Source: Candidatus Lindowbacteria bacterium RIFCSPLOWO2_12_FULL_62_27 | GTDB taxonomy: Bacteria; Lindowbacteria; 2-12-FULL-62-27 | Assembly: GCA_001784175.1 (NCBI GenBank) | Contig: MFPR01000030.1 | Span: forward strand, 109,420-173,419 | Direction of reading: 5' to 3' | DNA length: 64,000 bases | Shown here: positions 1 to 64,000 of the stretch, piece by piece | Numbering within the stretch: the first letter of the stretch is position 1 | Layout of the letters: each line of letters begins with the position of its first letter | The notes under the pieces: model-generated | The model's input: the letters and a program-made list of their open reading frames with translations, nothing else | Database searches by the model: none | Told to the model about the DNA's origin: nothing | Made by a program: the position numbers and the translations under genes

Positions 1-2
1 AC

Positions 3-1133
3 ATGGTTTCCGCAGCGCTCGCCAGAGACGCCGCGGGCGTGTGTCTTCAGCGGGAAGGCCGGCACCGCGAGGCGCACGCCTGTTCGGAGCAGGCGCTCCG
101 GAGACTGCGGCGCGCCGGCTCGCCGCCCGAGGCGCTCGCCCGATGCCTCAACAGCCTGACCATCGCCAACTGGTATTCCGGCCGGACGGCGCTCGCGATC
201 GAATACGGCGAGGAATCCATCCGCATTCGCCGCCGGCTCAAAGACCCAAAGCAACTCTCGCTGGGACTCTTTGCCCTTGGAAAAGCCTATACGGTCGTCT
301 GCGATTTGTCCCGGGCGGTTTCCTGTTTCGAGGAATTGCACGCCGTTTCAAAACGGACGCGGGACGTGCCGGGGATCGCCTACGCGCTCGACGGGCTCGG
401 CCAGTGCAACCGGAAGCTGGGACGGCTGGGTCTCGCTCTTCGACAGCACCGCGAATCGTTCCGGTTGCGGGAAAGCGCCGGCAACCGGCGTGCGCTCGCC
501 TATTCGTGCCTGAACGAGTCCCTCACGTATCTGACGCTCGGCCTGCCGGTGCGCGCGCTTCCGCATCTTGAACGGGCCGAACAGTTCTTGAAGGAGACAG
601 ACGAGGAAAATCTCGTGGGGGAATTGTGGCGATACCGCGGCATGGCCGCGCTCGAGTCGAACCAGCCGTATCGCGCCGCCATCTGCCTCGAACGGGCACT
701 GCGGATCGCCCAGTCGACGGGATTTCTGGAATCCGAAGTCAACACCCTCGCGCCGCTGGCCCGGGCGACATCGATTCTCGGCGATCAGGTGCGCGCCGCG
801 GCGATTTGCGACCGGCTTAGCGACATGGCCCGGGCGGCAAGGATCGTGGACCATTGCGTGTGTGCCGATCTGATCGTCGGCGAAATCGCCGCGCGGCAGG
901 GGGACACGCGCCTCGCGGAAGAGTCGCTGCGGGCGGCGGCCGAGGCCGCGGCCCGGCATGAATTCTGGCCGCTGTTTCTCGAGATTGCAGAGCGCTGGAC
1001 GAAATGGTTTCCCGCGCTGCCGCAGCCGGACGGCCTGCCGCCGCTGGACGCGGTCCTCCGCCGGCTGAGCGACAGCCTTGACGATTTCGACAGGAGAGCC
1101 TTCGAAGCCCGGATCAGAGTACTACTCGGTTAG
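3..1133 (+). CDS. TPR-repeat protein, 3' part
   Basis: The 376 residues visible are almost wholly helical tetratricopeptide-type repeats rich in Ala, Leu and Arg, with recurring A/G-L-Y/F-A-L spacing. Such repeats bind other proteins. The reading frame is open to the left edge, and TPR arrays of this kind are often the C-terminal half of a larger regulator (for example a kinase, cyclase or transcription factor), so the ATG at base 3 is probably internal and the gene partial. No catalytic or DNA-binding domain lies in the visible part. It converges with the PHP-PilZ gene and the two ends overlap by about 12 bases. Confidence 0.7.
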   Translation: MVSAALARDAAGVCLQREGRHREAHACSEQALRRLRRAGSPPEALARCLNSLTIANWYSGRTALAIEYGEESIRIRRRLKDPKQLSLGLFALGKAYTVVCDLSRAVSCFEELHAVSKRTRDVPGIAYALDGLGQCNRKLGRLGLALRQHRESFRLRESAGNRRALAYSCLNESLTYLTLGLPVRALPHLERAEQFLKETDEENLVGELWRYRGMAALESNQPYRAAICLERALRIAQSTGFLESEVNTLAPLARATSILGDQVRAAAICDRLSDMARAARIVDHCVCADLIVGEIAARQGDTRLAEESLRAAAEAAARHEFWPLFLEIAERWTKWFPALPQPDGLPPLDAVLRRLSDSLDDFDRRAFEARIRVLLG

Positions 1134-3635
1134 CGCAAACGCCTTCGCCATCCGCAACCGCACCGCCGGGCCGTAGTCGTAAAAGGCCCAGATTGACCGG
1201 CCCTTCACCGAGCGGATCTTCCATGCGGCCAGGACAATTTCTTCTTCGCCCAGCGCGACCGCGACACTCTCGTTTTCGGCGAAGGCTCCGCCGCCTTCCA
1301 GGATGCAGCCGCTGAAACTGAGTTCGGTCACGACTGCGTCAACGACTCCGGGCGCGCCGCCCGGCGTGCAGGAAACGAGGCGCGCCGCCACACGGCACAA
1401 TTTTCGCCGGCCGGATCTGAAAGGCCGCAGATCCCAGCTTTCAGGGGCGGAGATCCGCCAGCCGTCGGCGTTTGATTTTTCCACCGCCAGCGGCGTTCTC
1501 GATACGGCCGCCTCCCGGCCGATCTCCAATTCCACTCGAACGCGGTCCGGCACGAGACGCGTTTCGGGCGCGGCGACGAGGATGGCATCGCCGGTGATCT
1601 CCGCGACGGCCACCCGCCAGACGCGGCCGCCCGGCTCGCGCAACACGGAGGTTCGCAGGCGCGACCGGATGAGCTGCGAATGGCGGACCGTTCGGGCGCG
1701 CCGGTGCGCATGAAAGGCGGGCTCCGGGGAAGCCCGCGGTTTCAACGCTACGTCGCGCGGGATTTCCCGCGAGACTTCCGCGAAGGACGGATGCGCCGGG
1801 AACCATCGGTCTGTCCATCCGCCCGGCCGCCGGCGGCCGATCCGGTAAATCCGCCCGCGAAATTTTCTCAAGAACGCGTCGAGCCCTATGAGGAGCGGCA
1901 AAAAAAGCGGCGACCGGTCGGCCTTGCTGTCGGCCACGACCGCGACCACGCCCACGTTTGATTCCAGCAGGCGCTCGACATGCTCCACCGTCCTGCGCAC
2001 GCTCTCCATATCCAGGGCGCCGGTCAAATAGAGCGCTGAAAAGTCCGGCAGGTTGTCCACCACCACCGTCTGCTTCTTCGCGCCGGCCGGGTCAGCGCCT
2101 CCGGCGACCCAAGTGCCGGCGTCTCTGACGCCGGCCGGCTCCCCCAACGCCGACAATGCCCGGCGCGCCTGTTCCACCGCCGCCGGCTCGAATCCTCCAT
2201 CGACGGAGATCATCGACCGAAGGACATTTTTCGCCAGAGCGCTCCGCCCCGTTCGGGAGAGACACTGGGCCAGCAGAAAGCATGCCGCCGCCGGCCCCTG
2301 TTTCCGGACCGAATCCTCGAAGCAGGTGATCGCCGGCTCGAACGCGTCGTTCCACCAGTGCCGCAGTCCCGCGAAATACGATGCGAGCGCCGCCACCGGC
2401 CTCTGTTCCGCGCGCGTCGCCTGCCGGACCCGGGCGCCCAGTTGCCGGAGCGCCGGCGCTTCCACGTCGATCACTGTCAGGCCCTCGATCCTTCGAACGG
2501 GAAGAAACTTCATCATCTCTTTGCTTGCGTCAACGCAATGGTCCAAGTCCGGCTCCACATATCGCGGAAGCCCCTCCAAGCCGGCCGCGCCCTGCCAGAC
2601 CAGCGGATGGCGGGCCGAGAACGATCGAAGCCCTCGCGATCGACGCCGACCTTCGACCAAAGACTCGCACGAATCGATCGAAGACCCAAGATCGCCGATG
2701 GACCCATCGCGCAATCGCAGCACGCGCGCGGCGTCGGCCAGCGCCATACGTGGCGAGATGGGAACGCGCCGGATGGGAAACAGGGAGACGCGTGATCCGG
2801 AAAACGGACGCGCCCAACGCTGCGCCAGCTCTTCGTAGGCCGTGCAGGATTCGGCGATGCGCAGAGTCTCGTCCGAAAATGCCGCCGGGAAATCCATGGC
2901 GCGCATTTCGGCGGGCGTTTTCAAATAAAAACAGGTGGCGGTGTAGGCAAACGATTTCGGCTTCTTGTCGGCCGTCTTGATGTACAGGTTGTGAATGAAC
3001 CAGTCCCCGGAGGTCGCATAATGGCAGTCGTTCGTCAGCACCGGCCGAACGGCGAACCGCCGCGCATACGACAAAACGGCGCGGTTGATCGGCGCCTGCT
3101 CCGGAATCGGATGCCCGGCCACTTCCGAGCGGAAATCGGCGCCGAAGAGATCGTAAAGTTTTCGGTAGATCTCCTCGGCCCGCTCGTACCGGCCGCCCCG
3201 CACGGCGATGCCGACCGGCCCGCCCACGCACGCCGTCGTGCAGATCAGTCCCTCGCGGCAGCGCTCCAGGAGGTCCCACGTCACCACGGCATATCGCGGG
3301 GGCCGAAAGCCGCGCGTCCAGCTCTCGTTGTTGATTCGGATCAGATTTTGAAATCCTTTGAGATTCTTCGCCAGCAAAATCAGATGCGTCCGGTCCATCC
3401 GATCGATCGGCGCTTCGCCCTGCCGCGCGTCAAAGTATGCCTCGCAGCCGAACACCGGGCGCACGGGAAAGGACCGCGCGGCCAGATACAGCGGATAGAC
3501 GGCGGTCAGGCACCCATGATCCGTCACCGCCTGGGCCGGAACCCCGGTCCGGGCCGCCCACGCGAGGGTCTGGGCGGGATCGAGGATGCAGTCGGAAATC
3601 GAGCCGTTCAGATGGCTGTGCAGATGGACAAACAC
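1122..3635 (-). CDS. DnaE-type PHP domain fused to a C-terminal PilZ domain
   Basis: This is an 837-residue protein starting at GTG with a strong AGGAGG five bases upstream. Residues 1 to about 260 match the PHP domain that opens bacterial DNA polymerase III alpha: HLHSHLNG (4-11), AVTDHG (36-41), FGCEAY (62-67) and TNDCHY (201-206), carrying the metal-ligand His and Asp residues. No polymerase palm, fingers or beta-binding region follows. The middle has one or two TPR-like helices (about 415-480) and an alpha/beta stretch (about 530-620). The last 110 residues look like PilZ, a c-di-GMP-binding fold (RRKLCRVAAR, then a VTELSFSGC core). PHP domains are phosphoesterases; the substrate here is unknown. 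The PHP assignment is firm and the PilZ assignment good. Confidence 0.75.
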   Translation of the reverse strand: MFVHLHSHLNGSISDCILDPAQTLAWAARTGVPAQAVTDHGCLTAVYPLYLAARSFPVRPVFGCEAYFDARQGEAPIDRMDRTHLILLAKNLKGFQNLIRINNESWTRGFRPPRYAVVTWDLLERCREGLICTTACVGGPVGIAVRGGRYERAEEIYRKLYDLFGADFRSEVAGHPIPEQAPINRAVLSYARRFAVRPVLTNDCHYATSGDWFIHNLYIKTADKKPKSFAYTATCFYLKTPAEMRAMDFPAAFSDETLRIAESCTAYEELAQRWARPFSGSRVSLFPIRRVPISPRMALADAARVLRLRDGSIGDLGSSIDSCESLVEGRRRSRGLRSFSARHPLVWQGAAGLEGLPRYVEPDLDHCVDASKEMMKFLPVRRIEGLTVIDVEAPALRQLGARVRQATRAEQRPVAALASYFAGLRHWWNDAFEPAITCFEDSVRKQGPAAACFLLAQCLSRTGRSALAKNVLRSMISVDGGFEPAAVEQARRALSALGEPAGVRDAGTWVAGGADPAGAKKQTVVVDNLPDFSALYLTGALDMESVRRTVEHVERLLESNVGVVAVVADSKADRSPLFLPLLIGLDAFLRKFRGRIYRIGRRRPGGWTDRWFPAHPSFAEVSREIPRDVALKPRASPEPAFHAHRRARTVRHSQLIRSRLRTSVLREPGGRVWRVAVAEITGDAILVAAPETRLVPDRVRVELEIGREAAVSRTPLAVEKSNADGWRISAPESWDLRPFRSGRRKLCRVAARLVSCTPGGAPGVVDAVVTELSFSGCILEGGGAFAENESVAVALGEEEIVLAAWKIRSVKGRSIWAFYDYGPAVRLRMAKAFALTE

Positions 3636-3679
3636 CGGGCCTCCTTTGTCTCCTGTCAGTCGACGGATCGTACCTCAAG

Positions 3680-3708
3680 TTGACATTTGCCGCCGCATTT
3701 TCTATTTT
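3680..3708 (+). promoter_or_regulatory. Sigma-70-type promoter of the moxR operon
   Basis: A perfect TTGACA (3680-3685), a 17-base spacer and TATTTT (3703-3708) lie directly before the moxR ATG at 3717. The expected start of transcription, about 7 bases after the -10 box, is at 3715 or so. The message would therefore begin within two or three bases of the start codon, with no room for a ribosome binding site. Confidence 0.75.
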
Positions 3709-3716
3709 CTTTCCCT

Positions 3717-4703
3717 ATGGTCGTCGATGTCAAAGGCGTCGAATCGAGAATTCGCGAAAAAGCGGCGGTCCTGCAGCGCCTGGTCGGCGAGATCGACAAG
3801 GTCATCGTCGGCCAGCGCATGCTCGTCGACCGGCTCCTCGTGGGGCTTCTGGCCGGCGGGCACGTGCTCGTCGAGGGGGTGCCGGGGCTGGCGAAGACGA
3901 CGGCGATCAAGACGGTGGCGGCGGCGCTCAAGCTCGACTTCCGCCGGATTCAATTCACGCCCGACCTTCTCCCCGCCGACCTCATCGGGACGCTGATCTT
4001 CAATCCGAAGACCGGCGAGTACAGCACGCGCCGGGGGCCGGTCTTCGCCAACGTGATCCTCGCCGATGAAATCAACCGCGCGCCCGGCAAAGTCCAGTCG
4101 GCGCTCCTCGAGGCGATGCAGGAGAGGCAGGTCACGATCGGAACCGAAACATTTCCGTTGCCGGACCCCTTCATGGTGATGGCCACCCAGAATCCGATCG
4201 AACAGGAGGGCACCTACCCTCTGCCCGAGGCGCAGATCGACCGGTTCATGCTCAAGGTCAAGGTGACATATCCGTCGAAGGACGAGGAGATGACCATCAT
4301 GAATCGGCAGACGGAATTCCCGCCGGCACCGGTCGTGCCCGTTGTCACAGCCTCGGACCTCGCAGCCCTTCGCGAGCTGGCCGGAGAAATATACGTCGAC
4401 GAGAAGGTCAAGCAATACATCCTCGACATCGTGTTCGCCACGCGGGATCCCAAATCCTTCAACTTGGATCTTGCGCCCCTCATCTCATACGGCGCGAGTC
4501 CCCGGGCGACGATTTATCTGAACCTGGCCGCGCGCGCGCACGCCTTCATCGACGGGCGCGGATTTGTGACGCCGCACGACGTCAAGCGGATCGGGATGGA
4601 CGTGCTCCGGCACCGGGTCATCGTCTCCTACGAGGCCGAGGCGGAAGGGATGGATTCCGAGGCGATACTGGGAAAAATATTCGACCACGTCCCGGTTCCC
4701 TGA
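3717..4703 (+). CDS. moxR: MoxR-family AAA+ ATPase
   Basis: This 328-residue cytoplasmic AAA+ ATPase of the MoxR family is chaperone-like and works with von Willebrand (VWA) partner proteins, often in envelope or metal-centre maturation. Walker A is GVPGLAKT (54-61) and Walker B ILADEIN (114-120); the MATQNPIEQEGTYPLPEAQ segment is characteristic of the family. The ATG at 3717 is chosen over an upstream TTG because a good promoter ends nine bases before it. It overlaps the DUF58 gene by one base (TGATG), so the two are translationally coupled. Its usual BatABDE partners lie 27 kb away on the same strand. Confidence 0.92.
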   Translation: MVVDVKGVESRIREKAAVLQRLVGEIDKVIVGQRMLVDRLLVGLLAGGHVLVEGVPGLAKTTAIKTVAAALKLDFRRIQFTPDLLPADLIGTLIFNPKTGEYSTRRGPVFANVILADEINRAPGKVQSALLEAMQERQVTIGTETFPLPDPFMVMATQNPIEQEGTYPLPEAQIDRFMLKVKVTYPSKDEEMTIMNRQTEFPPAPVVPVVTASDLAALRELAGEIYVDEKVKQYILDIVFATRDPKSFNLDLAPLISYGASPRATIYLNLAARAHAFIDGRGFVTPHDVKRIGMDVLRHRVIVSYEAEAEGMDSEAILGKIFDHVPVP

Positions 4704-5611
4704 TGCAGTCTCCGGGTGTTTCGGCGGAAGACCGCCAGAGAGACCTTCTTCGCAAGGTTCGCCGCATCCAGATCCGAACCGAACACCTTATCCGCGATCT
4801 TTTCGCGGGCCAATACACGAGCGCCTTCAAAGGCCGCGGCATCGCGTTTTCGGAGGTCCGCGAGTACATTCCCGGCGACGACATCCGGATGATCGACTGG
4901 AACGTGACCGCACGGATGAACTCGCCCTATGTCAAACAATTCGTCGAAGAACGCGAGCTCACGCTGATTCTCCTCGTCGACCTCAGCCGGTCCGGATGGT
5001 TCGGGTCGGGACACAGGAGCAAGCGGGACCTGGCGATCGAGATCGCTTCGATCCTCGCCTTCTCCGCCATCCAGAACAACGACCGCGTGGGGCTCATCCT
5101 TTTCACCGACCGGATCGAATCGTATGTCCCGCCCCGCAAGGGATCGAGCCACGGGCTGCGCCTGATCCGGGACCTGCTGTTTTATGAGCCGGCCGGTTCG
5201 GGCACTCGGATCCGGGTGGCGCTCGATTTTCTGAATCTCGTTTCCCGCCGCCGGGCCGTCGTGTTTCTGATTTCGGATTTCCAATCGGCCGACCTCGAAA
5301 TGGCGCTGCCGGTGACGTCCAAGCGGCACGATCTCGTTCCCGTGCGGATCATCGACCCTCTCGAGGAACGCTGGCCCCGGCTGGGCCTGGTGGAGCTGGA
5401 GGACCTCGAGACGGGGGAGCGGCTGGTGTGGGATTCCGGATCGCGAAAATCGGCGGAGGCGTTCGTCGCAGACTCGAAGACGCAAGCGGACCGGCTGAAA
5501 AGGCTGTTCGCCTCTCTCAAGCTCGACACGCTGACGTTTCGGACCGACCAGTCCGTCGTGGAGCCGCTCCGGAAATTCTTCCTCATGCGGCGCAGGAGGC
5601 AGGCCCGGTGA
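4703..5611 (+). CDS. DUF58 (VWA-like) protein
   Basis: This is a 302-residue DUF58 protein, the usual partner of MoxR ATPases. The family signature, GRGIAFSEVREYIPGDD followed by R-IDWN, sits near residues 43-70, and LILLVDLSRSG (near 90) is the start of a VWA-like fold. No membrane segment or signal peptide is visible, so it is cytoplasmic. It overlaps the previous gene by one base and the next by four (GTGA). The family is thought to pass the MoxR remodelling activity to a client; the client is not known here. Confidence 0.88.
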   Translation: MQSPGVSAEDRQRDLLRKVRRIQIRTEHLIRDLFAGQYTSAFKGRGIAFSEVREYIPGDDIRMIDWNVTARMNSPYVKQFVEERELTLILLVDLSRSGWFGSGHRSKRDLAIEIASILAFSAIQNNDRVGLILFTDRIESYVPPRKGSSHGLRLIRDLLFYEPAGSGTRIRVALDFLNLVSRRRAVVFLISDFQSADLEMALPVTSKRHDLVPVRIIDPLEERWPRLGLVELEDLETGERLVWDSGSRKSAEAFVADSKTQADRLKRLFASLKLDTLTFRTDQSVVEPLRKFFLMRRRRQAR

Positions 5612-6612
5612 CGGCGCGCGCGGTTCTCCTCCTGTTCATGGTGGCGATGTCCGCGCAGGCGGCGCAGTCGGCCGGACCTGCGTCGAAATCGATCCGGCGG
5701 GAATTCGGACCCGTCACGGCCATCGTGGAGGTTTCGTCCGACAAGATCACCATCGGTGACGTGATCGAATGCCGCTTCGTGGTGGAGGCCAAAGAGGGCG
5801 TCACCGTTCTGTCCATGCCGAACCTCCTGCAAAATCCGGGACAGTTCGCGGTGCTCGACTACTCGCCGGCACAGCCCACGCCAATTTCGGGTGGAGGATT
5901 TCGGCAGTCAAGCTGGTTCAAGCTCGATCCGACCCTTCCCGGCGAGTACGTCATTTCGCCTCAGGAAATCCGATTCGTCGATCGCCGGCCGGGTCAGGAC
6001 GGCGGAGAGCGGCGATTCGAGACGCCGGAAGTCCGCATTCTCGTGACGGGATTGGTGGATGGCAACGCCGAGTGGGAAAAACTGAAAGACCTTCGCGGGC
6101 CGCGCCTTCGGCCGCTGCGGATTCCGTGGCTCTGGATATCGATTGGAATCGCCGCACTCGCGGCAGGCCTGCTCCTGTTCCGATTCAGACGCAAAAAACG
6201 CGCGATTGAACTTCCGAAACCGGCCCACCTCATCGCCGAGCTTGGGCTGGACCGGCTCATGCGAGAAAATCTGATCGATCGCGGCGAGATCGAAATCTTC
6301 GTCACGCGCCTGTCCGTCATCCTCCGGCAATATATTGAAAACCGTTTTCAACTGCGGGCGCCCCGTCAGTCCACAGAGGAGTTTTTTGAAGACCTCAAAT
6401 CCTCGCCCGCATTGAGTCCGTCCGAAAAGCCGATGGTGATGAATTTCCTCCGACAAGCCGACCTCGTCAAATTCGCGGCGGAATGGATCGACCGGGAACG
6501 CGCGCTGGCGCTCCTCGATACGGTCCGTCAGTTCGTCCGCCTGACCCGGGCGCCGGAGGCAGTGGCGCCGGTTCGCGCCGGCGGCGGCCCCGACGCCGCC
6601 AAGGCCGCATGA
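5608..6612 (+). CDS. Secreted/membrane-anchored partner of MoxR-DUF58 (DUF4381/BatD-like)
   Basis: The start is taken as the GTG at 5608, which overlaps the DUF58 stop by four bases and follows GGAGG. This gives 334 residues: a signal peptide (AVLLLFMVAMSAQAA), a beta-rich periplasmic domain to about residue 165, one membrane helix (PWLWISIGIAALAAGLLLF) with a following Arg/Lys cluster, and a helical cytoplasmic tail. The layout (signal, Ig-like domain, TM, helical tail) is that of the small BatD/DUF4381 proteins found between DUF58 and BatA genes. Here the operon stops instead of running into batA. Confidence 0.75.
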   Translation: MTARAVLLLFMVAMSAQAAQSAGPASKSIRREFGPVTAIVEVSSDKITIGDVIECRFVVEAKEGVTVLSMPNLLQNPGQFAVLDYSPAQPTPISGGGFRQSSWFKLDPTLPGEYVISPQEIRFVDRRPGQDGGERRFETPEVRILVTGLVDGNAEWEKLKDLRGPRLRPLRIPWLWISIGIAALAAGLLLFRFRRKKRAIELPKPAHLIAELGLDRLMRENLIDRGEIEIFVTRLSVILRQYIENRFQLRAPRQSTEEFFEDLKSSPALSPSEKPMVMNFLRQADLVKFAAEWIDRERALALLDTVRQFVRLTRAPEAVAPVRAGGGPDAAKAA

Positions 6613-6627
6613 TCCTCCTCCAGAGAA

Positions 6628-8247
6628 TCAGAGGTCCCGGACAAATCCTCTCAAAGCCGCTGATTCCAGCGTTGCGCGGTTGTCGGAATAGACGGGAACA
6701 TCCGCCGATTGGCGGATGGATTCGATCATCTCGTTTCTTCTCGCAAACCGGATGGCGCCGGGCGGATTCTGTTCGGCGGCTTTTTCCAGAATCTGATCGG
6801 GTGTCAGCCGGAGGGGCTGAAGCGCGCAGATGAAAATCACGTCGCCGATTCCGACATTCCAGATATGCATATACGGGAACACGCCCGCCAGCGTCTTCAA
6901 TACACCGTCGGTGTATCGTTCGTGGAGCAGATGCCCGGGCGCGTAGACGGCCGCAATCCCGTCCGGATGGAGATGGGCTTTCAGAGAAAGAAAGCTTTCG
7001 CGCGACAGAAGGGATGCCGTGGTGATGTCCGTCGGGTAGGAGGGTTCCATGGAGATGATGTCATATTTGCGGTCGGTCGTGCCGAGAAAGTGACGGGCCT
7101 CCTTGAAAATGTATCGGACGTTTTTGTTTTTGTCGATGTCGCGGAAAAAGAACTCCGTCACCGCCCGGTAGACGTTCGGGTCGATCTCAAGGCAGTCGAC
7201 CTCCTTGACCAGGTTCGATGCGATTCGGACGGTGGTCCCGGTTCCGAGGCCGATGTTCAGAAACCGCAGGGGGCCGCCGGGATTGGGGTGATAAAAATAG
7301 GGAAGATGCGCCAGCATGCTTTGCGTGGGGAAATCCTGGGCGAAGAGGCTGCTTTCATTTTTGCTGTTGATCTGGAGAAACCGGATTTTGCCGTCCTCGA
7401 GAACTTTGACGATCCCGTATTTGTTTTCGTAGGATTTGAGAAGTCTGACGTCGCGTTCGATTTTACAAAACTGTTCGGGCGTCTGAAACCGTTTCTGGAT
7501 GTAGATCGAAAATGGATAGACGGGAAATGACAGCCCGGCGCCGGCGCCGGCGAGCGAAACCAGAGCCAGTATCGAAAGGAGGGCGGCGGCCGAATGTTTT
7601 CTTGAAATAAAATACGCGGCGGACGGCACGCCCGGCAGAATTCCGCAGAGGAGCGCCGAATTCTTCAGCCCGAAGTATTCGACGAAAACAAATCCGGTGA
7701 GAAGACACCCGGCGACGGCGCCCAGCGTGTTCAGCATGTAAAGCCGCGCCGTCACCGCGCCGGCCTGTTCGGCGTTCCGCAGAATCCGCTGGACCGCGAT
7801 CGGAAAGACGGCGCCGGCGAAAAAGGACGGAACGAAGATCAGGACGAACACCGCCACGTACATCAGGCAAAAAGAAACTTCAAAAGAAACCGGCAGATGG
7901 AATTTCGCGAAAAACATCAGGTCGGACAGGTAGAGAAACGCAAAGCTGACCAGAATAGATGAGATCGAATACAAAAGAAGATAAAGAAAAAAGACCGGGG
8001 GCGCCGCGGTCGGACTGCGTTTGCCGCCGTGGAAACTCCCGGCAAAAATGCCGCCCATCACCGACGCCAGCGTTACCGTGTAGGAATGGACCGAACTGCC
8101 CAGCGTCAGCGCCGTCATCCGGCCCCAGATGATTTCCAGGGAAAGCAGGGAAAATCCGGCGAGAAGATACCCGCCGAACATCAAGACTTGCGCATTTTTC
8201 TCCACGCCCTGCCGGCCATCCGGCGGGCCGGCCGGAAAATCGGCCAT
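6628..8247 (-). CDS. Membrane-anchored spermidine synthase-like protein (second of tandem pair)
   Basis: The 539 residues begin at the ATG that overlaps the upstream stop by one base; a longer open frame exists but lies inside that gene. The first half has about eight hydrophobic helices (for example YLLAGFSLLSLEIIWGRM). The second half is a spermidine-synthase-type methyltransferase fold: LRFLNIGLGTGTT is the nucleotide-binding loop, VDCLEIDP the acidic second strand, and DIISMEPSYP the position of the catalytic Asp-containing strand in true synthases. Such fused MFS/spermidine-synthase proteins are widespread but biochemically unproven. It converges with the moxR operon. Confidence 0.82.
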   Translation of the reverse strand: MADFPAGPPDGRQGVEKNAQVLMFGGYLLAGFSLLSLEIIWGRMTALTLGSSVHSYTVTLASVMGGIFAGSFHGGKRSPTAAPPVFFLYLLLYSISSILVSFAFLYLSDLMFFAKFHLPVSFEVSFCLMYVAVFVLIFVPSFFAGAVFPIAVQRILRNAEQAGAVTARLYMLNTLGAVAGCLLTGFVFVEYFGLKNSALLCGILPGVPSAAYFISRKHSAAALLSILALVSLAGAGAGLSFPVYPFSIYIQKRFQTPEQFCKIERDVRLLKSYENKYGIVKVLEDGKIRFLQINSKNESSLFAQDFPTQSMLAHLPYFYHPNPGGPLRFLNIGLGTGTTVRIASNLVKEVDCLEIDPNVYRAVTEFFFRDIDKNKNVRYIFKEARHFLGTTDRKYDIISMEPSYPTDITTASLLSRESFLSLKAHLHPDGIAAVYAPGHLLHERYTDGVLKTLAGVFPYMHIWNVGIGDVIFICALQPLRLTPDQILEKAAEQNPPGAIRFARRNEMIESIRQSADVPVYSDNRATLESAALRGFVRDL

Positions 8248-9869
8248 CAGCGAACCGGAACGCCGGCGGCGCCCATGTATTCGAGGACGGGACGGTCGGC
8301 CGTGTGAGCGGAGGCGGCGGCGTGCGATCCCATTTGGCGGATTTGAAATTCGTCCATGAGGACGTTCATCATTCCCGCGTGGCTCTTGTTGCCCGCTTTT
8401 TCGATGTCCTCGATGGCCTGCCTCCCGCCCCGCGCCAGGTGAGAGAGGCTTCCGAGGAAAACCGTCCAACCCGGCCCGACTTCATAGATTCTCGCGTAAG
8501 GGAAATTCCGCGAGAACGTCTTGATGACGACGGCTCTTTGCATTCCACCCAGCTCCGAAAATGAGACGCACTGGGCGAACAGCCCCCCCTCGCTCAATCT
8601 CGCGCCGATCAGCCGGTAAAAATCGTCCGTAAACAAAAATGCCGACGACGCGTCTCGATAGGGAGGGAGTGGCCGGGAAAGAACGACATCATAGGAGTCC
8701 GTCGTCACGCGGAGGAAATGTCCGGGGTCATCCGCAATGAGGCGGCCCTTGCCGATTTCGCCGAATCGGGGATAGAAAAGCTTCTCCACGACTTGCGCAA
8801 GCGCGGGGTGGTCGTCCACACAATCCACGTCCGATTCCGCCATCAGTGTCCGCATGGATGTCAGGGCGGTACCGGCGCCAAGCCCCAGCACCAGACACCG
8901 CCGGGCGCGCGGGTGGAGGACGACGGCGAGCATGGAGAGGGACTCGTCGATGAGTTGGCCGGGACCCAAAAAATCTCCGCGTATTTTGGCGCCCACGATC
9001 AATCTTTGGATCGCCGGCTCGTTTTCGGCGGGCTTGATCCAGTAAACCTGAATGGGCCCCGCGGCGTCGTTCTCCTCAAAAATGAGCGTTGATTTTTGTC
9101 GCGCGGCGGCATAAGCCGCCTCGTTGGAATGGATATTCAGATTCGCGGCCGGCAGCCACCAGCCGCCAAAGGACAGGGCGCGTGTTCCGGGATAAATGAG
9201 AAATCCTCCCGCGAGCGCGAAGACCGCAAACAGGAGGGTGAACGATTTCATGGTCCTGGATCGTTCGGAAAGAAACAGGAGGCCGGCGCAAACAAAATCC
9301 AGCGCGGCGGCGGCAACGAGGGTCTTGCCAAGCCCGAGATTGGGAATGAGCAGGAACGCCGGCAACAGAGCGCCGATGGCGCCACCGGCCAACGTGACGG
9401 CAAGGATGCGGCCCACGGCGCTCGATGGGCTCTCCAGATTTTCCGCCGACGCCCGCCCCGCTGCGAAGATCGCGGCCCCCGTCGCCATCAGCGGGCCGGC
9501 CATGGACAACAATCCCAGAAAAAATGCGATTAACAACACAAGGCTTGGGTGATCCTTGACGGCATAATACGCGGGCGCGTAAAGAGCCGCGATGAAACCG
9601 AGAATGAAATTCGAAATGAGCCCGAGGACCCCGGCCAAAATCGCGCTGATAAACAATATCCGCTCCGCGCTCTGCGGCGCACGCCCGCCGATCCATCCGC
9701 CCACACTGAAACAGATCAGCACGGCCGCCCAAAGAACGCTCTCGGTATAAACGCCCTCGCCGAAAACAAGCGCAAGCGTTCGCTGGAAGGCGCACACGTA
9801 GATCGCGCCGGCGCACCCGCAGAACGCCGCCGAGACAGTGATGGGCCAACCGCGTTTGCCGGCGTCCAC
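8247..9869 (-). CDS. Membrane-anchored spermidine synthase-like protein (first of tandem pair)
   Basis: This 540-residue paralogue of the next gene has the same order: N-terminal membrane helices (LIAFFLGLLSMAGPLMATGAA and others) and a C-terminal Rossmann methyltransferase-like half with CLVLGLGAGTALTSM, VDCVDDHP and YDVVLSRPLPP. In real polyamine synthases a catalytic Asp precedes a conserved Pro-Tyr. Here the strand reads VVLSRPLPPYRD, so activity as a propylamine transferase is doubtful. It starts three bases after the ccsA stop, so it is co-transcribed with cytochrome c biogenesis. A role in heme or cytochrome handling is inference from position only. Confidence 0.8.
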   Translation of the reverse strand: MDAGKRGWPITVSAAFCGCAGAIYVCAFQRTLALVFGEGVYTESVLWAAVLICFSVGGWIGGRAPQSAERILFISAILAGVLGLISNFILGFIAALYAPAYYAVKDHPSLVLLIAFFLGLLSMAGPLMATGAAIFAAGRASAENLESPSSAVGRILAVTLAGGAIGALLPAFLLIPNLGLGKTLVAAAALDFVCAGLLFLSERSRTMKSFTLLFAVFALAGGFLIYPGTRALSFGGWWLPAANLNIHSNEAAYAAARQKSTLIFEENDAAGPIQVYWIKPAENEPAIQRLIVGAKIRGDFLGPGQLIDESLSMLAVVLHPRARRCLVLGLGAGTALTSMRTLMAESDVDCVDDHPALAQVVEKLFYPRFGEIGKGRLIADDPGHFLRVTTDSYDVVLSRPLPPYRDASSAFLFTDDFYRLIGARLSEGGLFAQCVSFSELGGMQRAVVIKTFSRNFPYARIYEVGPGWTVFLGSLSHLARGGRQAIEDIEKAGNKSHAGMMNVLMDEFQIRQMGSHAAASAHTADRPVLEYMGAAGVPVR

Positions 9870-9872
9870 GTC

Positions 9873-10700
9873 CTACCTGCCGCTTTCGTAAACCATATTG
9901 TGAACGCTGTCGACCCATATCTGGATGCCCCAGAACGTGATCAGGATTCCGATCAGGCCGATGACGGCCAGCGCGGCCAGGATTTCTTTTTTGACGTTGA
10001 AATGTTTTCGCAGGTGCAGATAAAATCCGTAAAAAAGCCACGTGAACAAAGTCCAGGTTTCGACCGGGTCCCAGCTCCACCAGCTCCCCCACAGATAGTG
10101 CGCCCACAAACTGCCGGCGGCGAGCATGAGGGTGTGGCAAACGAATCCGGCGAGAATCCATTGATAGGCTAATTTTTCCCAGGCGGCCTTCCCATCGCCA
10201 TTGGCCCCGCGGGTCAGAATTATCACGGCATATCCCGTTGCGACGATATATGCCGCGTGGGACAGCCAGGCGAAGAAGACATGCAGATACAACCAGCCGC
10301 TTTTGTAAGGCGGGCTTAGGGGTTCGACGCCCGTGTCCTGCAGGACTCCGTATCCCATGAGGCACATCGCAGCTGCCAGAACGAACATCGTGACGAATTC
10401 GGACGAAATGCCCGCAGGCGAACCACGCTTTTTCGAGTAATGGCCGGCCGCCAGATATGACACCATCAAAATCAGGGACAGCGAAAGGGTGTTTTCGTAG
10501 GCCATCAGATACGGCAAATGGCCGGATTCCCATATCCTGACTCCAATCGCGCACGCCTGAAAAATAACGCCGGCATGGATGAACCCGTCGGGCCGGACGC
10601 CCGCAGGTTTCTGAAAAACGGCCCTGGACAGGGTCACAAGCCACGCCATGGCAAAGGCGCCCACCGCACACCAGAAACAGACCGCCTCGATCTTCGTCAT
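9873..10700 (-). CDS. ccsA: CcsA-type cytochrome c biogenesis protein (System II)
   Basis: This 275-residue integral membrane protein has about eight helices and the tryptophan-rich heme-handling signature WGSWWSWDPVETW (204-216). His140, His148 and His189 flank it as candidate heme ligands. CcsA and ResB export heme and ligate it to CXXCH motifs outside the inner membrane. The expected partner, a ResB gene at 12.6 kb, is on the same strand but separated by an opine-dehydrogenase-like gene and a toxin-antitoxin pair. A second, complete pair lies at 29.7-31.5 kb. Confidence 0.92.
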   Translation of the reverse strand: MTKIEAVCFWCAVGAFAMAWLVTLSRAVFQKPAGVRPDGFIHAGVIFQACAIGVRIWESGHLPYLMAYENTLSLSLILMVSYLAAGHYSKKRGSPAGISSEFVTMFVLAAAMCLMGYGVLQDTGVEPLSPPYKSGWLYLHVFFAWLSHAAYIVATGYAVIILTRGANGDGKAAWEKLAYQWILAGFVCHTLMLAAGSLWAHYLWGSWWSWDPVETWTLFTWLFYGFYLHLRKHFNVKKEILAALAVIGLIGILITFWGIQIWVDSVHNMVYESGR

Positions 10701-10716
10701 ATCAAACCAGCTCGGG

Positions 10717-10989
10717 TCAAGCAGCTTTTTTCGCGGTCTCCGTCAGGATCTGGCGCGCATAGGTGGAAGCGCCGCGGAGGCCCTTGGTTTCGGCGAGTCG
10801 TTCGAGAATGCGCTTGACGGAGCGTGACAGGCGAATGTTGAGCATGGCATTGTTGGTCTCGTCCTCCAGATCGACGATGTCGCGTTCGTCGATATACAGG
10901 CCGGTATCGTGCGTGTCAAACCATTTGACGACCTGCACGGAGGTCATTTTCTCGAAGTCGGGCCAATTTCTTTTTTTAATCTGTTTCAT
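10717..10989 (-). CDS. BrnA/CopG-like antitoxin
   Basis: The 90-residue protein starts at MKQIKKRNWPDF, preceded by GAGGAGAGAGG. The C-terminal half (AMLNIRLSRSVKRILERLAE) resembles a ribbon-helix-helix DNA-binding domain. The gene overlaps the end of the toxin gene, which comes first. The pairing, sizes and order fit the BrnT/BrnA class, in which the antitoxin binds the toxin and represses the operon. Family assignment is by resemblance. Confidence 0.7.
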   Translation of the reverse strand: MKQIKKRNWPDFEKMTSVQVVKWFDTHDTGLYIDERDIVDLEDETNNAMLNIRLSRSVKRILERLAETKGLRGASTYARQILTETAKKAA

Positions 10990-11260
10990 CCTCTCTCCTC
11001 GTTTTCCGTTTTTTTCTGTAGAACCGTTTTTCCCAGGGCGCCATATCACGCGCCGTTATCAAAAACTGCCCGGCCGGGCGTCGTTCGATCACGATCACGA
11101 GCAGGCGGCCGGCATGAGTTCGAGCGTAAACAATATTGAACGCGGCGCGGGATCGGGCTATGACGCGGACCGGATCCCGTTCGGCCTGACGTATTTCCTG
11201 CGTGGACACTGCGTGTTTCAGTATGTGCATGGCCGCATTTCTTGTGATAATGATGGTCAT
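10976..11260 (-). CDS. BrnT-like toxin
   Basis: This is a small basic 94-residue protein. Its C-terminal half (VIVIERRPAGQFLITARDM, then WEKRFYRKKR) matches the BrnT pattern of a beta strand followed by S/TARDM and a K-R-x-Y tail. BrnT proteins are RelE-fold ribonucleases. The upstream 70 bases hold a dyad (11299-11320), the expected operator. The gene sits between ccsA and the opine-dehydrogenase-like gene, so it has probably been inserted into an older cytochrome-biogenesis operon. Confidence 0.7.
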   Translation of the reverse strand: MTIIITRNAAMHILKHAVSTQEIRQAERDPVRVIARSRAAFNIVYARTHAGRLLVIVIERRPAGQFLITARDMAPWEKRFYRKKRKTRREDETD

Positions 11261-11298
11261 TCACACGCCTCTTTGAACCATGGCACAGCATTCCACAG

Positions 11299-11320
11299 AT
11301 GTGTGACAAAGTCAACACAT
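11299..11320. promoter_or_regulatory. Operator-like inverted repeat before the BrnT-like toxin
   Basis: ATGTGTGAC (11299-11307), AAA, then GTCAACACAT (11311-11320) form an inverted repeat with a single extra base. Read on the minus strand, the repeat contains TTGACT, a possible -35 box for the toxin gene. That position suits repression by the ribbon-helix-helix antitoxin. Confidence 0.5.
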
Positions 11321-11329
11321 GTGTGTCCA

Positions 11330-12598
11330 TCATAGCACCAGATCGTCAATGGATGAGTAGCCAAAACGCCGGGGGGCGCTGGTCTCGCGGGTGTCGCGGC
11401 CGGCCAACCGGCCATTCGCCAGCAGATACTCCCTGCCCATCTGCTTCTGCGCCCAGTGCAACAGAAAATCAATGGTCGGCGTCGGAATGCCGGCAAGTTC
11501 GGAGATGCCTTTCCAGACGCACAGTCCATAGGGAATGTCCTCCGCGAAATAACGGTTCGAGAAATCCGGCGCCCAACCGCCATCCACAGGCTTCAGGGGG
11601 CATTTGAACCCCTTATATCCGGGGCTCTTGGCGAACAACTGGTCGGCCGTTTTGCAGGACGGGTCGGGAAACGAGATGTACTCGCTTTCATAGATCGTGG
11701 GCACATGCATTTCCAGACCATAGCGGGTTGACAGCAGTTTGACCAGTTCCTGTATCTCCGCGCTCGTGTGCTCCATTAAGGCGCCGGCCTCGGCGTCCAT
11801 CTCCTCATAGAAGAGAGGATTTCGCGGCAAAACCTCGCCCGGCTTCCAGTTCTTCAGGACGCAGTACATCCTCTGCGGATGGATGTTGGCGTTCAGCGGA
11901 AAGAGTGTGCAGGAAAGAAAATGTCCCCCGTTCAGGCATTTTTTCCCCAACAGACGCGCTACAACCCTCATGGCATCCGGCGTTCGATCCTGCGGCACGG
12001 CGCAAATCGTGTATTCATCCTCGAATTGCTGGACGTGGACCGCCTTGCCGAACTCGGTAATCCGGCAATTGAACGGCATGGACATGATGGAGAAGATGGT
12101 GACGCGGCGAAAGGCGTCGCCGAGAATTCGGCGGGCGATGTAATCAAACCCGCCCTGGCCGGGAGTTGCGCCGATGAATGTGCCGGGCGCGATATGGGGC
12201 GCGATGGCGGTCAAAACGTCTACATAGGCGAATGACGGCAGAGGGATGAGGATGACGTTGGCGTCGGGGATAGCCTCCGCCGGATCGTCCGTTACCCGGA
12301 CCGGCGTCCCCCGAACCACGCCTGCCGGCGAGTTATGGGTCTCGAAATCCGCGACGATTGACCCTTGCTCGGCCAATCCCTGACGGATCCGCGCCGCTTC
12401 ATTCCCGAAGGACGTGAAGACGCTCGTAGGCAGCCCTCGTGAGGGCAGCAGCGCCATCAACGCATGCGCCGCATGTCCTCCGCCGACCACGCAGACACGG
12501 ATGTCTGCGTATCCGGAGTCGGGAATTCTGCGAAACAGGGATGTTGAGCAGCCGACGGAGGATGCGCAGACTTTCAATTCGTCCGGCCTCTCATCCAT
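11330..12598 (-). CDS. Octopine/nopaline (opine) dehydrogenase-family protein
   Basis: In this 422-residue protein, residues 33-65 (IRVCVVGGGHAAHALMALL) form an N-terminal NAD(P)-binding Rossmann motif, and GATPGQGGFDYIARRILG and FSIMSMPFNCRI follow as in opine dehydrogenases. The C-terminal half (LNANIHPQRMY) carries the conserved Asn-x-x-His-Pro of the octopine dehydrogenase substrate domain. Enzymes of this family reductively condense an amino acid with a keto acid, or make metallophores such as staphylopine. No nicotianamine-synthase-like partner or transporter is adjacent. The first 30 residues precede the fold and the true start may be later. Confidence 0.82.
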   Translation of the reverse strand: MDERPDELKVCASSVGCSTSLFRRIPDSGYADIRVCVVGGGHAAHALMALLPSRGLPTSVFTSFGNEAARIRQGLAEQGSIVADFETHNSPAGVVRGTPVRVTDDPAEAIPDANVILIPLPSFAYVDVLTAIAPHIAPGTFIGATPGQGGFDYIARRILGDAFRRVTIFSIMSMPFNCRITEFGKAVHVQQFEDEYTICAVPQDRTPDAMRVVARLLGKKCLNGGHFLSCTLFPLNANIHPQRMYCVLKNWKPGEVLPRNPLFYEEMDAEAGALMEHTSAEIQELVKLLSTRYGLEMHVPTIYESEYISFPDPSCKTADQLFAKSPGYKGFKCPLKPVDGGWAPDFSNRYFAEDIPYGLCVWKGISELAGIPTPTIDFLLHWAQKQMGREYLLANGRLAGRDTRETSAPRRFGYSSIDDLVL

Positions 12599-12641
12599 TC
12601 GTCATGGCCTATTCCTCATCTGATCTGGCCGGCGTAATATT

Positions 12642-13634
12642 TCAGCAGGTCTCGGCGGCTTGCCTTCTCTTGGCCGCCGGAAACAGCCGCATCAGCATTC
12701 CGGCGAGGACCCCGACACACCCGGCGGCGGCGTAGCCGAATCCGGGGTCGCGCACGACGCTGAACTGCGCCCAACGCCGAACCTCCGGAACGCTCACCGT
12801 CATCGACCGGCCGATGCCAACCGGGATTCCGGGCGATGCCATGTCAGGCAGAACATGCGCCCCCGCGTCGTCTTCGACCAACAGGCGGAAAACCGAGTCG
12901 TCCTTTGACGTCTTTCGGGCTTTGATGCGGATCCCCAGCGCGGGGACATCGAGAAAATCAGATTCGTTGAGGATCAGGTCGAAATTGACGAACGACTTGA
13001 AAACGACGTTGCCTGCCGCATCGTCGATCTGAATTTGCGGAGATATTCCGTAACGCTTGATGTACACCCACGCGCCGCCGACCTTCGCCGGATGGTTTAC
13101 CCTGCACTCGGCCGGCCGGTCCGCGCCGCCGACGGAACGGACCGTGAAGCGGGCGGCAAGATCGAGCACGTTGCCGCACGGGCCCCGGACAACCTTCATT
13201 TCATCCAGCCCGATATTCAGATTCGGCAGGAGCGCCCCGCCCGCTCCGCTCTGGCCTTCCGTGAGAAGAACGCCCGCGTCCGTCTCCCGGAACTTCGCCG
13301 ACAGGATCGCCCCCGTCAACAGGATCGCCATCGACGCGTGCATGATGAGCGATCCGGCCATGACGCGGCTTGGACGCATCTCCCTGTAAAAATGCCGCCA
13401 CAAAACGGCGCCGAGATTGGCGAAAAACAGAACGACGCCCGCAATGAACGCGCCGCTTTTGACAAAGGCGGCCACTTTATCTTGAGGCATGAGCAGAATA
13501 AGGAAAATGAGCATGATCAGAGCGCCGAACATGACCATCGTGGATATTCTGGAGGACAGAGCTGTGATCAACTTCGCTCGACCATCGGTGGGAGACGGGT
13601 TCGATATTGAAAGCGGCATTTTGTCTGTGTTCAT
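12642..13634 (-). CDS. resB: ResB-like cytochrome c biogenesis protein
   Basis: The 330 residues start at MNTDKMPLS, one base after the 9-heme cytochrome gene. Two N-terminal membrane helices (TMVMFGALIMLIFLILLM and FIAGVVLFFANLGAVLWRHF), a third helix, a periplasmic beta-rich domain (about 120-290, with KVGGAWVYIKRYGISPQIQI) and a final helix (GYAAAGCVGVLAGMLM) follow the ResB/Ccs1 layout. It would present apo-cytochrome and heme to CcsA. It is shorter than classical ResB, and its CcsA is separated from it by three inserted genes. Confidence 0.8.
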   Translation of the reverse strand: MNTDKMPLSISNPSPTDGRAKLITALSSRISTMVMFGALIMLIFLILLMPQDKVAAFVKSGAFIAGVVLFFANLGAVLWRHFYREMRPSRVMAGSLIMHASMAILLTGAILSAKFRETDAGVLLTEGQSGAGGALLPNLNIGLDEMKVVRGPCGNVLDLAARFTVRSVGGADRPAECRVNHPAKVGGAWVYIKRYGISPQIQIDDAAGNVVFKSFVNFDLILNESDFLDVPALGIRIKARKTSKDDSVFRLLVEDDAGAHVLPDMASPGIPVGIGRSMTVSVPEVRRWAQFSVVRDPGFGYAAAGCVGVLAGMLMRLFPAAKRRQAAETC

Positions 13635-13635
13635 G

Positions 13636-15273
13636 TCAGTAATTGAAATTATAATTTGCGGCCTTGTTGCCCGAGTGGCCTGACGCGCAACTGAGGTCAT
13701 AGGCGGTCGGGTTGTTATTGGTCCAGCAATCGATTCCGCCCGATCCATCGTCGTAATCGAAGCCGGTCATCGCCGCGCCGTTCATAAAATGCAGGCCCAG
13801 GTAATCTTGACCGCTGCCGACGCCCGCGTTGGAGCCGTGGATGCCGCCGTTGGCGCCGCCGCCGTGACAGTTCAAGCACCAGATCGTGAAGGCGTTGTCG
13901 GTGTTGACGTCATGATTGGTATTGATCGGATGCGTCACCCGGCTTCTTGTCCGATTCGCGCCGCTGGCGTGATAGACGTCATATCTATGGCACTTGAAGC
14001 AGAGCACATGCTCCTCGTTGGTGGCCCCGGCGCCGGCCGGGTTGTAAGTTCGAAGCAGATAGTCAATCGTGTAGTAGTTCCCCCCTGTCGGCTCGCCGTG
14101 GACGTAGTGGCAGTCGCTGCAGGTCACGTAGCTGGTTTCGGACCAGCCGTCCGTGAAAACGGTGTCGCCGATGTTGCCGCTTTGAAGTTTCCCCTTTTTG
14201 ACGATGGGATGAATGGCCAGGTTGTTGGGATTGATCTCCCTCGATATGTCCGTGATGATATTCGGCGCCGCGCCGGACGGAATTCCGGCGGAAAAGGACG
14301 AATGGCAGCGCAGGCACAACTCATACTCGTAATTCGTCCGCGCCGTCGAAAACTGAACCTTCGTCCAGTTGGTCGGCGCCGCCGGAAGGCCGGCGCCGCC
14401 GCCTCCCGAGTCGGGCCAGGCGTTGACCTGCACGCCGTACGTTCCTAGGAGCACGTTGCCGGCTTTCGTGTCGCCCACTGTGTGCGTGCCCCCCTGCGCA
14501 TAATGCGGATTATGGCAGTCCTCACATTCCACGTGCGGATTGCTCGACCAGTTCAGCGTGTCTCCGGCCAAGCCGTGGTAAAACGGCGTGCGGTCGTTCG
14601 CCGCCGCGTCCTCATTGACGGGATGGTTGTAGAAGTTCGTCCCGTCGTTCAGAGACCTGAACTCGTCCTTGATGTCCGTCGCCGCCGGCGCGCCGTCGTG
14701 GCATTCATAGCAGAGATACTCCTCCTGGCGGATCGTGAGGTCGCTCGTGGGCTGGGTATTGGAGGTGTAAGGCCCCCCCGTGAGATTGTCGGCGTCGACG
14801 ATTCTCACGCCGTGCGGATCATGGCAATTGACGCATTCGCCGGTGTTGTTGCCCGAGGCCGGATAGACGACGTTGGCGCTCGTCCAGTGCGAGGACAGTT
14901 CGAACTTGGCCTGGCCCGGCCAGCCCGGAAGATTGGCGTTGGTGTCGGTGTGGCAGACGAAACAGGTCGAATTGACCCACGGAGACGCGGCGGAGGGGGC
15001 CGGCAGCATTTTCGGATAGCCGGCGCCGGCGTTGGGCGTGTCGGTCGAATCCAACGACGCATGCTGAATGTGGCAGTTGCCGCAAAGTCCCGTGTCCCTG
15101 ACGTCCGACGCGTAGCCTCCGATCCATCGAATCTGCGCGCCGGTGTCGGGATCGCCATGCGCGACGTTTTTGATGATGTTCGCCGCCCAAATATCCCGTA
15201 CGGTCAGAAAGCAAACCGCCAAAGAGATCAAGGCCGCCGCCGGGAGGGCGAATTTTTCCCACGACGAATTCAT
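13636..15273 (-). CDS. Nine-heme c-type cytochrome, exported
   Basis: The 545 residues begin with a signal peptide (FALPAAALISLAVCF). Nine CXXCH motifs are present: CGNCH, CFVCH, CVNCH, CYECH, CEDCH, CLRCH, CSDCH, CFKCH and CLNCH. The extreme C-terminus has CASGH, a site that keeps the first Cys and the His but has Gly for the second Cys. Long Gly/Asn/Thr-rich spacers resemble outer-surface multiheme cytochromes of metal reducers. There is no lipobox, so it is periplasmic or secreted. It sits in the operon with the outer-membrane barrel, suggesting it feeds or forms a trans-envelope electron conduit. Confidence 0.93.
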   Translation of the reverse strand: MNSSWEKFALPAAALISLAVCFLTVRDIWAANIIKNVAHGDPDTGAQIRWIGGYASDVRDTGLCGNCHIQHASLDSTDTPNAGAGYPKMLPAPSAASPWVNSTCFVCHTDTNANLPGWPGQAKFELSSHWTSANVVYPASGNNTGECVNCHDPHGVRIVDADNLTGGPYTSNTQPTSDLTIRQEEYLCYECHDGAPAATDIKDEFRSLNDGTNFYNHPVNEDAAANDRTPFYHGLAGDTLNWSSNPHVECEDCHNPHYAQGGTHTVGDTKAGNVLLGTYGVQVNAWPDSGGGGAGLPAAPTNWTKVQFSTARTNYEYELCLRCHSSFSAGIPSGAAPNIITDISREINPNNLAIHPIVKKGKLQSGNIGDTVFTDGWSETSYVTCSDCHYVHGEPTGGNYYTIDYLLRTYNPAGAGATNEEHVLCFKCHRYDVYHASGANRTRSRVTHPINTNHDVNTDNAFTIWCLNCHGGGANGGIHGSNAGVGSGQDYLGLHFMNGAAMTGFDYDDGSGGIDCWTNNNPTAYDLSCASGHSGNKAANYNFNY

Positions 15274-15275
15274 CG

Positions 15276-16736
15276 TCAGACGGCCTCATGGACACTGTGC
15301 GCGGAAATGTGACGCGGAAGTTCCCCAAGCCGCAGGAGGTGCGATTTCAGGAATGAATTGTGCATCATGACCTTCATGGAACGCATCATGTACTCGCGTT
15401 TGAAATCGTTTTTCAACGCCCGGACCTCTGACAACTTGTCCATGTAAAAATCCCGGTAACAGCGCAGGACCGCCGTGAAAATTTCATCCCGGGACATGTT
15501 CTTCGGCCGGATGACCGGCTCGACCAGATTGTATTTGCTGAAATCCCATTCCTCGATATGGGGTTTGACCTGCGCGTAGATGTCGCTGTAGGGCCAGGGC
15601 GTAAGAAGCAAAAAATGCGCGAAGTCCGGATTGAACCGTTTGGCCTGCTTGAGTGTGAAGGCGATGGACTGCGGGGTTTCGTCCGGCGTGCCGAGGACGA
15701 ATGAGGTTTCGCTCACGATGTCGGCGGCGTTGATCAGCCGCAGGGCCTCCTTGGACTCTTCGACGGACAATTTCTTGTTGTAATCGTCGAGCCGGTCCTG
15801 TCCGGCCGCCTCCACGCCGACGTAGATGTGGATGATCCCGGCTTTGCGGTATTTCCAAAGGATGTCCGCGTCGCGAAGGATGTCGACGACGGTCGTCTCC
15901 ATGAGGAACATCACGTCTTTTTTCAGGCCGATCATCCGGTCGATGATTTCCTCCCATCGGCCGCGGTCGGTGGTGGGTCTTTCGTCGGGGATGAGAATGA
16001 CGTTCACACCGTGCCTCTCGATCAACTCGCGCGCCAACTGCTCGAATTTGTCCGGTGAGATCGCCCGCCATGTCCGGTTCCAGAATTTTTGCTGGGAACA
16101 GAACGAACAGCCTTCCGAACAGCCGCGCGAGGTGCTGATGGAGCCGAGGGTGGAGTTCGGGATGACGTGATATTTGTAGATGCTCCAATCGAGAAGACCG
16201 TAATCCGGCGAAAGCGTGTCCAGATCGCGGACGAATTCCCGGCGTCCGCCGGAAACGATCCGGCCGTCAACCCGGGCCCCCACGCCGCGGGGCAGGCCGC
16301 CGTTCATTCCACCATCAAAAATCTGATTGAGCATGTCGCGAAACGGCAGTTCGCCCTCGCCGACGATGACATAATCGACGAAGGGATTTTCCGCGAGGAT
16401 GTCCCGCCACATGAACGTCGCGTGGACGCCGCCGCATACGGTCACGACGCGCGGCGACATCTGTTTGACCCGGCGGAGCATGTCGAGAGCGGCGGGAAAA
16501 CTGGCGGTGTAGCCCCCGACGGCGATGAGGTCGGGATTGATTTCGGCGATCCTGCGGACCGCGCCGTCCAAATCCGCGCCTTCCGACATGGCGTCGTACA
16601 AAACGACGTCGAACTTGCTCCGGTCCAGCGCGCCGCCTAAAAACGTGAGGGCCAGCGGCATCCAGTTCCCGGCGCACTCGAGCACGCCGCAGTGGTAGGT
16701 GGGCGTCGCGAGCAGAATCCGCGGTTTACGAGGCAT
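15276..16736 (-). CDS. B12-binding-domain radical SAM enzyme
   Basis: The 486 residues start at MPRKPRILLATPTYHCG. Residues 1-150 form a cobalamin-binding Rossmann-like domain (DLIAVGGYTASFPAAL, VVTVCGGVHATF). The radical SAM cluster motif CSEGCSFC (CxxxCxxC) follows near residue 195, and GVEAAGQDRLDDYNKKLS is typical of this class. Relatives include methylases and ring cyclases acting on tetrapyrroles, hopanoids or phosphonates. The DxHxxG cobalamin loop is not evident, as in BchE-type enzymes. It overlaps the membrane-protein gene upstream by 11 bases and lies two bases before the 9-heme gene, so a role in heme or cytochrome modification is a reasonable guess. Confidence 0.82.
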   Translation of the reverse strand: MPRKPRILLATPTYHCGVLECAGNWMPLALTFLGGALDRSKFDVVLYDAMSEGADLDGAVRRIAEINPDLIAVGGYTASFPAALDMLRRVKQMSPRVVTVCGGVHATFMWRDILAENPFVDYVIVGEGELPFRDMLNQIFDGGMNGGLPRGVGARVDGRIVSGGRREFVRDLDTLSPDYGLLDWSIYKYHVIPNSTLGSISTSRGCSEGCSFCSQQKFWNRTWRAISPDKFEQLARELIERHGVNVILIPDERPTTDRGRWEEIIDRMIGLKKDVMFLMETTVVDILRDADILWKYRKAGIIHIYVGVEAAGQDRLDDYNKKLSVEESKEALRLINAADIVSETSFVLGTPDETPQSIAFTLKQAKRFNPDFAHFLLLTPWPYSDIYAQVKPHIEEWDFSKYNLVEPVIRPKNMSRDEIFTAVLRCYRDFYMDKLSEVRALKNDFKREYMMRSMKVMMHNSFLKSHLLRLGELPRHISAHSVHEAV

Positions 16737-17055
16737 GGCGTCTCCGCTTGCGCCACAGATGAACGGCAAACCAGACGGCGATGACGCCGAAGATGGCATG
16801 TTTCCCCACGATCAACGCCATGTGCTCCCGCTCCGCCGTCTGGGTCGTGAAAATCCGCAGGACGCCCCCGACGCCGATCAGGACGAGCGTGGCCAGAAAC
16901 GATTTGAACGTGCAGTCCGTGATTTGCTTTCGGAGTTCCGGGTTGTCTCCCAACTTTTTAATCAAAACGAAATGATAGACAATGACGGCCACAAACAGCC
17001 CGGCGGAAAATTCGTGAAGGTAATGGACGGCGAGCGTATAAGCATCCATGGTCAT
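16726..17055 (-). CDS. Small three-helix membrane protein, His-rich
   Basis: This 109-residue protein has three hydrophobic helices (HEFSAGLFVAVIVYHFVLI, FKSFLATLVLIGVGGVL, GKHAIFGVIAVWFAVHLW). Histidines 11, 14 and 23 in and before helix 1, and two more near helix 3, could ligate heme or metal as in CopD or small cytochrome b proteins. It overlaps the upstream lipoprotein gene by four bases (ATGA) and the radical SAM gene by 11. A quinol-to-conduit electron entry role is inference. Confidence 0.7.
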   Translation of the reverse strand: MTMDAYTLAVHYLHEFSAGLFVAVIVYHFVLIKKLGDNPELRKQITDCTFKSFLATLVLIGVGGVLRIFTTQTAEREHMALIVGKHAIFGVIAVWFAVHLWRKRRRHAS

Positions 17056-17684
17056 TCCCTCCGGTTGAAATGATTTTCCATCGACGCCACGCTCGCGTCG
17101 ATGATTCTCTTGCCCAGTTTCAACATCGTGTCGGCCCGGCCGACGCCGAAGACCGTCTCGTCGTCCCGTTCGGTCAGCGAATGGGTCACGCTGACGAGGA
17201 TGTCGCCGGTCCGGCCGTCCAGAAGCCGAATGGATATGCCCAGGGCCATCGGACTTTCGCGCCGTATCTCCGTCACGGCGCCGGCCACGACGAAATCCGC
17301 GCCGTATTTCTTCACGATGTCCTTGACCGTTTCAGGATCGATTTTGTGGAACCATCTGGCCCGACGTCCCTCCAGAACCTTGGCGGCGTCGCCCTGCGGA
17401 ATCGCCTCGAAAATGCTCCCGGACGTGATCCGGTTGAACAGGATGTCATCCATGAAGGTGAAGTCGTCCTGCCGGCCCGTCAAATTCTGCAGGGGGAGAA
17501 CGACGGTCTTGACGGACGTGACGATCATCCCGTTCAGTTTGGATTGCGCGACATAAACCGACGGGGGCATTTTGTTGCAGGCCATGAGGAGGACGCACAA
17601 CCCGAGCAGACAACGGCCAACACGCAACTGGCAACGGCTTGGATTCCCGCGGGAAGGACGGAGGGGGCGGAATAACCCTGTCAT
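17052..17684 (-). CDS. CsgG/TolB-like lipoprotein 1 of the cytochrome operon
   Basis: This 210-residue lipoprotein has the lipobox LLMAC near residue 36. KTVVLPLQNLTG, a helix, then KYGADFVVAGAVTEIR and SIRLLDGRTGDILVS give the alpha/beta pattern of CsgG/TolB-N/GNA1162-type envelope proteins. CsgG forms an outer-membrane export ring. The start overlaps the upstream stop by four bases. The signal region contains a palindromic repeat (17641-17660) also found near 37.1 kb, so the N-terminus may have been extended by repeat insertion. An internal TTG just before RVGRCLLGL would give a cleaner signal peptide. Confidence 0.75.
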   Translation of the reverse strand: MTGLFRPLRPSRGNPSRCQLRVGRCLLGLCVLLMACNKMPPSVYVAQSKLNGMIVTSVKTVVLPLQNLTGRQDDFTFMDDILFNRITSGSIFEAIPQGDAAKVLEGRRARWFHKIDPETVKDIVKKYGADFVVAGAVTEIRRESPMALGISIRLLDGRTGDILVSVTHSLTERDDETVFGVGRADTMLKLGKRIIDASVASMENHFNRRE

Positions 17685-18274
17685 GGCGTTTTGGGCCTCG
17701 CCTTTGAGCGGGCCGCCGCGGCGACGAATGGCCTCAGAATTTCCCGCACGGCGGTTTCAAGATTGGCCGCGCGGGTCCGCTCCGCCCCCGCGCTCAGCAT
17801 GCGCGGGCGATCGGAGGCAGAAATGATTTTTTCGTTGTAAAACAGCATTTCCTCGCGCTCGACGTCGTAGATCGTCAGGCCGATGTAGACTTCGTTCCCC
17901 TCCCCCTCCTCGAATTTGCGCAGAACGGGAGCGATGACGATCCGATCGCCGAGCTTCCGGCCGGCCCTGCAGAGGCGGTCTTTATCGATGGTGCCGATCC
18001 ATTCGACGTCCACTTCATCCAGCGCCCGTTCGACCGCGGACGGATTTTCCAGAACGAACAGACCGGATTGCCCCACCAGGGTAAACAGGATCTCATCCGT
18101 TTTGACGCCCGCCATGGGATCGGGGACAAAGTTCAGGACCGGCAAAATCATCGCCGAGGCCGGCCACGCCACGAATTTGACGGACGGACTGACATACAGG
18201 TGGGGCTTGGGAGGCGCCGCGACGGTGCAGGATAGAATAATCGCGCAGGCCGGCAGAGCGAGCCGCCCGTTCAT
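17681..18274 (-). CDS. CsgG-like lipoprotein 2
   Basis: The 197 residues begin with a short signal peptide and a lipobox ending at Cys16 (AIILSC). SAMILPVLNFVPDP, KLGDRIVIAPVLRKFEEGEG and VYIGLTIYDVEREEMLFYNE mirror the strand order of the neighbouring CsgG/TolB-like lipoproteins, so the set probably arose by duplication. It is outer-membrane or periplasmic by lipidation, and overlaps both neighbours by four bases (ATGA). Function is unknown beyond the fold and operon. Confidence 0.73.
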   Translation of the reverse strand: MNGRLALPACAIILSCTVAAPPKPHLYVSPSVKFVAWPASAMILPVLNFVPDPMAGVKTDEILFTLVGQSGLFVLENPSAVERALDEVDVEWIGTIDKDRLCRAGRKLGDRIVIAPVLRKFEEGEGNEVYIGLTIYDVEREEMLFYNEKIISASDRPRMLSAGAERTRAANLETAVREILRPFVAAAARSKARPKTP

Positions 18275-19122
18275 GGCTTTTTCACCATCTCGATGATTTT
18301 CGCCTTCACTTTGTAATCCAAGATCATCGAGTGAAGTTTGTTTTCAATTTGGAAAATCGTCCGCACATCCCGCAATTTGGCGCCGTCGGCGCCCGCGGCG
18401 CCGTCCAGAAGAGAGCGGCTCTCCTTGATCCATCGGGCGTCGGGGTCATTCAGTCCCAGCGCTTCGCTCTCTTTCAGCATCCTCCGCACCTTCTCGACTT
18501 TTCTCCCCTTGATGGACTTCAAATGAGGCTCTATATTTTCGGCGAATTTTTCGATCAGCCGCTCGCATATTTCGACGGTCAATTCCATCCGGGTTTTTTT
18601 CCGCCGGCCCGGGACATTGTACTGATTCGCGGACGCCGCCGCCGTGGATTCGTCGTAATACAGGATCCGGCCATCCCGGACCCTGTAGATTCGGAGCCCG
18701 ATGGTGATCTGCGGATAATCGTCCACCACCGCAACATCTTCAACGGACACCACGATGAGATAGCCGAGCTTGGCGGCCCGGGCGACGGTGAGAAGCGTTT
18801 CGAGGGCGGGCACATCGTTCCAGCGAAGATACCGCCGGTTGAGCTCGCGAAAAACGTCGTCCGCCGTCGAATAGGGTTCGATCAGACCCTCCCGGATCAG
18901 CACATTTTTGATGATGTCGGTATACTTCCAGTTCTCCTGCGCCATCCGACCCGTTCGGTCGAGAAGCGGAGAAAATCCAATCGTGTTTTCCTCGGAAATC
19001 AGATTCTGGATGTCGTCTTCGAGGTCCAGATAATGTCGGCCGGCTGAATCCTGCCGGCATCCGGCGAAAAGCAGGGCCAGCGCCAGAACGACCGCCTTAT
19101 TCCCAGCGGACAATTTTATCAC
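18271..19122 (-). CDS. CsgG-like lipoprotein 3, with long helical tail
   Basis: In this 283-residue protein the lipobox LLFAGC ends at Cys22. The core repeats the family pattern: IGFSPLLDRTG, helix, KLGYLIVVSVEDVAVV, and ITIGLRIYRVRDGRILYY. Residues 190-283 are a charged helical extension (KSIKGRKVEKVRRMLKESEA) absent from the sister lipoproteins, suited to packing against another subunit. It overlaps the propeller gene by 26 bases and the next lipoprotein by four. Confidence 0.74.
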   Translation of the reverse strand: MIKLSAGNKAVVLALALLFAGCRQDSAGRHYLDLEDDIQNLISEENTIGFSPLLDRTGRMAQENWKYTDIIKNVLIREGLIEPYSTADDVFRELNRRYLRWNDVPALETLLTVARAAKLGYLIVVSVEDVAVVDDYPQITIGLRIYRVRDGRILYYDESTAAASANQYNVPGRRKKTRMELTVEICERLIEKFAENIEPHLKSIKGRKVEKVRRMLKESEALGLNDPDARWIKESRSLLDGAAGADGAKLRDVRTIFQIENKLHSMILDYKVKAKIIEMVKKP

Positions 19123-20572
19123 CCCGCAGTTCCACGAGCTTCGGCTCGATCGTCCATTCCTCCGTGCCGCCGACCGCGGACGTGACGTTCGTTTTTCTTC
19201 GGAAGACGATTTTGAAGAGTTTCCTGCCGTCCGGGGCGCTGACCACCCGGACGCCGGACATGGGTTTGACGCTCACGGCCTCCGGCTCCATTTTTGTCAC
19301 GACGCCATTTTTTAATGGATCCGCCCGGGCGCCCTTGAAAAGGGCGATCAGTTTGACAAGGTCCGGAAAGTCGTCTGTGAAGATGTCCCGGATTCTCTCA
19401 ACGTCGCCTTCCGCCAGCGCCGCCACGGCGTTGTCCATGACCATCAGGGCGTCCCGGTTCTCTTTTTTGGCGGCCAGCCGCTCTTCAAAGGGCGTTTCAG
19501 TCAGATCGCGCTTGGAAATCCTCTCCCGCGTCGACATCCATCCGTCCGTATCAGGCTCAACCGGGATCGACACCAGGGAATCCCGAACCCTTCCCATGCG
19601 CGAGGCAATCCAGACGGCGCCCTGATGAAATTCAACGGCCGACACGGTCGGCGAGATGTCGGTCGATTCAATTTCAAAAAACGCCTCCCGCCTGTTGTCA
19701 TAGCCCACCAGTCCCCGCTCCTCCGTGCCGACCAGGGTAAACGACGCCAGCGGGAAAATTTTCGTCACCGCATAGTCGTATTCGCCGCCCAGCTTGATTC
19801 GGACGGCTTCCCCGGTCTCCGGCTGAAACTCCCAGATTCTTCCCGGGGCGCCGCACCAGAGCCTGCCGCCGACGAATTTGATTCTTCGGATGTCCTCGTC
19901 ACGGAACCCCTTTTCATAGGAGGCCCGGGTAAAGCGCTCCACGTCCGGCTCGAATTTCGTGAGTCCAAGATCCGTGGCCAGCCAGACAACCCCTCCCTCG
20001 ATTTCGATGTCGTTCAGGCCGTTTGACCCCAGTCCATCCTCGGCCGTGTAGAGAGTCCAGGTGTGAAATCCCCTGTCGTAACGGATCAGGCCCCCCGGCG
20101 TGTCGACTCCGAACGGATTGTCATGGGCAAGGGCCAGAAAGAGGTACCGGTCCGTCCATTCGATGTCCAGCAGGGGATAACCCTTCCAGTTCGCCTGCCC
20201 GGGCCGCTGGGAGAAATTCTCCGTGAACAGGTCAAAAACGCACATTCCCGTGTCCGTCGCCAGATACAGGTAACGGTCGATGATTTTCATGTCGTTGATT
20301 TTGTATTGGCCGAACCCCTCGGGGAGATCATAGTGTGTCCATCGGTCCGATGGGACTTCGTAGCGGTCCATTTTGCCGTTGGCGTATCCGATCCATAACG
20401 ACTCTTTGCCGGATGCCATCGCCGTGATGACTTCCTGGACCCGTCTCGATGACAGATTGTACGTTCGCCATTCCGCGCCATACCCGGCGCCCGCGAGCGC
20501 GGCCACGGCCGCCACGCAAAGCACGACGGCCGCCAAAGACGCCGGCCGGCCTCCGGAAAACCGCGCGGTCAT
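19097..20572 (-). CDS. Exported beta-propeller protein (two-component-regulator-propeller type)
   Basis: A signal peptide (VVLCVAAVAALAGAGYGA) is followed by about seven WxxY/LWIGxxxG-type blades: SLWIGYANGKMDRY, YLYLATDTGMCVFD, VVWLATDLGLTKFE, RLWCGAPGRIWEF, FTLVGTEERGLVGY and VWIASRMGRV. The last 130 residues form a separate alpha/beta domain ending in a GGTEEWTIEPKLVELRG barrel-like stretch, which may be NTF2-like. There are no heme motifs. It is probably a periplasmic or surface scaffold for the neighbouring cytochromes and lipoproteins. It overlaps the upstream gene by four bases. Confidence 0.75.
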   Translation of the reverse strand: MTARFSGGRPASLAAVVLCVAAVAALAGAGYGAEWRTYNLSSRRVQEVITAMASGKESLWIGYANGKMDRYEVPSDRWTHYDLPEGFGQYKINDMKIIDRYLYLATDTGMCVFDLFTENFSQRPGQANWKGYPLLDIEWTDRYLFLALAHDNPFGVDTPGGLIRYDRGFHTWTLYTAEDGLGSNGLNDIEIEGGVVWLATDLGLTKFEPDVERFTRASYEKGFRDEDIRRIKFVGGRLWCGAPGRIWEFQPETGEAVRIKLGGEYDYAVTKIFPLASFTLVGTEERGLVGYDNRREAFFEIESTDISPTVSAVEFHQGAVWIASRMGRVRDSLVSIPVEPDTDGWMSTRERISKRDLTETPFEERLAAKKENRDALMVMDNAVAALAEGDVERIRDIFTDDFPDLVKLIALFKGARADPLKNGVVTKMEPEAVSVKPMSGVRVVSAPDGRKLFKIVFRRKTNVTSAVGGTEEWTIEPKLVELRGDKIVRWE

Positions 20573-21192
20573 TTCCCGCCTCCGTCGCCGCCGTATCCGC
20601 GTCTGGCAGCCCGGCCTCGTTTGAACATGGCGCGGACGGTCTTCGCCGTGAGCTTCTGCACGAGCCGTTTCATCGACGTCGTTTCGCCGATGCCGAACGT
20701 CGGCAGGTCGCTTGTGCCGACCACGCCGATGTCGGCGGTCCAGATGGTGACGCCGGATTCGATGTCGATGATTTTCGAGACTACATTGATTTCGGGCTTG
20801 CCCTCGTCGTACACTTGAATCGTACCGTACACGATGATGTCGGCCCCGAATTGCTCCTGAATCTTCTTCATCTCCTCGCCGGTAAGAAACCGGCCGGCCT
20901 CGATCCTCTTCTCCCGCAAGAAAGCCTCAATCTGGCTCTCCGGCACGACGTCGAAAATCCGGCTGTTTAGAATCTCGACGACCAGGGACTCCTTGATGAT
21001 GACCGGCGCCTTGGCGTTGCCGGCCAGGTTGTAGAACGGCAGTACGACCGCTTTCTTCGCTGCCGTCATATCCGCCAGCGGATGCACGTAGACGTGATTG
21101 GTCGTCCCACAGCCGCACAGGAGGGCCGCCAGACACACCCAGGGCAGAATTCCAGATCGCACGGCGCCCCATCCTCCCTTGATCAGAACCAT
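20569..21192 (-). CDS. CsgG-like lipoprotein 4
   Basis: The 207 residues have lipobox LLCGC (Cys28). KKAVVLPFYNLAGN, VEILNSRIFDVVPESQIEAFL, QFGADIIVYGTIQVYDEG and INVVSKIIDIESGVTIWTAD are a textbook CsgG/TolB-N order, the clearest of the four related lipoproteins here. The C-terminus is basic and glycine-rich (RGRAARRGYGGDGGGK). It overlaps the barrel gene by ten bases and the propeller gene by four, so its synthesis is coupled to the outer-membrane protein. Confidence 0.78.
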   Translation of the reverse strand: MVLIKGGWGAVRSGILPWVCLAALLCGCGTTNHVYVHPLADMTAAKKAVVLPFYNLAGNAKAPVIIKESLVVEILNSRIFDVVPESQIEAFLREKRIEAGRFLTGEEMKKIQEQFGADIIVYGTIQVYDEGKPEINVVSKIIDIESGVTIWTADIGVVGTSDLPTFGIGETTSMKRLVQKLTAKTVRAMFKRGRAARRGYGGDGGGK

Positions 21193-22889
21193 AGATTGTA
21201 CGCGCTGCTCAGTTGGTTCGAATCCCGGACGCCCGGCAGGTGGTTCAATCCGTAGCTGAGCGTGAGGCGCGATTTCTCGACATCCCGGGACCGGACTTCG
21301 ATTTTCAGCGTGCCCGCGTTATTTTTCGCGATGTCGATCAAGTTCAGCGTGGAGGCGAGCGTCAGCTTGTGGGTGAGGGCAAACGAGAGCGAATGGACGA
21401 CGCCGACCCTCACCGAGGTCGTGCTGGATTTGCCGGCGGCGGCGCGCGCCCTCGTATGGTCGAGGTAGGAGGTCACGGAGAGGAATCGGCCAAGGTTCAG
21501 TCGGACCTCGGCGGACTGGTTGAAGGATTTCCGGCCGGCGTCTTTCGAGTGGTTCAGATAGCCGCTGATCGTCAGAGGCGCCTTGCTGACGGAGAACGTC
21601 CCCCCCATCAGGTAGTCGCGGGTCAGATTCGCGCCCGACCCGCTCCGCTCCTTCCGGATTCGGTTGCCCAGATCGAACGCGGTCCGCTTGCTGAAGACAT
21701 AACGCAGTTTATTCTCCATCAGGTTGCTGCGTCCGGAACTGCGCTCCTCGAAATTCCGCGACACGGATTCGACGTACTTGACGGAAAGCGTCGCAATGTC
21801 CCGGTAGAGGCCGGCCGTCAAGAGATGGCTGAATCCGCCGGACTCCAGCGTCTTTATTTTCCCGTTTGCGCCGTTGTATCGCGCGTCCCGGTTCGCGTCG
21901 AGCCGGACACTGACGGACGGCAGGGGGTCCAGGGCGAGGCTGATGCCGGCGGCGTTGTTTTTCTGCGCCGTGGGCAATCCCATGCCGATGCGGACCTGAT
22001 TGAAGCTTCCGGACCACCGGGCGTTCTCGACGACGGTTCCCTGGAGAGAAACGGCATTCTCGATCTGGCGGGATTTGCCGCCGGCGTGGGCGTCCGATAG
22101 GGCGTAGCCCATCGTGTTCGATAACGACAGTTTCGGCAGGAGCGCGGCGTTGAAGAGGAGATTGACGAAATGCCTCGTGGACCGCGAGGTGGTCCGCGAG
22201 GATTGTGTGGCGTTCGACAGATTGTATTTGATGTTCAGGCTCGAGTTGGGCATCAACAGAAATCCGCGGTTGTAGCCGTAATCGAACATCAATCCTCGCG
22301 TGGTTTCATGGGTCGCGCGGCCGGCGGCAAGATTGTCGAAGATCCGGTTCTGGAAGGTATACCGGAGCGTAACGGCTTTGATCTGGTAAGCCGAATTCAT
22401 CAGGAGTTCCTTCGATTCCGAGGATTTCCGGCTGAGATTGAAATTCTGCGCCATGCGGGTGCTGAAATCCAGGGAGGGCAGGTATCGCGGCATGGCCAGT
22501 CCCAGGGTCGATGTGAAATTCCGGTCCAGGCGCTGGTTGCCTTCGTCCGTGGCCGACTGAAACTGCCGGATGCCCAGGGCCCATTTGTACTTTGATTTGG
22601 CCTCCGTCGCGTCCAGAAAAGGAGAGATGCGGTAGGTGGACGCGGTTTTCTGATTTGCGCCGCTGGCCACGAATTGCGCCGCGGCGCCGATGTTGATCTT
22701 CTTGTTCAGCCTCCGGTCGGCGCTGAGATTGTAAGTCCGCAAAAATCCCTCCGACATCCGCTCTTCGGCCCACGACTTGTCGTATCTCCAGTTGACGCTG
22801 CCGGTCAGCGGACGCGCGGATGCGCCGAGAATCAAGGTTCCCAGAAGGAACAGGACGGACAGAGACACGCCCAAAAGAGCCGAATTCAT
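21183..22889 (-). CDS. Outer-membrane beta-barrel of a putative porin-cytochrome conduit
   Basis: The 568-residue protein has a signal peptide (SLSVLFLLGTLILGASA). The rest is an unbroken run of 10-residue amphipathic strands separated by turns and charged loops, for example KSKYKWALGIRQFQSA and SLNIKYNLSNATQ. The C-terminus is SSAYNLWF, the terminal aromatic signature recognised by the BAM machinery. There are about 22-26 predicted strands, the size of porins that sheath multiheme cytochromes (MtrB/OmbB-type). No sequence motif proves that family; the flanking cytochromes are the argument. It overlaps the ResB-domain lipoprotein gene by four bases. Confidence 0.8.
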   Translation of the reverse strand: MNSALLGVSLSVLFLLGTLILGASARPLTGSVNWRYDKSWAEERMSEGFLRTYNLSADRRLNKKINIGAAAQFVASGANQKTASTYRISPFLDATEAKSKYKWALGIRQFQSATDEGNQRLDRNFTSTLGLAMPRYLPSLDFSTRMAQNFNLSRKSSESKELLMNSAYQIKAVTLRYTFQNRIFDNLAAGRATHETTRGLMFDYGYNRGFLLMPNSSLNIKYNLSNATQSSRTTSRSTRHFVNLLFNAALLPKLSLSNTMGYALSDAHAGGKSRQIENAVSLQGTVVENARWSGSFNQVRIGMGLPTAQKNNAAGISLALDPLPSVSVRLDANRDARYNGANGKIKTLESGGFSHLLTAGLYRDIATLSVKYVESVSRNFEERSSGRSNLMENKLRYVFSKRTAFDLGNRIRKERSGSGANLTRDYLMGGTFSVSKAPLTISGYLNHSKDAGRKSFNQSAEVRLNLGRFLSVTSYLDHTRARAAAGKSSTTSVRVGVVHSLSFALTHKLTLASTLNLIDIAKNNAGTLKIEVRSRDVEKSRLTLSYGLNHLPGVRDSNQLSSAYNLWF

Positions 22890-23341
22890 TTGAGCGCGCC
22901 CGTATCCGGCAATTGGATTCGCCGAAGGTAAAAGGCGATGGGCAGCTTGTTGTCATTGCCGAATCGGGGATATCTCTGAAAAATCCATTGCCGGTATTTC
23001 AGATCTGCGCCGACAAAACAGGACAGATAGGCCGCCGGATTGTCCGGCTTCTCCGAACGCGCTTGAACCGCCCGCGTTTTGTCCGAAAAGGAGAAACTCG
23101 GCAGAAATTCGGTGATGAGCAGGGTGAGATCTGTGCCGGGGATTTTTACTTTTTTACCGAAGGGCAGGGCATACACATTTTGAATCGACGGGTCCTGCTT
23201 GCTGACAACGGCAATTTCATAGGAGGCCTTTTTGTAAAGGGGCGGAGTTGCCCCGGGCTTGTCGCAACCCCAGGCGACAAACAGCGCGAAGCACCCGACG
23301 ATTCGTATGGACGTATCCCCAAACCACACACGTTCCTCCAT
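22886..23341 (-). CDS. Lipoprotein resembling the periplasmic end of ResB (DUF2155-like)
   Basis: The 151-residue protein starts after AAAGGAG, with lipobox ALFVAWGC (Cys26). VYALPFGKKVKIPGTDLTL, LPSFSFSDK, NPAAYLSCFV and YRQWIFQRYPRF match, in the same order, a segment of ResB-type proteins. The ResB at 30.4 kb has NPAVQLEIV and RRWLFAKFPDFG. DUF2155 proteins have a similar plan. It is therefore a freestanding, lipid-anchored version of a cytochrome-maturation domain, first gene of the conduit operon, and may help load heme locally. Confidence 0.65.
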   Translation of the reverse strand: MEERVWFGDTSIRIVGCFALFVAWGCDKPGATPPLYKKASYEIAVVSKQDPSIQNVYALPFGKKVKIPGTDLTLLITEFLPSFSFSDKTRAVQARSEKPDNPAAYLSCFVGADLKYRQWIFQRYPRFGNDNKLPIAFYLRRIQLPDTGALK

Positions 23342-23527
23342 AGCGGTCTCCTTTGGCGCAGTCCGTTTCCGCCTCGCTCAACCGATACCCATCCCCTCTG
23401 GATACACCGGGAGGGCATACCCTCCCCGGGCTCCCTGTTTACAAACACGAACCGCCTTCAGGACGGGTTAATCTCCGTCGTCTACACTGACGACCTCCGC
23501 GAATCCGCCAGCCGATCCCGCGCAAAC
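23342..23527. other. Intergenic region with a GC hairpin
   Basis: This 186-base gap precedes the conduit operon. A perfect GGGAGGG (23409-23415), CATA, CCCTCCC (23420-23426) stem-loop lies in its middle, extended by CCGG pairs. No T-run follows on either strand, so it is a weak terminator at best; it may protect or attenuate the message between the hexaheme gene and the operon. No convincing promoter was found. Confidence 0.4.
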
Positions 23528-24568
23528 CTACTTGTTGTGACACACCTCGCACGCCTCCGGCGCGCCGGCCAGTGTGCCCGTATCGGGTCTGAAACGAAGG
23601 CTGGCGACGTTGAAGCTTCCATGAGCGCGATGGCAGGTCAGACAGAAAACGGCCTTGTTCCCCGAGCTGGTCGTCAGAAGGGGATAGGTGTCCGACCCGC
23701 CGTAGTTCGTGTAGTTGGTCTGAACGGCCGCCGTCAGCTGAAAGTCCACGGGGTGGTGCGTATTGGCGCCGGCGGAATTGTCAACCAGTCCGTCGGCGTC
23801 ATAATTGCCCGTCACCGCCCCTTGGATGTTCTGGGTCGATGGATCAAAGGTGTTGCTCGGCCCGAACTTCTCGTGGCAGTCCTGACAGTACAGCGTGAAA
23901 TCGGCCGTGTACTGGCCGGTGTCTTCCCAAACGCTGGTGTCCGTATAGCCGTTGGACTGCGCGAGGACGGTGCATCCAGAAATCCCGGCGTTGACGCTGT
24001 TTGGATCGGGCAGGAGATTTCGGTAATTCGTGTTTCCGTGCTGGTTGTGGCAAGTGGCGCAGGTCATGTAGTTCGTGCCGTTGTCCCAGTTGCCGCCGCC
24101 TGAACCCGGGGGACTGGGCTGGGCGGCCGCGGCCACATGCAGATTATGCCCGCGCGTGTCTATCCAGTCGTTGCCTCCGCTGACGCGGTCATAGACGCCG
24201 ACGCCCGCGCCGTAATAGCCGTAGCCTTCAAATCCGAATCCTCCGGCGGCCGGCGTGTCTCCGCCCGTCGTTTTGTCCGCAACGCATGGCGCGCCGCTCG
24301 ACGCGTAGTTCGGCCCGTCGGCGGAATGGCAGTTCAGGCAGAGGGTGTTGGTGTTCGTGGCTTTGAGCAGATTCGTAAATCCGGCGCCCCCATTGTAGGT
24401 CGTGACCCCGCCGCTGTCGCTGGCATGCATCACATGACAGTCGGAGCAGATGAGCGGATCGCTGTGGTAGTTGGCCGACGCCCGGCCTCCTTCGTCCTCG
24501 AAGGACACGGCGGCGACGAAGCCCGCGACAACAATCGCCACCAAGGCGAATTTCAAACATCTCCTCAT
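23528..24568 (-). CDS. Six-heme c-type cytochrome, exported
   Basis: The 346 residues start at MRRCLKFALVAIVVAGFVAA, seven bases after GAAAGGAGC, in preference to an ATG 11 codons upstream. Six CXXCH motifs are present: CSDCH, CLNCH, CATCH, CQDCH, CLTCH and CEVCH, the last only two residues from the C-terminus. Spacers are rich in Gly, Asn, Thr and Asp. Additional His residues (HVMHAS, NQHG, RAHG) three to four residues after the motifs are likely distal ligands. It has no lipobox. It is probably a periplasmic or extracellular carrier that works with the 42-heme protein next door. Confidence 0.92.
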   Translation of the reverse strand: MRRCLKFALVAIVVAGFVAAVSFEDEGGRASANYHSDPLICSDCHVMHASDSGGVTTYNGGAGFTNLLKATNTNTLCLNCHSADGPNYASSGAPCVADKTTGGDTPAAGGFGFEGYGYYGAGVGVYDRVSGGNDWIDTRGHNLHVAAAAQPSPPGSGGGNWDNGTNYMTCATCHNQHGNTNYRNLLPDPNSVNAGISGCTVLAQSNGYTDTSVWEDTGQYTADFTLYCQDCHEKFGPSNTFDPSTQNIQGAVTGNYDADGLVDNSAGANTHHPVDFQLTAAVQTNYTNYGGSDTYPLLTTSSGNKAVFCLTCHRAHGSFNVASLRFRPDTGTLAGAPEACEVCHNK

Positions 24569-24632
24569 GGTCAATGCTCCTTTCACTTGATGAAGTTCCA
24601 TCTATGCCCAGATCCCCCTGCGCGGGAGATCG

Positions 24633-25514
24633 TTACTTGATCCGGTAAACGGTGACGGCTTTGAGAACATTGGATGACACGTACATGATGTTGTTCACAA
24701 ACGCGGCCGAGCGGAATCCCGGCAGAAAAAGCTCCGTCTCGAATTCGCCCGTCGGATTGAACACCTCAAGCGTCCTTTTGCCGACGTCGGAAACCCATAC
24801 GTTTCCGTCGGCGGAGACATACACGCGATTGATGAGCGAAAACGTCCCCGGTTTGCCGCCCGCCCGGCCGAATCTGTGAATCAGGACGCCTTGATCGGCG
24901 TCATAGATCATCACGGAATAACCGCCCTGATCCGCGACGTAGACCTTGCCGCCCTGATAGACGCAGTCGCTGATGCGCCGGAATCCCTCCTTCATAAAGA
25001 CGACGTCGCCGTTCAAGGTGACGCCGTAGGCGGCCTGCGAATGGTAGTCGGCAAAGAAGACCGCTTTGCGATCGGGGCTGTAATGTCCGCCCGTCACCGC
25101 CGTCCCGGACCCATTTCGAAGATGTTTCTTTTCAATGAAATTCCCGCGGTAATCATAGAGGGACAATTCCCCGGCCCGGGACACGAGGCCGATATCGCCG
25201 TTCGGCGCCGCAAAAAGTACGGCCGGATCGGCCACATCGACTTTGAAGTAATACTTGAGGCGGCCGGACGGGCTGAGAATGTAAACCATCGAGGTGGAAC
25301 TCTCATAGACGAGCAATTCCCACACGCTCGTGTCCAGATAGACGAGCGAGGGATCCTCGTAATCGGCGCCGAGTGAAAAATTGTGAATGACGCTGACGAC
25401 CGCCGGCGCAAACGCGGAGGCCGGCGACGGCGACAGGGCAAGCGCCAGGAACGCGATCATGACAGCGCGGACGGGGATCAGGCGATCAGCCCTTGTGGCA
25501 TTGCTGACAGACAT
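24633..25514 (-). CDS. Exported NHL-type beta-propeller protein
   Basis: This 293-residue protein has a hydrophobic leader ending ALALSPSPASAFA. Repeats of the NHL/six-bladed type follow: ADPAVLFAAPNGDIGLVS, GGKVYVADQGGYSVMIYDAD, FSLINRVYVSADGNVWVSDVGKRTLEVFNPTG. Propellers of this kind are common next to multiheme cytochromes in metal-reducing bacteria, where they are thought to be assembly or surface factors. The listed start lies inside the 42-heme gene; a later ATG at 25460 is possible but would leave the leader without positive charge. Confidence 0.78.
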   Translation of the reverse strand: MSVSNATRADRLIPVRAVMIAFLALALSPSPASAFAPAVVSVIHNFSLGADYEDPSLVYLDTSVWELLVYESSTSMVYILSPSGRLKYYFKVDVADPAVLFAAPNGDIGLVSRAGELSLYDYRGNFIEKKHLRNGSGTAVTGGHYSPDRKAVFFADYHSQAAYGVTLNGDVVFMKEGFRRISDCVYQGGKVYVADQGGYSVMIYDADQGVLIHRFGRAGGKPGTFSLINRVYVSADGNVWVSDVGKRTLEVFNPTGEFETELFLPGFRSAAFVNNIMYVSSNVLKAVTVYRIK

Positions 25515-28500
25515 CCGGCTGCCCCCTTTTCAAAATGCCTTTGAGGTCGGACCCGTGAGGAGAATGGCAGGACACGCATTCGACCGCCCGACCATCCGGG
25601 GTCTTGATGTCTACCGGGTGGACGTGCTCTCCCTCGAATTTGTGGCAGGACTCGCATACCTTCGTGACCGTCGGGGCTTTCAGGAGCGGTCTGGCCTCGG
25701 CGTAATGGGGCGTGTGACATTTCACGCAGTCGCCCTTTTTCGCCGGCGGATGCCCGATTTTGGCCGCCGCAATGTCGCGGCGCTGGGCGGTATGACAGGT
25801 AAAACAGAGTTCGGGCGGGCGGGCGCGAAGGTTATGCTCGATGTCCGACCCATGCGGCGCGTGGCATTCGACGCACCCATTCTTCTCGATCGCTCCGTGC
25901 GCGGCTTTGCCCGCGTTCGCCGCCGGAGATTTTTGCTCGTGGCAGACGAAGCAGGCATTCTTGTTGATCGTGACGGCCTTGCCCTTGACGACCGGCTCCT
26001 CATGACAGTTGGTGCACAGGCCTTTTTTGACCGGATAATGGGCCGTGGGTTTCAGGAGTTTCTTCTCGGCGCCGCCGTGAGGGGTGTGGCACATGGAACA
26101 GCGCGCGCCGGTGACATCGTTGTTGACATGCGCCAGTTTGAATTTGGCTTCGGTCGCATCGTGGCACGTCAGGCACAGTTCGGCCACGGCGGCGTTGAGA
26201 AGCGGCTTCTGGCCGGAGCCGTGAACCGCATGACAGGTCAGACACGCGCCCTCGGCCGCCGGCGGATGGGGCACCGGGGACTGCGAAACGATTTTCGCGA
26301 TGCCGGCGTGACAGCTCAAGCATAATTTCCCGTCGTCCGCCGACAGCTTCAATCGGTTCTTCGTGTCGCCGGCGTGAGGTTCGTGACAGGACAGGCATTC
26401 GCCCTTCTTCACCGGCGGATGTTCGGAGGCGAGGGAGGACGCGAGTCGAATTTTCTCGTGACAAGACAGGCAGAGTTTTGTCCTGGGGGCCGCCAGATAC
26501 GGCTGGTCATTCGAAGCATGCGGGTTGTGGCATTTCGCGCAGTCTTCCTTGACGGGCGCATGCACGAATTTTTTCTTGAGCCAGTCGGCTTGCTGGTCGT
26601 GGCAGGTGGCGCAGACCTCCGTCCGCCGCTCCGGCAGGCCGAGCGCCGATGAATCGGTCACCTCGCCGTGGCAATTTTCGCAGCCACGCTCCTCGAAGGG
26701 CGGATGACGATGTTTCTTCAGAAGGCCCTTGTCCCCGGAGTAATGCGGCGTATGGCAGTAGGCGCAGCGCGTATTTTTGGTGAGCATATTCTTGTGTTTG
26801 TCCTGAAGATCGCCGGCGTCGAGCTTGTGGCAATCGGCGCAGAGTTCTCCCTCGGGTTTGACCAGCATCCATTTGCGGCCCGATGCGTGGGTGGCGTGGC
26901 AGGTCACGCACATCTGCTTTTTCACAGGGAAATGGGTGACGCCTGTGTCGGGGAAATTGAACTTATCCTGATGGCAATCCTGGCACGGCACGGAAGACTT
27001 CAACGTCAGCAATTTCGCTTTTTCGGAGCTGTGCGGCGCGTGGCATCGAGAGCATTGGCCCTCCTTAAACGGCGGATGGCCATCCGGGTCTTTCAACTGT
27101 TCCTTCACTTTGGCGTGACAGGTCGCACAGACCTCCACAGGCTTCGTCCGGAACATCTTGTCTTCGGAACTTTGATGCGGGTCGTGGCAGCGCGCGCACT
27201 GGCCCTCGGACACCGGGCGATGCACGACGGAAAGCTGAAAGGGCCCCTGCTTGTGGCAGGTGAAACAGAGCGCCGGAGTCGGCCTGGCGAGGAGGGACGC
27301 CTGGTTCGAAGTATGGGATGCATGGCATTTGATACACTCGCCGTTCTTGAAGGGCTGATGGGGCGTCTTGTTGGGATCCGGTTTCTTGTCGTCATGGCAG
27401 TTCTGGCACAGCGCCGGCGGCGGCTGGACGAGCAGCTTTGGATTGTTGGAGGTGTGGGACTGATGACAGTTCATGCAGTTGTCCTCCATCGGCGGATGGA
27501 CGACGCGGCCGGTAAAGTTTTCCTTTTTGTGGCATCGCAGACACAGTTCGGACGCGGGCGCGCGCAGAAGATGGTCCGTCGAACTGCCGTGCCCGAGGTG
27601 ACAGAGGATGCAGTCGCGATTCTGATAAGGCCGGTGGGTCGATTTCTCTCCGGAAGCATATTTGTGGCAGTCCACGCAGACTCCGCCGCTCTCTTTAGCC
27701 AGAAACCAGCTCTGATTCGATCCATGAGGCGCGTGGCATTTCACGCACTGGCCCCGCTTCGCCGGATCGTGCGCGCTTTTGCCTTTCGCCGTGTTCTCTT
27801 TGATTTTGGCGTGGCAGGAAAGGCAAATCTCCCCGCCATCCGCCGGCACGGAAAATTTCGCCGCGCCTTCCGACAGTTTGTGGCAGGCCGCGCATTTGCC
27901 CTCCTTGACCGGAGCGTGGAGATTGACGAGGAGGTTTTCATTTTTGGAGGCGTGCGGGCTGTGGCAGGTCAGACAATTCCCGCTTTCGATCTTCTGCCCG
28001 CTATGTTTTCCGACAAGGTCGTCGTTGAAGGTGTGACATTTGAGACACAGATCGGGCATGGGTTTGTTCAGCATGCCGGCCGACTGCTCGCCATGGGGAT
28101 TGTGGCAGACCACGCACTGGCCGTCCGAAAGATGGGGATGAACGTGCGGCAGCTCCATGTCCTTGCTTGTGTTGTCATGGCAGTCGACGCATTTCTTGCC
28201 GGGATCGACGAGACGCTTGTCGTCCGAGACGTGCGCATCGTGGCAGGCAAGGCATTTGCCGAGGGCCACGGGACTGTGGACGTTTGGACCGCGGGGAATA
28301 TTGTTGTGGCAGGTAGAACAGAGTTCGGCGGGCGGGAATTTGAGGGAAAGGCGGGGCAGAAGCCCGTGCTGTTTATGGCAGGCCAGGCAATCATTTTTCA
28401 GGACTGGGTCATGCTTGAAAGCGGACTCCTTAAAACGTGTTTTCGTTTTTCTGTGGCATTCAAAACAAAGCGCCCCGCCGGATTCACCTCTATTGACGTT

Positions 28501-28665
28501 CGTGGCGGTCGGCGTGCAGGACACAAGAAGCACCGAACACACGAGGAAGCAGGCAAGGGCCATTCGCCGCAAATGCGATGGATGAAGGCATAGAGTTCCA
28601 CCCTCCGTCTTTTTCCCGTCAGAGAACTCATGCCGATCGGATCGGCGGAAGAAACAGAAACGCAT
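25486..28665 (-). CDS. 42-heme c-type cytochrome lipoprotein
   Basis: I count 42 CXXCH motifs in 1059 residues, one about every 25. Their spacing alternates, with two motifs per unit: L-C-xx-CH, then HxPVKxGxCxxCHxPHGS, then LL and a Pro-x-x-L-C. This is the doubled-CXXCH pattern, repeated about 20 times. Each second heme is followed by PHGS/PHAS, supplying a distal His. The N-terminus has a lipobox (VLLVSC, Cys50) and no other hydrophobic segment, so the protein is lipid-anchored at the outer membrane or surface. The start at 28665 follows GGGAGG; a shorter TTG or ATG start near 28563-28572 is possible. It is a likely molecular wire for extracellular electron transfer. The last codons overlap the propeller gene. 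Confidence 0.93.
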   Translation of the reverse strand: MRFCFFRRSDRHEFSDGKKTEGGTLCLHPSHLRRMALACFLVCSVLLVSCTPTATNVNRGESGGALCFECHRKTKTRFKESAFKHDPVLKNDCLACHKQHGLLPRLSLKFPPAELCSTCHNNIPRGPNVHSPVALGKCLACHDAHVSDDKRLVDPGKKCVDCHDNTSKDMELPHVHPHLSDGQCVVCHNPHGEQSAGMLNKPMPDLCLKCHTFNDDLVGKHSGQKIESGNCLTCHSPHASKNENLLVNLHAPVKEGKCAACHKLSEGAAKFSVPADGGEICLSCHAKIKENTAKGKSAHDPAKRGQCVKCHAPHGSNQSWFLAKESGGVCVDCHKYASGEKSTHRPYQNRDCILCHLGHGSSTDHLLRAPASELCLRCHKKENFTGRVVHPPMEDNCMNCHQSHTSNNPKLLVQPPPALCQNCHDDKKPDPNKTPHQPFKNGECIKCHASHTSNQASLLARPTPALCFTCHKQGPFQLSVVHRPVSEGQCARCHDPHQSSEDKMFRTKPVEVCATCHAKVKEQLKDPDGHPPFKEGQCSRCHAPHSSEKAKLLTLKSSVPCQDCHQDKFNFPDTGVTHFPVKKQMCVTCHATHASGRKWMLVKPEGELCADCHKLDAGDLQDKHKNMLTKNTRCAYCHTPHYSGDKGLLKKHRHPPFEERGCENCHGEVTDSSALGLPERRTEVCATCHDQQADWLKKKFVHAPVKEDCAKCHNPHASNDQPYLAAPRTKLCLSCHEKIRLASSLASEHPPVKKGECLSCHEPHAGDTKNRLKLSADDGKLCLSCHAGIAKIVSQSPVPHPPAAEGACLTCHAVHGSGQKPLLNAAVAELCLTCHDATEAKFKLAHVNNDVTGARCSMCHTPHGGAEKKLLKPTAHYPVKKGLCTNCHEEPVVKGKAVTINKNACFVCHEQKSPAANAGKAAHGAIEKNGCVECHAPHGSDIEHNLRARPPELCFTCHTAQRRDIAAAKIGHPPAKKGDCVKCHTPHYAEARPLLKAPTVTKVCESCHKFEGEHVHPVDIKTPDGRAVECVSCHSPHGSDLKGILKRGQPDVCQQCHKG

Positions 28666-28936
28666 CGCGGCGATTCCTCCCTTCCTGGTCGGGTCCTCGA
28701 ATTACTCCGGAGTCCCTACAAACCGCTTGGTATGTAGTCAGTTATGCAAAATACGTACCGGCTTGGGAAATGCCTGGGAAGTAGTCTGTAACCTTTTTAT
28801 TTGACAGGGATTGGCCACTTTGTCCGAAGGAAATGGACAAATATGTCACAATATCACATATGTATTATATTATGACACATGTCCGCCGAAGGACATGCTA
28901 CGCGTCCTCGTACATAAGTCCATCGAGGCCCGACGG
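28666..28936. promoter_or_regulatory. Regulatory region upstream of the 42-heme cytochrome gene
   Basis: This AT-rich stretch separates two minus-strand cytochrome genes. It holds two related inverted repeats: TTTGTCC/GGACAAA (28819-28825 and 28835-28841) and CATGTCC/GGACATG (28878-28884 and 28891-28897), both with a TGTCC...GGACA core. On the minus strand the second has a TTCG-containing loop and directly follows the tetraheme gene, so it may terminate that gene or be bound by a regulator. A further imperfect ATGTCA...TGACACAT dyad surrounds 28842-28880. Confidence 0.5.
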
Positions 28937-29575
28937 TTATTTGGTTTCGGGTTCAGGCGCCGACTCTGGTTTGTATTCCGGGGCGGCACCGGGTGCGGCC
29001 GGCAGTTCGCCTTCGTGTCCCGGCTGATAGTGCGCGATCTTCTTCCACGCCGCTTGGGCCTCAAATCCGACTGCCGTATCCCACGTTGGCGCCTTTTCGT
29101 TGTGGCATCCGGCACAGACCGCCGCCGTCGGATGGACCAGACCGTTCGCCACCGCCGCCTGAGAATCCTTCATAACGCTCATCTTCGCGTAATCCGCGCC
29201 GGCCCCGTGACAGTGTTCGCACTGGACGCCGTCCTCCATCCTGAACTTCTCTCCCAGCAGCGACGTGTCCGCTTTGAAGGCGGTCACATGACAGACCAGG
29301 CACTCGTCCGATTTCTGGGGGTCGCCCTCCAGTCCGGCCTTCTTCGCAATCTCTTTGGCCGTGTCCGTGCCGAGCGTCTCGTAAGCCCGCGCGTGGCCGC
29401 TCTCTTTCCAGATCTTATACTGCGCCCCTTTGGCATCGGACTTGTGACACATTCCGCATTTGTCCGCGCCGACAAACCCGTGTTCGACGTTGGCCGGCGC
29501 CGTCTCCTCCGCGTTCGCCTTCAAGGACCCCATGAACCCAACCATCACCAGCGATACAAACAGAAATCTTTTCAT
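28937..29575 (-). CDS. Tetraheme cytochrome c554-like protein
   Basis: The 212 residues begin with a signal peptide (FLFVSLVMVGFMGSLKANA). Four CXXCH motifs are present: CGMCH, CLVCH, CEHCH and CAGCH. The segments GFVGADKCGMCHKSD, IWKESGHARAYETL and GVQCEHCHGAGADY are those of the cytochrome c554/c' family (tetraheme electron carriers). The last 30 residues are a Pro/Glu/Ala-rich tail. It is periplasmic. It is transcribed separately from the 42-heme gene and is a good candidate for delivering electrons from the inner membrane. Confidence 0.88.
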   Translation of the reverse strand: MKRFLFVSLVMVGFMGSLKANAEETAPANVEHGFVGADKCGMCHKSDAKGAQYKIWKESGHARAYETLGTDTAKEIAKKAGLEGDPQKSDECLVCHVTAFKADTSLLGEKFRMEDGVQCEHCHGAGADYAKMSVMKDSQAAVANGLVHPTAAVCAGCHNEKAPTWDTAVGFEAQAAWKKIAHYQPGHEGELPAAPGAAPEYKPESAPEPETK

Positions 29576-29676
29576 CCTTCGATTCTCCTTCTGTTTCTCA
29601 TGGATGATCTCCGCTCCGTACGGGGGAGAACCTTCATGCGCAGATCACATTCATTTATGCCGAACGCCGCGCCTCG

Positions 29677-30450
29677 TTACGCGTAGCTGTGCAGCCCGGA
29701 CAGCAGATAATTCACGCCGAAATAGGTGAAGAGCACGCAGGCGAATCCGCCGATGGCCAGCCACGCGAACCGGGCGCCTTCCCATTTTCGGACGCGGCGC
29801 AGGTGGATGGCGAGGGCGTAGATGATCCACGTGATGAGCGACCAGGTTTCCTTCGGATCCCACGACCAGTACGTGCCCCAGGCTTCGTTCGCCCACACGG
29901 CGCCGAGGACAATACCGACTGTCAGGAGAATGAATCCGAGGATGATGGCGCGAAAGGTGAAGGCATCGAGGGCTTTTTCAAGGCCGTTTTTTTGGATGAG
30001 AAACACGATGGATGAAAGCGTGGCCAGGCCGAGCGCCGCGTAGGCCATGAGCGTGGTGGAGACATGAAAGAGCAGCCAATTCGATTGGAGCGCCGGAACG
30101 AGCGGGCGGATGGATTTGTCGAGGAGCGCGGCGATGCCGAGAAAGAGGAGCGCCAGGATCGCGGTCCAGAATCCGAGGCCGGGGATGGACCACTTGATGG
30201 AAAAAATAAAATGAAAGAGCAGGATCGACCACGTGAGGCTCACCAGGGATTCGAACTGGTTGGACAGCGGAGCGAACCCGCCGACGTTCCACCGCGTTGC
30301 CAGAAAAACGGTCAGGAGAATCCAGCTCACTCCCAGCGAGAGGACAGCCAAAAAATCAAAAACAGGCCGGGCGACCAGGCGGCGAATGGCGCCGAAAAGC
30401 AGAGTCGCGAGGAGACACCCAAAGGCCGCGTTCAGAAGGAGGGGGCTCAC
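29677..30450 (-). CDS. ccsA: CcsA-type cytochrome c biogenesis protein, second copy
   Basis: The start is placed at the GTG that overlaps the resB stop by four bases (GTGA), giving 257 residues; the open frame extends further but only as a shadow of resB. Seven to eight membrane helices are followed by the signature WGTYWSWDPKETW. It is the direct partner of the resB gene upstream, forming a complete System II heme-ligation pair next to the tetraheme and 42-heme genes. The terminal segment LFTYFGVNYLLSGLHSYA is typical of the family. Confidence 0.92.
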   Translation of the reverse strand: MSPLLLNAAFGCLLATLLFGAIRRLVARPVFDFLAVLSLGVSWILLTVFLATRWNVGGFAPLSNQFESLVSLTWSILLFHFIFSIKWSIPGLGFWTAILALLFLGIAALLDKSIRPLVPALQSNWLLFHVSTTLMAYAALGLATLSSIVFLIQKNGLEKALDAFTFRAIILGFILLTVGIVLGAVWANEAWGTYWSWDPKETWSLITWIIYALAIHLRRVRKWEGARFAWLAIGGFACVLFTYFGVNYLLSGLHSYA

Positions 30451-31541
30451 CGGGATTTTGGATTTTGGATATTGGATTTCGGATTGCCGGCAAAAGACCA
30501 GACGAGGCCGAGCGGAAGGAGCGCAAACCCGGCGTAGACCATCGGCACGCTGGGGTCTTTGGCCACCTGGATGGAACTGAACGCCGGATCGTTCGGATCG
30601 TAGCCGGACTGGTAGAAGGCATAGCCTTTGTAACGGAACGGCTCGTTGACATGAATGGTTTTCTGGGCCGCGACCCGGCCATTTTCCAGAATGCTCAGAT
30701 GGCTGCGGAATTGCCGGATGTCGCCGGGCCGGAATTCGTAAACGGCTTGCAAAGTCGCGCAACAGGACATTTCCTTTTCCGGTCCGTGGGAAGAGGCGTC
30801 GGTGGCGTTGTGCCGGCCGAAATCCGGGAATTTGGCGAACAGCCAGCGCCTGGCGGCGTGGCCGCTTTTCACGATTTCGAGTTGCACAGCGGGATTGACC
30901 GGCTGGTCGGAAACGTTTGCCGGGCCGTTTTCGCCCATCATGAAATGGGAAAAGACCGCCAGAACGCGAACGTCGGCGTCGAGCGGATTTAATCGATACG
31001 TTCCGGGTCCGGCGACTTGCAGAGACTCGGATTTCCCGGAGGCGTGATCCGAAAAATGCAGGAGATGAACGCCGCCGGCGCGGTCAATCGTGAAATGATC
31101 GAGCCTGATTTGGAATGGAATATTCTTTGTTCGGGTTTCGTCCAGATGAAAACTGCCCCTGACCTGGCCCGCCCGCATGGGCAGGATGCCATGATCCGCC
31201 CACATCCACCGGACGGCGGCGCCGAGGAGAATCAGGAGCACCGCCGCATGAGTCACAAAAACTCCCGGACGCGACCGGATGGTCCGGATGCGCATGAGGG
31301 AACAGGCGGCGAGGTTGACGGCGAGCGCGGCAAGGAGAAGATTGAACCACGCGGTGGAAAAGAGCCGGTCGAGGCCGAGACCGAGAACGAGTCGCGATCC
31401 TGTGGGGCCCAGCATTTTTGGATAGACCTCCGGCGACTCGCCCTGCGGAATCGCTGCGCCGATGACGCAGGCCAAAACGATCAAGCCCAGGAGCCAGAAG
31501 AGCAGCCGGATGGAAGCCAGTTTCGAAAGGATCGAATTCAT
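30447..31541 (-). CDS. resB: ResB cytochrome c biogenesis protein
   Basis: The 364 residues start at MNSILSKLASIRLLFWLLG (an in-frame GTG 11 codons earlier is possible). Three N-terminal helices, a large periplasmic domain (about 120-330, with NPAVQLEIV, RRWLFAKFPDFG and FRYKGYAFYQSGYDPNDPA) and a final helix (VYAGFALLPLGLVWSF) form the complete ResB layout. The last 11 residues are encoded by a heptamer repeat at 30453-30487 and are probably a recent, non-functional extension. It is translationally coupled to ccsA. Confidence 0.9.
   Translation of the reverse strand: MNSILSKLASIRLLFWLLGLIVLACVIGAAIPQGESPEVYPKMLGPTGSRLVLGLGLDRLFSTAWFNLLLAALAVNLAACSLMRIRTIRSRPGVFVTHAAVLLILLGAAVRWMWADHGILPMRAGQVRGSFHLDETRTKNIPFQIRLDHFTIDRAGGVHLLHFSDHASGKSESLQVAGPGTYRLNPLDADVRVLAVFSHFMMGENGPANVSDQPVNPAVQLEIVKSGHAARRWLFAKFPDFGRHNATDASSHGPEKEMSCCATLQAVYEFRPGDIRQFRSHLSILENGRVAAQKTIHVNEPFRYKGYAFYQSGYDPNDPAFSSIQVAKDPSVPMVYAGFALLPLGLVWSFAGNPKSNIQNPKSR
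30453..30487. repeat. Heptamer tandem repeat (GGATTTT)n at the end of resB
   Basis: Nearly five tandem copies of a seven-base unit are present: GGATTTT, GGATTTT, GGATATT, GGATTTC, GGATT. In the resB frame they encode NPKSNIQNPKS. This peptide is a familiar product of short dispersed repeats in many bacterial genomes, so the resB C-terminus has been shaped by repeat expansion rather than selection on the protein. Confidence 0.7.
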
Positions 31542-31702
31542 GAGCCAACCTACTGCAAAAGCTGTTCCGGACAATCAGGAGAAGGGCGGGAAATGCGTAA
31601 TCTCTCGGAATGCAGGTGGATGGCGTTTCGGGCCGATGGCGGGGATCGTCCTGGGATGTAATGAATCAGGGCAAACAATATTCCGGTTTAAAACAATTCA
31701 GC

Positions 31703-31731
31703 TTGAAGCCGATTTTCCACGCTGATAAAAT
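31703..31731 (+). promoter_or_regulatory. Sigma-70-type promoter of batA
   Basis: TTGAAG (31703-31708), a 17-base spacer and TAAAAT (31726-31731) precede the batA ATG at 31742. Predicted transcription start is about 31738, leaving a leader of only a few bases and no Shine-Dalgarno sequence. The remaining 31575-31700 stretch has no gene and should also hold the resB promoter on the other strand, which I could not define. Confidence 0.6.
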
Positions 31732-31741
31732 CCCGGCGATC

Positions 31742-32740
31742 ATGAGCTGGACGTTCCGGCATCCGCATTTTTTGTGGCTCTTGGCGCTCGCTGCGGTCCC
31801 GCTCGTCCGCGAGTTCGTGTGGAAACCGGCGGCCGCCGCGCTCGGATTCTCCGCCACGGCCCGCGCCGCGCGGCGCGGGCCGACCGCTCGCGCGATGGGC
31901 CTCCGGTCCCTCGCTGTTTTCCGTTCGATCGCGATCGTCCTCGCGGTCGGCGCCCTTGCCCGGCCGCAGGCCGGCGACGAGCAGTCGAAGGTGTGCGTCG
32001 AGGGGATCGCCATCGAGCTGGTGGTCGACGTTTCCGGAAGCATGGCGCAGGAGGACATGGTCTACGAGGGCGCCCGGAGGTCGCGGCTCGAAACGGCCAA
32101 ACACGTCATCGACGGGTTTGTCCGCGGCCGCGCCGACGACCTGATCGGCCTGACAACGTTCAGCGCCTATCCGAACGAAGTCTGTCCCCTGACGCTCGAC
32201 TACGGCATGCTGTCGAAATTTTTTGAACACGTGCAGCCGGACAAATTTTTCGGATACACCGCCATCGGCGACGGGATCGTCCAGGGGGCGGCGCTTCTCA
32301 AGGAGTCGACCGCCCAGAGCAAGGTCATGGTGCTCCTCACCGACGGGCTGAACAATTTCGGCGCGACGCACCCCGTCGAGGCGGCCCGGATGGCCGCCCA
32401 GCTCGGGATCCGGATTTATGCGATCGGGATCGTGCCGGACCAGGCGGCGCAGTCGTCCGTCGATTTTTTCGGCCGCAAAATTTTCATGCGCGGACAGGAA
32501 GTCGACGAGGAAACTCTTCGGCAGGTCGCAACGGAAGCTCGCGGGCGGTACTTCGCGGCCGCCGACGGGGGAAAACTTAAAAAAATATATGAGGAAATCA
32601 ACAAGCTGGAAAAAACAGAGCACTTCACGGAAAAATATCTCCAGTACCGCGAGCTGTATCACGTTCCCCTCGCCGCTTCCCTCGGACTGGTTTTCACCGA
32701 GTCGATCCTCGGACTGACGCTTTTTCGGAAAAAACCCTGA
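31742..32740 (+). CDS. batA: BatA-like VWA membrane protein
   Basis: This 332-residue protein has N-terminal helices (FLWLLALAAVPLVREFVW and FRSIAIVLAVGALARPQ), a VWA domain with the MIDAS motif DVSGSM, then TFSAYPNEVCPLTLDY and LLTDGLNNFG, and a C-terminal helix (AASLGLVFTESILGLTLF). This is the standard BatA topology with the VWA domain in the periplasm. The start is the ATG just after a good promoter; the open frame runs 44 codons further upstream without a ribosome site. It overlaps the next gene by one base. Confidence 0.88.
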   Translation: MSWTFRHPHFLWLLALAAVPLVREFVWKPAAAALGFSATARAARRGPTARAMGLRSLAVFRSIAIVLAVGALARPQAGDEQSKVCVEGIAIELVVDVSGSMAQEDMVYEGARRSRLETAKHVIDGFVRGRADDLIGLTTFSAYPNEVCPLTLDYGMLSKFFEHVQPDKFFGYTAIGDGIVQGAALLKESTAQSKVMVLLTDGLNNFGATHPVEAARMAAQLGIRIYAIGIVPDQAAQSSVDFFGRKIFMRGQEVDEETLRQVATEARGRYFAAADGGKLKKIYEEINKLEKTEHFTEKYLQYRELYHVPLAASLGLVFTESILGLTLFRKKP

Positions 32741-34440
32741 TGGCCACCGAGTCCTCTTTCCTCATCGCCCACCCAGCCGCGCTGTGGCTCGTTTGGGCGC
32801 TGCCGGCCGTGGCTGCTGCGTTCTGGCTCACCTGGCGCTGGAACCGGCAGGCGCTGGCGCGGTATTTTTCGGCGGACCAGTTGTCGCGGCTGGCCGGGTC
32901 GGTCAGCCCGGCGCGGCGGCGGGCGAAACTCGCGCTGCTTCTCCTTGCTCTGCTGTTCTCGATCCTGGCCTTGGCCGAGCCGAAGTGGGGCGTGGAGGAA
33001 CAGACGGTCCATACCTCCGGCCGCGACATCCTGGTCCTTCTGGACGTTTCGAAAAGCATGCTGGCGACGGACGTCGCGCCGTCGCGTCTTGAGCGGGTCA
33101 AACTCGACATTCAGGACATGGTCGGCGTCCTCAAGGGCGACCGGATCGGCCTGATCGTGTTCGCCGGCCATCCGGTGTTGAAATGTCCCCTCACGATCGA
33201 TTACGCCTTTTTCCGCCGCGCGCTGGACCGGGCCGGCGTTCAGTCCGTGACGCGCGGCGGCACGTTGATCGGCGACGCCATCCGGCTCGGCATCGACGCC
33301 TTCACCGATCAGATCCCTAACAACAAGACGATGCTGCTGATCAGCGACGGCGAGGATCAGGGAAGTTACCCGATCGAGGCCGCGCGGCAGGCGGCGGAAC
33401 GCGGGATCCGCATTTTCACGGTGGGCGTCGGTGACCGCGACTTCGGCAGCCGCATCCGGGTCGACGGAGACTTCGTCCGGGATGAAGGCAAAGAGGTCTG
33501 GACGAAACTCAATCCGGATGAACTCCGGAGAATCGCCCAGGAAACCGCCGGCGGATACATCCCCGCCGGGACGCGGTCTCTCGATCTGGACCGGATCTAC
33601 CGGCAGAAAATATCGGCCGCGGGCGGGGGCGCGCTGGAGGAAACGAAGAAAACGTTTGTCGAGAGCCGGTATCAACTGTTTTTGTTCTTCGGCGTCCTGT
33701 TTCTCGCGGCGGAGTGCCTGATGTCCGACCGGGTGAGGACGCGGCGCATCGCGGCGATGCTTGTGTTCCTGTGCTTTTGCGCTCCTTCGTTCGGCGCCGG
33801 GCCGGACTTGCCGGACGTGTTCGATTTGTATAACGAAGGCCGCGCGCTCTACGAGAATGGCGCCTACGACTCCGCGGCCGAGTATTTTTCCAGGGCGTCG
33901 ACAGGCCCTTCCGCGGATTTTGAATGTGACGCGTTTTATAATCTCGGAAACGCGAATGTCCAAAAAGCCGGCCGACAAAAAGACGCCGACCTGCCTGGCG
34001 CCATCCAGTCGCTCCGCCTGGCAGTCTCAGCCTACCGCGAATCCCTCGACCGGCGGCCCGGCAAAAAAGACGCGCAGCACAATCTTGAGCTGGCCCGGCG
34101 GCTGTTGAAACAATTGGTCGAACTTCAGAGAAAGAAAGAACAGGAAGACAGGAAACGGCAGGATCAGAAAAAGGATCAGACCGATACGCAGGCCGGCCAG
34201 AACGCGGGCGATACGTCCCAAGGGCAGCCCAACCCGCAGTCGTCGCCGAACCAGGGGCCGCAGGATCAGGGTAAATCCTTCAACCAAAAAGAGGCGGAGA
34301 GACAAATGAAGGATCGCCTCAAAGAGATGCAGGACCTCCGGCAGCAGCTCATGCAGGCCGCGCGGCAGAGGGGCGTCGACCCGGAAAAAAATCAGGAACA
34401 GGCCGTGGGCGTGGTCGGCGGCGCGGTCAAGGACTGGTAG
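32740..34440 (+). CDS. batB: BatB-BatC fusion: VWA domain plus TPR region
   Basis: In this 566-residue protein, residues 1-310 repeat the BatA plan: two helices, DVSKSM as the MIDAS motif, LLISDGEDQGS, and a helix at QLFLFFGVLFLAAECLM. A second hydrophobic stretch (IAAMLVFLCFCAPSFGAG) then leads to a TPR domain (about 365-465, with YNLGNANVQKAGRQ and DAQHNLELARRLLKQL) and a Gln/Pro-rich tail. In many genomes the TPR part is a separate BatC protein, so this is a fused BatB-BatC. It is coupled to batA and followed one base later by batD. Confidence 0.87.
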   Translation: MATESSFLIAHPAALWLVWALPAVAAAFWLTWRWNRQALARYFSADQLSRLAGSVSPARRRAKLALLLLALLFSILALAEPKWGVEEQTVHTSGRDILVLLDVSKSMLATDVAPSRLERVKLDIQDMVGVLKGDRIGLIVFAGHPVLKCPLTIDYAFFRRALDRAGVQSVTRGGTLIGDAIRLGIDAFTDQIPNNKTMLLISDGEDQGSYPIEAARQAAERGIRIFTVGVGDRDFGSRIRVDGDFVRDEGKEVWTKLNPDELRRIAQETAGGYIPAGTRSLDLDRIYRQKISAAGGGALEETKKTFVESRYQLFLFFGVLFLAAECLMSDRVRTRRIAAMLVFLCFCAPSFGAGPDLPDVFDLYNEGRALYENGAYDSAAEYFSRASTGPSADFECDAFYNLGNANVQKAGRQKDADLPGAIQSLRLAVSAYRESLDRRPGKKDAQHNLELARRLLKQLVELQRKKEQEDRKRQDQKKDQTDTQAGQNAGDTSQGQPNPQSSPNQGPQDQGKSFNQKEAERQMKDRLKEMQDLRQQLMQAARQRGVDPEKNQEQAVGVVGGAVKDW

Positions 34441-34441
34441 G

Positions 34442-36310
34442 ATGCTTAACCTTCTTGCGTGCGTTGGCCTCCTGATCGCGGCGGCGCTTGCGCGTCCGGC
34501 GTCGGCCGACATTGCGGCGTCGGCGTCCATCTCGGTTGGATCAATCTATCTGGGCGAATCGGCCCACTTTCAGATCACGGTCACCGGCGCCGCGACACAG
34601 CCGGCGGCGCAGTTTCCGGACGTGGACGGCCTGAACGTAACGTTTACGGGCGTCACCCATTCCACCAGCCAGAGCATCTCGATCGTCGGCAATCAAATGA
34701 CGCAGTCCTCCAGCACGACCTTCCACATGAATTACGTCCTTTCTCCCAAACGCGGCGGAACGTTTTCGATCCCGGAAATAGCTGTGACTGCCGATGGGCA
34801 AACGGCCCGCACGCAACCGGTGACGCTCACGGCGATCGAGCCTAATGCGGACGAACGCGCATGGATCGAGGTGGACGTTGCACCGAACCCGGTCACGATC
34901 GGGGAGGAGTTCAAGGTCGTGTTCAAACTGTTTCTTCGAAAACTTGTGTACCAGAACCAGGCGCTGGAAAACGATCCCTACCACCCGCGCAACCCGCCGG
35001 CGCTGGAAATTCCGTGGTTCGAGAGCCTGCCGAATACGGAAACGAAGGAGTTCCGGGCGTTCATCTCCGGGTATGTCGGCAGCCCGGGATTCACGATCAA
35101 CCAGTACGCACGGGACGAATTTTTCTCGCGCCGGCTGATTACCTTCAAACTGCCGCGGCAAAGCGTGGTGAAAAACGGCAAGCCCTATTTTGTGTACAGC
35201 ATCGAAAAAACATTCAAGGCGGTCAAAACGGGGCCGGTCGATGTCGGGGCCTGCACGCTGAAGGGATCGATCCTCGACCAGGTCGTCAGCCCCAACGAAG
35301 CGACGCAGCAAAGCGTCTACCAGGTATCGAAGCCCGTCGCCCTTCGGATCAGCGACCCGCCGGAGTCCAACCGGCCGGCCGAGTGGACCGGCGCGATCGG
35401 GAGGTACGACATCCGCGCGGCGGCGGACCCGACCCGGTTGAATCTCGGCGATCCGGTCACCCTCACCGTCACGCTTCGCGGCGACGGCCTCTGGTCGACG
35501 GTCGACGCGCCGGACCTCACGAGGCAGGAGGAGTTCCGCGCTTTCAAAATACACGACCGCGACGTCCCCGGAGAACAGACGGCCGAGGGCAAAATTTTCC
35601 GGCTGACGGTCCGGCCGGCCCAGCCGGACTTGAAGGCGATCCCGCCCGTCCGATACGCGTTTTATGATCCAGCGCGGAAGTCCTACATCGTGGTCAAAAC
35701 GCAGGCGATCCCGATCGAGATCCGGGCCACCGAGACCGTCCGGCTGGATGAAGTCATCGAAGCGCGGCCCGACGCGCCGCCGGCCGAGATTCGGGAAGTG
35801 ATCGAAGGATTGTACGCGAACCAGACCGATCCCGAAATCGTGCTGTCGACTCAGGACGCGGGATCGGGACTGGGCGCGGGCGCCGCGCTGTTGACGACGC
35901 CGGCGATCTTCCTGCTCGCCGCATCCGTCTCCGCCGCCCGGGCGCGCCGGGATCCCGCGCGGCGCCGGGCGGCCAAGGCCATCGGGCGGCTCGAAAAGGC
36001 TCTCCGCGCGCTGGCGGACGCCGCGGCGCCCGAGCGGTTGCCTTCCGATTTCATGGACGCAGTCGCCGCCTATGTCAAGGACCGCCTGACGCTCGCCGAG
36101 ACGGCGCTCACGCCGGCCGATATCGATCACCACCTGGAGCGGCAAGGCGTGCCGCTGCCATTGAGACTGGAACTCCGGCAGACGCTCGACCATTTCGAAC
36201 GGGCCAAATTTTCAAGCATGGCGATTTCGGTCGACCGAAAGGAGATATGTGAGAGGATGATCGCCCTAGCACGCGAGATCGATCAGCACTTGCGTAATCA
36301 CAAAACATGA
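34442..36310 (+). CDS. batD: BatD-like oxygen-tolerance protein
   Basis: The 622 residues begin with a signal peptide (LLACVGLLIAAALARPASA). Several immunoglobulin-like beta domains follow (for example VGSIYLGESAHFQITVTG and RLNLGDPVTLTVTLRGDGL), then one membrane helix (GAALLTTPAIFLLAASVSAA) with basic residues after it, and a 130-residue helical cytoplasmic tail. This is the complete BatD architecture. It overlaps batE by four bases (ATGA). BatD proteins scaffold the Bat complex in the periplasm. Confidence 0.87.
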   Translation: MLNLLACVGLLIAAALARPASADIAASASISVGSIYLGESAHFQITVTGAATQPAAQFPDVDGLNVTFTGVTHSTSQSISIVGNQMTQSSSTTFHMNYVLSPKRGGTFSIPEIAVTADGQTARTQPVTLTAIEPNADERAWIEVDVAPNPVTIGEEFKVVFKLFLRKLVYQNQALENDPYHPRNPPALEIPWFESLPNTETKEFRAFISGYVGSPGFTINQYARDEFFSRRLITFKLPRQSVVKNGKPYFVYSIEKTFKAVKTGPVDVGACTLKGSILDQVVSPNEATQQSVYQVSKPVALRISDPPESNRPAEWTGAIGRYDIRAAADPTRLNLGDPVTLTVTLRGDGLWSTVDAPDLTRQEEFRAFKIHDRDVPGEQTAEGKIFRLTVRPAQPDLKAIPPVRYAFYDPARKSYIVVKTQAIPIEIRATETVRLDEVIEARPDAPPAEIREVIEGLYANQTDPEIVLSTQDAGSGLGAGAALLTTPAIFLLAASVSAARARRDPARRRAAKAIGRLEKALRALADAAAPERLPSDFMDAVAAYVKDRLTLAETALTPADIDHHLERQGVPLPLRLELRQTLDHFERAKFSSMAISVDRKEICERMIALAREIDQHLRNHKT

Positions 36311-37122
36311 AGGCCGTTCTTTTCGCCGCATGGGCGCTGACCCTGTGGGCCATCGAGGCGGCGGCGCAAATTCCGCGTCTGGAGGCCGAGAAGATCCTGG
36401 CGGCGGCCGGCAGCGAGATGGAAAAAGCCGCCGGCGTGCGCCGCTACGAGGAGAGCGAGCGGCACCTGCGCGCAGCCATCGAAGAATACCGGAAACTGCT
36501 TCTCGGCGGATACCGCAGCGGCCCTCTGTATTACAACCTCGGCAATTGCCACCTCCGCACGCACGACGTCGGCGAGGCGGTCTACTGGCTCCGCATGGCC
36601 GAGCGCCGGATTCCCAACGACGGGCGGCTCCGGGCCAACCTTCGGTTCGCCCGCAGTCAGGTGCGGACCAAATTCCCGCCGCCGCCCTCCTACGAACTGC
36701 TTCGAACGCTCCTCTTTTTCCATTTCCTCATCCCGCTCGGCGCCCGCTGGTGGACGTTCATCGCGTTCTGGAATCTTTTCTGGATCGTTGTCTGTGTCCG
36801 AGTGATTCGCTCCAAGAGCCCGATGGGAAGATGGCCGATCGCCGCCGTATTTCTGATCGCCGCCGTTTTTGGCCTGTCCTCCGGCTGGGATCTGTACCGG
36901 GAGAAAATCATCCGCGAGGCCGTGATCGTCCGGGACGAGATCGTCCGAAAAGGCGCCGCGTCCACCTACGAGCCGGTCTATGCCGACCCCGTCAGCCCGG
37001 GCGTGGAGGTCGAGGTTTTGCAGAAGCTGGAAAGATACGCCGAAGTCCGCTTCACCAGCGGCGCCACCGGCTGGGTCCCGCTCGCCTCCTTGCGAATTCT
37101 CGACCGCGAACCTCTGGGGTGA
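36307..37122 (+). CDS. batE: BatE-like TPR protein with C-terminal SH3-type domain
   Basis: This 271-residue protein has a short signal or anchor at the N-terminus, then TPR-like helices with the hallmark GPLYYNLGNCHLRTHDVGEA (about 75-95). Two membrane helices follow (WWTFIAFWNLFWIVVCV and IAAVFLIAAVFGLSSGW), and the last 60 residues are a bacterial SH3-type domain ending in GWVPLASLRIL. That is the BatE layout. The last 40 bases of the gene recur 355 bases downstream (37426-37468). Confidence 0.85.
   Translation: MKAVLFAAWALTLWAIEAAAQIPRLEAEKILAAAGSEMEKAAGVRRYEESERHLRAAIEEYRKLLLGGYRSGPLYYNLGNCHLRTHDVGEAVYWLRMAERRIPNDGRLRANLRFARSQVRTKFPPPPSYELLRTLLFFHFLIPLGARWWTFIAFWNLFWIVVCVRVIRSKSPMGRWPIAAVFLIAAVFGLSSGWDLYREKIIREAVIVRDEIVRKGAASTYEPVYADPVSPGVEVEVLQKLERYAEVRFTSGATGWVPLASLRILDREPLG
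37071..37113 (+). repeat. 43-base direct repeat, copy 1 (3' end of batE)
   Basis: Bases 37071-37113, coding for the SH3-domain end of BatE, recur at 37426-37468 with a single difference (A to G at the 26th base). Copy 1 is in frame within batE. Confidence 0.9.
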
Positions 37123-37143
37123 ATTCTTAAGAGGAAGGCCTCT

Positions 37144-37163
37144 GGATTCCCGCGGGAATGACG
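37144..37163. repeat. REP-like palindromic repeat
   Basis: GGATTCCCGCGGGAATGACG is centred on the perfect palindrome TTCCCGCGGGAA. The same 20 bases with one change (T to G) occur at 17641-17660, inside the signal-peptide region of a lipoprotein gene. Repeats of this appearance are scattered through many proteobacterial-type genomes. Confidence 0.6.
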
Positions 37164-37425
37164 ACCAAAAAGGTACGCGGATTCATACCGCTAAAGTCTT
37201 ACCAGAACTCTACTGCTACGATTTGCCGGTTTTTTGTTCGGTTTTATGCCCCCGCCACGTTTACTATATTAGAGGCAATATACGGTTAAGGTGCCGCACA
37301 TAGACTTATAGACTTATTCACAGCGCGATGGCGCGAAACAACGCGAACCGCATAACAACTCCCTGTGAAATTTTTCGCGCTCATTCGCGTTAAATTCGTA
37401 GTAAATGACTTCGTCTTTACTCATG

Positions 37426-37468
37426 CTGGGTCCCGCTCGCCTCCTTGCGGATTCTCGACCGCGAACCT
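37426..37468 (+). repeat. 43-base direct repeat, copy 2 (orphan batE end)
   Basis: This is a near-perfect (42 of 43) copy of the batE 3' end, here with no gene around it, 11 bases before the peroxiredoxin ATG. Copy 1 is at 37071-37113. Confidence 0.9.
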
Positions 37469-37479
37469 AGTCTGGGTTC

Positions 37480-37965
37480 ATGAAACTGAAAGCAGGAACC
37501 AAGGCGCCGGATTTTTCGTTGCAGGACCAGTCAGGAAAGAGTCACAGTCTTTCAGGCTACAGGGGCAAATGGGTTCTCCTCTACTTCTATCCGCGCGACC
37601 ATACGCCGGGCTGCACGCGGGAAGCCTGCGAGTTCCGGGATGCGTTTGCCCGGTTCAAGACGCGAAAGGCCATCGTGCTGGGCGTCAGCGCCGATTCGGT
37701 CAAAAGCCACGACAAATTCGCAGCCGAGTTCCGGCTGCCCTTTCCGATCCTGGCCGACGTCGAAAAGGATGTTCTGAAAGCCTATGGCACGTGGGCGAAG
37801 AAAAAATTCATGGGCCGTGAATACATGGGAATCCTCCGCATGTCGTTCCTGATTGATCCGAAGGGAAAAATCGCAAAGATATACGGCAAGGTCAAACCGG
37901 ACGTGCATGCGGAGGAAGTTCTGCAGGATCTGGACGAGGGTTTGTTGCTGAAAAGAGGGGTTTGA
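37480..37965 (+). CDS. bcp: Bcp/PrxQ-type peroxiredoxin
   Basis: This 161-residue thiol peroxidase of the AhpC/TSA superfamily has FYPRDHTPGCTREACEFRD carrying the peroxidatic Cys (PGCT) and, five residues later, the resolving Cys (EAC) of the atypical two-Cys Bcp type. DFSLQDQSGK at the N-terminus and SFLIDPKGKIAKIYGKV near the C-terminus are family strands. It reduces H2O2 and organic peroxides in the cytoplasm. It has no close operon partner, and its start lies just after the orphan batE repeat. Confidence 0.93.
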   Translation: MKLKAGTKAPDFSLQDQSGKSHSLSGYRGKWVLLYFYPRDHTPGCTREACEFRDAFARFKTRKAIVLGVSADSVKSHDKFAAEFRLPFPILADVEKDVLKAYGTWAKKKFMGREYMGILRMSFLIDPKGKIAKIYGKVKPDVHAEEVLQDLDEGLLLKRGV

Positions 37966-37985
37966 GAAGGCTCAATATTCAACAC

Positions 37986-38456
37986 TCATTCACCCATCAG
38001 TCCCGCCGCCGCAAGTTTCTCCCTGATTCGGTCCGTGTGCGATCCCTCCCAGTACAGTTTTCCGCATGACGGACACTGCCGGAACTTGTCCAGCGTCCCC
38101 CGCACGTGCTCGGGCAACTCGTCAAACACCGCCGATTTTTCCACCGGTTCCAGCGTGCCGTTGCATGCCGTGCAGCGCGTGAAAAACAGGTCCGGCTGGA
38201 GCGTCAACTGTTTTTCCGCCGCAACCTGTTTCAATTGATCCATCACATCGTCATGGGCGATCAAAACGAAATCGGCCGGCTTGCCGTCCCGCACGAGTTT
38301 CACGTGCCGCGTCAGCAGCGTCCGCCCTGCCGACTGCCTCAGGATCTCGCGGTCGGAAATCGGATTCTTCCACAGCGTGTCATATCCGACGGCCCTGAGC
38401 AGCCTCGCCAGCCGGGCCAGGTGGTCGTCGGCGACAAATTTCGGCCGGTCCGTCAT
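37986..38456 (-). CDS. Mut7-C RNase-domain protein with zinc ribbon
   Basis: In this 156-residue protein the N-terminal half (KFVADDHLARLARLLRAVGYDTL, then TLLTRHVKL) is the Mut7-C PIN-like fold with conserved acidic residues. The C-terminal half has CTACNGTLEPV and CPSCGKLYWEGSH, two Cys pairs of a zinc ribbon ending in the family's W-x-GSH motif. Mut7-C proteins are predicted RNases of unknown target. It converges with bcp and stands downstream of the cupin gene. Confidence 0.87.
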   Translation of the reverse strand: MTDRPKFVADDHLARLARLLRAVGYDTLWKNPISDREILRQSAGRTLLTRHVKLVRDGKPADFVLIAHDDVMDQLKQVAAEKQLTLQPDLFFTRCTACNGTLEPVEKSAVFDELPEHVRGTLDKFRQCPSCGKLYWEGSHTDRIREKLAAAGLMGE

Positions 38457-38474
38457 GACTCTGTGACGGGCAAG

Positions 38475-38975
38475 TCAGGTCAACCGATCGATGACGTGCC
38501 GTAGCGCGGGGAACGTTCGAACCAGATCGGCACGGGAGGCCATTTCGAAATCCTGGAAATCGAATCCCGGAGAAACCGTGCAGCCTGCCAGCGCGAATCC
38601 GGTCGGGACCGCCAGAGACGCCCCCATCCAGCAGCCGGCGGGAACGACCGCCTGCGGTTGCTCTGAACCGTCCCCCGTGCGGCCGAGTTTGATCTCGGAA
38701 TGGGCGCCGGCGGGGTCGATGAGATGGAGCGTCAGGGGATGGCCGTCGTAAAAGTGCCAGAGTTCGTCCGATTGGATTCGATGAAATTTGGAGACTTGCC
38801 GGCCTTCGAGCAAAAAATAAATGGCCGTTGAAAAGACGCGATCCCCCGCAAACCGCGAGGGGAGACATCCGGCGCGGATTTTCTCCGACGAAGCGTAGGT
38901 TTCCCGATAAAATCCTCCTTCCGGATGCGGCGCCAGACCCAGCCGCTCGATCCAGAATTTCGCCTGCTCGTTCAT
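38475..38975 (-). CDS. DUF985 (cupin_5) protein
   Basis: The 166 residues start at MNEQAKFWIERLGLAPHPEGG, 11 bases after AAGGAA. LAPHPEGGFYRETYAS, IYFLLEGRQVSKFHRIQSDELWHFYDG, then QPQAVVPAGCWMGASLA and GCTVSPGFDFQDFE follow the DUF985 cupin order, with His and Glu residues that could bind a metal. Function is unproven; some relatives are sugar epimerase-like. It is transcribed away from the FNR-type reductase, with only 20 bases between the start codons. Confidence 0.87.
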   Translation of the reverse strand: MNEQAKFWIERLGLAPHPEGGFYRETYASSEKIRAGCLPSRFAGDRVFSTAIYFLLEGRQVSKFHRIQSDELWHFYDGHPLTLHLIDPAGAHSEIKLGRTGDGSEQPQAVVPAGCWMGASLAVPTGFALAGCTVSPGFDFQDFEMASRADLVRTFPALRHVIDRLT

Positions 38976-38995
38976 TATGGTACGTTCCTTGTAAC

Positions 38996-39718
38996 ATGGC
39001 TGCGACATTAACGGCGAGGGTCATCTCCAGGGTCGTCAAGACGCCCGATGTGGTTCAAGTCGATTTCGAAATGGTCGACCCGGCCGAAATCCGCTACGAG
39101 TCCGGCCAGTTCATCATTCTTCACACCGTGGAGCAGAACGGAAAGACCGTCAAGCGCTCTTATTCCATCGCCTCCCCGCCCGATCCCCGGCGGTTTTCTC
39201 TCTGTGTGAAGATCGTGGGGCCGGCGTCCCGGTTTATCGCAAACCTCAACCTCCAGGATCAGGTCAAGTTCTCCGGGCCGTGGGGCATGGGCAAGTTCAC
39301 GTTCCCGGAGATGACCGAAAACGAGATCGTTCTCCTGGCTTCCGGCACCGGTCTTTCTCCCGTCATGAGCATTCTGCAAAGCAAACTGCCCCTTCATCCG
39401 GAAAAAAAATTCCGGTTCCTCTGGGGTCTCAAACGGGAGGGGGACATCTATAATCGCCCGGAGCTGGACGGGCTGGCCGCACGCCACCCCTGTTTTTCAT
39501 ATCAAATCGTTCTCTCCGACGCGCCGCCCGAATGGAGGGGCAAACGGGGGATGTTGAGCGAGGTTCTGCCCTCCGAGATTGACTCCCCGGCCGGGAAGGA
39601 ATTCTTCATGGCAGGGAACGGGGCCATGATCGCCGCCGTGGAGACGTATCTGAGAGCGCACGGCGCCCTGCCGGAAAAAATCCACAAGGAAATATTTTTC
39701 TGCCCTCCCCCGGACTGA
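38996..39718 (+). CDS. Ferredoxin-NADP+ reductase-like flavoprotein
   Basis: In this 240-residue protein, KRSYSIASPPDP is the FAD-binding R-x-Y-S motif and VLLASGTGLSPVMSIL the NAD(P)-binding GxGxxP motif; EFFMAGNGAMIAAVETYL is the C-terminal nicotinamide strand. There is no ferredoxin domain, so it passes electrons to or from a separate carrier. The start at MAATLTARVIS is chosen because the longer frame runs back through the divergent cupin gene. Confidence 0.87.
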   Translation: MAATLTARVISRVVKTPDVVQVDFEMVDPAEIRYESGQFIILHTVEQNGKTVKRSYSIASPPDPRRFSLCVKIVGPASRFIANLNLQDQVKFSGPWGMGKFTFPEMTENEIVLLASGTGLSPVMSILQSKLPLHPEKKFRFLWGLKREGDIYNRPELDGLAARHPCFSYQIVLSDAPPEWRGKRGMLSEVLPSEIDSPAGKEFFMAGNGAMIAAVETYLRAHGALPEKIHKEIFFCPPPD

Positions 39719-39775
39719 GAATGCTCCGCATGGCCTCGCTTGATCGACAGCCTGCGATGTGACATAAGGAGGATC

Positions 39776-40747
39776 ATGAACTATCGAAAGTTCGGCGACA
39801 CGGGTGCGCAGGTTTCCGAAATCGGGTTCGGCTGCTGGGGCATCGGCGGCGGCTGGTGGGGGAAACGAAACGATGGCGAATCCCGCGCGGCGCTGGATAC
39901 CGCCGTCGATCTCGGGTACAATTTTTTCGACACGGCCCTGGTCTACGGCGAAAACGACAACCACAGCGAAAAACTCGTCGGCGAGATGGTCCGCCGTCAC
40001 CGCGGCAAGGAGTTGCTGATCGCCACCAAAATCCCGCCCAAAAACTTCGTGTGGCCTGCGCGGCGCGATGTGCCGCTCGACGAGGCGTTCCCGCCCGCTT
40101 ATATCCGCGAATGCACGGAACTGTCCCTCCGGAACATGGGCATCGACTGCCTGTTTCTCCAGCAGTTCCACGTCTTCGCCGAATGCTGGGTCGAGCAGGA
40201 CGCGTGGGTCGAGGAATTCGAAAAACTTCGCAAGGAAGGAAAGATCCGGCACTGGGGCGTGTCGATCAACAATCACGAGCCGGCTTCCGTCCTCGAGCTC
40301 ACGCGCCGCAAGATGGTCCATAGCCTGCAGGTGATTTACAATATCTTCGATCAGAGCCCTGAAGACGATCTGCTCCCGCTCTGCCTGAAACACGGCGTGG
40401 CCTTCATCGTGCGTGTCCCGTTCGACGAGGGCGGACTGACGGGAACGCTGACGCCGGACACGGAATTCGCCGAGGGCGAGTTTCGCGCTCGGTACTTTCG
40501 CGAAGGACGGCTCAAGGAAACCGTGGACCGCGCGGAAAAAATCCAGAACGACCTTCCGGCCGGCACGGCCGTCTGGCAGGCAGCGCTTCAGTACGTCCTC
40601 GCCGATCCCGCCGTCTCGACCGTCATCCCGGGCATGCGACGCGTCGAGAATGTCCGTAAGAATGCATCGGTCAGCGGCCGCCTTCTGCCGCCGGACACCA
40701 TCCGAAACCTGAAAAAACACCGCTGGGTGAGAGACTTCTACCTGTAA
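39776..40747 (+). CDS. Aldo/keto reductase
   Basis: This 323-residue TIM-barrel oxidoreductase starts after AAGGAGGATC. The N-terminal MNYRKFGDTGAQVSEIGFG and NFFDTALVYGENDNHSEKLV carry the catalytic Asp and Tyr; the Lys is in ELLIATKIPPKN. The active-site His is within CLFLQQFHVF, offset from the usual xLHxP pattern. The C-terminal DPAVSTVIPGMRRVENVRKN binds NADPH. Substrate is unknown. Confidence 0.88.
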   Translation: MNYRKFGDTGAQVSEIGFGCWGIGGGWWGKRNDGESRAALDTAVDLGYNFFDTALVYGENDNHSEKLVGEMVRRHRGKELLIATKIPPKNFVWPARRDVPLDEAFPPAYIRECTELSLRNMGIDCLFLQQFHVFAECWVEQDAWVEEFEKLRKEGKIRHWGVSINNHEPASVLELTRRKMVHSLQVIYNIFDQSPEDDLLPLCLKHGVAFIVRVPFDEGGLTGTLTPDTEFAEGEFRARYFREGRLKETVDRAEKIQNDLPAGTAVWQAALQYVLADPAVSTVIPGMRRVENVRKNASVSGRLLPPDTIRNLKKHRWVRDFYL

Positions 40748-40755
40748 GTTCGTAT

Positions 40756-41736
40756 ATGCTGAAGATCAAATCGCTCTGTCTTCCGTCCGCGGTCATACAG
40801 TCGCCGATGTCCGGGTGGACCGACCTGCCGTTCCGGCGGGTGGCCAGGGAAAAAGGCCTGTCGTTCGCGTTCGTGGAGATGATCCTGGCCGACGCGGTGG
40901 TCGCCGGATCCGAACGGACGCTGGAGATGATGAGGTCATCGCCGGCGGACAGGCCGCTGGGGGTGCAGATGGTCGGATACACGCCCGAATCGTTGAGCCG
41001 GGCGGCGGGCATGATGGAGGCGGCGGGATTCGATTTGATCGACCTGAATTTGGGGTGTCCGGTTAAAAAAGTGACGTGCAAGGGCGGCGGGTCCGCGATA
41101 CTCAAGGAACCGGACAAGGCGCGCGCGATTTTCTCCGGCATGGTTTCCTCCGTTAATAAGGTTCCGATCACGGTCAAAATGCGGCTGGGATACGACGACC
41201 CAAGCGGGCAGGAGGCGCTTCGGATCGCAGGGATCGCCGAGGAGTGCGGCATATCGGCGCTGACGGTTCACGGAAGAACCCGCCGGCAGGGGTACAGCGG
41301 CATGGCGGATTACGAAGCCATCGGCCGGATCAAGAAGGCGGTCCGCATTCCGGTGATCGGCAACGGCGATGTGACCGATGGGCGGAGCGCCCAACGGCTG
41401 ATGGAGGTGAGCGGCTGTGACGGAATCATGATCGGCCGCGGCGGGGTCGGGTATCCCTGGATATACCGGGAAGCCGCCGCCGTGCTGGAAGGCCGTCCCG
41501 CGCCGGCCGCGCCGGGCTTTCAGGAAATAAAATCAACGCTTCTTCGACATCTGGAGCTTCAGCTTTTTCACACACCGGTCCAGGCCCATTTTCTGATGCG
41601 CCGAATCGCGTGCAGCTATTTCAAGCGGATGGCGGGCGCGGGCGAATTCAGAGACCGGATCAACGATGCCGGGAGCATTGAAGAGATTCGCGACATCATC
41701 GAGCTGTTTGAGCCGGCGGTCTGCCGGACGCCATGA
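40756..41736 (+). CDS. dusB: tRNA-dihydrouridine synthase (DusB-like)
   Basis: This 326-residue FMN-dependent enzyme reduces uridine in the tRNA D-loop. It has SPMSGWTDLPFRRVAREKG, the invariant DLNLGCPVKKVTCKGGGSA with the catalytic Cys, TVHGRTRRQGYSG, IPVIGNGDV and MIGRGGVGYPWIY, all canonical. It overlaps the maf gene by four bases (ATGA), so the pair is co-translated. Confidence 0.93.
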   Translation: MLKIKSLCLPSAVIQSPMSGWTDLPFRRVAREKGLSFAFVEMILADAVVAGSERTLEMMRSSPADRPLGVQMVGYTPESLSRAAGMMEAAGFDLIDLNLGCPVKKVTCKGGGSAILKEPDKARAIFSGMVSSVNKVPITVKMRLGYDDPSGQEALRIAGIAEECGISALTVHGRTRRQGYSGMADYEAIGRIKKAVRIPVIGNGDVTDGRSAQRLMEVSGCDGIMIGRGGVGYPWIYREAAAVLEGRPAPAAPGFQEIKSTLLRHLELQLFHTPVQAHFLMRRIACSYFKRMAGAGEFRDRINDAGSIEEIRDIIELFEPAVCRTP

Positions 41737-42314
41737 TATTCCTGGCGTCCACGTCGCCCAGAAGAAGACACTTGCTTTGGAAAATGAACATCCCGGTCCG
41801 GGTCGTGCCCACGCGCTATCGCGAGCGACCCGGCCGGCCCGGCCGGCCGGCCGCAACGGCCATGCGGCACGCGCGGGGCAAGGCCGAAGGTGCCGTGGTT
41901 CCGCGCAGAGCCGGACTCGTTCTGGGCGTCGACACGCTGATTTATTTTCGCAAGCGGATTTTCGGGAAACCTCGAAGCCGCGCGCACGCCTTTCGAATGC
42001 TCAAATCCTTTTCCGGCCGGTCCCATGACGTCTATTCGGCGATTGCGCTCGTTGATCTCAAAACACGCCGAACGTCCGTTCGATGGACCAAAACGCGTGT
42101 GACCTTCAATCGTCTCGACGATAAAACCATCGGCCGATACCTTGCGCGAGTCAATCCGCTCGACAAGGCGGGCGGGTATGCCATCCAGCATGGACAAGAA
42201 CTGATCCGGGACATTCGGGGGTCCTACACCAACGTGATGGGATTGCCGGCCGAACTGCTCAAAAGAGAGTTGCGAAAATTTAACGTTACAGTAGCGGGCG
42301 AAAAACGGAGTTGA
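41733..42314 (+). CDS. maf: Maf-family nucleotide pyrophosphatase
   Basis: This 193-residue Maf protein begins IFLASTSPRRRHLLWKM, the conserved S-x-S-P-R-R phosphate-binding loop. VLGVDTLIYF carries the metal-binding Asp and GGYAIQHGQELIRDIRGSYTNVMGLP is the signature C-terminal half. The family hydrolyses non-canonical or standard NTPs (dTTP/UTP). The section AGLVLGVDT replaces the more usual GADT-V. It ends one base before the stop of the convergent antitoxin gene. Confidence 0.9.
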   Translation: MIFLASTSPRRRHLLWKMNIPVRVVPTRYRERPGRPGRPAATAMRHARGKAEGAVVPRRAGLVLGVDTLIYFRKRIFGKPRSRAHAFRMLKSFSGRSHDVYSAIALVDLKTRRTSVRWTKTRVTFNRLDDKTIGRYLARVNPLDKAGGYAIQHGQELIRDIRGSYTNVMGLPAELLKRELRKFNVTVAGEKRS

Positions 42315-42315
42315 A

Positions 42316-42657
42316 TCATGCCGCGTTTAAGAGGGCGAGGACCGGCTTGGGATTTCGCCAGAGCATTTCCATGAGCCGCCGGGCGGCGCCATTCGGACGG
42401 CGGCGGGGGTCGTTGGATTCCCAACCCTGAACGGTCCGGACCGATTCGCCCAGCGCGGATGCAAGCTGGGATTGGGTGAATCCGAGTTTCGTTCGCACGC
42501 GTCTGACGTCTTGGGCGATCATTGGCTCGGGCATTCTGAAATCGCCGGGACCCTCAATTATCACTTTGGCCGTCGGATCCCCCTTGATGTATTTTAGAGC
42601 TTCTTTGAGGTTCCGGGTCAGATTGGACCGATGCGCCTTATTTTTGTTGCTGTTCAT
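42316..42657 (-). CDS. Xre/HigA-type helix-turn-helix antitoxin
   Basis: The 113 residues start at MNSNKNKAHRSN. The C-terminal half is a clear helix-turn-helix (VRRVRTKLGFTQSQLASALG, then SVRTVQGWESNDPRRRPNG). It would neutralise the upstream toxin and repress the promoter. The toxin gene comes first and overlaps it by 20 bases, the HigBA order. Confidence 0.82.
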   Translation of the reverse strand: MNSNKNKAHRSNLTRNLKEALKYIKGDPTAKVIIEGPGDFRMPEPMIAQDVRRVRTKLGFTQSQLASALGESVRTVQGWESNDPRRRPNGAARRLMEMLWRNPKPVLALLNAA

Positions 42658-42982
42658 TTTGCCGTTTAAGCTCCTTTGCAATCTCGCGCATGACTTTTTT
42701 GTCGCCCGCGCTTATATCGTCTTTCTCCTCGTGCGTGTAGGCGTCGAATACGTGGAACGCCGTTTTCGTCACCAGGAAGAGGTAGATGACTCTTGCACCC
42801 TTGCGCGCCCCGATATTGCGCTTCCGGATCGGATAGCGGACTTTTCGAAATCCACCGGTATCCCGGATCACGTCGCCCCTTTGCGGATATAACTCAAGAT
42901 CGAACTTGAACCGGATAAATTCCGGTTCACCCAGCATGTCGATCAGATCATTCTCGGCGGTTCCGTAGAAAATCCAATCCAT
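42638..42982 (-). CDS. HigB-like (RelE-superfamily) toxin
   Basis: The 114 residues start at MDWIFYGTAENDLIDML. EFIRFKFDLELYPQRGDVIRDTGGFRKVRYPIRKRNIGARKGARVIYLFL gives the RelE/HigB beta-sheet order with basic surface residues and a final YTHEEKDDISAGDKKVMREIAKEL helix. It is a probable ribosome-dependent mRNA interferase. A consensus promoter lies four bases before the ATG, so the message should be leaderless. The neighbouring gene is its antitoxin. Confidence 0.82.
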   Translation of the reverse strand: MDWIFYGTAENDLIDMLGEPEFIRFKFDLELYPQRGDVIRDTGGFRKVRYPIRKRNIGARKGARVIYLFLVTKTAFHVFDAYTHEEKDDISAGDKKVMREIAKELKRQNEQQQK

Positions 42983-42986
42983 GTCA

Positions 42987-43014
42987 ATTATACGCCATTT
43001 GCGTACTGCGTCAA
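42987..43014 (-). promoter_or_regulatory. Promoter of the HigB-like toxin gene (leaderless)
   Basis: Read on the minus strand: TTGACG (43014-43009), a 16-base spacer, then a perfect TATAAT (42992-42987), followed after only four bases by the toxin ATG. Transcription should start at or inside the start codon. Confidence 0.75.
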
Positions 43015-43216
43015 GAGGAGATTTCCGATGGAGCGAATGAGATGGATGGGGAGCTGGTTGACGTGCTTTGAGTCCTTTCAATCATAGGGTGTGTGTATCA
43101 TACCCTCGATCATTCCAAAAAATAATTCTTGACATCCACCCGAATGTCACGTGTCAGGTGCCTAGTGTATCCCTGTAGAAAGAATCAAAAAATTGAAACG
43201 CTCCTGATAAATCATC

Positions 43217-43314
43217 TTACACCACAAATCGTGCGATTCCGCCAATTGTGGTGTAACCACAGGCTGTTTGCCAATCCAAAATATGTCAAGTTTTTAATAT
43301 ATAATACTTGACAT
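43217..43314. promoter_or_regulatory. Two operator-like palindromes and promoter of the AbiEi-like gene
   Basis: TTACACCACAA (43217-43227) and TTGTGGTGTAA (43246-43256) are perfect 11-base inverted arms around 18 bases. ATGTCAAGT (43283-43291) and ACTTGACAT (43306-43314) are perfect nine-base arms enclosing a TATAAT (43300-43305). The second dyad overlaps the likely promoter, whose -35 box is not clear. The gene starts at 43356 after GCAGGAGG. The layout suits autoregulation by its own product. The rest of 43083-43355 is AT-rich without a gene. Confidence 0.7.
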
Positions 43315-43355
43315 TCTTCCTAGATTAGACGATCCTATTTGCAGGAGGCGATATC

Positions 43356-44078
43356 ATGCGAACCGCACAAGCCATTCGGAGACGTATACAAGCTCGGGGG
43401 CCAGACTCGCTTTGGACCTTCAATGACTTTGGGGGATTCCCGGGTTATGCGGTGGCGCAGGCTTTGAGCCGACTGGCCAAGGAGGGATTCATCAGGCGGA
43501 TCAGAAGGGGCCTCTACTACTACCCCAAGATGACAGCCATGGGTCCATCAAAGCCGAGCACCGCGTTGCTTCTGGCCAAGACGATCAGGCGCTCGAAGGG
43601 TGGGACAATCTTTGCCGGCGGAACGGCGTCTTTTCAAAATCTGGGCATCACGACACAGGTTCCGGCTCAATATACAATTCTGGGAAACCTGGCGCCGAGA
43701 ACGATACAGATCGGGGAGGTGACGGTACGGATTCGCCAGCGCTCGTTCGGTCACCTGAAAGGAGCCAGCCAGGAGGACTTCTGGGTTTTGGATTCCATCC
43801 GAAATTTAAAACATGTCCCGGACTCCACGCCGACGAATGCGGTGGCGAAGATCGTCGCCAATCTTCGAACCTCAGGTCGATCCGTGCAACGGAGACTGCT
43901 GCAGTTTGCGCGAGGCGAGCCGCCGCGAGTCAGGGCGGTTCTAGGCGCGATCGCGGAGAGAATCGGGTATCGCGGACCGGAGACCGAGATGCTGAAGAAA
44001 TCGCTGAATCCCCTTACCAAGTATCATCTGGATGTTGCTTCGGCGTTGCCAAACGCGTCGGCTTGGAATATCGTGTAG
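43356..44078 (+). CDS. AbiEi/DUF6088-type winged-helix regulator, no partner
   Basis: In this 240-residue protein an N-terminal winged helix (AVAQALSRLAKEGFIRRIRRGLYYYPK) is followed by the AbiEi-like domain (STALLLAKTIRR, FAGGTASFQNLGITTQ, RTIQIGEVTVRIRQRSF). AbiEi proteins are the antitoxin/repressor half of type IV toxin-antitoxin or abortive-infection pairs; the AbiEii nucleotidyltransferase normally follows immediately. Here the next gene is on the other strand, so the toxin partner is missing or elsewhere. Confidence 0.75.
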   Translation: MRTAQAIRRRIQARGPDSLWTFNDFGGFPGYAVAQALSRLAKEGFIRRIRRGLYYYPKMTAMGPSKPSTALLLAKTIRRSKGGTIFAGGTASFQNLGITTQVPAQYTILGNLAPRTIQIGEVTVRIRQRSFGHLKGASQEDFWVLDSIRNLKHVPDSTPTNAVAKIVANLRTSGRSVQRRLLQFARGEPPRVRAVLGAIAERIGYRGPETEMLKKSLNPLTKYHLDVASALPNASAWNIV

Positions 44079-44089
44079 GCTATGTTGCT

Positions 44090-44296
44090 TTAGGCTTTGA
44101 CTGCAGGTTCGGACTTTAGAGCCTCATCAACTGAAACATAGCCGTCCTTTATGGCCATGCATGCACGGAGCAAATGCAACTCATACATCATGTCGTCTGT
44201 CGGAAACTCGGCACGAATAGACTGGCGGAGTTTGTCGAGTTTACTCGCCGGGATCCTTGCCTCACGTGCCACTTTTCTGTAGTTGAATATTTTCAT
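44090..44296 (-). CDS. Small antitoxin-like partner of the PIN protein
   Basis: This 68-residue protein starts after GAGGAGG, which overlaps the toxin stop. It is helical: MKIFNYRKVAREARIPAS, then a C-terminal amphipathic part (YVSVDEALKSEPAV). It has no recognised family, but position and size fit the antitoxin of the adjacent PIN toxin. Alternatives are an unrelated small regulator. Confidence 0.55.
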   Translation of the reverse strand: MKIFNYRKVAREARIPASKLDKLRQSIRAEFPTDDMMYELHLLRACMAIKDGYVSVDEALKSEPAVKA

Positions 44297-44307
44297 TGTC
44301 AGCCTCC

Positions 44308-44757
44308 TCAAATTTCTGGCGGTGACAATATTTCAATGGTTGGCAGACCCAATGAAATATTGACATCATTGACCTTTGCCCTCCGGCGGCGATTGACAAG
44401 GTGCTTGAAATTCCAAGACAGCAGAATATCCTGCCTCGTCAATACGGATGCCGCCACATGCAAGGCGTCGTTGCGCATGACCGGCGTAAAGACGCCCGAA
44501 TCAACATATCGCTGTGCCAACCCCTGCATTTCTTCCGTCAGCGAGTGGATTGAAAATCCTTCGATCAATCCCTCCATTTTACTCTTCAAATTTCCATCGG
44601 TCGTTTGCAATATCTCTTGACGAGTAATTTCGGCGGTCGAGACATCGAAATCACCGATACGTTTCCAAAAGCGTCGCGTCTCCGTTTGTCTTTCTTTCAA
44701 GCGTTCATCAAAGTACGCGCTGATTATCGACGTATCGAGATAGACATGCAATTTCAT
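44308..44757 (-). CDS. PIN-domain protein (VapC-like toxin)
   Basis: The 149 residues contain the PIN-fold acidic residues: HVYLDTSIISAYFDER (first Asp), VSTAEITRQEI (Glu) and MRNDALHVAASVLTRQDILLSWNFKHLVN (later Asp and Asn). Proteins with this fold cleave tRNA or rRNA. The minus-strand upstream region has TAGAAT with CTGACT 16 bases before it, and GAGGGTGG before the ATG. The order, toxin before antitoxin, matches the two other pairs in this window. Confidence 0.8.
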   Translation of the reverse strand: MKLHVYLDTSIISAYFDERLKERQTETRRFWKRIGDFDVSTAEITRQEILQTTDGNLKSKMEGLIEGFSIHSLTEEMQGLAQRYVDSGVFTPVMRNDALHVAASVLTRQDILLSWNFKHLVNRRRRAKVNDVNISLGLPTIEILSPPEI

Positions 44758-44854
44758 CAGGCCACCCTCGTTTCACTGTGTAATTCTACCACATTATAAA
44801 TCAAAGTCAGAATTTTAATAGAGTCGGTCGTGCGGTGTAAAGGCCGATCAGACG

Positions 44855-45064
44855 TCAATCGCCCTGTTGTGCGCGACGGAGTTGACGGTTATCCAATTCT
44901 TCGGAGATGAGCGCCTCATTTTCACCGAGGAAATCACGGATATCATCCACGTTGTCAAGAACAATCCTGGCGATGGCAGGCGTGATAATGCGGCTGATGT
45001 TCATGGTGCGGTCGAAGATGACGAGCGCCGGGACGCCGGCGTAGGTGGTGCTACGGGAAGCCAT
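44855..45064 (-). CDS. Small protein of unknown function in phage-like operon
   Basis: The 69 residues follow AAGGAG: MASRSTTYAGVPALVIFDRT, then a helical Ile/Arg/Asn-rich region and a charged C-terminus (ISEELDNRQLRRAQQGD). I do not recognise a family. It overlaps the preceding gene by 14 bases and is the last of a set of small co-directional genes below the nuclease and SSB-tip genes, which suggests mobile-element cargo or accessory DNA-metabolism proteins. Confidence 0.55.
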   Translation of the reverse strand: MASRSTTYAGVPALVIFDRTMNISRIITPAIARIVLDNVDDIRDFLGENEALISEELDNRQLRRAQQGD

Positions 45065-45299
45065 GGGAATTCTCCTTCTCCGCCGGGGGCGGGAGGAAGT
45101 TGCCCATCTCGGTCAGGAGATGGGGCGCGTGTTTGCGTGTGTAGGCGATAGCAACCGCCCGGGCGTGGGACAAGGCGACGGCGAAGATGACTTTGCGCGG
45201 GTCGGATTCCGTGAGGCGGAAATTGTCAAGCGCGGAGTCCCGGCCATCACAAAAGACCGGGATGCCGCTTTTGCCTATGCGCTGAATGGCTGTGGACAT
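45051..45299 (-). CDS. Small protein of unknown function in phage-like operon
   Basis: The 82 residues start after a strong AAAGGAGG. RIGKSGIPVFCDGRDSALDNF is followed by SDPRKVIFAVALSHARAVAIAYTRKH, a helical segment, and a charged tail. There is no membrane segment or known motif. The good ribosome site and overlaps with neighbours support it as real. An upstream extension of the frame is rejected because it lacks a ribosome site. Confidence 0.55.
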   Translation of the reverse strand: MSTAIQRIGKSGIPVFCDGRDSALDNFRLTESDPRKVIFAVALSHARAVAIAYTRKHAPHLLTEMGNFLPPPAEKENSHGFP

Positions 45300-45312
45300 G
45301 ATGTGCCTCCTT

Positions 45313-45597
45313 TCAATATTCGTCCGGCAGCATGGCGGTGAAGCCGCCGGTTTCGTTTTGGCCGAACCACGCACGGATTGAACCCTCCGGCGCGTTGCGG
45401 TTGTGGCCGAGTTCCTCGGCGCGGCCGTCTTTGAAAAAACAGCAATACAAGTGGTCTTCACGGTCGAGACTGGCCTTGGCGGCGGCCTCGATCATGGCCG
45501 TGGCTTCGTCGTTGTGGGTTTCCAAGAGTTTGATGAAACCCGGCGTTACATGGGAAACGTAGAACATCGTCAGCGGGCGAGAAGTGGGGCTGGACAT
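45313..45597 (-). CDS. Small protein of unknown function in phage-like operon
   Basis: The 94-residue acidic protein has MFYVSHVTPGFIKLLETHND, DREDHLYCCFFKDGRAEELG and GSIRAWFGQNETGGFTAMLPDEY as recognisable blocks, suggesting a compact alpha/beta domain. No family is recognised. It lies 13 bases before the 82-residue gene. Bases 45598-45739 between it and the next gene contain a TTATCCA/TGGATAA dyad (45684-45701) but no gene. Confidence 0.55.
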   Translation of the reverse strand: MSSPTSRPLTMFYVSHVTPGFIKLLETHNDEATAMIEAAAKASLDREDHLYCCFFKDGRAEELGHNRNAPEGSIRAWFGQNETGGFTAMLPDEY

Positions 45598-45739
45598 GGG
45601 GATGCACCTGCCTTTGTGAGATCCCCTTCGCTACCGTGTGTTGTGCTCACCATCCATGGTTGCGCGCGACACAGCTCCGGGGATTATCCATCCGTGGATA
45701 AAGATGCGGCCGTCTCCGCAACGCAGAGACAGCCATGAA

Positions 45740-45916
45740 TTACGCGAGCGGGTTGTCGTGGATTTGGGCGGCGGGACCTTTGAGACGGCGGATCACCTCC
45801 AGACCGCCTTTTTTATAGACGGTCAGTGTCACGAGGTTCCCATCCGGATCGTAGACTGCCCAAAATCGGTCGTACTTTTCGAGGATAAAGTCTCGCGTGG
45901 CGATTGCTGTGCTCAT
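45740..45916 (-). CDS. 58-residue protein coupled to the nuclease gene
   Basis: A short frame starts at the ATG that overlaps the nuclease stop by four bases (ATGA) and reads MSTAIATRDFILEKYDRFWA, then VYDPDGNLVTLTVYKKGGLE and VIRRLKGPAAQIHDNPLA. The strand-turn-strand DPDGNLVTLTVYKKGG looks like a small beta domain. The overlap, codon use and position argue for a real gene although it is under 60 residues. Function is unknown. Confidence 0.6.
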   Translation of the reverse strand: MSTAIATRDFILEKYDRFWAVYDPDGNLVTLTVYKKGGLEVIRRLKGPAAQIHDNPLA

Positions 45917-46692
45917 TCTGAATCACCCCCGTTCTCCGTGTAGTTGGGCAGCGTGCCGCCAAGGCAGAGCCGTCGAAATTCACACCAGCCGCAGGCCGGC
46001 GTGACGTTGCGGGGAAAGATGCCGGCGCTGACGGCTTTGCCGACCTGGTTGATCGTCGCGATCAGGTGGTCGAAATGCTCCTTTGTTCGGATCGTGCGAA
46101 GTTCCATGAGCTGGCCTTTCGGGAACTTCTTGGTCGGCTTCACGATCACGCGGTAGATGACCTCGATCGGGCCGGGGAGTTTTTTCTCGAAGGCCAGCCC
46201 GAAGGCATATACGCTCGGCTGGATCTGCAGGTCCGCTTGGGGCTGGGACCACGCACGTTTGGAGGTCTTTATCTCGAGGACGGTCTTGCCTTCGACCATC
46301 GCGTCAACCGTGCCGGTCAGGATCACGTTGTTGCCGTCGATCTGGAAGGGCGTTTCGACGGCGGTGATTTTGAGCGGGACGGCCTGCTCGTGATAGGTCG
46401 TGACAAGCGTTCGGACCAGGTCGTTGATTTCGGCAGGTAACAGCGCGTTGTCATATTCGTTGCTGGTTGCGGCGTCGACCGAGAGAGAGGCTTCGGTCAG
46501 GGCGTCCTGCAGGGATTTGCCGATGTGGATGGCCTCGACGCCGGCGTGGGTGGCGGTGCCGACGATGAAAAACGTCTGGTTCGGCGTTGGCACCTGGTCG
46601 ATGTAGCGCAGGCGAAATTTGTGCGGGCAGGATAGGTAGGCGGTTATCTTGCTCGCGGAAAGATAGACCTTGCCATTGTTCAAGTCGATCAC
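45913..46692 (-). CDS. PD-(D/E)XK exonuclease, RecB/Cas4 type
   Basis: The 259 residues start at GTG after GGAGG. LSASKITAYLSCPHKFRLRYID is the RecB-nuclease opening with a first Cys. GTVDAMVEGKTVLEIKTSK contains the catalytic Asp and E-x-K. CGWCEFRRLC plus the first Cys can form the iron-sulphur cluster of Cas4/AddB-type nucleases. Such enzymes accompany phage or mobile-element recombination proteins; the next gene upstream has an SSB-like tail. Confidence 0.88.
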   Translation of the reverse strand: MIDLNNGKVYLSASKITAYLSCPHKFRLRYIDQVPTPNQTFFIVGTATHAGVEAIHIGKSLQDALTEASLSVDAATSNEYDNALLPAEINDLVRTLVTTYHEQAVPLKITAVETPFQIDGNNVILTGTVDAMVEGKTVLEIKTSKRAWSQPQADLQIQPSVYAFGLAFEKKLPGPIEVIYRVIVKPTKKFPKGQLMELRTIRTKEHFDHLIATINQVGKAVSAGIFPRNVTPACGWCEFRRLCLGGTLPNYTENGGDSE

Positions 46693-46810
46693 TCCTTTCC
46701 TCCTTCGCCGGACATCGCCTTCGGCTTCTGCGGGCTACGGAGGACGGGTTCAAACAACCATGCGAGGGGTGGAACCTCGCCGGCTGCGTGGTGTACCCCG
46801 CAACGCGGGG

Positions 46811-47734
46811 TTAGAACGGGACGTTGTCGTCGTGGGCGACGCCCGCGTGGGCAAGCTCGCCGTTTTTGGATTCGACGACTTTCTTCTTGAGCGCGTCGAT
46901 GAGCTTGGAGATTTTGAAACTGGAGAGCTGCGGCAGGGGGTAAACCCGGCCTTTGCAAAGTTCCTTGATCGTCGACTCCACGAAGTCGTGGGTGTTGGTC
47001 TCGCCAACGAGGCGGCCGAGCTGATTGATCAGCGACTCGGCGTAGGAGAGCTGGCGAGGCTGGGCGAGGACGAAGGCTTTCTTGCCGGACGTGGAGTTGG
47101 GCGATTCGGCCTTGGATGTGCGGTCGGTCTTCGCGACGAGTTCGAGGGCCTTGTCGATAATCTCGGACGCATGGCCTTTATTCAGGTCGGCGAAGTACGC
47201 GCCGTCGAGCCCGACAGCGTTGTCGAGATGTTGGCCTGTGGACTTTTCGTAACGTCGCGAGAGTTTTTCGTAGAGGCTGACTTGTGCGGGACTCGCGGGA
47301 TCGTCCGGGCGTTTGACGGACTTTTTGCCGTTGCCGTTACCATTGCCGTTGCCGTTGGGCTTGGTGGCCGGAGTCGCTGCTTTCGGAGCGGGGGACGGTG
47401 CTGACGACGCCGGGACAACGGGAGCGGTTTTGGTTTCAGCTACCGCTACCGTTTTCGTCTCTGTCTGAACCGGCGCGGCTTTCGACTGCGCAGCGAGATC
47501 ATCCAGTTGCGTCTGTACTTCAAGCGGCGGTGTACCGACCTGCGACGAGGGTTCGTTCCGATGGATTGCATGAACGACGGCCTTTTCGCATTCGGCCATG
47601 AGTTCGTGCGCGATCTTCGTGGCGTCCGAGAGCACGGCGCCTTCGAACATCTTGTCGATCGACACGCTGTAAAATGCGTGCTCGCCGTAGTCACCGAGGT
47701 TGACGCGGCGGGCGTAGGTGGTGTGGACCTTCAT
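46811..47734 (-). CDS. Phage-like protein with Gly-Asn linker and SSB-type C-terminal tip
   Basis: The 307 residues start at MKVHTTYARRVNLGDYGEHA after AGGAGG. The N-terminal 70 residues form a compact domain, then there is a Pro/Ala/Thr linker with (GN)4-5 before GKKSVKRPDD, a helical region with PAQVSLYEKLSRRY, and a final acidic AHDDNVPF. That tip closely resembles the DDDIPF tail by which single-strand-binding proteins recruit repair enzymes. With the RecB-type nuclease downstream, a role in single-strand DNA handling or recombination is likely. A perfect hairpin (46795-46811) sits at the stop codon. Confidence 0.65.
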   Translation of the reverse strand: MKVHTTYARRVNLGDYGEHAFYSVSIDKMFEGAVLSDATKIAHELMAECEKAVVHAIHRNEPSSQVGTPPLEVQTQLDDLAAQSKAAPVQTETKTVAVAETKTAPVVPASSAPSPAPKAATPATKPNGNGNGNGNGKKSVKRPDDPASPAQVSLYEKLSRRYEKSTGQHLDNAVGLDGAYFADLNKGHASEIIDKALELVAKTDRTSKAESPNSTSGKKAFVLAQPRQLSYAESLINQLGRLVGETNTHDFVESTIKELCKGRVYPLPQLSSFKISKLIDALKKKVVESKNGELAHAGVAHDDNVPF

Positions 47735-47859
47735 GGGTCTCAAACCTCCTGTTTTTGTGGGTTTTTCGCGCCATGCGCGATTTGTGGAAACGAGTGGTTG
47801 ATCTATGTCGAGGGATTTCAGGGCGTTAGTTGGGACTTGCCACACGCCCCCCTGAAGAC

Positions 47860-47892
47860 AAAAAATCCGGTGGCGTGGAGGGACGCCACCGG
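47860..47892 (-). terminator. Intrinsic terminator or attenuator in the leader of the phage-like operon
   Basis: CCGGTGGCGT (47867-47876), a GGAGGG loop and ACGCCACCGG (47883-47892) form a perfect ten-pair stem. Read on the minus strand it is followed by ATTTTTT. It lies about 130 bases before the ATG of the SSB-tip gene and no minus-strand gene is upstream of it, so it may attenuate that operon or end a small RNA. Confidence 0.7.
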
Positions 47893-48721
47893 GATGAGTG
47901 ATATGAGTCAGTGCCCCGCGCCTGTGAGGCGCGCCAATCCGGAGAAATGCAAGCGCGGGGTCGTATATGTTCCGGAGGGCCGCACGGGTGGGATGTGTGC
48001 GGAGTGCCCACCCTCCGGGTTGAGGCATTTACGGGGAGCTGTGAGCGAGGGCTCGCTCGGGATGGATATGTGTTCAGAGGTTACGCGCTCTGTAACGACG
48101 TGGACTTTCGACCACGCTCACCGCTCGGCCGGGCCAAGCAAGCCCCGACCGTCACAGCGGTGTTTTTACAAGTCCTGTCCGTCGGACTGTGTTATTTGCA
48201 CGACCCGTGTGGGGATGAAGCGCGGTAATCAACGCCGGCGAGTCACGCCTTGTTGCCGCACCCTCCGTCAAACGGCACATCGTGTGCCGCTTCGGGTACG
48301 GCGCCGTCCATGGCGCCGTGATCTTCCGGGGTCGCCGTCCCTGGTAGGACGTTTTTGACCTGCTTGTTTTTGAACTGAATGTTTGCCGCGAATGAAAAGC
48401 GGCTGATCACAAAGTGACAGCCGCTTTCGCGGCGATGTTTTCACATCGCCGGTGGTCGGGTGTGGTCTGGCTGGGGTCGGCGGTCACGATGACCGCCGCA
48501 AAACTGCCATGGATGGCCATCTGGCGGTTGGGCGCGCACAGATACGTCCGCCGGCTAGCGCGCAAGAATGCTTTTCGCGCTTCTCACCTCTCGCTACCGC
48601 CTTGGCATCATGTTGTTACAACATTCATGCAACAAAATTTAAAAAGGGGTGGAAACTGCCGTTTAGATTAACCAGAAAGGCGAAGTTCTTTTAAAACAAA
48701 ATCCTGTGGAGGTGAGGAGCC
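47893..48721. other. Structured non-coding region with serial perfect hairpins
   Basis: About 830 bases lie between the minus-strand phage-like operon and the plus-strand envelope operon without a convincing gene. Perfect stem-loops follow each other: CGGCACA/TGTGCCG (48273-48289), ACGGCGCC/GGCGCCGT (48298-48319), AAAGCGGCTG/CAGCCGCTTT with an inner TCAC/GTGA (48396-48427), CGGCGATG/CATCGCCG (48430-48451) and CGGCGGTCA/TGACCGCCG (48478-48498). ATGTTGT-T-ACAACAT (48610-48624) lies nearer the next promoter. It could be a structured RNA, a replication or transfer origin, or a boundary. A plus-strand frame at 47894-48358 is open but unconvincing. Confidence 0.65.
48642..48670 (+). promoter_or_regulatory. 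Possible island promoter motif before the FlgT-like operon
   Basis: AAAAGGG (48642-48648), 11 bases, then CGTTTAGATTA (48660-48670) resembles the three AAAAATC-N11-CGTTTATACAT elements at 58980, 59667 and 61724, with several changes. It precedes the GTG at 48722 by about 50 bases. Confidence 0.35.
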
Positions 48722-49627
48722 GTGCGGTACTTTCCTATTCATGTGGTTCGGCGCACGCAAACAATCGCGGTCTCAATTCTGTCATTCCTGTTTCTTCTTG
48801 GTATTTCTGTTTATGAAGCTGATGCGGGGTTGAGAAAACGCGTTCTCATCTCCGTCCACGCCCCCGACGCCGTTACCCGGGACATCGTTGCCGGCGCCCT
48901 CGCGCGGGAGCTTGATCGGTACCGCGACATCCTCGTCATCGACGAGCGGTTCGAGCAGACGTTTCTTCCATATATGAAATACAAAAGCCACGTGATCGTT
49001 CAGGTCGATGTGCTTCAGATGTATGCGTCCGAATCGGTCGATCATTCATGGAAAAAATGGAAAAAAGTCCCCGCGCTGGCGGCCGCCACGGTGATGTACC
49101 CCGTGATGGCCATTTCCCTGATCGCGCTTCCATCAGTCAGATCCGATGAATACGCTACCGTCCACACTGACGGCTATTTTTTGGCCAATGTCGCCCTCTT
49201 CGATATGACAACCGAACGATCCTTCGCCCGCACCCAGACCGGATTGTCGTTCCAGTTGGGCGTTCCGCAGGTTGGCAAAAAAGTCGACTACTCCGATCTC
49301 ATCCTGACAAATGTCTCGGATAACAAGTTTCGATCTCTGGCGAAATGGATCGTCCGGGAAACTCACCGGCGGCCGGGCCAGACATGGGTCTTCGGCCAGT
49401 CCTCCGAGCGCGCGTTCGTCAACGCCGGAAGCCTCGACGGAATCAAACCCGGCAAAAAACTCAAAATATACCGGCCCTGCGACATCCATGCGCCCGGTAC
49501 GGCAAACGTCGTAGTCCGGGCCGCCGAATATGCCGGGACCGTCAGGATCGTCCACGTGGACGAACTGTTTTCCATCGCAGAGCCGATCGGATTCTCCCTT
49601 TCGGGAGAATACATCACCAAAGAGTGA
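48722..49627 (+). CDS. Exported protein with FlgT-like C-terminal domain
   Basis: The 301 residues start at GTG after GGAGGTGAGGAG. A signal peptide (TIAVSILSFLFLLGISVYEADA) leads to an alpha/beta region (RKRVLISVHAPDAVTRDIV), a hydrophobic helix pair (VPALAAATVMYPVMAISLIALP) and a C-terminal module (VNAGSLDGIKPGKKLKIYRP, then AGTVRIVHVDELFSIAEPIG). That module has the pattern of the FlgT C-terminal domain of the flagellar H-ring. No flagellar genes are otherwise present. It is first of an operon of four envelope genes. Confidence 0.6.
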   Translation: MRYFPIHVVRRTQTIAVSILSFLFLLGISVYEADAGLRKRVLISVHAPDAVTRDIVAGALARELDRYRDILVIDERFEQTFLPYMKYKSHVIVQVDVLQMYASESVDHSWKKWKKVPALAAATVMYPVMAISLIALPSVRSDEYATVHTDGYFLANVALFDMTTERSFARTQTGLSFQLGVPQVGKKVDYSDLILTNVSDNKFRSLAKWIVRETHRRPGQTWVFGQSSERAFVNAGSLDGIKPGKKLKIYRPCDIHAPGTANVVVRAAEYAGTVRIVHVDELFSIAEPIGFSLSGEYITKE

Positions 49628-49637
49628 GGTGATTTGA

Positions 49638-50270
49638 GTGAACGCGAAACCCGTTTTTTCAATCCTTGCCGTCATCTTGGCGTTTGTCGTATCGACAGGG
49701 TGCGATGACCGGCCGAACACCAGGGTAAAAACGAATCCGAACGAGAAGGTCATTTACAACTCGTATGACGCCCGCCATCCGGAAAACCGGCCGGACTGGA
49801 CATTGATCGATCGTCCCGCCGAACACGGCGCCTTTTTCTATTTCACCGGCGTCTCAGATCGGTTCACGACAGAGCTTGACGCCCGCGATCACGCCCTCTT
49901 CATGGCCCGCAAGGAAATCGCCGATCGAGTTCTAAACCTTGTCGAAACGTCCCGCAAGGAATCCCGCGACCGCGCAGGTTCTGCCGGCGACGGATCCGAC
50001 ATCCAGGTCGGGAGCAAGAGCCGGGTGGACGCCATCGCCCGTGTCGCCGTCTCGCAGGTACAACCCAAGGAGTGGTTTCTTCGGAAAATCCAGGCCGAAA
50101 GCGGCAAAGTCTACTGGGAAGCCATGGTCCTTGCCGAAATTCCCAGGGATGCGATCCAGCGCGAAATCAACCGCGTCTCCCGCGCCCTGAACGCCCTTGA
50201 GAAGGACGACAAAACGTTCCCGCTCAAAAGCACTCGGCTAACGGCCGGCAAATTGGACGAGGTGGAATAA
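49638..50270 (+). CDS. LPP20-like lipoprotein
   Basis: In this 210-residue protein the lipobox VVSTGC puts Cys22 at the mature N-terminus. RPDWTLIDRPAEHGAFFYFTG, DARDHALFMARKEIADRVLNL and the later AIARVAVSQVQPKEWFLRKI and VYWEAMVLAEIPRDAI follow the LPP20/FlgT-N order (substrate-less envelope lipoproteins, often beside FlgT/FlgP). It is preceded by GAGGTGA and starts at GTG. It is co-transcribed with the FlgT-like gene and with the next gene, which has the same plan. Confidence 0.65.
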   Translation: MNAKPVFSILAVILAFVVSTGCDDRPNTRVKTNPNEKVIYNSYDARHPENRPDWTLIDRPAEHGAFFYFTGVSDRFTTELDARDHALFMARKEIADRVLNLVETSRKESRDRAGSAGDGSDIQVGSKSRVDAIARVAVSQVQPKEWFLRKIQAESGKVYWEAMVLAEIPRDAIQREINRVSRALNALEKDDKTFPLKSTRLTAGKLDEVE

Positions 50271-51164
50271 GTGATCTCCACGCTTGCGGCGTTGATCCTG
50301 GCCTGTTCGGCGGCCTTTGAAGCCAATGCCGGGATGATCGAACCGTCGCCGGCCCCAAGACCCGCGTGGATCGATGCCGCGCCCATGCCCACGGCCGAAT
50401 ATCAATTCTTTGTCGGCCAGTCGGAACCCATGTTATCCGAGATCGAAGCCCGGACGGCCGCGGCGCGGAATGCCGTCCATCAGATTGCCGATTACGTCGG
50501 CGTCCAGATCAACCTCGTCACCAGAGAAACAAGAAACAGAAATTCGCCGGCGGAAATCGGACATGTGCACGTCGAAGGCGCCAGTGTCGCGGTCACGCTC
50601 TCGGACGCGTTCATCAGCAAGCTCAGATACCGCAATTGGCGTTCGGAACAGGCCAGGGACGAAAAAAGCGGACGGACGGTCTGGACCGCGTGGGTCCTGA
50701 CGGAAGTCCCACGCGCCGAATTGGAGCGCGCCATTCAAACGATCCAGGCCCGCCGGGAACACGCCCGGTCACGCTTTGGCCTATACGGAAATGGCGCCAT
50801 CGTCTATCAGGCGGATCCGTCCATGCCGTACTTCACGGCTGTCCGGAACCACCTGGAGCGCCATCTGTCGAAATTCGAGATCGTGATTTTAAGCCGCCAA
50901 CCCGATTCAGGCCCGGCCATCCCCGTTCTGAACGTGTCCGGACGAGTCACTGTCGAGAAGACGATCTACGACAATCAATTCATCGCCGCTCAGCTCGTTC
51001 TGCGAATCCAGCACAATCTGCCCGACGGGACAACCGTGACGGATCACGTCATCTCCGGAACGCGGCGCGCTTACGCGAATACGATCGAAACCGCCCTTGA
51101 AACGGCGATTGACTTGTTTCTGCAGGATTTCGGCCCCGAACTCCTGTCAGCCATTCGGGGATAA
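50271..51164 (+). CDS. LPP20-like exported protein, larger paralogue
   Basis: The 297 residues start at GTG directly after the previous stop. An N-terminal signal (LAALILACSAAFEANA) contains LILAC, a possible lipobox. RPAWIDAAPMP, YQFFVGQSEPM, EARTAAARNAVHQIADYVG and VWTAWVLTEVPRAELERAI copy the LPP20 pattern of the upstream lipoprotein. The last 130 residues form a second alpha/beta domain (VSGRVTVEKTIYDNQFIAAQLVLRIQ) like the TolB-N/CsgG group, giving a two-domain envelope protein. Confidence 0.62.
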   Translation: MISTLAALILACSAAFEANAGMIEPSPAPRPAWIDAAPMPTAEYQFFVGQSEPMLSEIEARTAAARNAVHQIADYVGVQINLVTRETRNRNSPAEIGHVHVEGASVAVTLSDAFISKLRYRNWRSEQARDEKSGRTVWTAWVLTEVPRAELERAIQTIQARREHARSRFGLYGNGAIVYQADPSMPYFTAVRNHLERHLSKFEIVILSRQPDSGPAIPVLNVSGRVTVEKTIYDNQFIAAQLVLRIQHNLPDGTTVTDHVISGTRRAYANTIETALETAIDLFLQDFGPELLSAIRG

Positions 51165-51185
51165 ATCAGCAAGGGAGGTCATCCA

Positions 51186-51449
51186 ATGTTCAGCCTGATG
51201 AAAATCGTTTTCTGGCCTGTCAAAGAGGCCGGCAAATTCTTTCTGATCCTCTTTCTGCTTTTCCGGTTTACATCGCTGTCCGATTACGTCGCCCCACGGA
51301 CGATGACTGCCGGTCTCGTGTCCGTCGCCAAGAACGGCTGGAACCGATGCCGGTATCTGGTTGCCGAAAGCGCCGACTACATCCGATCGGCATCGGCGGC
51401 AGTGGGTCGGTCGGCCGGTCAAAGCCATGAAGAACCGTCAAAACAGTAG
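51186..51449 (+). CDS. Small single-helix membrane protein
   Basis: The 87 residues follow GGGAGGTC. One hydrophobic segment (GKFFLILFLLFRF) near the N-terminus is flanked by basic residues, then a polar Ser/Ala-rich tail (ADYIRSASAAVGRSAGQSHE). No family is recognised. It ends the FlgT/LPP20-like operon and may tether it to the inner membrane. Confidence 0.55.
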   Translation: MFSLMKIVFWPVKEAGKFFLILFLLFRFTSLSDYVAPRTMTAGLVSVAKNGWNRCRYLVAESADYIRSASAAVGRSAGQSHEEPSKQ

Positions 51450-51497
51450 CTCCATGCTGTCCAAGCCGCATCTTAATAGATAGAGGAGGTGGTTTAG

Positions 51498-51866
51498 ATG
51501 TTAGTACTAGCGTTCAAGATTATGGTAGGGATTTTCATGTTCAGAGTATTGTTGTCGTTTGTTCAAGCCATGAATAAGAAGCCCGAAACCATGAGCGCAG
51601 AATTGCCGTGTATGATTGAGATAGGCAAGTTTGGTGCTGATGAAGTAGATTTTAAAGGTTTGGAAAAAGGTGTAGGGAAAATCGCCAGTCTTCGAGTATT
51701 GAAGAACCGTATTAAGGAACTTCAAATTCAGATCACTAAAGTGGAGAATTCTGGAGTACGTTTCAAGCTGGAGAAGATATTAGAGAGGTACGTTCAGGAA
51801 CAGAAGAGAATCCGGCGAGAGGTACTTACAGAAGAGTATATCTACTGGGAAGAGCTTCAAAAGTAA
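51498..51866 (+). CDS. AT-rich gene for a membrane-anchored coiled-coil protein
   Basis: The 122 residues follow AGAGGAGGTGG. An N-terminal hydrophobic helix (LVLAFKIMVGIFMFRVLLSF) is followed by a charged region and a likely coiled coil (RVLKNRIKELQIQITKVEN, then KLEKILERYVQEQKRIRREV). Base composition is clearly more AT-rich than the operon before it, marking the entry into a foreign segment. No family is recognised. Confidence 0.6.
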   Translation: MLVLAFKIMVGIFMFRVLLSFVQAMNKKPETMSAELPCMIEIGKFGADEVDFKGLEKGVGKIASLRVLKNRIKELQIQITKVENSGVRFKLEKILERYVQEQKRIRREVLTEEYIYWEELQK

Positions 51867-51913
51867 AGGATGGGAACCTTGGAGGAATTCATGGATGTGG
51901 ACGAATCCTCCCA

Positions 51914-52168
51914 ATGAGCACGATCTCCCCGGACGACGCACGTGATCTGCTGAAAGTTCTGATCATGAATCTGCCGAAGCGCCACAGACAAATCATCTAT
52001 TTGATCGATTACGAAAAACTGACCCATGCCGATGTCGCGGATGTCCTGAACTTGGACGATGGCCACAAACCCTTGATGAGCGCACAGCGTGTCGAACGGA
52101 TTTACGATAGAATCCGCGTCCGCCTCCAAAGGCGGATGGAGAACGAGGGGTATTACGGGTTTTTATGA
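51914..52168 (+). CDS. Stand-alone sigma-70 region 4-like protein
   Basis: Of 84 residues, about 60 form one domain: LLKVLIMNLPKRHRQIIYLI, then DYEKLTHADVADVLNL, an eight-residue insert, and SAQRVERIYDRIRVRLQRRM. This is the LP-x-R-x-R-x-x-x-L...L-x-x-x-D/E-x-A-x-x-L and S-x-x-x-V-x-x-x-x-x-R-x-R order of sigma region 4.2, which binds the -35 promoter element. No region 2 is present, so alone it could not melt DNA. It may act as a co-sigma, an anti-activator or a repressor for the island. Confidence 0.65.
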   Translation: MSTISPDDARDLLKVLIMNLPKRHRQIIYLIDYEKLTHADVADVLNLDDGHKPLMSAQRVERIYDRIRVRLQRRMENEGYYGFL

Positions 52169-52248
52169 CGTTGGAGACTGCAACGGAAAAATCTCGGTAT
52201 CGTCCTGACGTTGTCCGCTGACCGCCGTTCATGCTATGAATAATCGTC

Positions 52249-53577
52249 ATGGCTCGAAACGCGTCTGGAGGAAATTCGCCTGACCCCAAGGGGTTTGTGG
52301 TTCCGCATCTCATCGATTGGCTGAAAAAATGCAAACAGGGTCCGCTACGGCCGCCAGAAATGCCCAACGATGTAAAGGCGGAACTTCTTAATTGGGTTAT
52401 CCAGCGTCTAAGATCGGCGATCTATCATTCTACCGGCGAATCCCATCCGCCGCGGCCTACGACTGAATCGAAAGTTGAGAAACCGGAGACTCGCCATCCG
52501 ATCAACATCTTTGACCACATCACTGACACCGATCCGGGACTCCCAGCGAAGCAACTGACGGCGGCTGAAAAAGGGGAATTTTATGCCCGATTTTATCAAT
52601 CCTTCTACGAAAACGTCGCGTGGGTGTTTTTCGAGGAGAAAATCCTGCCGACCGAGGAGGACATACAGCAGGGTCTGCCCCTGAATGAATCCTTTTTGAA
52701 ACAGGCGCTGGGCGCCAAAATAATCGGCGACGCGGCGCTTCATGCAAGCCTCAATCAGCGTGTCAACTGGTGGATTCTTGACCAATGCCGTAAACGAAAC
52801 AAGGAATCAGATTACGGCCTGCTCGGTCTAAAGATCGACGACATCCTCAAACATGGGGAACAGCATTTTTTGAATGTGCAGGATTCGGACAACTGGCGAG
52901 CCGGTCTTTGGATCCTCATGGGGTTGCCGAAAGAAGCGCAGGCAGATATGAACCGCATCGGCGAATTCCAGGGCCGCTGCCGAACGATCGCCGCTGTGGC
53001 CTGCGAGTATGATGAGGACAACAATAACCTGAGCATCAAATCCCGTGTAATCAAACCGCTTCTCATTCAAATTTTTCAGGCGGTTGGCGAGCCAATGTCG
53101 GTCGATGAACTGCGGCAAATCGTTGCGGGCAAAATGAGCATTTCAAAGATGGATGGGGAACTCAGTCTCGACGTGACCAACAAGGACGGGGATCCGTGTT
53201 TGGTTCCGGAAAGCGATCTGCAAGCCGATGCGCCGCCGGCGGACGAATTTGCGGTTGAGCCGTGCGCGGCCGAATTCATCCGTCTGACAGGTCTTGATCA
53301 GGATCTCGGATTTTATCTGGCAGCCCTCCGTGAGTATCGCGCCGGCGCCTTCACCTCCGCGCGTCTGGCGCCGATACTGACCCGCACGTTGAACGTCTCG
53401 CTTACTACTGTCTACAATAAAATCAAGCGCGTCGACAGTCTATTTGATTTTTTTAAAGGCAATGACAACCCGAATCGGAATTTATTCGCGGACGAGTTGA
53501 TCCGCTGGCTTGAAAAGTGCGCCGATTCCGCGTTCAACAAGAAAGCGAGGGTGGTTGGGAATAAATCAAATGCGTAA
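52249..53577 (+). CDS. Large cytoplasmic protein of unknown function
   Basis: In this 442-residue protein residues 1-90 are basic and polar with VVPHLIDWLKKCKQG. Residues 100-260 are helical (FYARFYQSFYENVAWVFFEE, WWILDQCRKRNKESDYGLLG). A later stretch (AAEFIRLTGLDQDLGFYLAALREYR, then LAPILTRTLNVSLTTVYNKI) may contain a helix-turn-helix. There is no membrane segment. It follows the sigma-region-4-like gene by 80 bases and overlaps the next gene by eight, so it belongs to the same unit. Function is unknown. Confidence 0.65.
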   Translation: MARNASGGNSPDPKGFVVPHLIDWLKKCKQGPLRPPEMPNDVKAELLNWVIQRLRSAIYHSTGESHPPRPTTESKVEKPETRHPINIFDHITDTDPGLPAKQLTAAEKGEFYARFYQSFYENVAWVFFEEKILPTEEDIQQGLPLNESFLKQALGAKIIGDAALHASLNQRVNWWILDQCRKRNKESDYGLLGLKIDDILKHGEQHFLNVQDSDNWRAGLWILMGLPKEAQADMNRIGEFQGRCRTIAAVACEYDEDNNNLSIKSRVIKPLLIQIFQAVGEPMSVDELRQIVAGKMSISKMDGELSLDVTNKDGDPCLVPESDLQADAPPADEFAVEPCAAEFIRLTGLDQDLGFYLAALREYRAGAFTSARLAPILTRTLNVSLTTVYNKIKRVDSLFDFFKGNDNPNRNLFADELIRWLEKCADSAFNKKARVVGNKSNA

Positions 53578-54799
53578 GGACGTGGTCAGTATGTTATTGG
53601 ATGAAGACGCCCGGCCGGGCTTTCGGGCCGGCCAAATCTGGGCATTAACGGAGGCTGCCGGATTGCCGAATCCTGTCGTGTGTCTGCTCGGCAAGTCTGA
53701 AAGTGGGAGCTGGTCGGTCTTGAACGTCGCAGACAGGGACGTGTTACGAATGGCGTCGGACCGCGACCTCGTCCTGACGCCGGACGAATCGGGTTTGTCG
53801 TTCACGGCGATGATGGAAACCTGGAACCGCGCGGAAATTCCGCAATCGTTTTTGTCCCATTGCATGGGTACCGTTTCCGACACCATATTATTTACGCTCA
53901 AAAAAATGGCCAATCTCCCCTCCGATGCCGTCTACTCCGGCTCGCCAGTCGGTCGTGTCGGCCCGCCGATCCGCTATCCCGGCGACCCGAGAATCGAATT
54001 TCAGAAAAAGGAACGGTTATTCCCTCAGCAGGATCAGGTGCTGGAACTTGCAGCGACAACAGATTCGCCGGCCGTCATGGAAATATCCAGGGAGGAGTCC
54101 GATGAAATCAGCCGGAAGGTCGGCGGCGGCATTCTGACGTCAGTCTTCGAATTTATCAGCGACCTTCTTTGCACGCCGGCTGTCCAGCCGTTCCCTGTAT
54201 ATCAGGAATACAGTGTAGCGGCGGCGACCCGACCCGAACGGAGAGTCAGAGGGATTGACCATCGCATGGTGTCGGACGACCATGAGCTTGCGATCGGTCT
54301 TGTCCTGTGGGACGACGGGGGTCTTTCCGTCATCGTTTCCGGTAAGGATGTTGACTTTGACAGAGCCGAGTTCTTCAGCGAACGCGAGACCATCAAATGG
54401 TCGTTCAAATATGAGGGAGAATCCGCAGCCATGTATGACTTTTCCTCGGCTCTGCTTCGCGCCACAGGCAAGTTCCATATCGCGCTTCAGGTCGCCGGAG
54501 GCAAAATCACAGTCGACTGCCGACCGGCAGATGGAGGAAAAGAATGCAAAGTCCCCGCTGAACCGGTCTTGGTGTTTGAGGGGTTTCTCACGAAGTTCCG
54601 AAAATCCGGTAGCGATCTTGCCGCCGTAATAGGCATGATCGAGAAGGAAACTGATCCCGTTCTGCATTTTTTCATGGAGCAGATGCTGCTTAACGTCCTC
54701 AACAGCGCCGCCGACAAATCCATTTACAGGTCGTATGCCGGCGAACTCAAAAGGTCAACCACGAGGTTGGCGACATGGGTGGAAACCCATCTTGGCTGA
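53570..54799 (+). CDS. Cytoplasmic protein of unknown function, beta-rich N-terminus
   Basis: The 409 residues start at MRKDVVSMLLDEDARPG, overlapping the previous stop by eight bases. The N-terminal GQIWALTEAAGLPNPVVCLLG and WSVLNVADRDVLRMASDRDL resemble an SH3/PemK-like barrel. The middle is Pro/Gly-rich (GSPVGRVGPPIRYPGDPR) and a C-terminal beta region (ELAIGLVLWDDGGLSVIVSG) is followed by helices. No catalytic motif is recognised. It is translationally coupled on both sides and belongs with the sigma-region-4-like protein and the Lon-like pair. Confidence 0.62.
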   Translation: MRKDVVSMLLDEDARPGFRAGQIWALTEAAGLPNPVVCLLGKSESGSWSVLNVADRDVLRMASDRDLVLTPDESGLSFTAMMETWNRAEIPQSFLSHCMGTVSDTILFTLKKMANLPSDAVYSGSPVGRVGPPIRYPGDPRIEFQKKERLFPQQDQVLELAATTDSPAVMEISREESDEISRKVGGGILTSVFEFISDLLCTPAVQPFPVYQEYSVAAATRPERRVRGIDHRMVSDDHELAIGLVLWDDGGLSVIVSGKDVDFDRAEFFSERETIKWSFKYEGESAAMYDFSSALLRATGKFHIALQVAGGKITVDCRPADGGKECKVPAEPVLVFEGFLTKFRKSGSDLAAVIGMIEKETDPVLHFFMEQMLLNVLNSAADKSIYRSYAGELKRSTTRLATWVETHLG

Positions 54800-54842
54800 T
54801 GAGTTTGACGGGGGCGTGCCGTTGGAGGCGCTTCAGAAGACG

Positions 54843-55439
54843 ATGAAGTCAATCGCCGTTGTGGGCGAGATTGGCATCCTCACCGTCGATGCCGACAACG
54901 ATATGCACGTGTATTACCTCGTCTATGACCCCGGCGGCGAAAGTTGCACGCGATGGGAGAATGAATGTCTGACAGTCTTTCCGGACATCCGCACCCATTT
55001 TAGGCGCGTATCATGGCCTAGGCGTGACAGCCATTTCGTCAACATATCCCAGAAGAATTTCTATCTCCGTGATTTTCACACGAAAAACACGCAAGTGGCG
55101 TCATGTAAGAGCCGTTCAATAGCGCTCGGCGTTGCGCTCTGTGCCTTGTCTGTTGATTTCGATATCCAAATGAACAAGGTCGCTTGCACGGGTGATTTGA
55201 ACATCGACGGTGACATCGGCCCCGCGCCGGACGTCGCCAATAAGCTCCGGGATTTCGGGTATTCGAGATCGTTCGAGATGATTCTCATGCCCGCACAGCA
55301 TAAGAATCACGTGGAACGGATGGACTTCAGCAATGAGATTGCGGCCAAAATTTATTTCGTTTCCAATCTTCAGGAGGGTCTGGTCGCCGTCCATCAGAAG
55401 GTCAAGCCGAAACATTACCTGGGAATAGCCAAGCCGTGA
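54843..55439 (+). CDS. Lon S16-like domain protein 1, catalytic lysine lost
   Basis: The 198 residues run from MKSIAVVGEIGILTVDADND; the start is uncertain and could be a TTG at 54792. CKSRSIALGVALCALSVDFD, then VACTGDLNIDGDIGPAPDVANKLRDFG, FEMILMPAQHK and AAKIYFVSNLQEGLVAV follow the Lon protease S16 domain: catalytic-Ser helix, TGEIS-type strand, GGLKEKLLAA and ILP strand. In place of GGLKEK it has PDVANK, so the catalytic Lys appears absent. There is no AAA domain. A paralogue follows immediately. Confidence 0.62.
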   Translation: MKSIAVVGEIGILTVDADNDMHVYYLVYDPGGESCTRWENECLTVFPDIRTHFRRVSWPRRDSHFVNISQKNFYLRDFHTKNTQVASCKSRSIALGVALCALSVDFDIQMNKVACTGDLNIDGDIGPAPDVANKLRDFGYSRSFEMILMPAQHKNHVERMDFSNEIAAKIYFVSNLQEGLVAVHQKVKPKHYLGIAKP

Positions 55440-56782
55440 CAACCGGCCAGATCGGCATCCTGGCGTTGGACAAGGATGACACGGTGTCAGTGCTTATGCT
55501 GGCCTACAATCCCGATGGAGACAGCAGTACGAAGTGGGAGTCCGACAACCATGGCGCGTTTGACGACGTGCGTAAGGCCCTTTCGGGTTCCTCCCGATCT
55601 ACCGGGATGCGGGTGAAGATCACACGCGAGCACTTCTATCTACAAGATTTCTGTAGCCGTCAGACTCGAGCGCTGGCCTGTAGAGGCCGGTCGTTCGCCC
55701 TCGGCCTTGGTCTGTGCGCGCGGGCCGTTCAACTTGGAGTGGACATGTCACGCGTCATCTGCACGGGCAACGTGAACGCCGACGGCAATGTTCTGAGAGT
55801 CGACGGCCTTGAAAGCAAGTTGCGTTCATTTGGTCTGCATGATTCGTTCGACATGGTGTTGGTCCCAGCCGAACAGAAACCTGAGACTGAGGATTTGGTC
55901 CGAAGGAATGGCATTACGGAGGCGCTTTTTAACAAGATCAAGTATGTCAATACCCTTGGCGAAGCATTCGCCGAATGCGGGCTTCCGACTCCCACCACAC
56001 GATCTCCACGGGTTCTGGCGACATTGCTGGTGACGATCATTCTGTCTTTGTTCTTGGCCACCGCACTTTACAGGTGGTTTCAACACAACAAGCGAGGGAG
56101 CGCTAATGAAATCCGCTCGGTGCAAAAAACCAGTGATACGTCGGCACGGGCATCTACCGAGTCAAATTGGTTAAAGCCGGCATCAACAAAATTAATTGAT
56201 CTTGGAAACATACCTGAATTTGCCGGTCAGCAGATAACGCCTGAACCACTCAATCTAAAAGATGGAAAAGTCATTGAATGGCGTGAACAGAAAATGTCCT
56301 TTACTCTACCAAAAACTTGGGAACAAGTACTTTTTGCTGACGATGAGATGCGCTGGGAAGACAGACGTGCACCCGTCATCGGGAGCGGCGACGGCATATA
56401 TTTACAGGTTGTTACTCACAGAGGTGAAATTGACATACAAAAACATATTGGAGTAAAAGCAAAAGAACTCTTCGAACAATTTCTTAACGGTGATATACGG
56501 AGTTACACGCTACTTCCCATAGATGGTGTTGTAGGGATTTTATGGATAGACCCCAACATATCAGACGGCACCCCGATATATTTATCAACCGACACTTACA
56601 ATTATGGATCGGTGAGTTTGTATGACCACGAATACTGTTCAATATATTGGGTAGGTGTTAAACCTTTTCAAGGCGGCGCGAGAACTATGGCGATAACATG
56701 TCAGGCTGTTTACACCAGATATCCGCTTGCTTCGCCGACTCTATTGGCTATCATTCGATCTGTAAAATTTCAGTCTAAGTGA
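55436..56782 (+). CDS. Lon S16-like domain protein 2, membrane-anchored with extra domain
   Basis: The 448 residues start at GTG overlapping the previous stop (GTGA). The N-terminal 190 residues are a paralogue of the gene before: TGQIGILALDKDDTVSVLML, CRGRSFALGLGLCARAV, VICTGNVNADGNVLRVDGLE, then SKLRSFG and FDMVLVPAEQK. The Lon GLKEKL position reads GLESKL, with Glu where the catalytic Lys should be. A membrane helix (VLATLLVTIILSLFLATALY) and a 220-residue soluble domain follow. The gene's last 700 bases are much more AT-rich than its start. Confidence 0.65.
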   Translation: MTTGQIGILALDKDDTVSVLMLAYNPDGDSSTKWESDNHGAFDDVRKALSGSSRSTGMRVKITREHFYLQDFCSRQTRALACRGRSFALGLGLCARAVQLGVDMSRVICTGNVNADGNVLRVDGLESKLRSFGLHDSFDMVLVPAEQKPETEDLVRRNGITEALFNKIKYVNTLGEAFAECGLPTPTTRSPRVLATLLVTIILSLFLATALYRWFQHNKRGSANEIRSVQKTSDTSARASTESNWLKPASTKLIDLGNIPEFAGQQITPEPLNLKDGKVIEWREQKMSFTLPKTWEQVLFADDEMRWEDRRAPVIGSGDGIYLQVVTHRGEIDIQKHIGVKAKELFEQFLNGDIRSYTLLPIDGVVGILWIDPNISDGTPIYLSTDTYNYGSVSLYDHEYCSIYWVGVKPFQGGARTMAITCQAVYTRYPLASPTLLAIIRSVKFQSK

Positions 56783-56844
56783 ATGCTCATGGGAATTCTC
56801 TTTTTAACCTGACGTGGGGTGTGAATAAAAATAGGGAGAGTTCA

Positions 56845-57474
56845 TTGAACCTCGACGCGAACCTTCGAACGTATCTTGACGGCCGCAAGCCCGACGCGCG
56901 GTACGCATCGTTCGACTACTGCTTCAATTACTTCCAGTCGTTTCGCGACGGAAACATCAGCACGTTGTGTAGTCCGGCCAACGTACAGCTAAGCTGCCTT
57001 CAGCTCGGTTTCTATCTCGCGAGTTGGGGCATGCTCCGGGGCTCCGCCGAGTTGTTGCAAAAGAGTGCCATGCATCTCATTCCCGTCATAGAGGTAATCG
57101 CACGTACTGACGCGTCCTTGTGGGAACTTGATGCCCACTGCTACACCGAAACCAACATTCACCGCCTCTTGGATGTGGCGAGCCATTTACGCCAAGCTAA
57201 TTCTGGGATGTCCGACATTCTCGTCACGAAGATCATGCTCGGGGTGTTCGGCAATGTTCCCGCCTTTGACACGAATTTCAAGAGAGGCTGCCAAGTCGCC
57301 ACGTTCGGCCCCAAGGCCTTGAGGAAGATCGGCGCCTTTTATCAAGATCATTCTGCGATCATCGACGCATTTCGGGTGCCGACGCTCGACTTCGTAAACG
57401 GTGTCCCCACTCAGCGCAAGTACACTCGCGCGAAGGTCATCGACATGGCCTTTTTTATAGAGGGTATGGCGTGA
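56845..57474 (+). CDS. Hypothetical protein of a possible integron gene cassette
   Basis: The 209 residues run from a TTG after AGGGAGAG; the frame is open back to a GTG at 56779, so the start is uncertain. The protein is helical with FNYFQSFRDGN, LQLGFYLASWGMLRGSA, VFGNVPAFDTNFKRG and YTRAKVIDMAFFIEG. I believe proteins with this ending occur among cassette-encoded hypotheticals, but cannot verify it here. The stop is ten bases before an attC-like site, the normal position in a cassette. Function is unknown. Confidence 0.6.
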   Translation: MNLDANLRTYLDGRKPDARYASFDYCFNYFQSFRDGNISTLCSPANVQLSCLQLGFYLASWGMLRGSAELLQKSAMHLIPVIEVIARTDASLWELDAHCYTETNIHRLLDVASHLRQANSGMSDILVTKIMLGVFGNVPAFDTNFKRGCQVATFGPKALRKIGAFYQDHSAIIDAFRVPTLDFVNGVPTQRKYTRAKVIDMAFFIEGMA

Positions 57475-57483
57475 ACGAAGATC

Positions 57484-57540
57484 GCATAACTAGCCGCTCA
57501 ACCCGCCGCCGTTCTGGCGTGGGTTCGTAGGGCGTTAGGC
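57484..57540 (+). other. attC-like integron recombination site
   Basis: GCATAAC (57484-57490) and GTTAGGC (57534-57540) are the outer arms, the latter an exact GTTRRRY core. Inside them AACCC/GGGTT, CTAG/GTAG and GCC/GGC pair to give an imperfect stem about 57 bases long with a GCCGTTCT loop. Size, core sequence, folding and position just after a stop codon fit a cassette attC site. The left arm deviates from RYYYAAC at one base. Confidence 0.6.
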
Positions 57541-57670
57541 TGACAAAGTTCGTCAAGCAGGGGATGCTCGACCTTCACAGAAGTCAATCCTTTTTTAGAC
57601 TTAGCTATCGGAGATTCGCCGAAGGTAATGTGGGTGGCTCCCACATCGAAAAGGCATGGAGGTGATAGTC
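57541..57670. other. Gap before the zinc-finger gene
   Basis: This 130-base gap has no gene or clear promoter. ATGGAGGTGATAGTC at its end supplies the ribosome binding site for the next ATG. Confidence 0.4.
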
Positions 57671-57847
57671 ATGGGACAAACTTGCGGCGATTGCCACGGA
57701 AACGGCCGGTGCAGTCACTGTCACGGATCAGGTAAGCAAGACTATCCAGGATACGGAACACCAAGCGACAACCCCTGTTCGTGGTGTCGGGGATCTGGAG
57801 TTTGCCAAATTTGCCAGGGGAAAGGTGGGTGGAATTTTCCACGGTGA
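57671..57847 (+). CDS. Minimal DnaJ-type zinc-finger protein
   Basis: This 58-residue protein consists of four CxxCxGxG motifs: CGDCHGNG, CSHCHGSG, CSWCRGSG and CQICQGKG. These are exactly the cysteine-rich domain of DnaJ/Hsp40, which binds two zinc ions and helps hold unfolded protein. No J-domain or C-terminal domain is present. Two motifs read CXXCH, but the protein has no signal peptide, so heme attachment is not expected. The ATG is set eight bases after GGAGGTGAT. Confidence 0.72.
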   Translation: MGQTCGDCHGNGRCSHCHGSGKQDYPGYGTPSDNPCSWCRGSGVCQICQGKGGWNFPR

Positions 57848-57939
57848 CGTGGCTATTAATTGTGGATATGTACCAGATATAGGACATTCTTGCGTGTCGA
57901 CGAACGACTACGCACAATAAGTATACTGCGGAGGTGGTA

Positions 57940-58395
57940 ATGATGGATGATGAGGCTGCCAGCAAAATGATCAAAGAAACGGAGGCCGAGGTTGACCATC
58001 TGGTAGACAACTATCCGAGGCAGCCACGGGCCACGCAAGTAAAACAAGCAATCGATGAATTGAACGCTCTGATGGCCAGTTGGGAAAAAAGTACGGAGGA
58101 AGAAGTTTCCGAGCTTGCTGAGACGACAGGAAGGTCGTTAGTCATGGAGGCAGGCTACCATCGTGCCATGCCAGCGGTGTTGGCAACCGCTGAGCGTTTT
58201 ATGGATGTCGATGATGATGAGATAGTCCGACTATTCGCTTCCAGCAAATCTCCTGCACCGAACGGTGGAACATGGCCGGATTTCTTCAAACAAAAAGGCA
58301 AGACAATCGCCATGAAGGCTGCAATATTTGCGAATGCGATAGAATCAAAGAGCCGTAAGATAAAGAAAAATGAAGTGGGAAACGGCCTACCGTGA
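57940..58395 (+). CDS. Helical protein of unknown function
   Basis: The 151 residues start at MMDDEAASKMIKET after GCGGAGG. The protein is largely alpha-helical and acidic: EVDHLVDNYPRQPRATQVKQ, LNALMASWEKSTEEEVSELA, MPAVLATAERFMDVDDDEIV, with a basic C-terminus (KSRKIKKNEVG). There is no membrane segment or known motif. It overlaps the next gene by four bases, so the two are probably partners. Confidence 0.6.
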   Translation: MMDDEAASKMIKETEAEVDHLVDNYPRQPRATQVKQAIDELNALMASWEKSTEEEVSELAETTGRSLVMEAGYHRAMPAVLATAERFMDVDDDEIVRLFASSKSPAPNGGTWPDFFKQKGKTIAMKAAIFANAIESKSRKIKKNEVGNGLP

Positions 58396-58712
58396 CACCA
58401 GATGACGAATTTGATTCATTACTGGCGCGACTTAAGGCCACTCGGACTATGGTGTCGTCTGCCCTCGCAGGTAGGCCCTTGCTCAAGACCATTGATCCAA
58501 TCTTTCTAGTGACCGAAATCTGGATTAAGTCTGTGAAAGGCCTGAGGATGGTGGTTCACAAGCACGGGAATCGTGAAACGATCGCTGAAGTGGATGGAGT
58601 GGCCGATGGAATGATCCCAATTATGCGTCAGTATGTGAGTGCCTTGGAAGAGCTTGCGATCCAATACCGAAATGAAACAGATGCTGCCGATGCCCAAAAG
58701 GAAGAAGTATGA
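58392..58712 (+). CDS. Small helical protein of unknown function
   Basis: The 106 residues start at GTG overlapping the previous stop (GTGA). Predicted helices include EFDSLLARLKATRTMVSSAL and MRQYVSALEELAIQYRNE, with a short central strand (KSVKGLRMVVHKHGNRETIA). No family is recognised. The overlap and a similar helical character suggest a complex with the preceding protein. Confidence 0.58.
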   Translation: MTPDDEFDSLLARLKATRTMVSSALAGRPLLKTIDPIFLVTEIWIKSVKGLRMVVHKHGNRETIAEVDGVADGMIPIMRQYVSALEELAIQYRNETDAADAQKEEV

Positions 58713-58979
58713 ACCTGAGGCCATAGTGGCTATTTTTGCGAGCCGCAGAAAAAAGACCACTTATTCCAGTTTAGAATTAATATGAGACTTACCCGAGCTG
58801 AACTTGAAGCGCTGTCGATCGTGTGGCATACAGACAGAAAGATGGAGCATCTGCAACGATCGCCCATATCGACACAATCATAGGGCGACGGAGCGGAGGT
58901 GCCCCACCCGACCGCGGGGATGGGTCAGGGCGGCCTTCTGATAGACCCCGGTGAATTTAAAATTCACTCCTGATTCTTG
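58713..58979. other. Gap with a palindrome and a 33-codon frame
   Basis: This is a mostly empty interval. GTGAATTT-A-AAATTCAC (58951-58967) is a perfect odd-length palindrome immediately before the motif at 58980. A frame at 58782-58883 encodes MRLTRAELEALSIVWHTDRK and 13 more residues, but has no ribosome binding site and is probably a fragment. Confidence 0.4.
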
Positions 58980-59008
58980 AAAAATCTCGCTTTTGCCCGT
59001 TTATACAT
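58980..59008 (+). promoter_or_regulatory. Island motif, copy 1 (AAAAATC-N11-CGTTTATACAT)
   Basis: AAAAATC (58980-58986), 11 bases, CGTTTATACAT (58998-59008), then an ATG eight bases later. Copies 2 and 3 at 59667 and 61724 have exactly the same spacing. It does not match TTGACA/TATAAT promoters at the -35 element. Confidence 0.6.
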
Positions 59009-59015
59009 TACAGAC

Positions 59016-59390
59016 ATGAATGGAAAAAGATCGAATAGGGGGGTGGCTGGAATGTCGGGGGAAAGGCTGAAAGATATTGCCTGGTTTATGGCGGAGGCGA
59101 GAAAATGGCAAGGTTGGGCAGAGCGGTCGCGGCAGGTTGGGGACGTCGATCAGTTTCATTATTTTGCTTCCAGGGCGTATGGGATCAACGACAGGCATCC
59201 GGGCGCCTGTCGGCTGTATGAGAAAGCCTTGGCCATGAAATCGAAAACCGAACAACGATACCGGGGATGGAGCGCGGCATTTCCCAGGATGCTGTACGGC
59301 GGCGGGGGCGGACTGTTCTGGTACAACGGAAACAGTCGTCTGTTGCATGGATTTTCCAAGCAGCCCGATTTCGCCGGATACGTGCGCTGA
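59016..59390 (+). CDS. Hypothetical protein next to the island motif
   Basis: This gene encodes 124 residues, or 112 if an ATG at 59052 after GGGGGG is used. It is helical at first (LKDIAWFMAEARKWQGWAER, then FHYFASRAYGINDRHPG), with a Gly-rich segment (MLYGGGGGLFWYNG) and an aromatic C-terminus. No family is recognised. Codon use suggests coding on this strand. It follows the shared motif, so it is likely regulated with the FlhA-like and ATPase genes. Confidence 0.55.
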   Translation: MNGKRSNRGVAGMSGERLKDIAWFMAEARKWQGWAERSRQVGDVDQFHYFASRAYGINDRHPGACRLYEKALAMKSKTEQRYRGWSAAFPRMLYGGGGGLFWYNGNSRLLHGFSKQPDFAGYVR

Positions 59391-59712
59391 GTTGGCCGCC
59401 GATTGAATGATCAGCCGTTCAAGGCGTCCGCGCATCTGGAGCAGGACGCTGACTGGTAGTGTTTTTTGCACACCGGGACGGCGGACATGAAGGCGACGCC
59501 GTGAGGCCAAAATAGCGCCCAGTAATCGGTGTCAGACTTGCAGTTTTGCAGTAATGGCCATCGGTTATTTCTGCCACGATTTCCAGTACCCCGGCGCGCG
59601 CTTCAAATGCGCCACTGCCAAGATTAGAATAGCATCGTCCGTTTAGAAATTTCTTTCTGAATTTTAAAAAATCCCCATTTCCCTCGTTTATCCATATCAG
59701 GGAGGTGAGAAA
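59391..59712. other. Degenerate interval with gene remnants and repeats
   Basis: This stretch of about 320 bases has no intact gene. On the minus strand, 59411-59550 reads as a Cys-rich C-terminus (CKKHYQSASCSRCADALNG before the stop) with no start in frame, joined to the frame upstream only if one base is added near 59535. On the plus strand, 59563-59593 repeats 61195-61225 (24 of 30 bases). The motif copy at 59667 ends the stretch. Confidence 0.5.
59667..59695 (+). promoter_or_regulatory. Island motif, copy 2
   Basis: AAAAATC (59667-59673), 11 bases, CGTTTATCCAT (59685-59695), then ATCAGGGAGG. With copy 3 the identity extends from TAAAAAATCCCC through CATATCAGGGAGG, about 38 of 44 bases, which includes a ribosome binding site. 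Confidence 0.65.
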
Positions 59713-59766
59713 ATGAAACATCTGGCTCACATTCAAACAGGGGGAGGCCTCCCTACGACTACCTGA
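59713..59766 (+). CDS. Possible 17-residue leader peptide
   Basis: ATG after GGGAGGTGAGAAA opens a frame reading MKHLAHIQTGGGLPTTT then TGA. It sits between the island motif and the FlhA-like gene (100 bases before its ATG). The ribosome binding site is excellent and otherwise unexplained, so it may be a translated leader controlling the downstream gene, or the remnant of a longer gene. Confidence 0.4.
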   Translation: MKHLAHIQTGGGLPTTT

Positions 59767-59866
59767 AGAGAAGCCCGACGCGCTGGGTCCAACCCGGCTT
59801 CGTGGATTGCACGCCCGGCTTTGTCCGGTCGTGTCAATAAAGGACGCTTTCGAAAAGGAGGAGAAA

Positions 59867-61021
59867 ATGGACACATCACGCCGTGGGTTTTTCCAACTCT
59901 GCGCATACTATGCCTCATTGACTGCAATTCCCTCGGTCCTGCCGTCAGTAGAGGAACTTCGGAGATGCGGGACCATCGCGAAGGCGATATCAACTCCGCC
60001 GCTTGAACTGCCGGAGGAAATCGAGATGCGCATCGGCCTGAAATTAATTCCTCTGCTACACTCGCCTGACGGAAAGGATGTCGGCGAGGGCATGGCCAGA
60101 ACGCGCCGTGTGATTTTTTGCGACTACGGGCTGATCGTGCCGCCAGTTCGAATTCGCGATCAACGCACTATCGATGATAACGGGTATCTCTTCCTAATCC
60201 GGGGCAACATCGTTGCCGCCGGCAGCGTACATACGGACAAACAGCTTGTGCTGAATTACGACGAAAAGGCCGGTGGACTGCCGGGGGTTGTGCCCACCCC
60301 GCATGAATGTCCGTCCCTGCGTCCGTGCATTTGGACTGACGGCGGTTCCGCAGCCTTTGCAAAAAACCGCGGTTATACCGTGGTTGACGCCGTCACCGTG
60401 ATCGTACACCATTTTTACGATGTCATTCTTCGGAACGCCGCAGACCTTCTGACGAGACAAGCAACCGTCAACTTGCTTGAGACTGTTCGATCCACTAACC
60501 CCTCGCTGGCCGAGAGCGCGACAGAACGAATCGGCATCGGGCGTATCCAGAGGATTTTGCAAACGCTTTTGCGCGAGCGTCAGTCGATCCGGGATATAGT
60601 TGCCATTTTGGAGGCGTTGACAGGTGACTTGTGCGGAAGTGCGGATTTCGAACAGCAGGTCAATGTCGTTCGCTCGGCCCTTGATAATCGCAATTTGCCG
60701 TTGCTTCATGTTGTGATTACGGACACCGACATTCAACCTGATTATTTCGTCGGTCTCTCTTATTATCCTCAATTATACCCTGCCCCCCTTGTCGCTCTTA
60801 GCGGACAGGGCGAACGGGCGCGCGAATATTTTGAGCAAGTGCGATCCAAACACTTTGTCCATCCCGACGCAAAATTGGCTGAAACATTGTACCGAAACTG
60901 CCGCCGTTGCGACGAAATCAGCCCAAAATTTTATGACCCCGTGGCGGCGGCGCTGGCCTCCTCCTACCGGCAGACTGAACGATCTCCCTGGTTATGGACT
61001 TTTCATACAGATGTGGTGTGA
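59867..61021 (+). CDS. Stand-alone FlhA/SctV cytoplasmic (FHIPEP) domain with Tat-like leader
   Basis: The 384 residues start after AAAAGGAGGAG. MDTSRRGFFQLCAYYASLTA has the S-R-R-x-F-F pattern of a twin-arginine signal. From about residue 45 the match to the cytoplasmic domain of the flagellar/type III export gate FlhA is extensive: MRIGLKLIPLL, YGLIVPPVRIRD, GYLFLIRG, then CIWTDGG, GYTVVDAVTVIVHHFYDVIL, LLTRQATVNLLE, IGRIQRILQTLLRERQSIRD and VAILEALTG. The eight-helix membrane half of FlhA is missing. The last 120 residues diverge. No other export-apparatus gene is in the window. Confidence 0.82.
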   Translation: MDTSRRGFFQLCAYYASLTAIPSVLPSVEELRRCGTIAKAISTPPLELPEEIEMRIGLKLIPLLHSPDGKDVGEGMARTRRVIFCDYGLIVPPVRIRDQRTIDDNGYLFLIRGNIVAAGSVHTDKQLVLNYDEKAGGLPGVVPTPHECPSLRPCIWTDGGSAAFAKNRGYTVVDAVTVIVHHFYDVILRNAADLLTRQATVNLLETVRSTNPSLAESATERIGIGRIQRILQTLLRERQSIRDIVAILEALTGDLCGSADFEQQVNVVRSALDNRNLPLLHVVITDTDIQPDYFVGLSYYPQLYPAPLVALSGQGERAREYFEQVRSKHFVHPDAKLAETLYRNCRRCDEISPKFYDPVAAALASSYRQTERSPWLWTFHTDVV

Positions 61022-61032
61022 CAGGCAGGTGG

Positions 61033-61233
61033 ATGAGCGAGGTGAAGTGGCCGAGCGTGTTGGATAGATATCTTTTCCGGCGCGACGTGCTCAAGCTCGC
61101 CGGATCTGGATTGGGGACGGAGGGTGACATATTGTGCGTCCACGAAAGGCACGTGAATCCAGCGGGTAAGAGTCCCGGTGGCAGTCGGCGAGTTGGTTAT
61201 TTCCGGCGTGATTTCCAGAATCCCCCCGTTTAA
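61033..61233 (+). CDS. Small frame with Tat-like sequence, possible remnant
   Basis: The 66 residues start after AGGTGG: VLDRYLFRRDVLKLAGSGLG resembles a twin-arginine leader (RRDxLKLAG), but only 35 residues follow, ending GYFRRDFQNPPV. The ending parallels GYFCHDFQYP encoded at 59563, so both may be remnants of one repeated gene. The opposite strand is also open here. It may not be a functional gene. Confidence 0.35.
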   Translation: MSEVKWPSVLDRYLFRRDVLKLAGSGLGTEGDILCVHERHVNPAGKSPGGSRRVGYFRRDFQNPPV

Positions 61234-61235
61234 AT

Positions 61236-61676
61236 ATGAAGATGGACAAATCAAAACTTCAGAAAATCGGAGCCAAAATACCGAGGGACAAGCTCGCGCT
61301 TTGCAGAGTGCCGTGGTGGATCGATCCGGAAGGCGCGGCTGTCCGATTGCCCGAGCCGGGGCACGCGGCGTCGGCCATCGAGATGCTCAGGAAACGGGGC
61401 ATCGAGGCCGGACCGGACAAGGCGGTGGGGGCGATGATTGGCGAGGGCTGGATCCGGGTTCAGGTTTATCCCGACGACACCGCCTTCATTCAAGGCACGT
61501 TCGAGTCCATTTTGAAACGCGGCCGAACTATTTTGAAAATAGTTCCGAATCTGAAATCCGTGGAACTATCCTTCGTTCCGGCCGGAGACGATGCGCCGCC
61601 CACCTTGGGCGCGGAGGAAATCAACCGCACGGGCTGGGAGGAATCCGTCCGGCGCGCCAGGCTGGCCGGGTCCTGA
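61236..61676 (+). CDS. Hypothetical protein between FlhA-like and AAA+ genes
   Basis: The 146 residues contain CRVPWWIDPEGAAVRLPEPG, then AIEMLRKRGIEAGPDKAVGAMIG, WIRVQVYPDDTAFIQGTFES and LKSVELSFVPAG. This suggests a compact alpha/beta domain. There is no signal peptide or membrane segment, and no family is recognised. The frame is well supported by base composition. The next gene begins after motif copy 3. Confidence 0.58.
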   Translation: MKMDKSKLQKIGAKIPRDKLALCRVPWWIDPEGAAVRLPEPGHAASAIEMLRKRGIEAGPDKAVGAMIGEGWIRVQVYPDDTAFIQGTFESILKRGRTILKIVPNLKSVELSFVPAGDDAPPTLGAEEINRTGWEESVRRARLAGS

Positions 61677-61723
61677 GGGAAGGCCAACGCAGAGGCGGGC
61701 ATAAAAACTTTCTCCATTTTCTA

Positions 61724-61752
61724 AAAAATCCCCGTTACCACCGTTTATACAT
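61724..61752 (+). promoter_or_regulatory. Island motif, copy 3
   Basis: AAAAATC (61724-61730), 11 bases, CGTTTATACAT (61742-61752), then ATCAGGGAGG, as in copy 2. It precedes the AAA+ ATPase start by about 50 bases. Confidence 0.65.
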
Positions 61753-61804
61753 ATCAGGGAGGCGAAGAGGCTTCCTGAAAAATGTATGGAGGAGGCGGAG
61801 GGTG

Positions 61805-62686
61805 GTGACTGAAACTCAAAAAGCTGTATGCAAATCGAAATGGCAGTTACGGCCCAACAATCAATACGTTCCATGCCGGTCAACGGAATCCCGCCTGCCT
61901 ACGGGCATATATTCCGTGTGGGTCGATTTTCCAAATATGGAAACCCTTTTCAGGCGCATCGAGCAGAAGACCGACAATTTGATCGACAGCCGGGAGCCGA
62001 TCGCCCAAAAGGTCATGGAGGAAATGAAACAGTTCTGGGACGTTTCCGACCAATATAGAAAATTCGGCTACCTTCACAAGAGGGGGTATCTCTTTTATGG
62101 CCCTCACGGGAGCGGCAAGACATCCATCGTCCAGCAGATTGTCCAATTTGTCATTCAAAACGACGGCGTGATTTTCACCGTCGACGACCCGCACGCCCTG
62201 ATCTGGGGACTGAGAGAATACAGGTCCATAGAGCCGGACCGGAAGACGGTCTGTATCTTTGAGGACATCGATACGATCGTGGAAAAAAGAGAAAAAGAGG
62301 GCGCACTTCTCCAGCTGATCGACGGCGAAACCCAGATCGACAACATTCTGTATCTTGCCACCACAAATTACCCCGAAAAATTGGACAAACGGATTCTCTC
62401 GCGGCCCCGGCGTTTCGATCGGGTCCTGAAAGTCGAGATGCCGTCCGCGGTGACTCGCCAGGCCTATTTTGACGCCAAACTGACTCCGACCAACGGAACG
62501 AACATTGATGAATGGGTGGAAGCCACGGAGGGGTTCTCCTTTGGTGCCATGGCGGAACTGGTGATCAATGTCAAGTGTCTGGGCATTCCGTATGAAATTG
62601 CGATCGCCGATCTCAAACATCGTCAGGAGAAGAAACCCTCCAGTGACGAATTTTCACGAGGATGCCTTGGCTTCCGGGACAGATAA
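61805..62686 (+). CDS. AAA+ ATPase (FtsH/BCS1-like core)
   Basis: The 293 residues start at GTG after GGAGGAGG; the frame is open further upstream only as a shadow of the preceding gene. GYLFYGPHGSGKTSIVQQIV is Walker A, TVCIFEDIDTIVEKRE Walker B, and YLATTNYPEKLDKRILSRP plus RRFDRVL supply sensor 1 and the arginine finger region, the classical AAA clade order. The N-terminal 70 residues contain KWQLRPNNQYVPC and no membrane segment. No protease domain is attached. It could power remodelling of a neighbouring protein such as the FlhA-like one. Confidence 0.85.
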   Translation: MTETQKAVCKSKWQLRPNNQYVPCRSTESRLPTGIYSVWVDFPNMETLFRRIEQKTDNLIDSREPIAQKVMEEMKQFWDVSDQYRKFGYLHKRGYLFYGPHGSGKTSIVQQIVQFVIQNDGVIFTVDDPHALIWGLREYRSIEPDRKTVCIFEDIDTIVEKREKEGALLQLIDGETQIDNILYLATTNYPEKLDKRILSRPRRFDRVLKVEMPSAVTRQAYFDAKLTPTNGTNIDEWVEATEGFSFGAMAELVINVKCLGIPYEIAIADLKHRQEKKPSSDEFSRGCLGFRDR

Positions 62687-62888
62687 GGCCGTCGTCGTGA
62701 TCGACGGCAAGAAATACTGGGCGCATGTGGTTGAAACGGCCAAATTTATCCGACAAATGCAGAAAGAGGCCAAAACTCAGGGTGAGAAGGACAGGGTTAC
62801 CGCCTGGATCAAGCGGGGCTGTGCGATGTTTGAATCACTTGAGGAAGTCATGTCCTACGGCGACCGCCTAGACGATCTACACTTGTGA
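62643..62888 (+). CDS. Small protein overlapping the AAA+ gene
   Basis: The 81 residues run from a GTG 13 bases after AGGAG, overlapping the end of the ATPase gene by 44 bases: FHEDALASGTDKAVVVIDGK, WAHVVETAKFIRQMQKEAKT, then WIKRGCAMFESLEEVMSYGD. It is mostly helical. No family is recognised. The overlap suggests a dedicated partner of the ATPase. It converges with the SLOG gene. Confidence 0.5.
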   Translation: MTNFHEDALASGTDKAVVVIDGKKYWAHVVETAKFIRQMQKEAKTQGEKDRVTAWIKRGCAMFESLEEVMSYGDRLDDLHL

Positions 62889-62935
62889 CGCTTCCACACA
62901 AAATTTCAAACGTGGTCATACCGCTCAACGGCTGA

Positions 62936-64000
62936 CTACGCGGCGAGCCACTCCATGTAACGGCGTTGGCGAAGGAATCGCACAACCGGAGTCAGGTCGA
63001 AGTGGCCATATTTCAATTCACGGGCTGGATCCGCGTCGACTTGAAACTCGTGGGGGTCGATGCTCTCCCCTCTGGCAACGGCCGGGAACGGCGAAGGCTC
63101 GCCAGCGCCGGGCATCAAATCAGGATAGGGCGCGCAAATTTCATCCTCTGTCAATCGCTGTACGCTCGGCATGTCGGCCGGATCGGGAAACATCGACGCG
63201 GACGCGCGGCAATCCGGCGGGACGTAATGCGTCATCGGGTCGTAGTGCCACTGCATCCGCGCGGCGCGGGATCTGTCCTCGGGCGTCTCGTGTTTGGGGT
63301 CGGCGTGATTACGAGCCGTCTGGCGAATGTCCAGCAGAACATCATGAAGGGTGCGGTCAATCCCCATCGCGTCAATCAGAACCATGCGAGAGCCGAGGTC
63401 AACCGTTTTGCCGTTGGCCTTGCGAAGTCCCCCTTTGGCGCGAAGAACTGAATAGCGGCGCGTCTCAATGTCGAGCGTCCCGAACATCCGTTTGACTTTT
63501 GTCGTGACCAGCACGTCGGCCACGGTCAACGCGGTCTGGCCCTGTGAGAGATAGGCCAGGTCGTTCAAATTCGCAAGGCGGCGTTTGCCGTCAAGACCTC
63601 GTGAAAAGCTCTCGTCAATCAGAACGTGCGCGACCCTGTGGCCATCCTCCGTTTCGATCACGGGCAACAGGTGGAACGTCTGCGCGTCGATCGGGAGACC
63701 CGCGGCGCGGGCGGCGCGGATGGTGTAGGCCGTCCCCCGCGAGTGTCCGTCCCAGAAAGCAAGGAGCCGGTCCGCCGAGGCCACGATCTGATCGTCCCGA
63801 AGCAAAGCGGCGCGTTTGCCGTGGGCGTCCCAGTCCGGGCGAATGACACGCGACGGAATCCGGCGCCAGTGTGCCCACAAGTCGGCGAAGGTGTCAGGGC
63901 CGGCAGCCCCGCCGGAGATAACCTCTGTAATGGGCGTAACGCTGTGGATGGCGTCCAGAGCGGCGAAGACGACGGCGCGGTAATGATCGCCCGTCAAACA
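62936..64000 (-). CDS. SLOG (YspA/DUF2493)-domain protein, 5' end beyond window
   Basis: At least 354 residues. The N-terminal part, beginning at the window edge, is a SLOG Rossmann-like nucleotide-binding domain: EVISGGAAGPDTFADLWAHW, VIRPDWDAHGKRAALLRDDQ, ADRLLAFWDGHSRGTAYTIR. The expected first strand (V-x-x-G-S/G-R) must lie beyond base 64000, so the gene is partial. The C-terminal 200 residues are unfamiliar, with LANLNDLAYLSQGQTALTVA and a His/Pro-rich section. SLOG proteins are common in phages and conflict systems, where they bind or make nucleotide signals. Confidence 0.75.
   Translation of the reverse strand, partial: CLTGDHYRAVVFAALDAIHSVTPITEVISGGAAGPDTFADLWAHWRRIPSRVIRPDWDAHGKRAALLRDDQIVASADRLLAFWDGHSRGTAYTIRAARAAGLPIDAQTFHLLPVIETEDGHRVAHVLIDESFSRGLDGKRRLANLNDLAYLSQGQTALTVADVLVTTKVKRMFGTLDIETRRYSVLRAKGGLRKANGKTVDLGSRMVLIDAMGIDRTLHDVLLDIRQTARNHADPKHETPEDRSRAARMQWHYDPMTHYVPPDCRASASMFPDPADMPSVQRLTEDEICAPYPDLMPGAGEPSPFPAVARGESIDPHEFQVDADPARELKYGHFDLTPVVRFLRQRRYMEWLAA

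Follow-up and report, generated by a model that had tools for sequence, protein, structure and literature searches.

A one-chain 42-heme cytochrome with invariant heme sites is probably a fused form of the 26- and 16-heme cytochrome pair

An operon described by Skennerton in 2017 encodes a 26-heme and a 16-heme cytochrome together with a six-bladed propeller and a peptidyl-prolyl isomerase (PPIase), and it occurs in SEEP-SRB1, Geobacter and others; both cytochromes were assigned to the periplasm by their signal peptides, without membrane attachment (PMC5539420). In Geobacter sulfurreducens, GSU2495 carries 26 hemes (PMC12977616, PMC2996986). GSU2495 and GSU2494 are oscI and oscJ of the osc (OmcS companion) cluster (PMC12977616, PMC13194489), and both products are listed as periplasmic (PMC13194489). 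In the passage of PMC13194489 that cites Shen 2025, OmcS nanowires are proposed to owe their folding, secretion and shape to the osc operon. A 26 + 12 heme case has also been reported, on a broken contig (PMC12246660). How electrons travel across the periplasm and the outer membrane to cytochrome nanowires is an unsettled question, and we found no paper that assigns a role to the 26-heme and 16-heme cytochromes encoded in nanowire clusters. Two further groups resemble the protein described here, by description, in being very heme-rich. The Gallionellaceae PCC3 include large cytochromes with 21-27 hemes proposed to span the periplasm and cytochromes with 10-35 hemes for which an extracellular location was proposed (PMC10734462). 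The large multiheme cytochromes of ANME likewise carry tens of hemes per chain but are archaeal, have S-layer domains and reach up to 86 hemes (PMC9012536).

The window (the whole 64,000-nucleotide stretch of DNA analyzed here) encodes such a protein in one chain. The coordinates in the initial annotation, 25486-28665, are correct, and the gene reads on the minus strand as a 1059-residue ORF (28665 to 25486) with no internal stops, while the plus-strand frame over the same interval is interrupted by stops. Our recount agrees with the 42 CXXCH motifs that had been noted, with a mean spacing of ~24 residues instead of ~25; 2000 composition-preserving shuffles yielded 0.6 motifs on average and 5 at most. 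The regular doubled-CXXCH pattern of a very heme-rich electron-transfer protein was also borne out, as CHxxH-type and plain motifs alternate, with a step of nearly always 23 residues after a CHxxH-type heme and other steps of ~25. This alternation is interrupted three times (hemes 9/10, 26/27 and 35/36), leaving blocks of 9, 17, 9 and 7 hemes. MtrA (6r2q chain A, MtrA/DmsE decaheme) has the same doubled CXXCH register over ~150 aa (E 6e-16), but the window protein carries 42 hemes versus 10 and its genome has no match to the MtrB/PioB porin family (PF11854) anywhere. We rejected membership in the decaheme families DmsE/MtrA or GSU2203 (TIGR03508, NF041028; ten hemes per ~300-340 aa) given 42 hemes in 1059 aa; the whole-protein scores exceed the cut-offs of these models only through the summing of 10 stretches. 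AlphaFold2 models were of very low confidence, with a pLDDT of 30 from the single sequence and 39 when the input was an alignment built from 8-heme segments of the protein itself.

Table 1 Features encoded around the 42-heme gene, in positions of the window
Feature	Position	Strand	Basis
CcsA-type cytochrome c assembly protein	9873..10700	(-)	PF01578, E 4e-33
Second ResB-like protein	12642..13748	(-)	PF05140, E 1e-11
9-CXXCH cytochrome, 545 aa	13636..15273	(-)	homologues in 3/47 loci
Small secreted protein/lipoprotein, weakly CsgG-like	17052-17684	(-)	homologues in 27/47 loci
Small secreted protein/lipoprotein	17681-18274	(-)	neighborhood scan
Small secreted protein/lipoprotein	18271-19122	(-)	neighborhood scan
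Second beta-propeller-like protein	19097..20572	(-)	weak PorZ propeller match
CsgG/GNA1162-like lipoprotein	20569..21192	(-)	Pfam PF05643/PF03783; homologues in 38/47 loci
Candidate outer-membrane beta-barrel, 568 aa, C-terminal Phe	21183..22889	(-)	beta-alternation, C-terminus
Small predicted lipoprotein	22886..23341	(-)	homologues in 6/47 loci, several adjoining a 26- or 42-heme gene
OmcS-like hexaheme cytochrome, candidate nanowire subunit	23528..24601	(-)	matches in 33/47 loci
Six-bladed beta-propeller/NHL-like secreted protein	24633..25514	(-)	weak Pfam NHL/DUF5128; homologues in 21/47 loci
42-heme c-type cytochrome, one chain	25486..28665	(-)	ORF reading, motif count, alignment
Signal peptide core and lipobox (Met35 to Cys50, LVSC50, +2 Thr)	28516..28563	(-)	sequence motif; unconserved in most relatives
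Tetraheme cytochrome c554-like protein	28937..29575	(-)	PF13435, E 3e-21
ResB-like cytochrome c maturation protein	30447..31574	(-)	PF05140, E 1e-36

A first search for relatives of the 42-heme protein, in 192 genomes, returned full-length relatives with exactly 42 motifs each in G011 and G027, and several genomes with 26- and 16-motif genes side by side. The search was then extended to the phyla of G011, G027, G043, G170 and G157 and the gene neighborhoods were added, giving 51 complete loci including the window, all gathered with the 42-heme protein as the query, so that members that have diverged strongly and carry a different number of hemes could be missed. Loci cut by contig ends were excluded, as was G311, where the reading frame is broken in two (18 + 23 motifs). 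The phylum sets searched comprised 3, 132, 80, 4, 9 and 39 genomes, and because these six sets differ in size, at least six phyla are involved. The proximal histidine is present at 42 of the 42 sites in all 51 aligned loci; three loci each lack one full CXXCH (at heme 23, 25 or 8) and keep the histidine. Distal histidine columns conserved at ≥90% number 40 when 51 loci are compared and 41 when 44 loci are compared, and an additional histidine, shifted by one or two columns, stands just before H1016 in nearly all sequences inspected. These numbers suffice for bis-histidine ligation of all 42 hemes. Conservation at 90% holds for 195 columns, of which 84 are cysteine and 82 histidine; 166 of the 195 are a heme cysteine or histidine. 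Elsewhere in the alignment, identity has a median of 20%, with 18% for the window protein. Loop lengths differ between loci, whereas the heme sites show neither gain nor loss in any of the 51. The surprise of the window protein is this invariance of the 42 sites, not the count alone, whose rarity the initial annotation overstated: proteins with >30 hemes are known (PMC9012536, PMC10734462), and the same fused protein is encoded at no fewer than 26 further loci. Other large cytochromes differ in heme count among close relatives, and heme numbers in PCC3 vary too (PMC10734462); by contrast, a count that stays invariant at ~20% background identity suggests selection on length or on the number of hemes.

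A single chain holds the 42 hemes in 27 of the 51 loci; the other 24 divide them between adjacent genes of 26 and 16 hemes. The gene break falls between hemes 26 and 27 in 24/24 split loci, which is one of the three alternation breaks and corresponds to residues ~666-685 of the window protein (window 26611-26670). In the alignment, each of hemes 1-26 of the window protein has a single counterpart in the 26-heme gene of the 24 split loci, and each of hemes 27-42 has one likewise in the downstream 16-heme gene. As a single ORF without a stop, the window gene is the fused variant and not the 26 + 16 pair itself. The linker of the fused forms at heme 26/27 is 17-27 residues long and so resembles the step from heme 9 to heme 10, which measures 23 residues. 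One clade shows a gap of 43 residues that is not the fusion linker but an insertion lying between hemes 21 and 22. On a tree of 44 loci (quick search, SH-aLRT), in which the window row is a long branch whose own placement is unsure, explaining the distribution of fused and split states takes 5 changes, and well-supported branches force at least 4 of these. That joining or breaking recurs at one position while the total stays at 42 implies that the 26- and 16-heme proteins would act end to end, and this repetition at a single junction is the strongest sign here for such action. Fusion in the window lineage and in others is likewise evidence that the two known cytochromes would join end to end.

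The split form is known: its architecture matches the Skennerton operon, and by heme counts and gene context it most likely corresponds to oscI/oscJ in G. sulfurreducens. As in the Skennerton operon and OscI-OscJ, the window has 26 + 16 hemes in the same order, in a register shared by all split loci; unlike them, it has one fused chain with a short linker and a lipobox. We found no description of the fused chain or of the constant 42 in the literature, in which subscription journals were thinly covered. The surroundings also resemble the Skennerton operon in having a beta-propeller neighbor, and a candidate OmcS-like cytochrome is encoded nearby. The propeller gene lies directly downstream and overlaps the 42-heme gene by 29 nt. 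The hexaheme product beyond it shows 29% identity over 352 aa to the OmcS homologue of G027, which itself matches OmcS (6ef8) at 5e-55; in a direct PDB search, the match of the window hexaheme to OmcS was not significant. The 568-aa barrel candidate has the top beta-alternation of the neighborhood (z 3.4) and an OMP-type C-terminus, YNLWF, and gave no Pfam match. Upstream, a 271-nt gap separates the 42-heme gene from the c554-like gene, and ResB/CcsA maturation genes flank the region on both sides. As a control, genes in the 8-12.6 kb flank had homologues near the relatives in 0/47 loci. The window departs from the Skennerton operon in its host, which belongs to a small, different phylum, and in lacking an adjoining PPIase: in split loci a PPIase gene precedes the 26-heme gene, whereas none was found among the scanned window neighbors, and three Rotamase_2 (PPIase) genes lie elsewhere in the genome.

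For the start of the protein, Met1 has a plausible Shine-Dalgarno sequence, GGAGG, upstream, and Met35 would give a more usual signal-peptide length but is without a clear ribosome site. Cys50 is retained from either start, and the lipobox noted there (LVSC) is accordingly present with both. Most relatives have SPase-I-like cleavable signals without a lipobox; the motif was seen only in the window protein and two split relatives, G170 and G172, with one more match in G358 that is apparently part of a cleavable signal. The predicted lipid anchoring is a local feature of the window protein, not general in its relatives.

We consider it probable that the window protein is a fused form of the known 26 + 16 pair acting as a fixed-length, bis-histidine electron conduit. 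The motif count, the register, the conservation of the ligands, fusion or fission and the gene neighborhood come from the sequences themselves; heme loading, a linear shape, a position in the envelope, a direction of flow and a partnership with nanowires are inferred. The protein would be exported, its 42 hemes would probably be loaded by the ResB/CcsA machinery encoded nearby, and the N-terminal lipid would anchor it in the case of the window. Electrons would then pass along it across the envelope, towards or away from the outer-membrane and nanowire components whose genes adjoin its own. All or nearly all of the hemes are predicted to be bis-histidine ligated, which suggests that the protein conducts rather than catalyzes, and the conservation of heme ligands and little else also suggests a conduit. 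The fixed number and order of the hemes, together with recurrent joining or splitting at one place, suggest that 26 + 16 make a 42-heme conduit of set length. The spacing in OmcS is ~7.8 Å per heme, at which 42 hemes would reach ~33 nm, about the width of the envelope. A further and more tentative proposal, which we hold at somewhat below even chances, is that the protein serves as a molecular ruler: 42 bis-histidine hemes in fixed order, in one chain or as 26 + 16 placed end to end, would span the envelope without interruption, and the gap to be bridged would dictate a length that is conserved in at least six phyla. The existence of a fused protein with the identical 42 sites, together with repeated fusion or fission at one junction, predicts that the 26- and 16-heme proteins make up one continuous wire, and this prediction is directly testable.

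Other explanations for the array and its constancy have to be weighed against this conduit. The initial annotation had named a recount or a reassembly with fewer motifs as a possible objection and had suggested growth by unit duplication. Nothing beyond the repetitive appearance of the gene favors an assembly artefact or a recent tandem expansion as the source of the 42 motifs. The best pair of internal doublets has just 59% DNA identity and the median pair 41%, making collapse or expansion of repeats in the assembly unlikely; the median of 24% aa identity at the protein level likewise marks an old array that assembly would leave intact. Unrelated genomes yield the same count, and the recount and the identical 42 sites at 50 other loci dispose of the objection. 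We regard artefact and recent repeat growth as ruled out, with a residual probability that is negligible. Growth by unit duplication is not supported either, since the doublets are ancient and heme sites are fixed across the loci; the doublet duplications are older than the divergence of the phyla.

A surface wire, in line with the outer-surface placement proposed initially, would have its anchor flipped outward and its chain projecting ~30 nm from the cell as a non-polymeric antenna. This reading draws on the lipobox with its +2 Thr and on the proposed extracellular cytochromes of PCC3 (PMC10734462). We consider it unlikely because the lipobox is absent in most relatives; in addition, GSU2495/GSU2494 are listed as periplasmic (PMC13194489), the Skennerton proteins are periplasmic and unattached (PMC5539420), and the extracellular PCC3 cytochromes vary in heme count while this family is constant. 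The protein probably sits in the periplasm or anchored at the outer membrane. Nearly complete bis-histidine ligation at ~24 residues per heme would also suit an electron store, a heme-rich periplasmic buffer instead of a directional wire, and such a capacitor role has been discussed for large cytochromes (PMC10734462). A store, however, should tolerate the gain or loss of heme pairs, which the 51 loci do not display, and we rate this reading as quite improbable. We think it similarly improbable that the protein is chiefly an assembly or scaffold factor for nanowire secretion within an osc-like export machinery, with electron transfer secondary. The gene does lie in osc-like clusters, and osc genes act in OmcS folding and secretion according to the passage citing Shen 2025 (PMC13194489), but the conserved positions are almost only heme ligands, which argues for electron transfer.

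The mature 42-heme protein has a computed mass of ~110 kDa, or 136 kDa with its 42 hemes. Its gene is single-copy in the 4.4 Mb genome, and all 19 strong Paired_CXXCH matches genome-wide lie within it. A search of a wider collection of genome contigs with the protein gave only remote matches, mostly to much smaller heme proteins. A radical-SAM/B12 protein is also encoded downstream of the 42-heme gene.

Within the 42-heme protein (25486-28665), hemes 7-9, 24-26 and 33-35 form three triplets that are alike and that close the 9-, 17- and 9-heme blocks, respectively, and the similarity between its units peaks at offsets of 9, 17 and 26. Together, the triplets and the offset peaks in the sequence hint that an ancestral 9-heme cassette may lie behind the protein. 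The protein exceeds the cut-offs of both NCBIfam decaheme families, TIGR03508 and NF041028, through the summed scores of many stretches, and automatic annotation would therefore name it a decaheme cytochrome. It also matched PDB 6r2q chain A, a CXXCH-rich cytochrome by sequence. The molecule name in that file reads cystathionine beta-synthase despite this sequence; the chain is MtrA from the MtrCAB structure.

In the two other genomes of the window's phylum that were searched, G001 and G002, no match to the 42-heme protein was found, and two 10-heme relatives were present in G002 on the same contig (L047). Therefore, it is possible that the 42-heme gene was gained horizontally, although G001 and G002 are each <90% complete.

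The cytochrome cluster contains a radical-SAM gene, for which no homologue was found in the loci of the 47 relatives. The three genes that flank the cluster, two of them ResB-like and the third CcsA-like, suggest dedicated machinery for cytochrome c maturation.

Other genes in or beside the cytochrome cluster of the window
Gene	Coordinates	Position
CcsA-like	9873-10700	flanks cluster
ResB-like	12642-13748	flanks cluster
Radical-SAM protein with B12-binding domain	15276-16799	inside cluster
ResB-like	30447-31574	flanks cluster

In a Saprospiraceae MAG (L002:4678-12749), three heme genes lie directly side by side and have CXXCH counts of 23, 13 and 64; the 64-motif gene encodes 1605 aa, and the repeat type of these genes differs from that of the 42-heme protein. 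Near the adjacent 26-heme and 16-heme genes that are its split form in relatives, there is an extra very large cytochrome in two relatives, at L042:11777-16693 (38 CXXCH, 1639 aa) and L040:109-3804 (31 CXXCH, 1232 aa).
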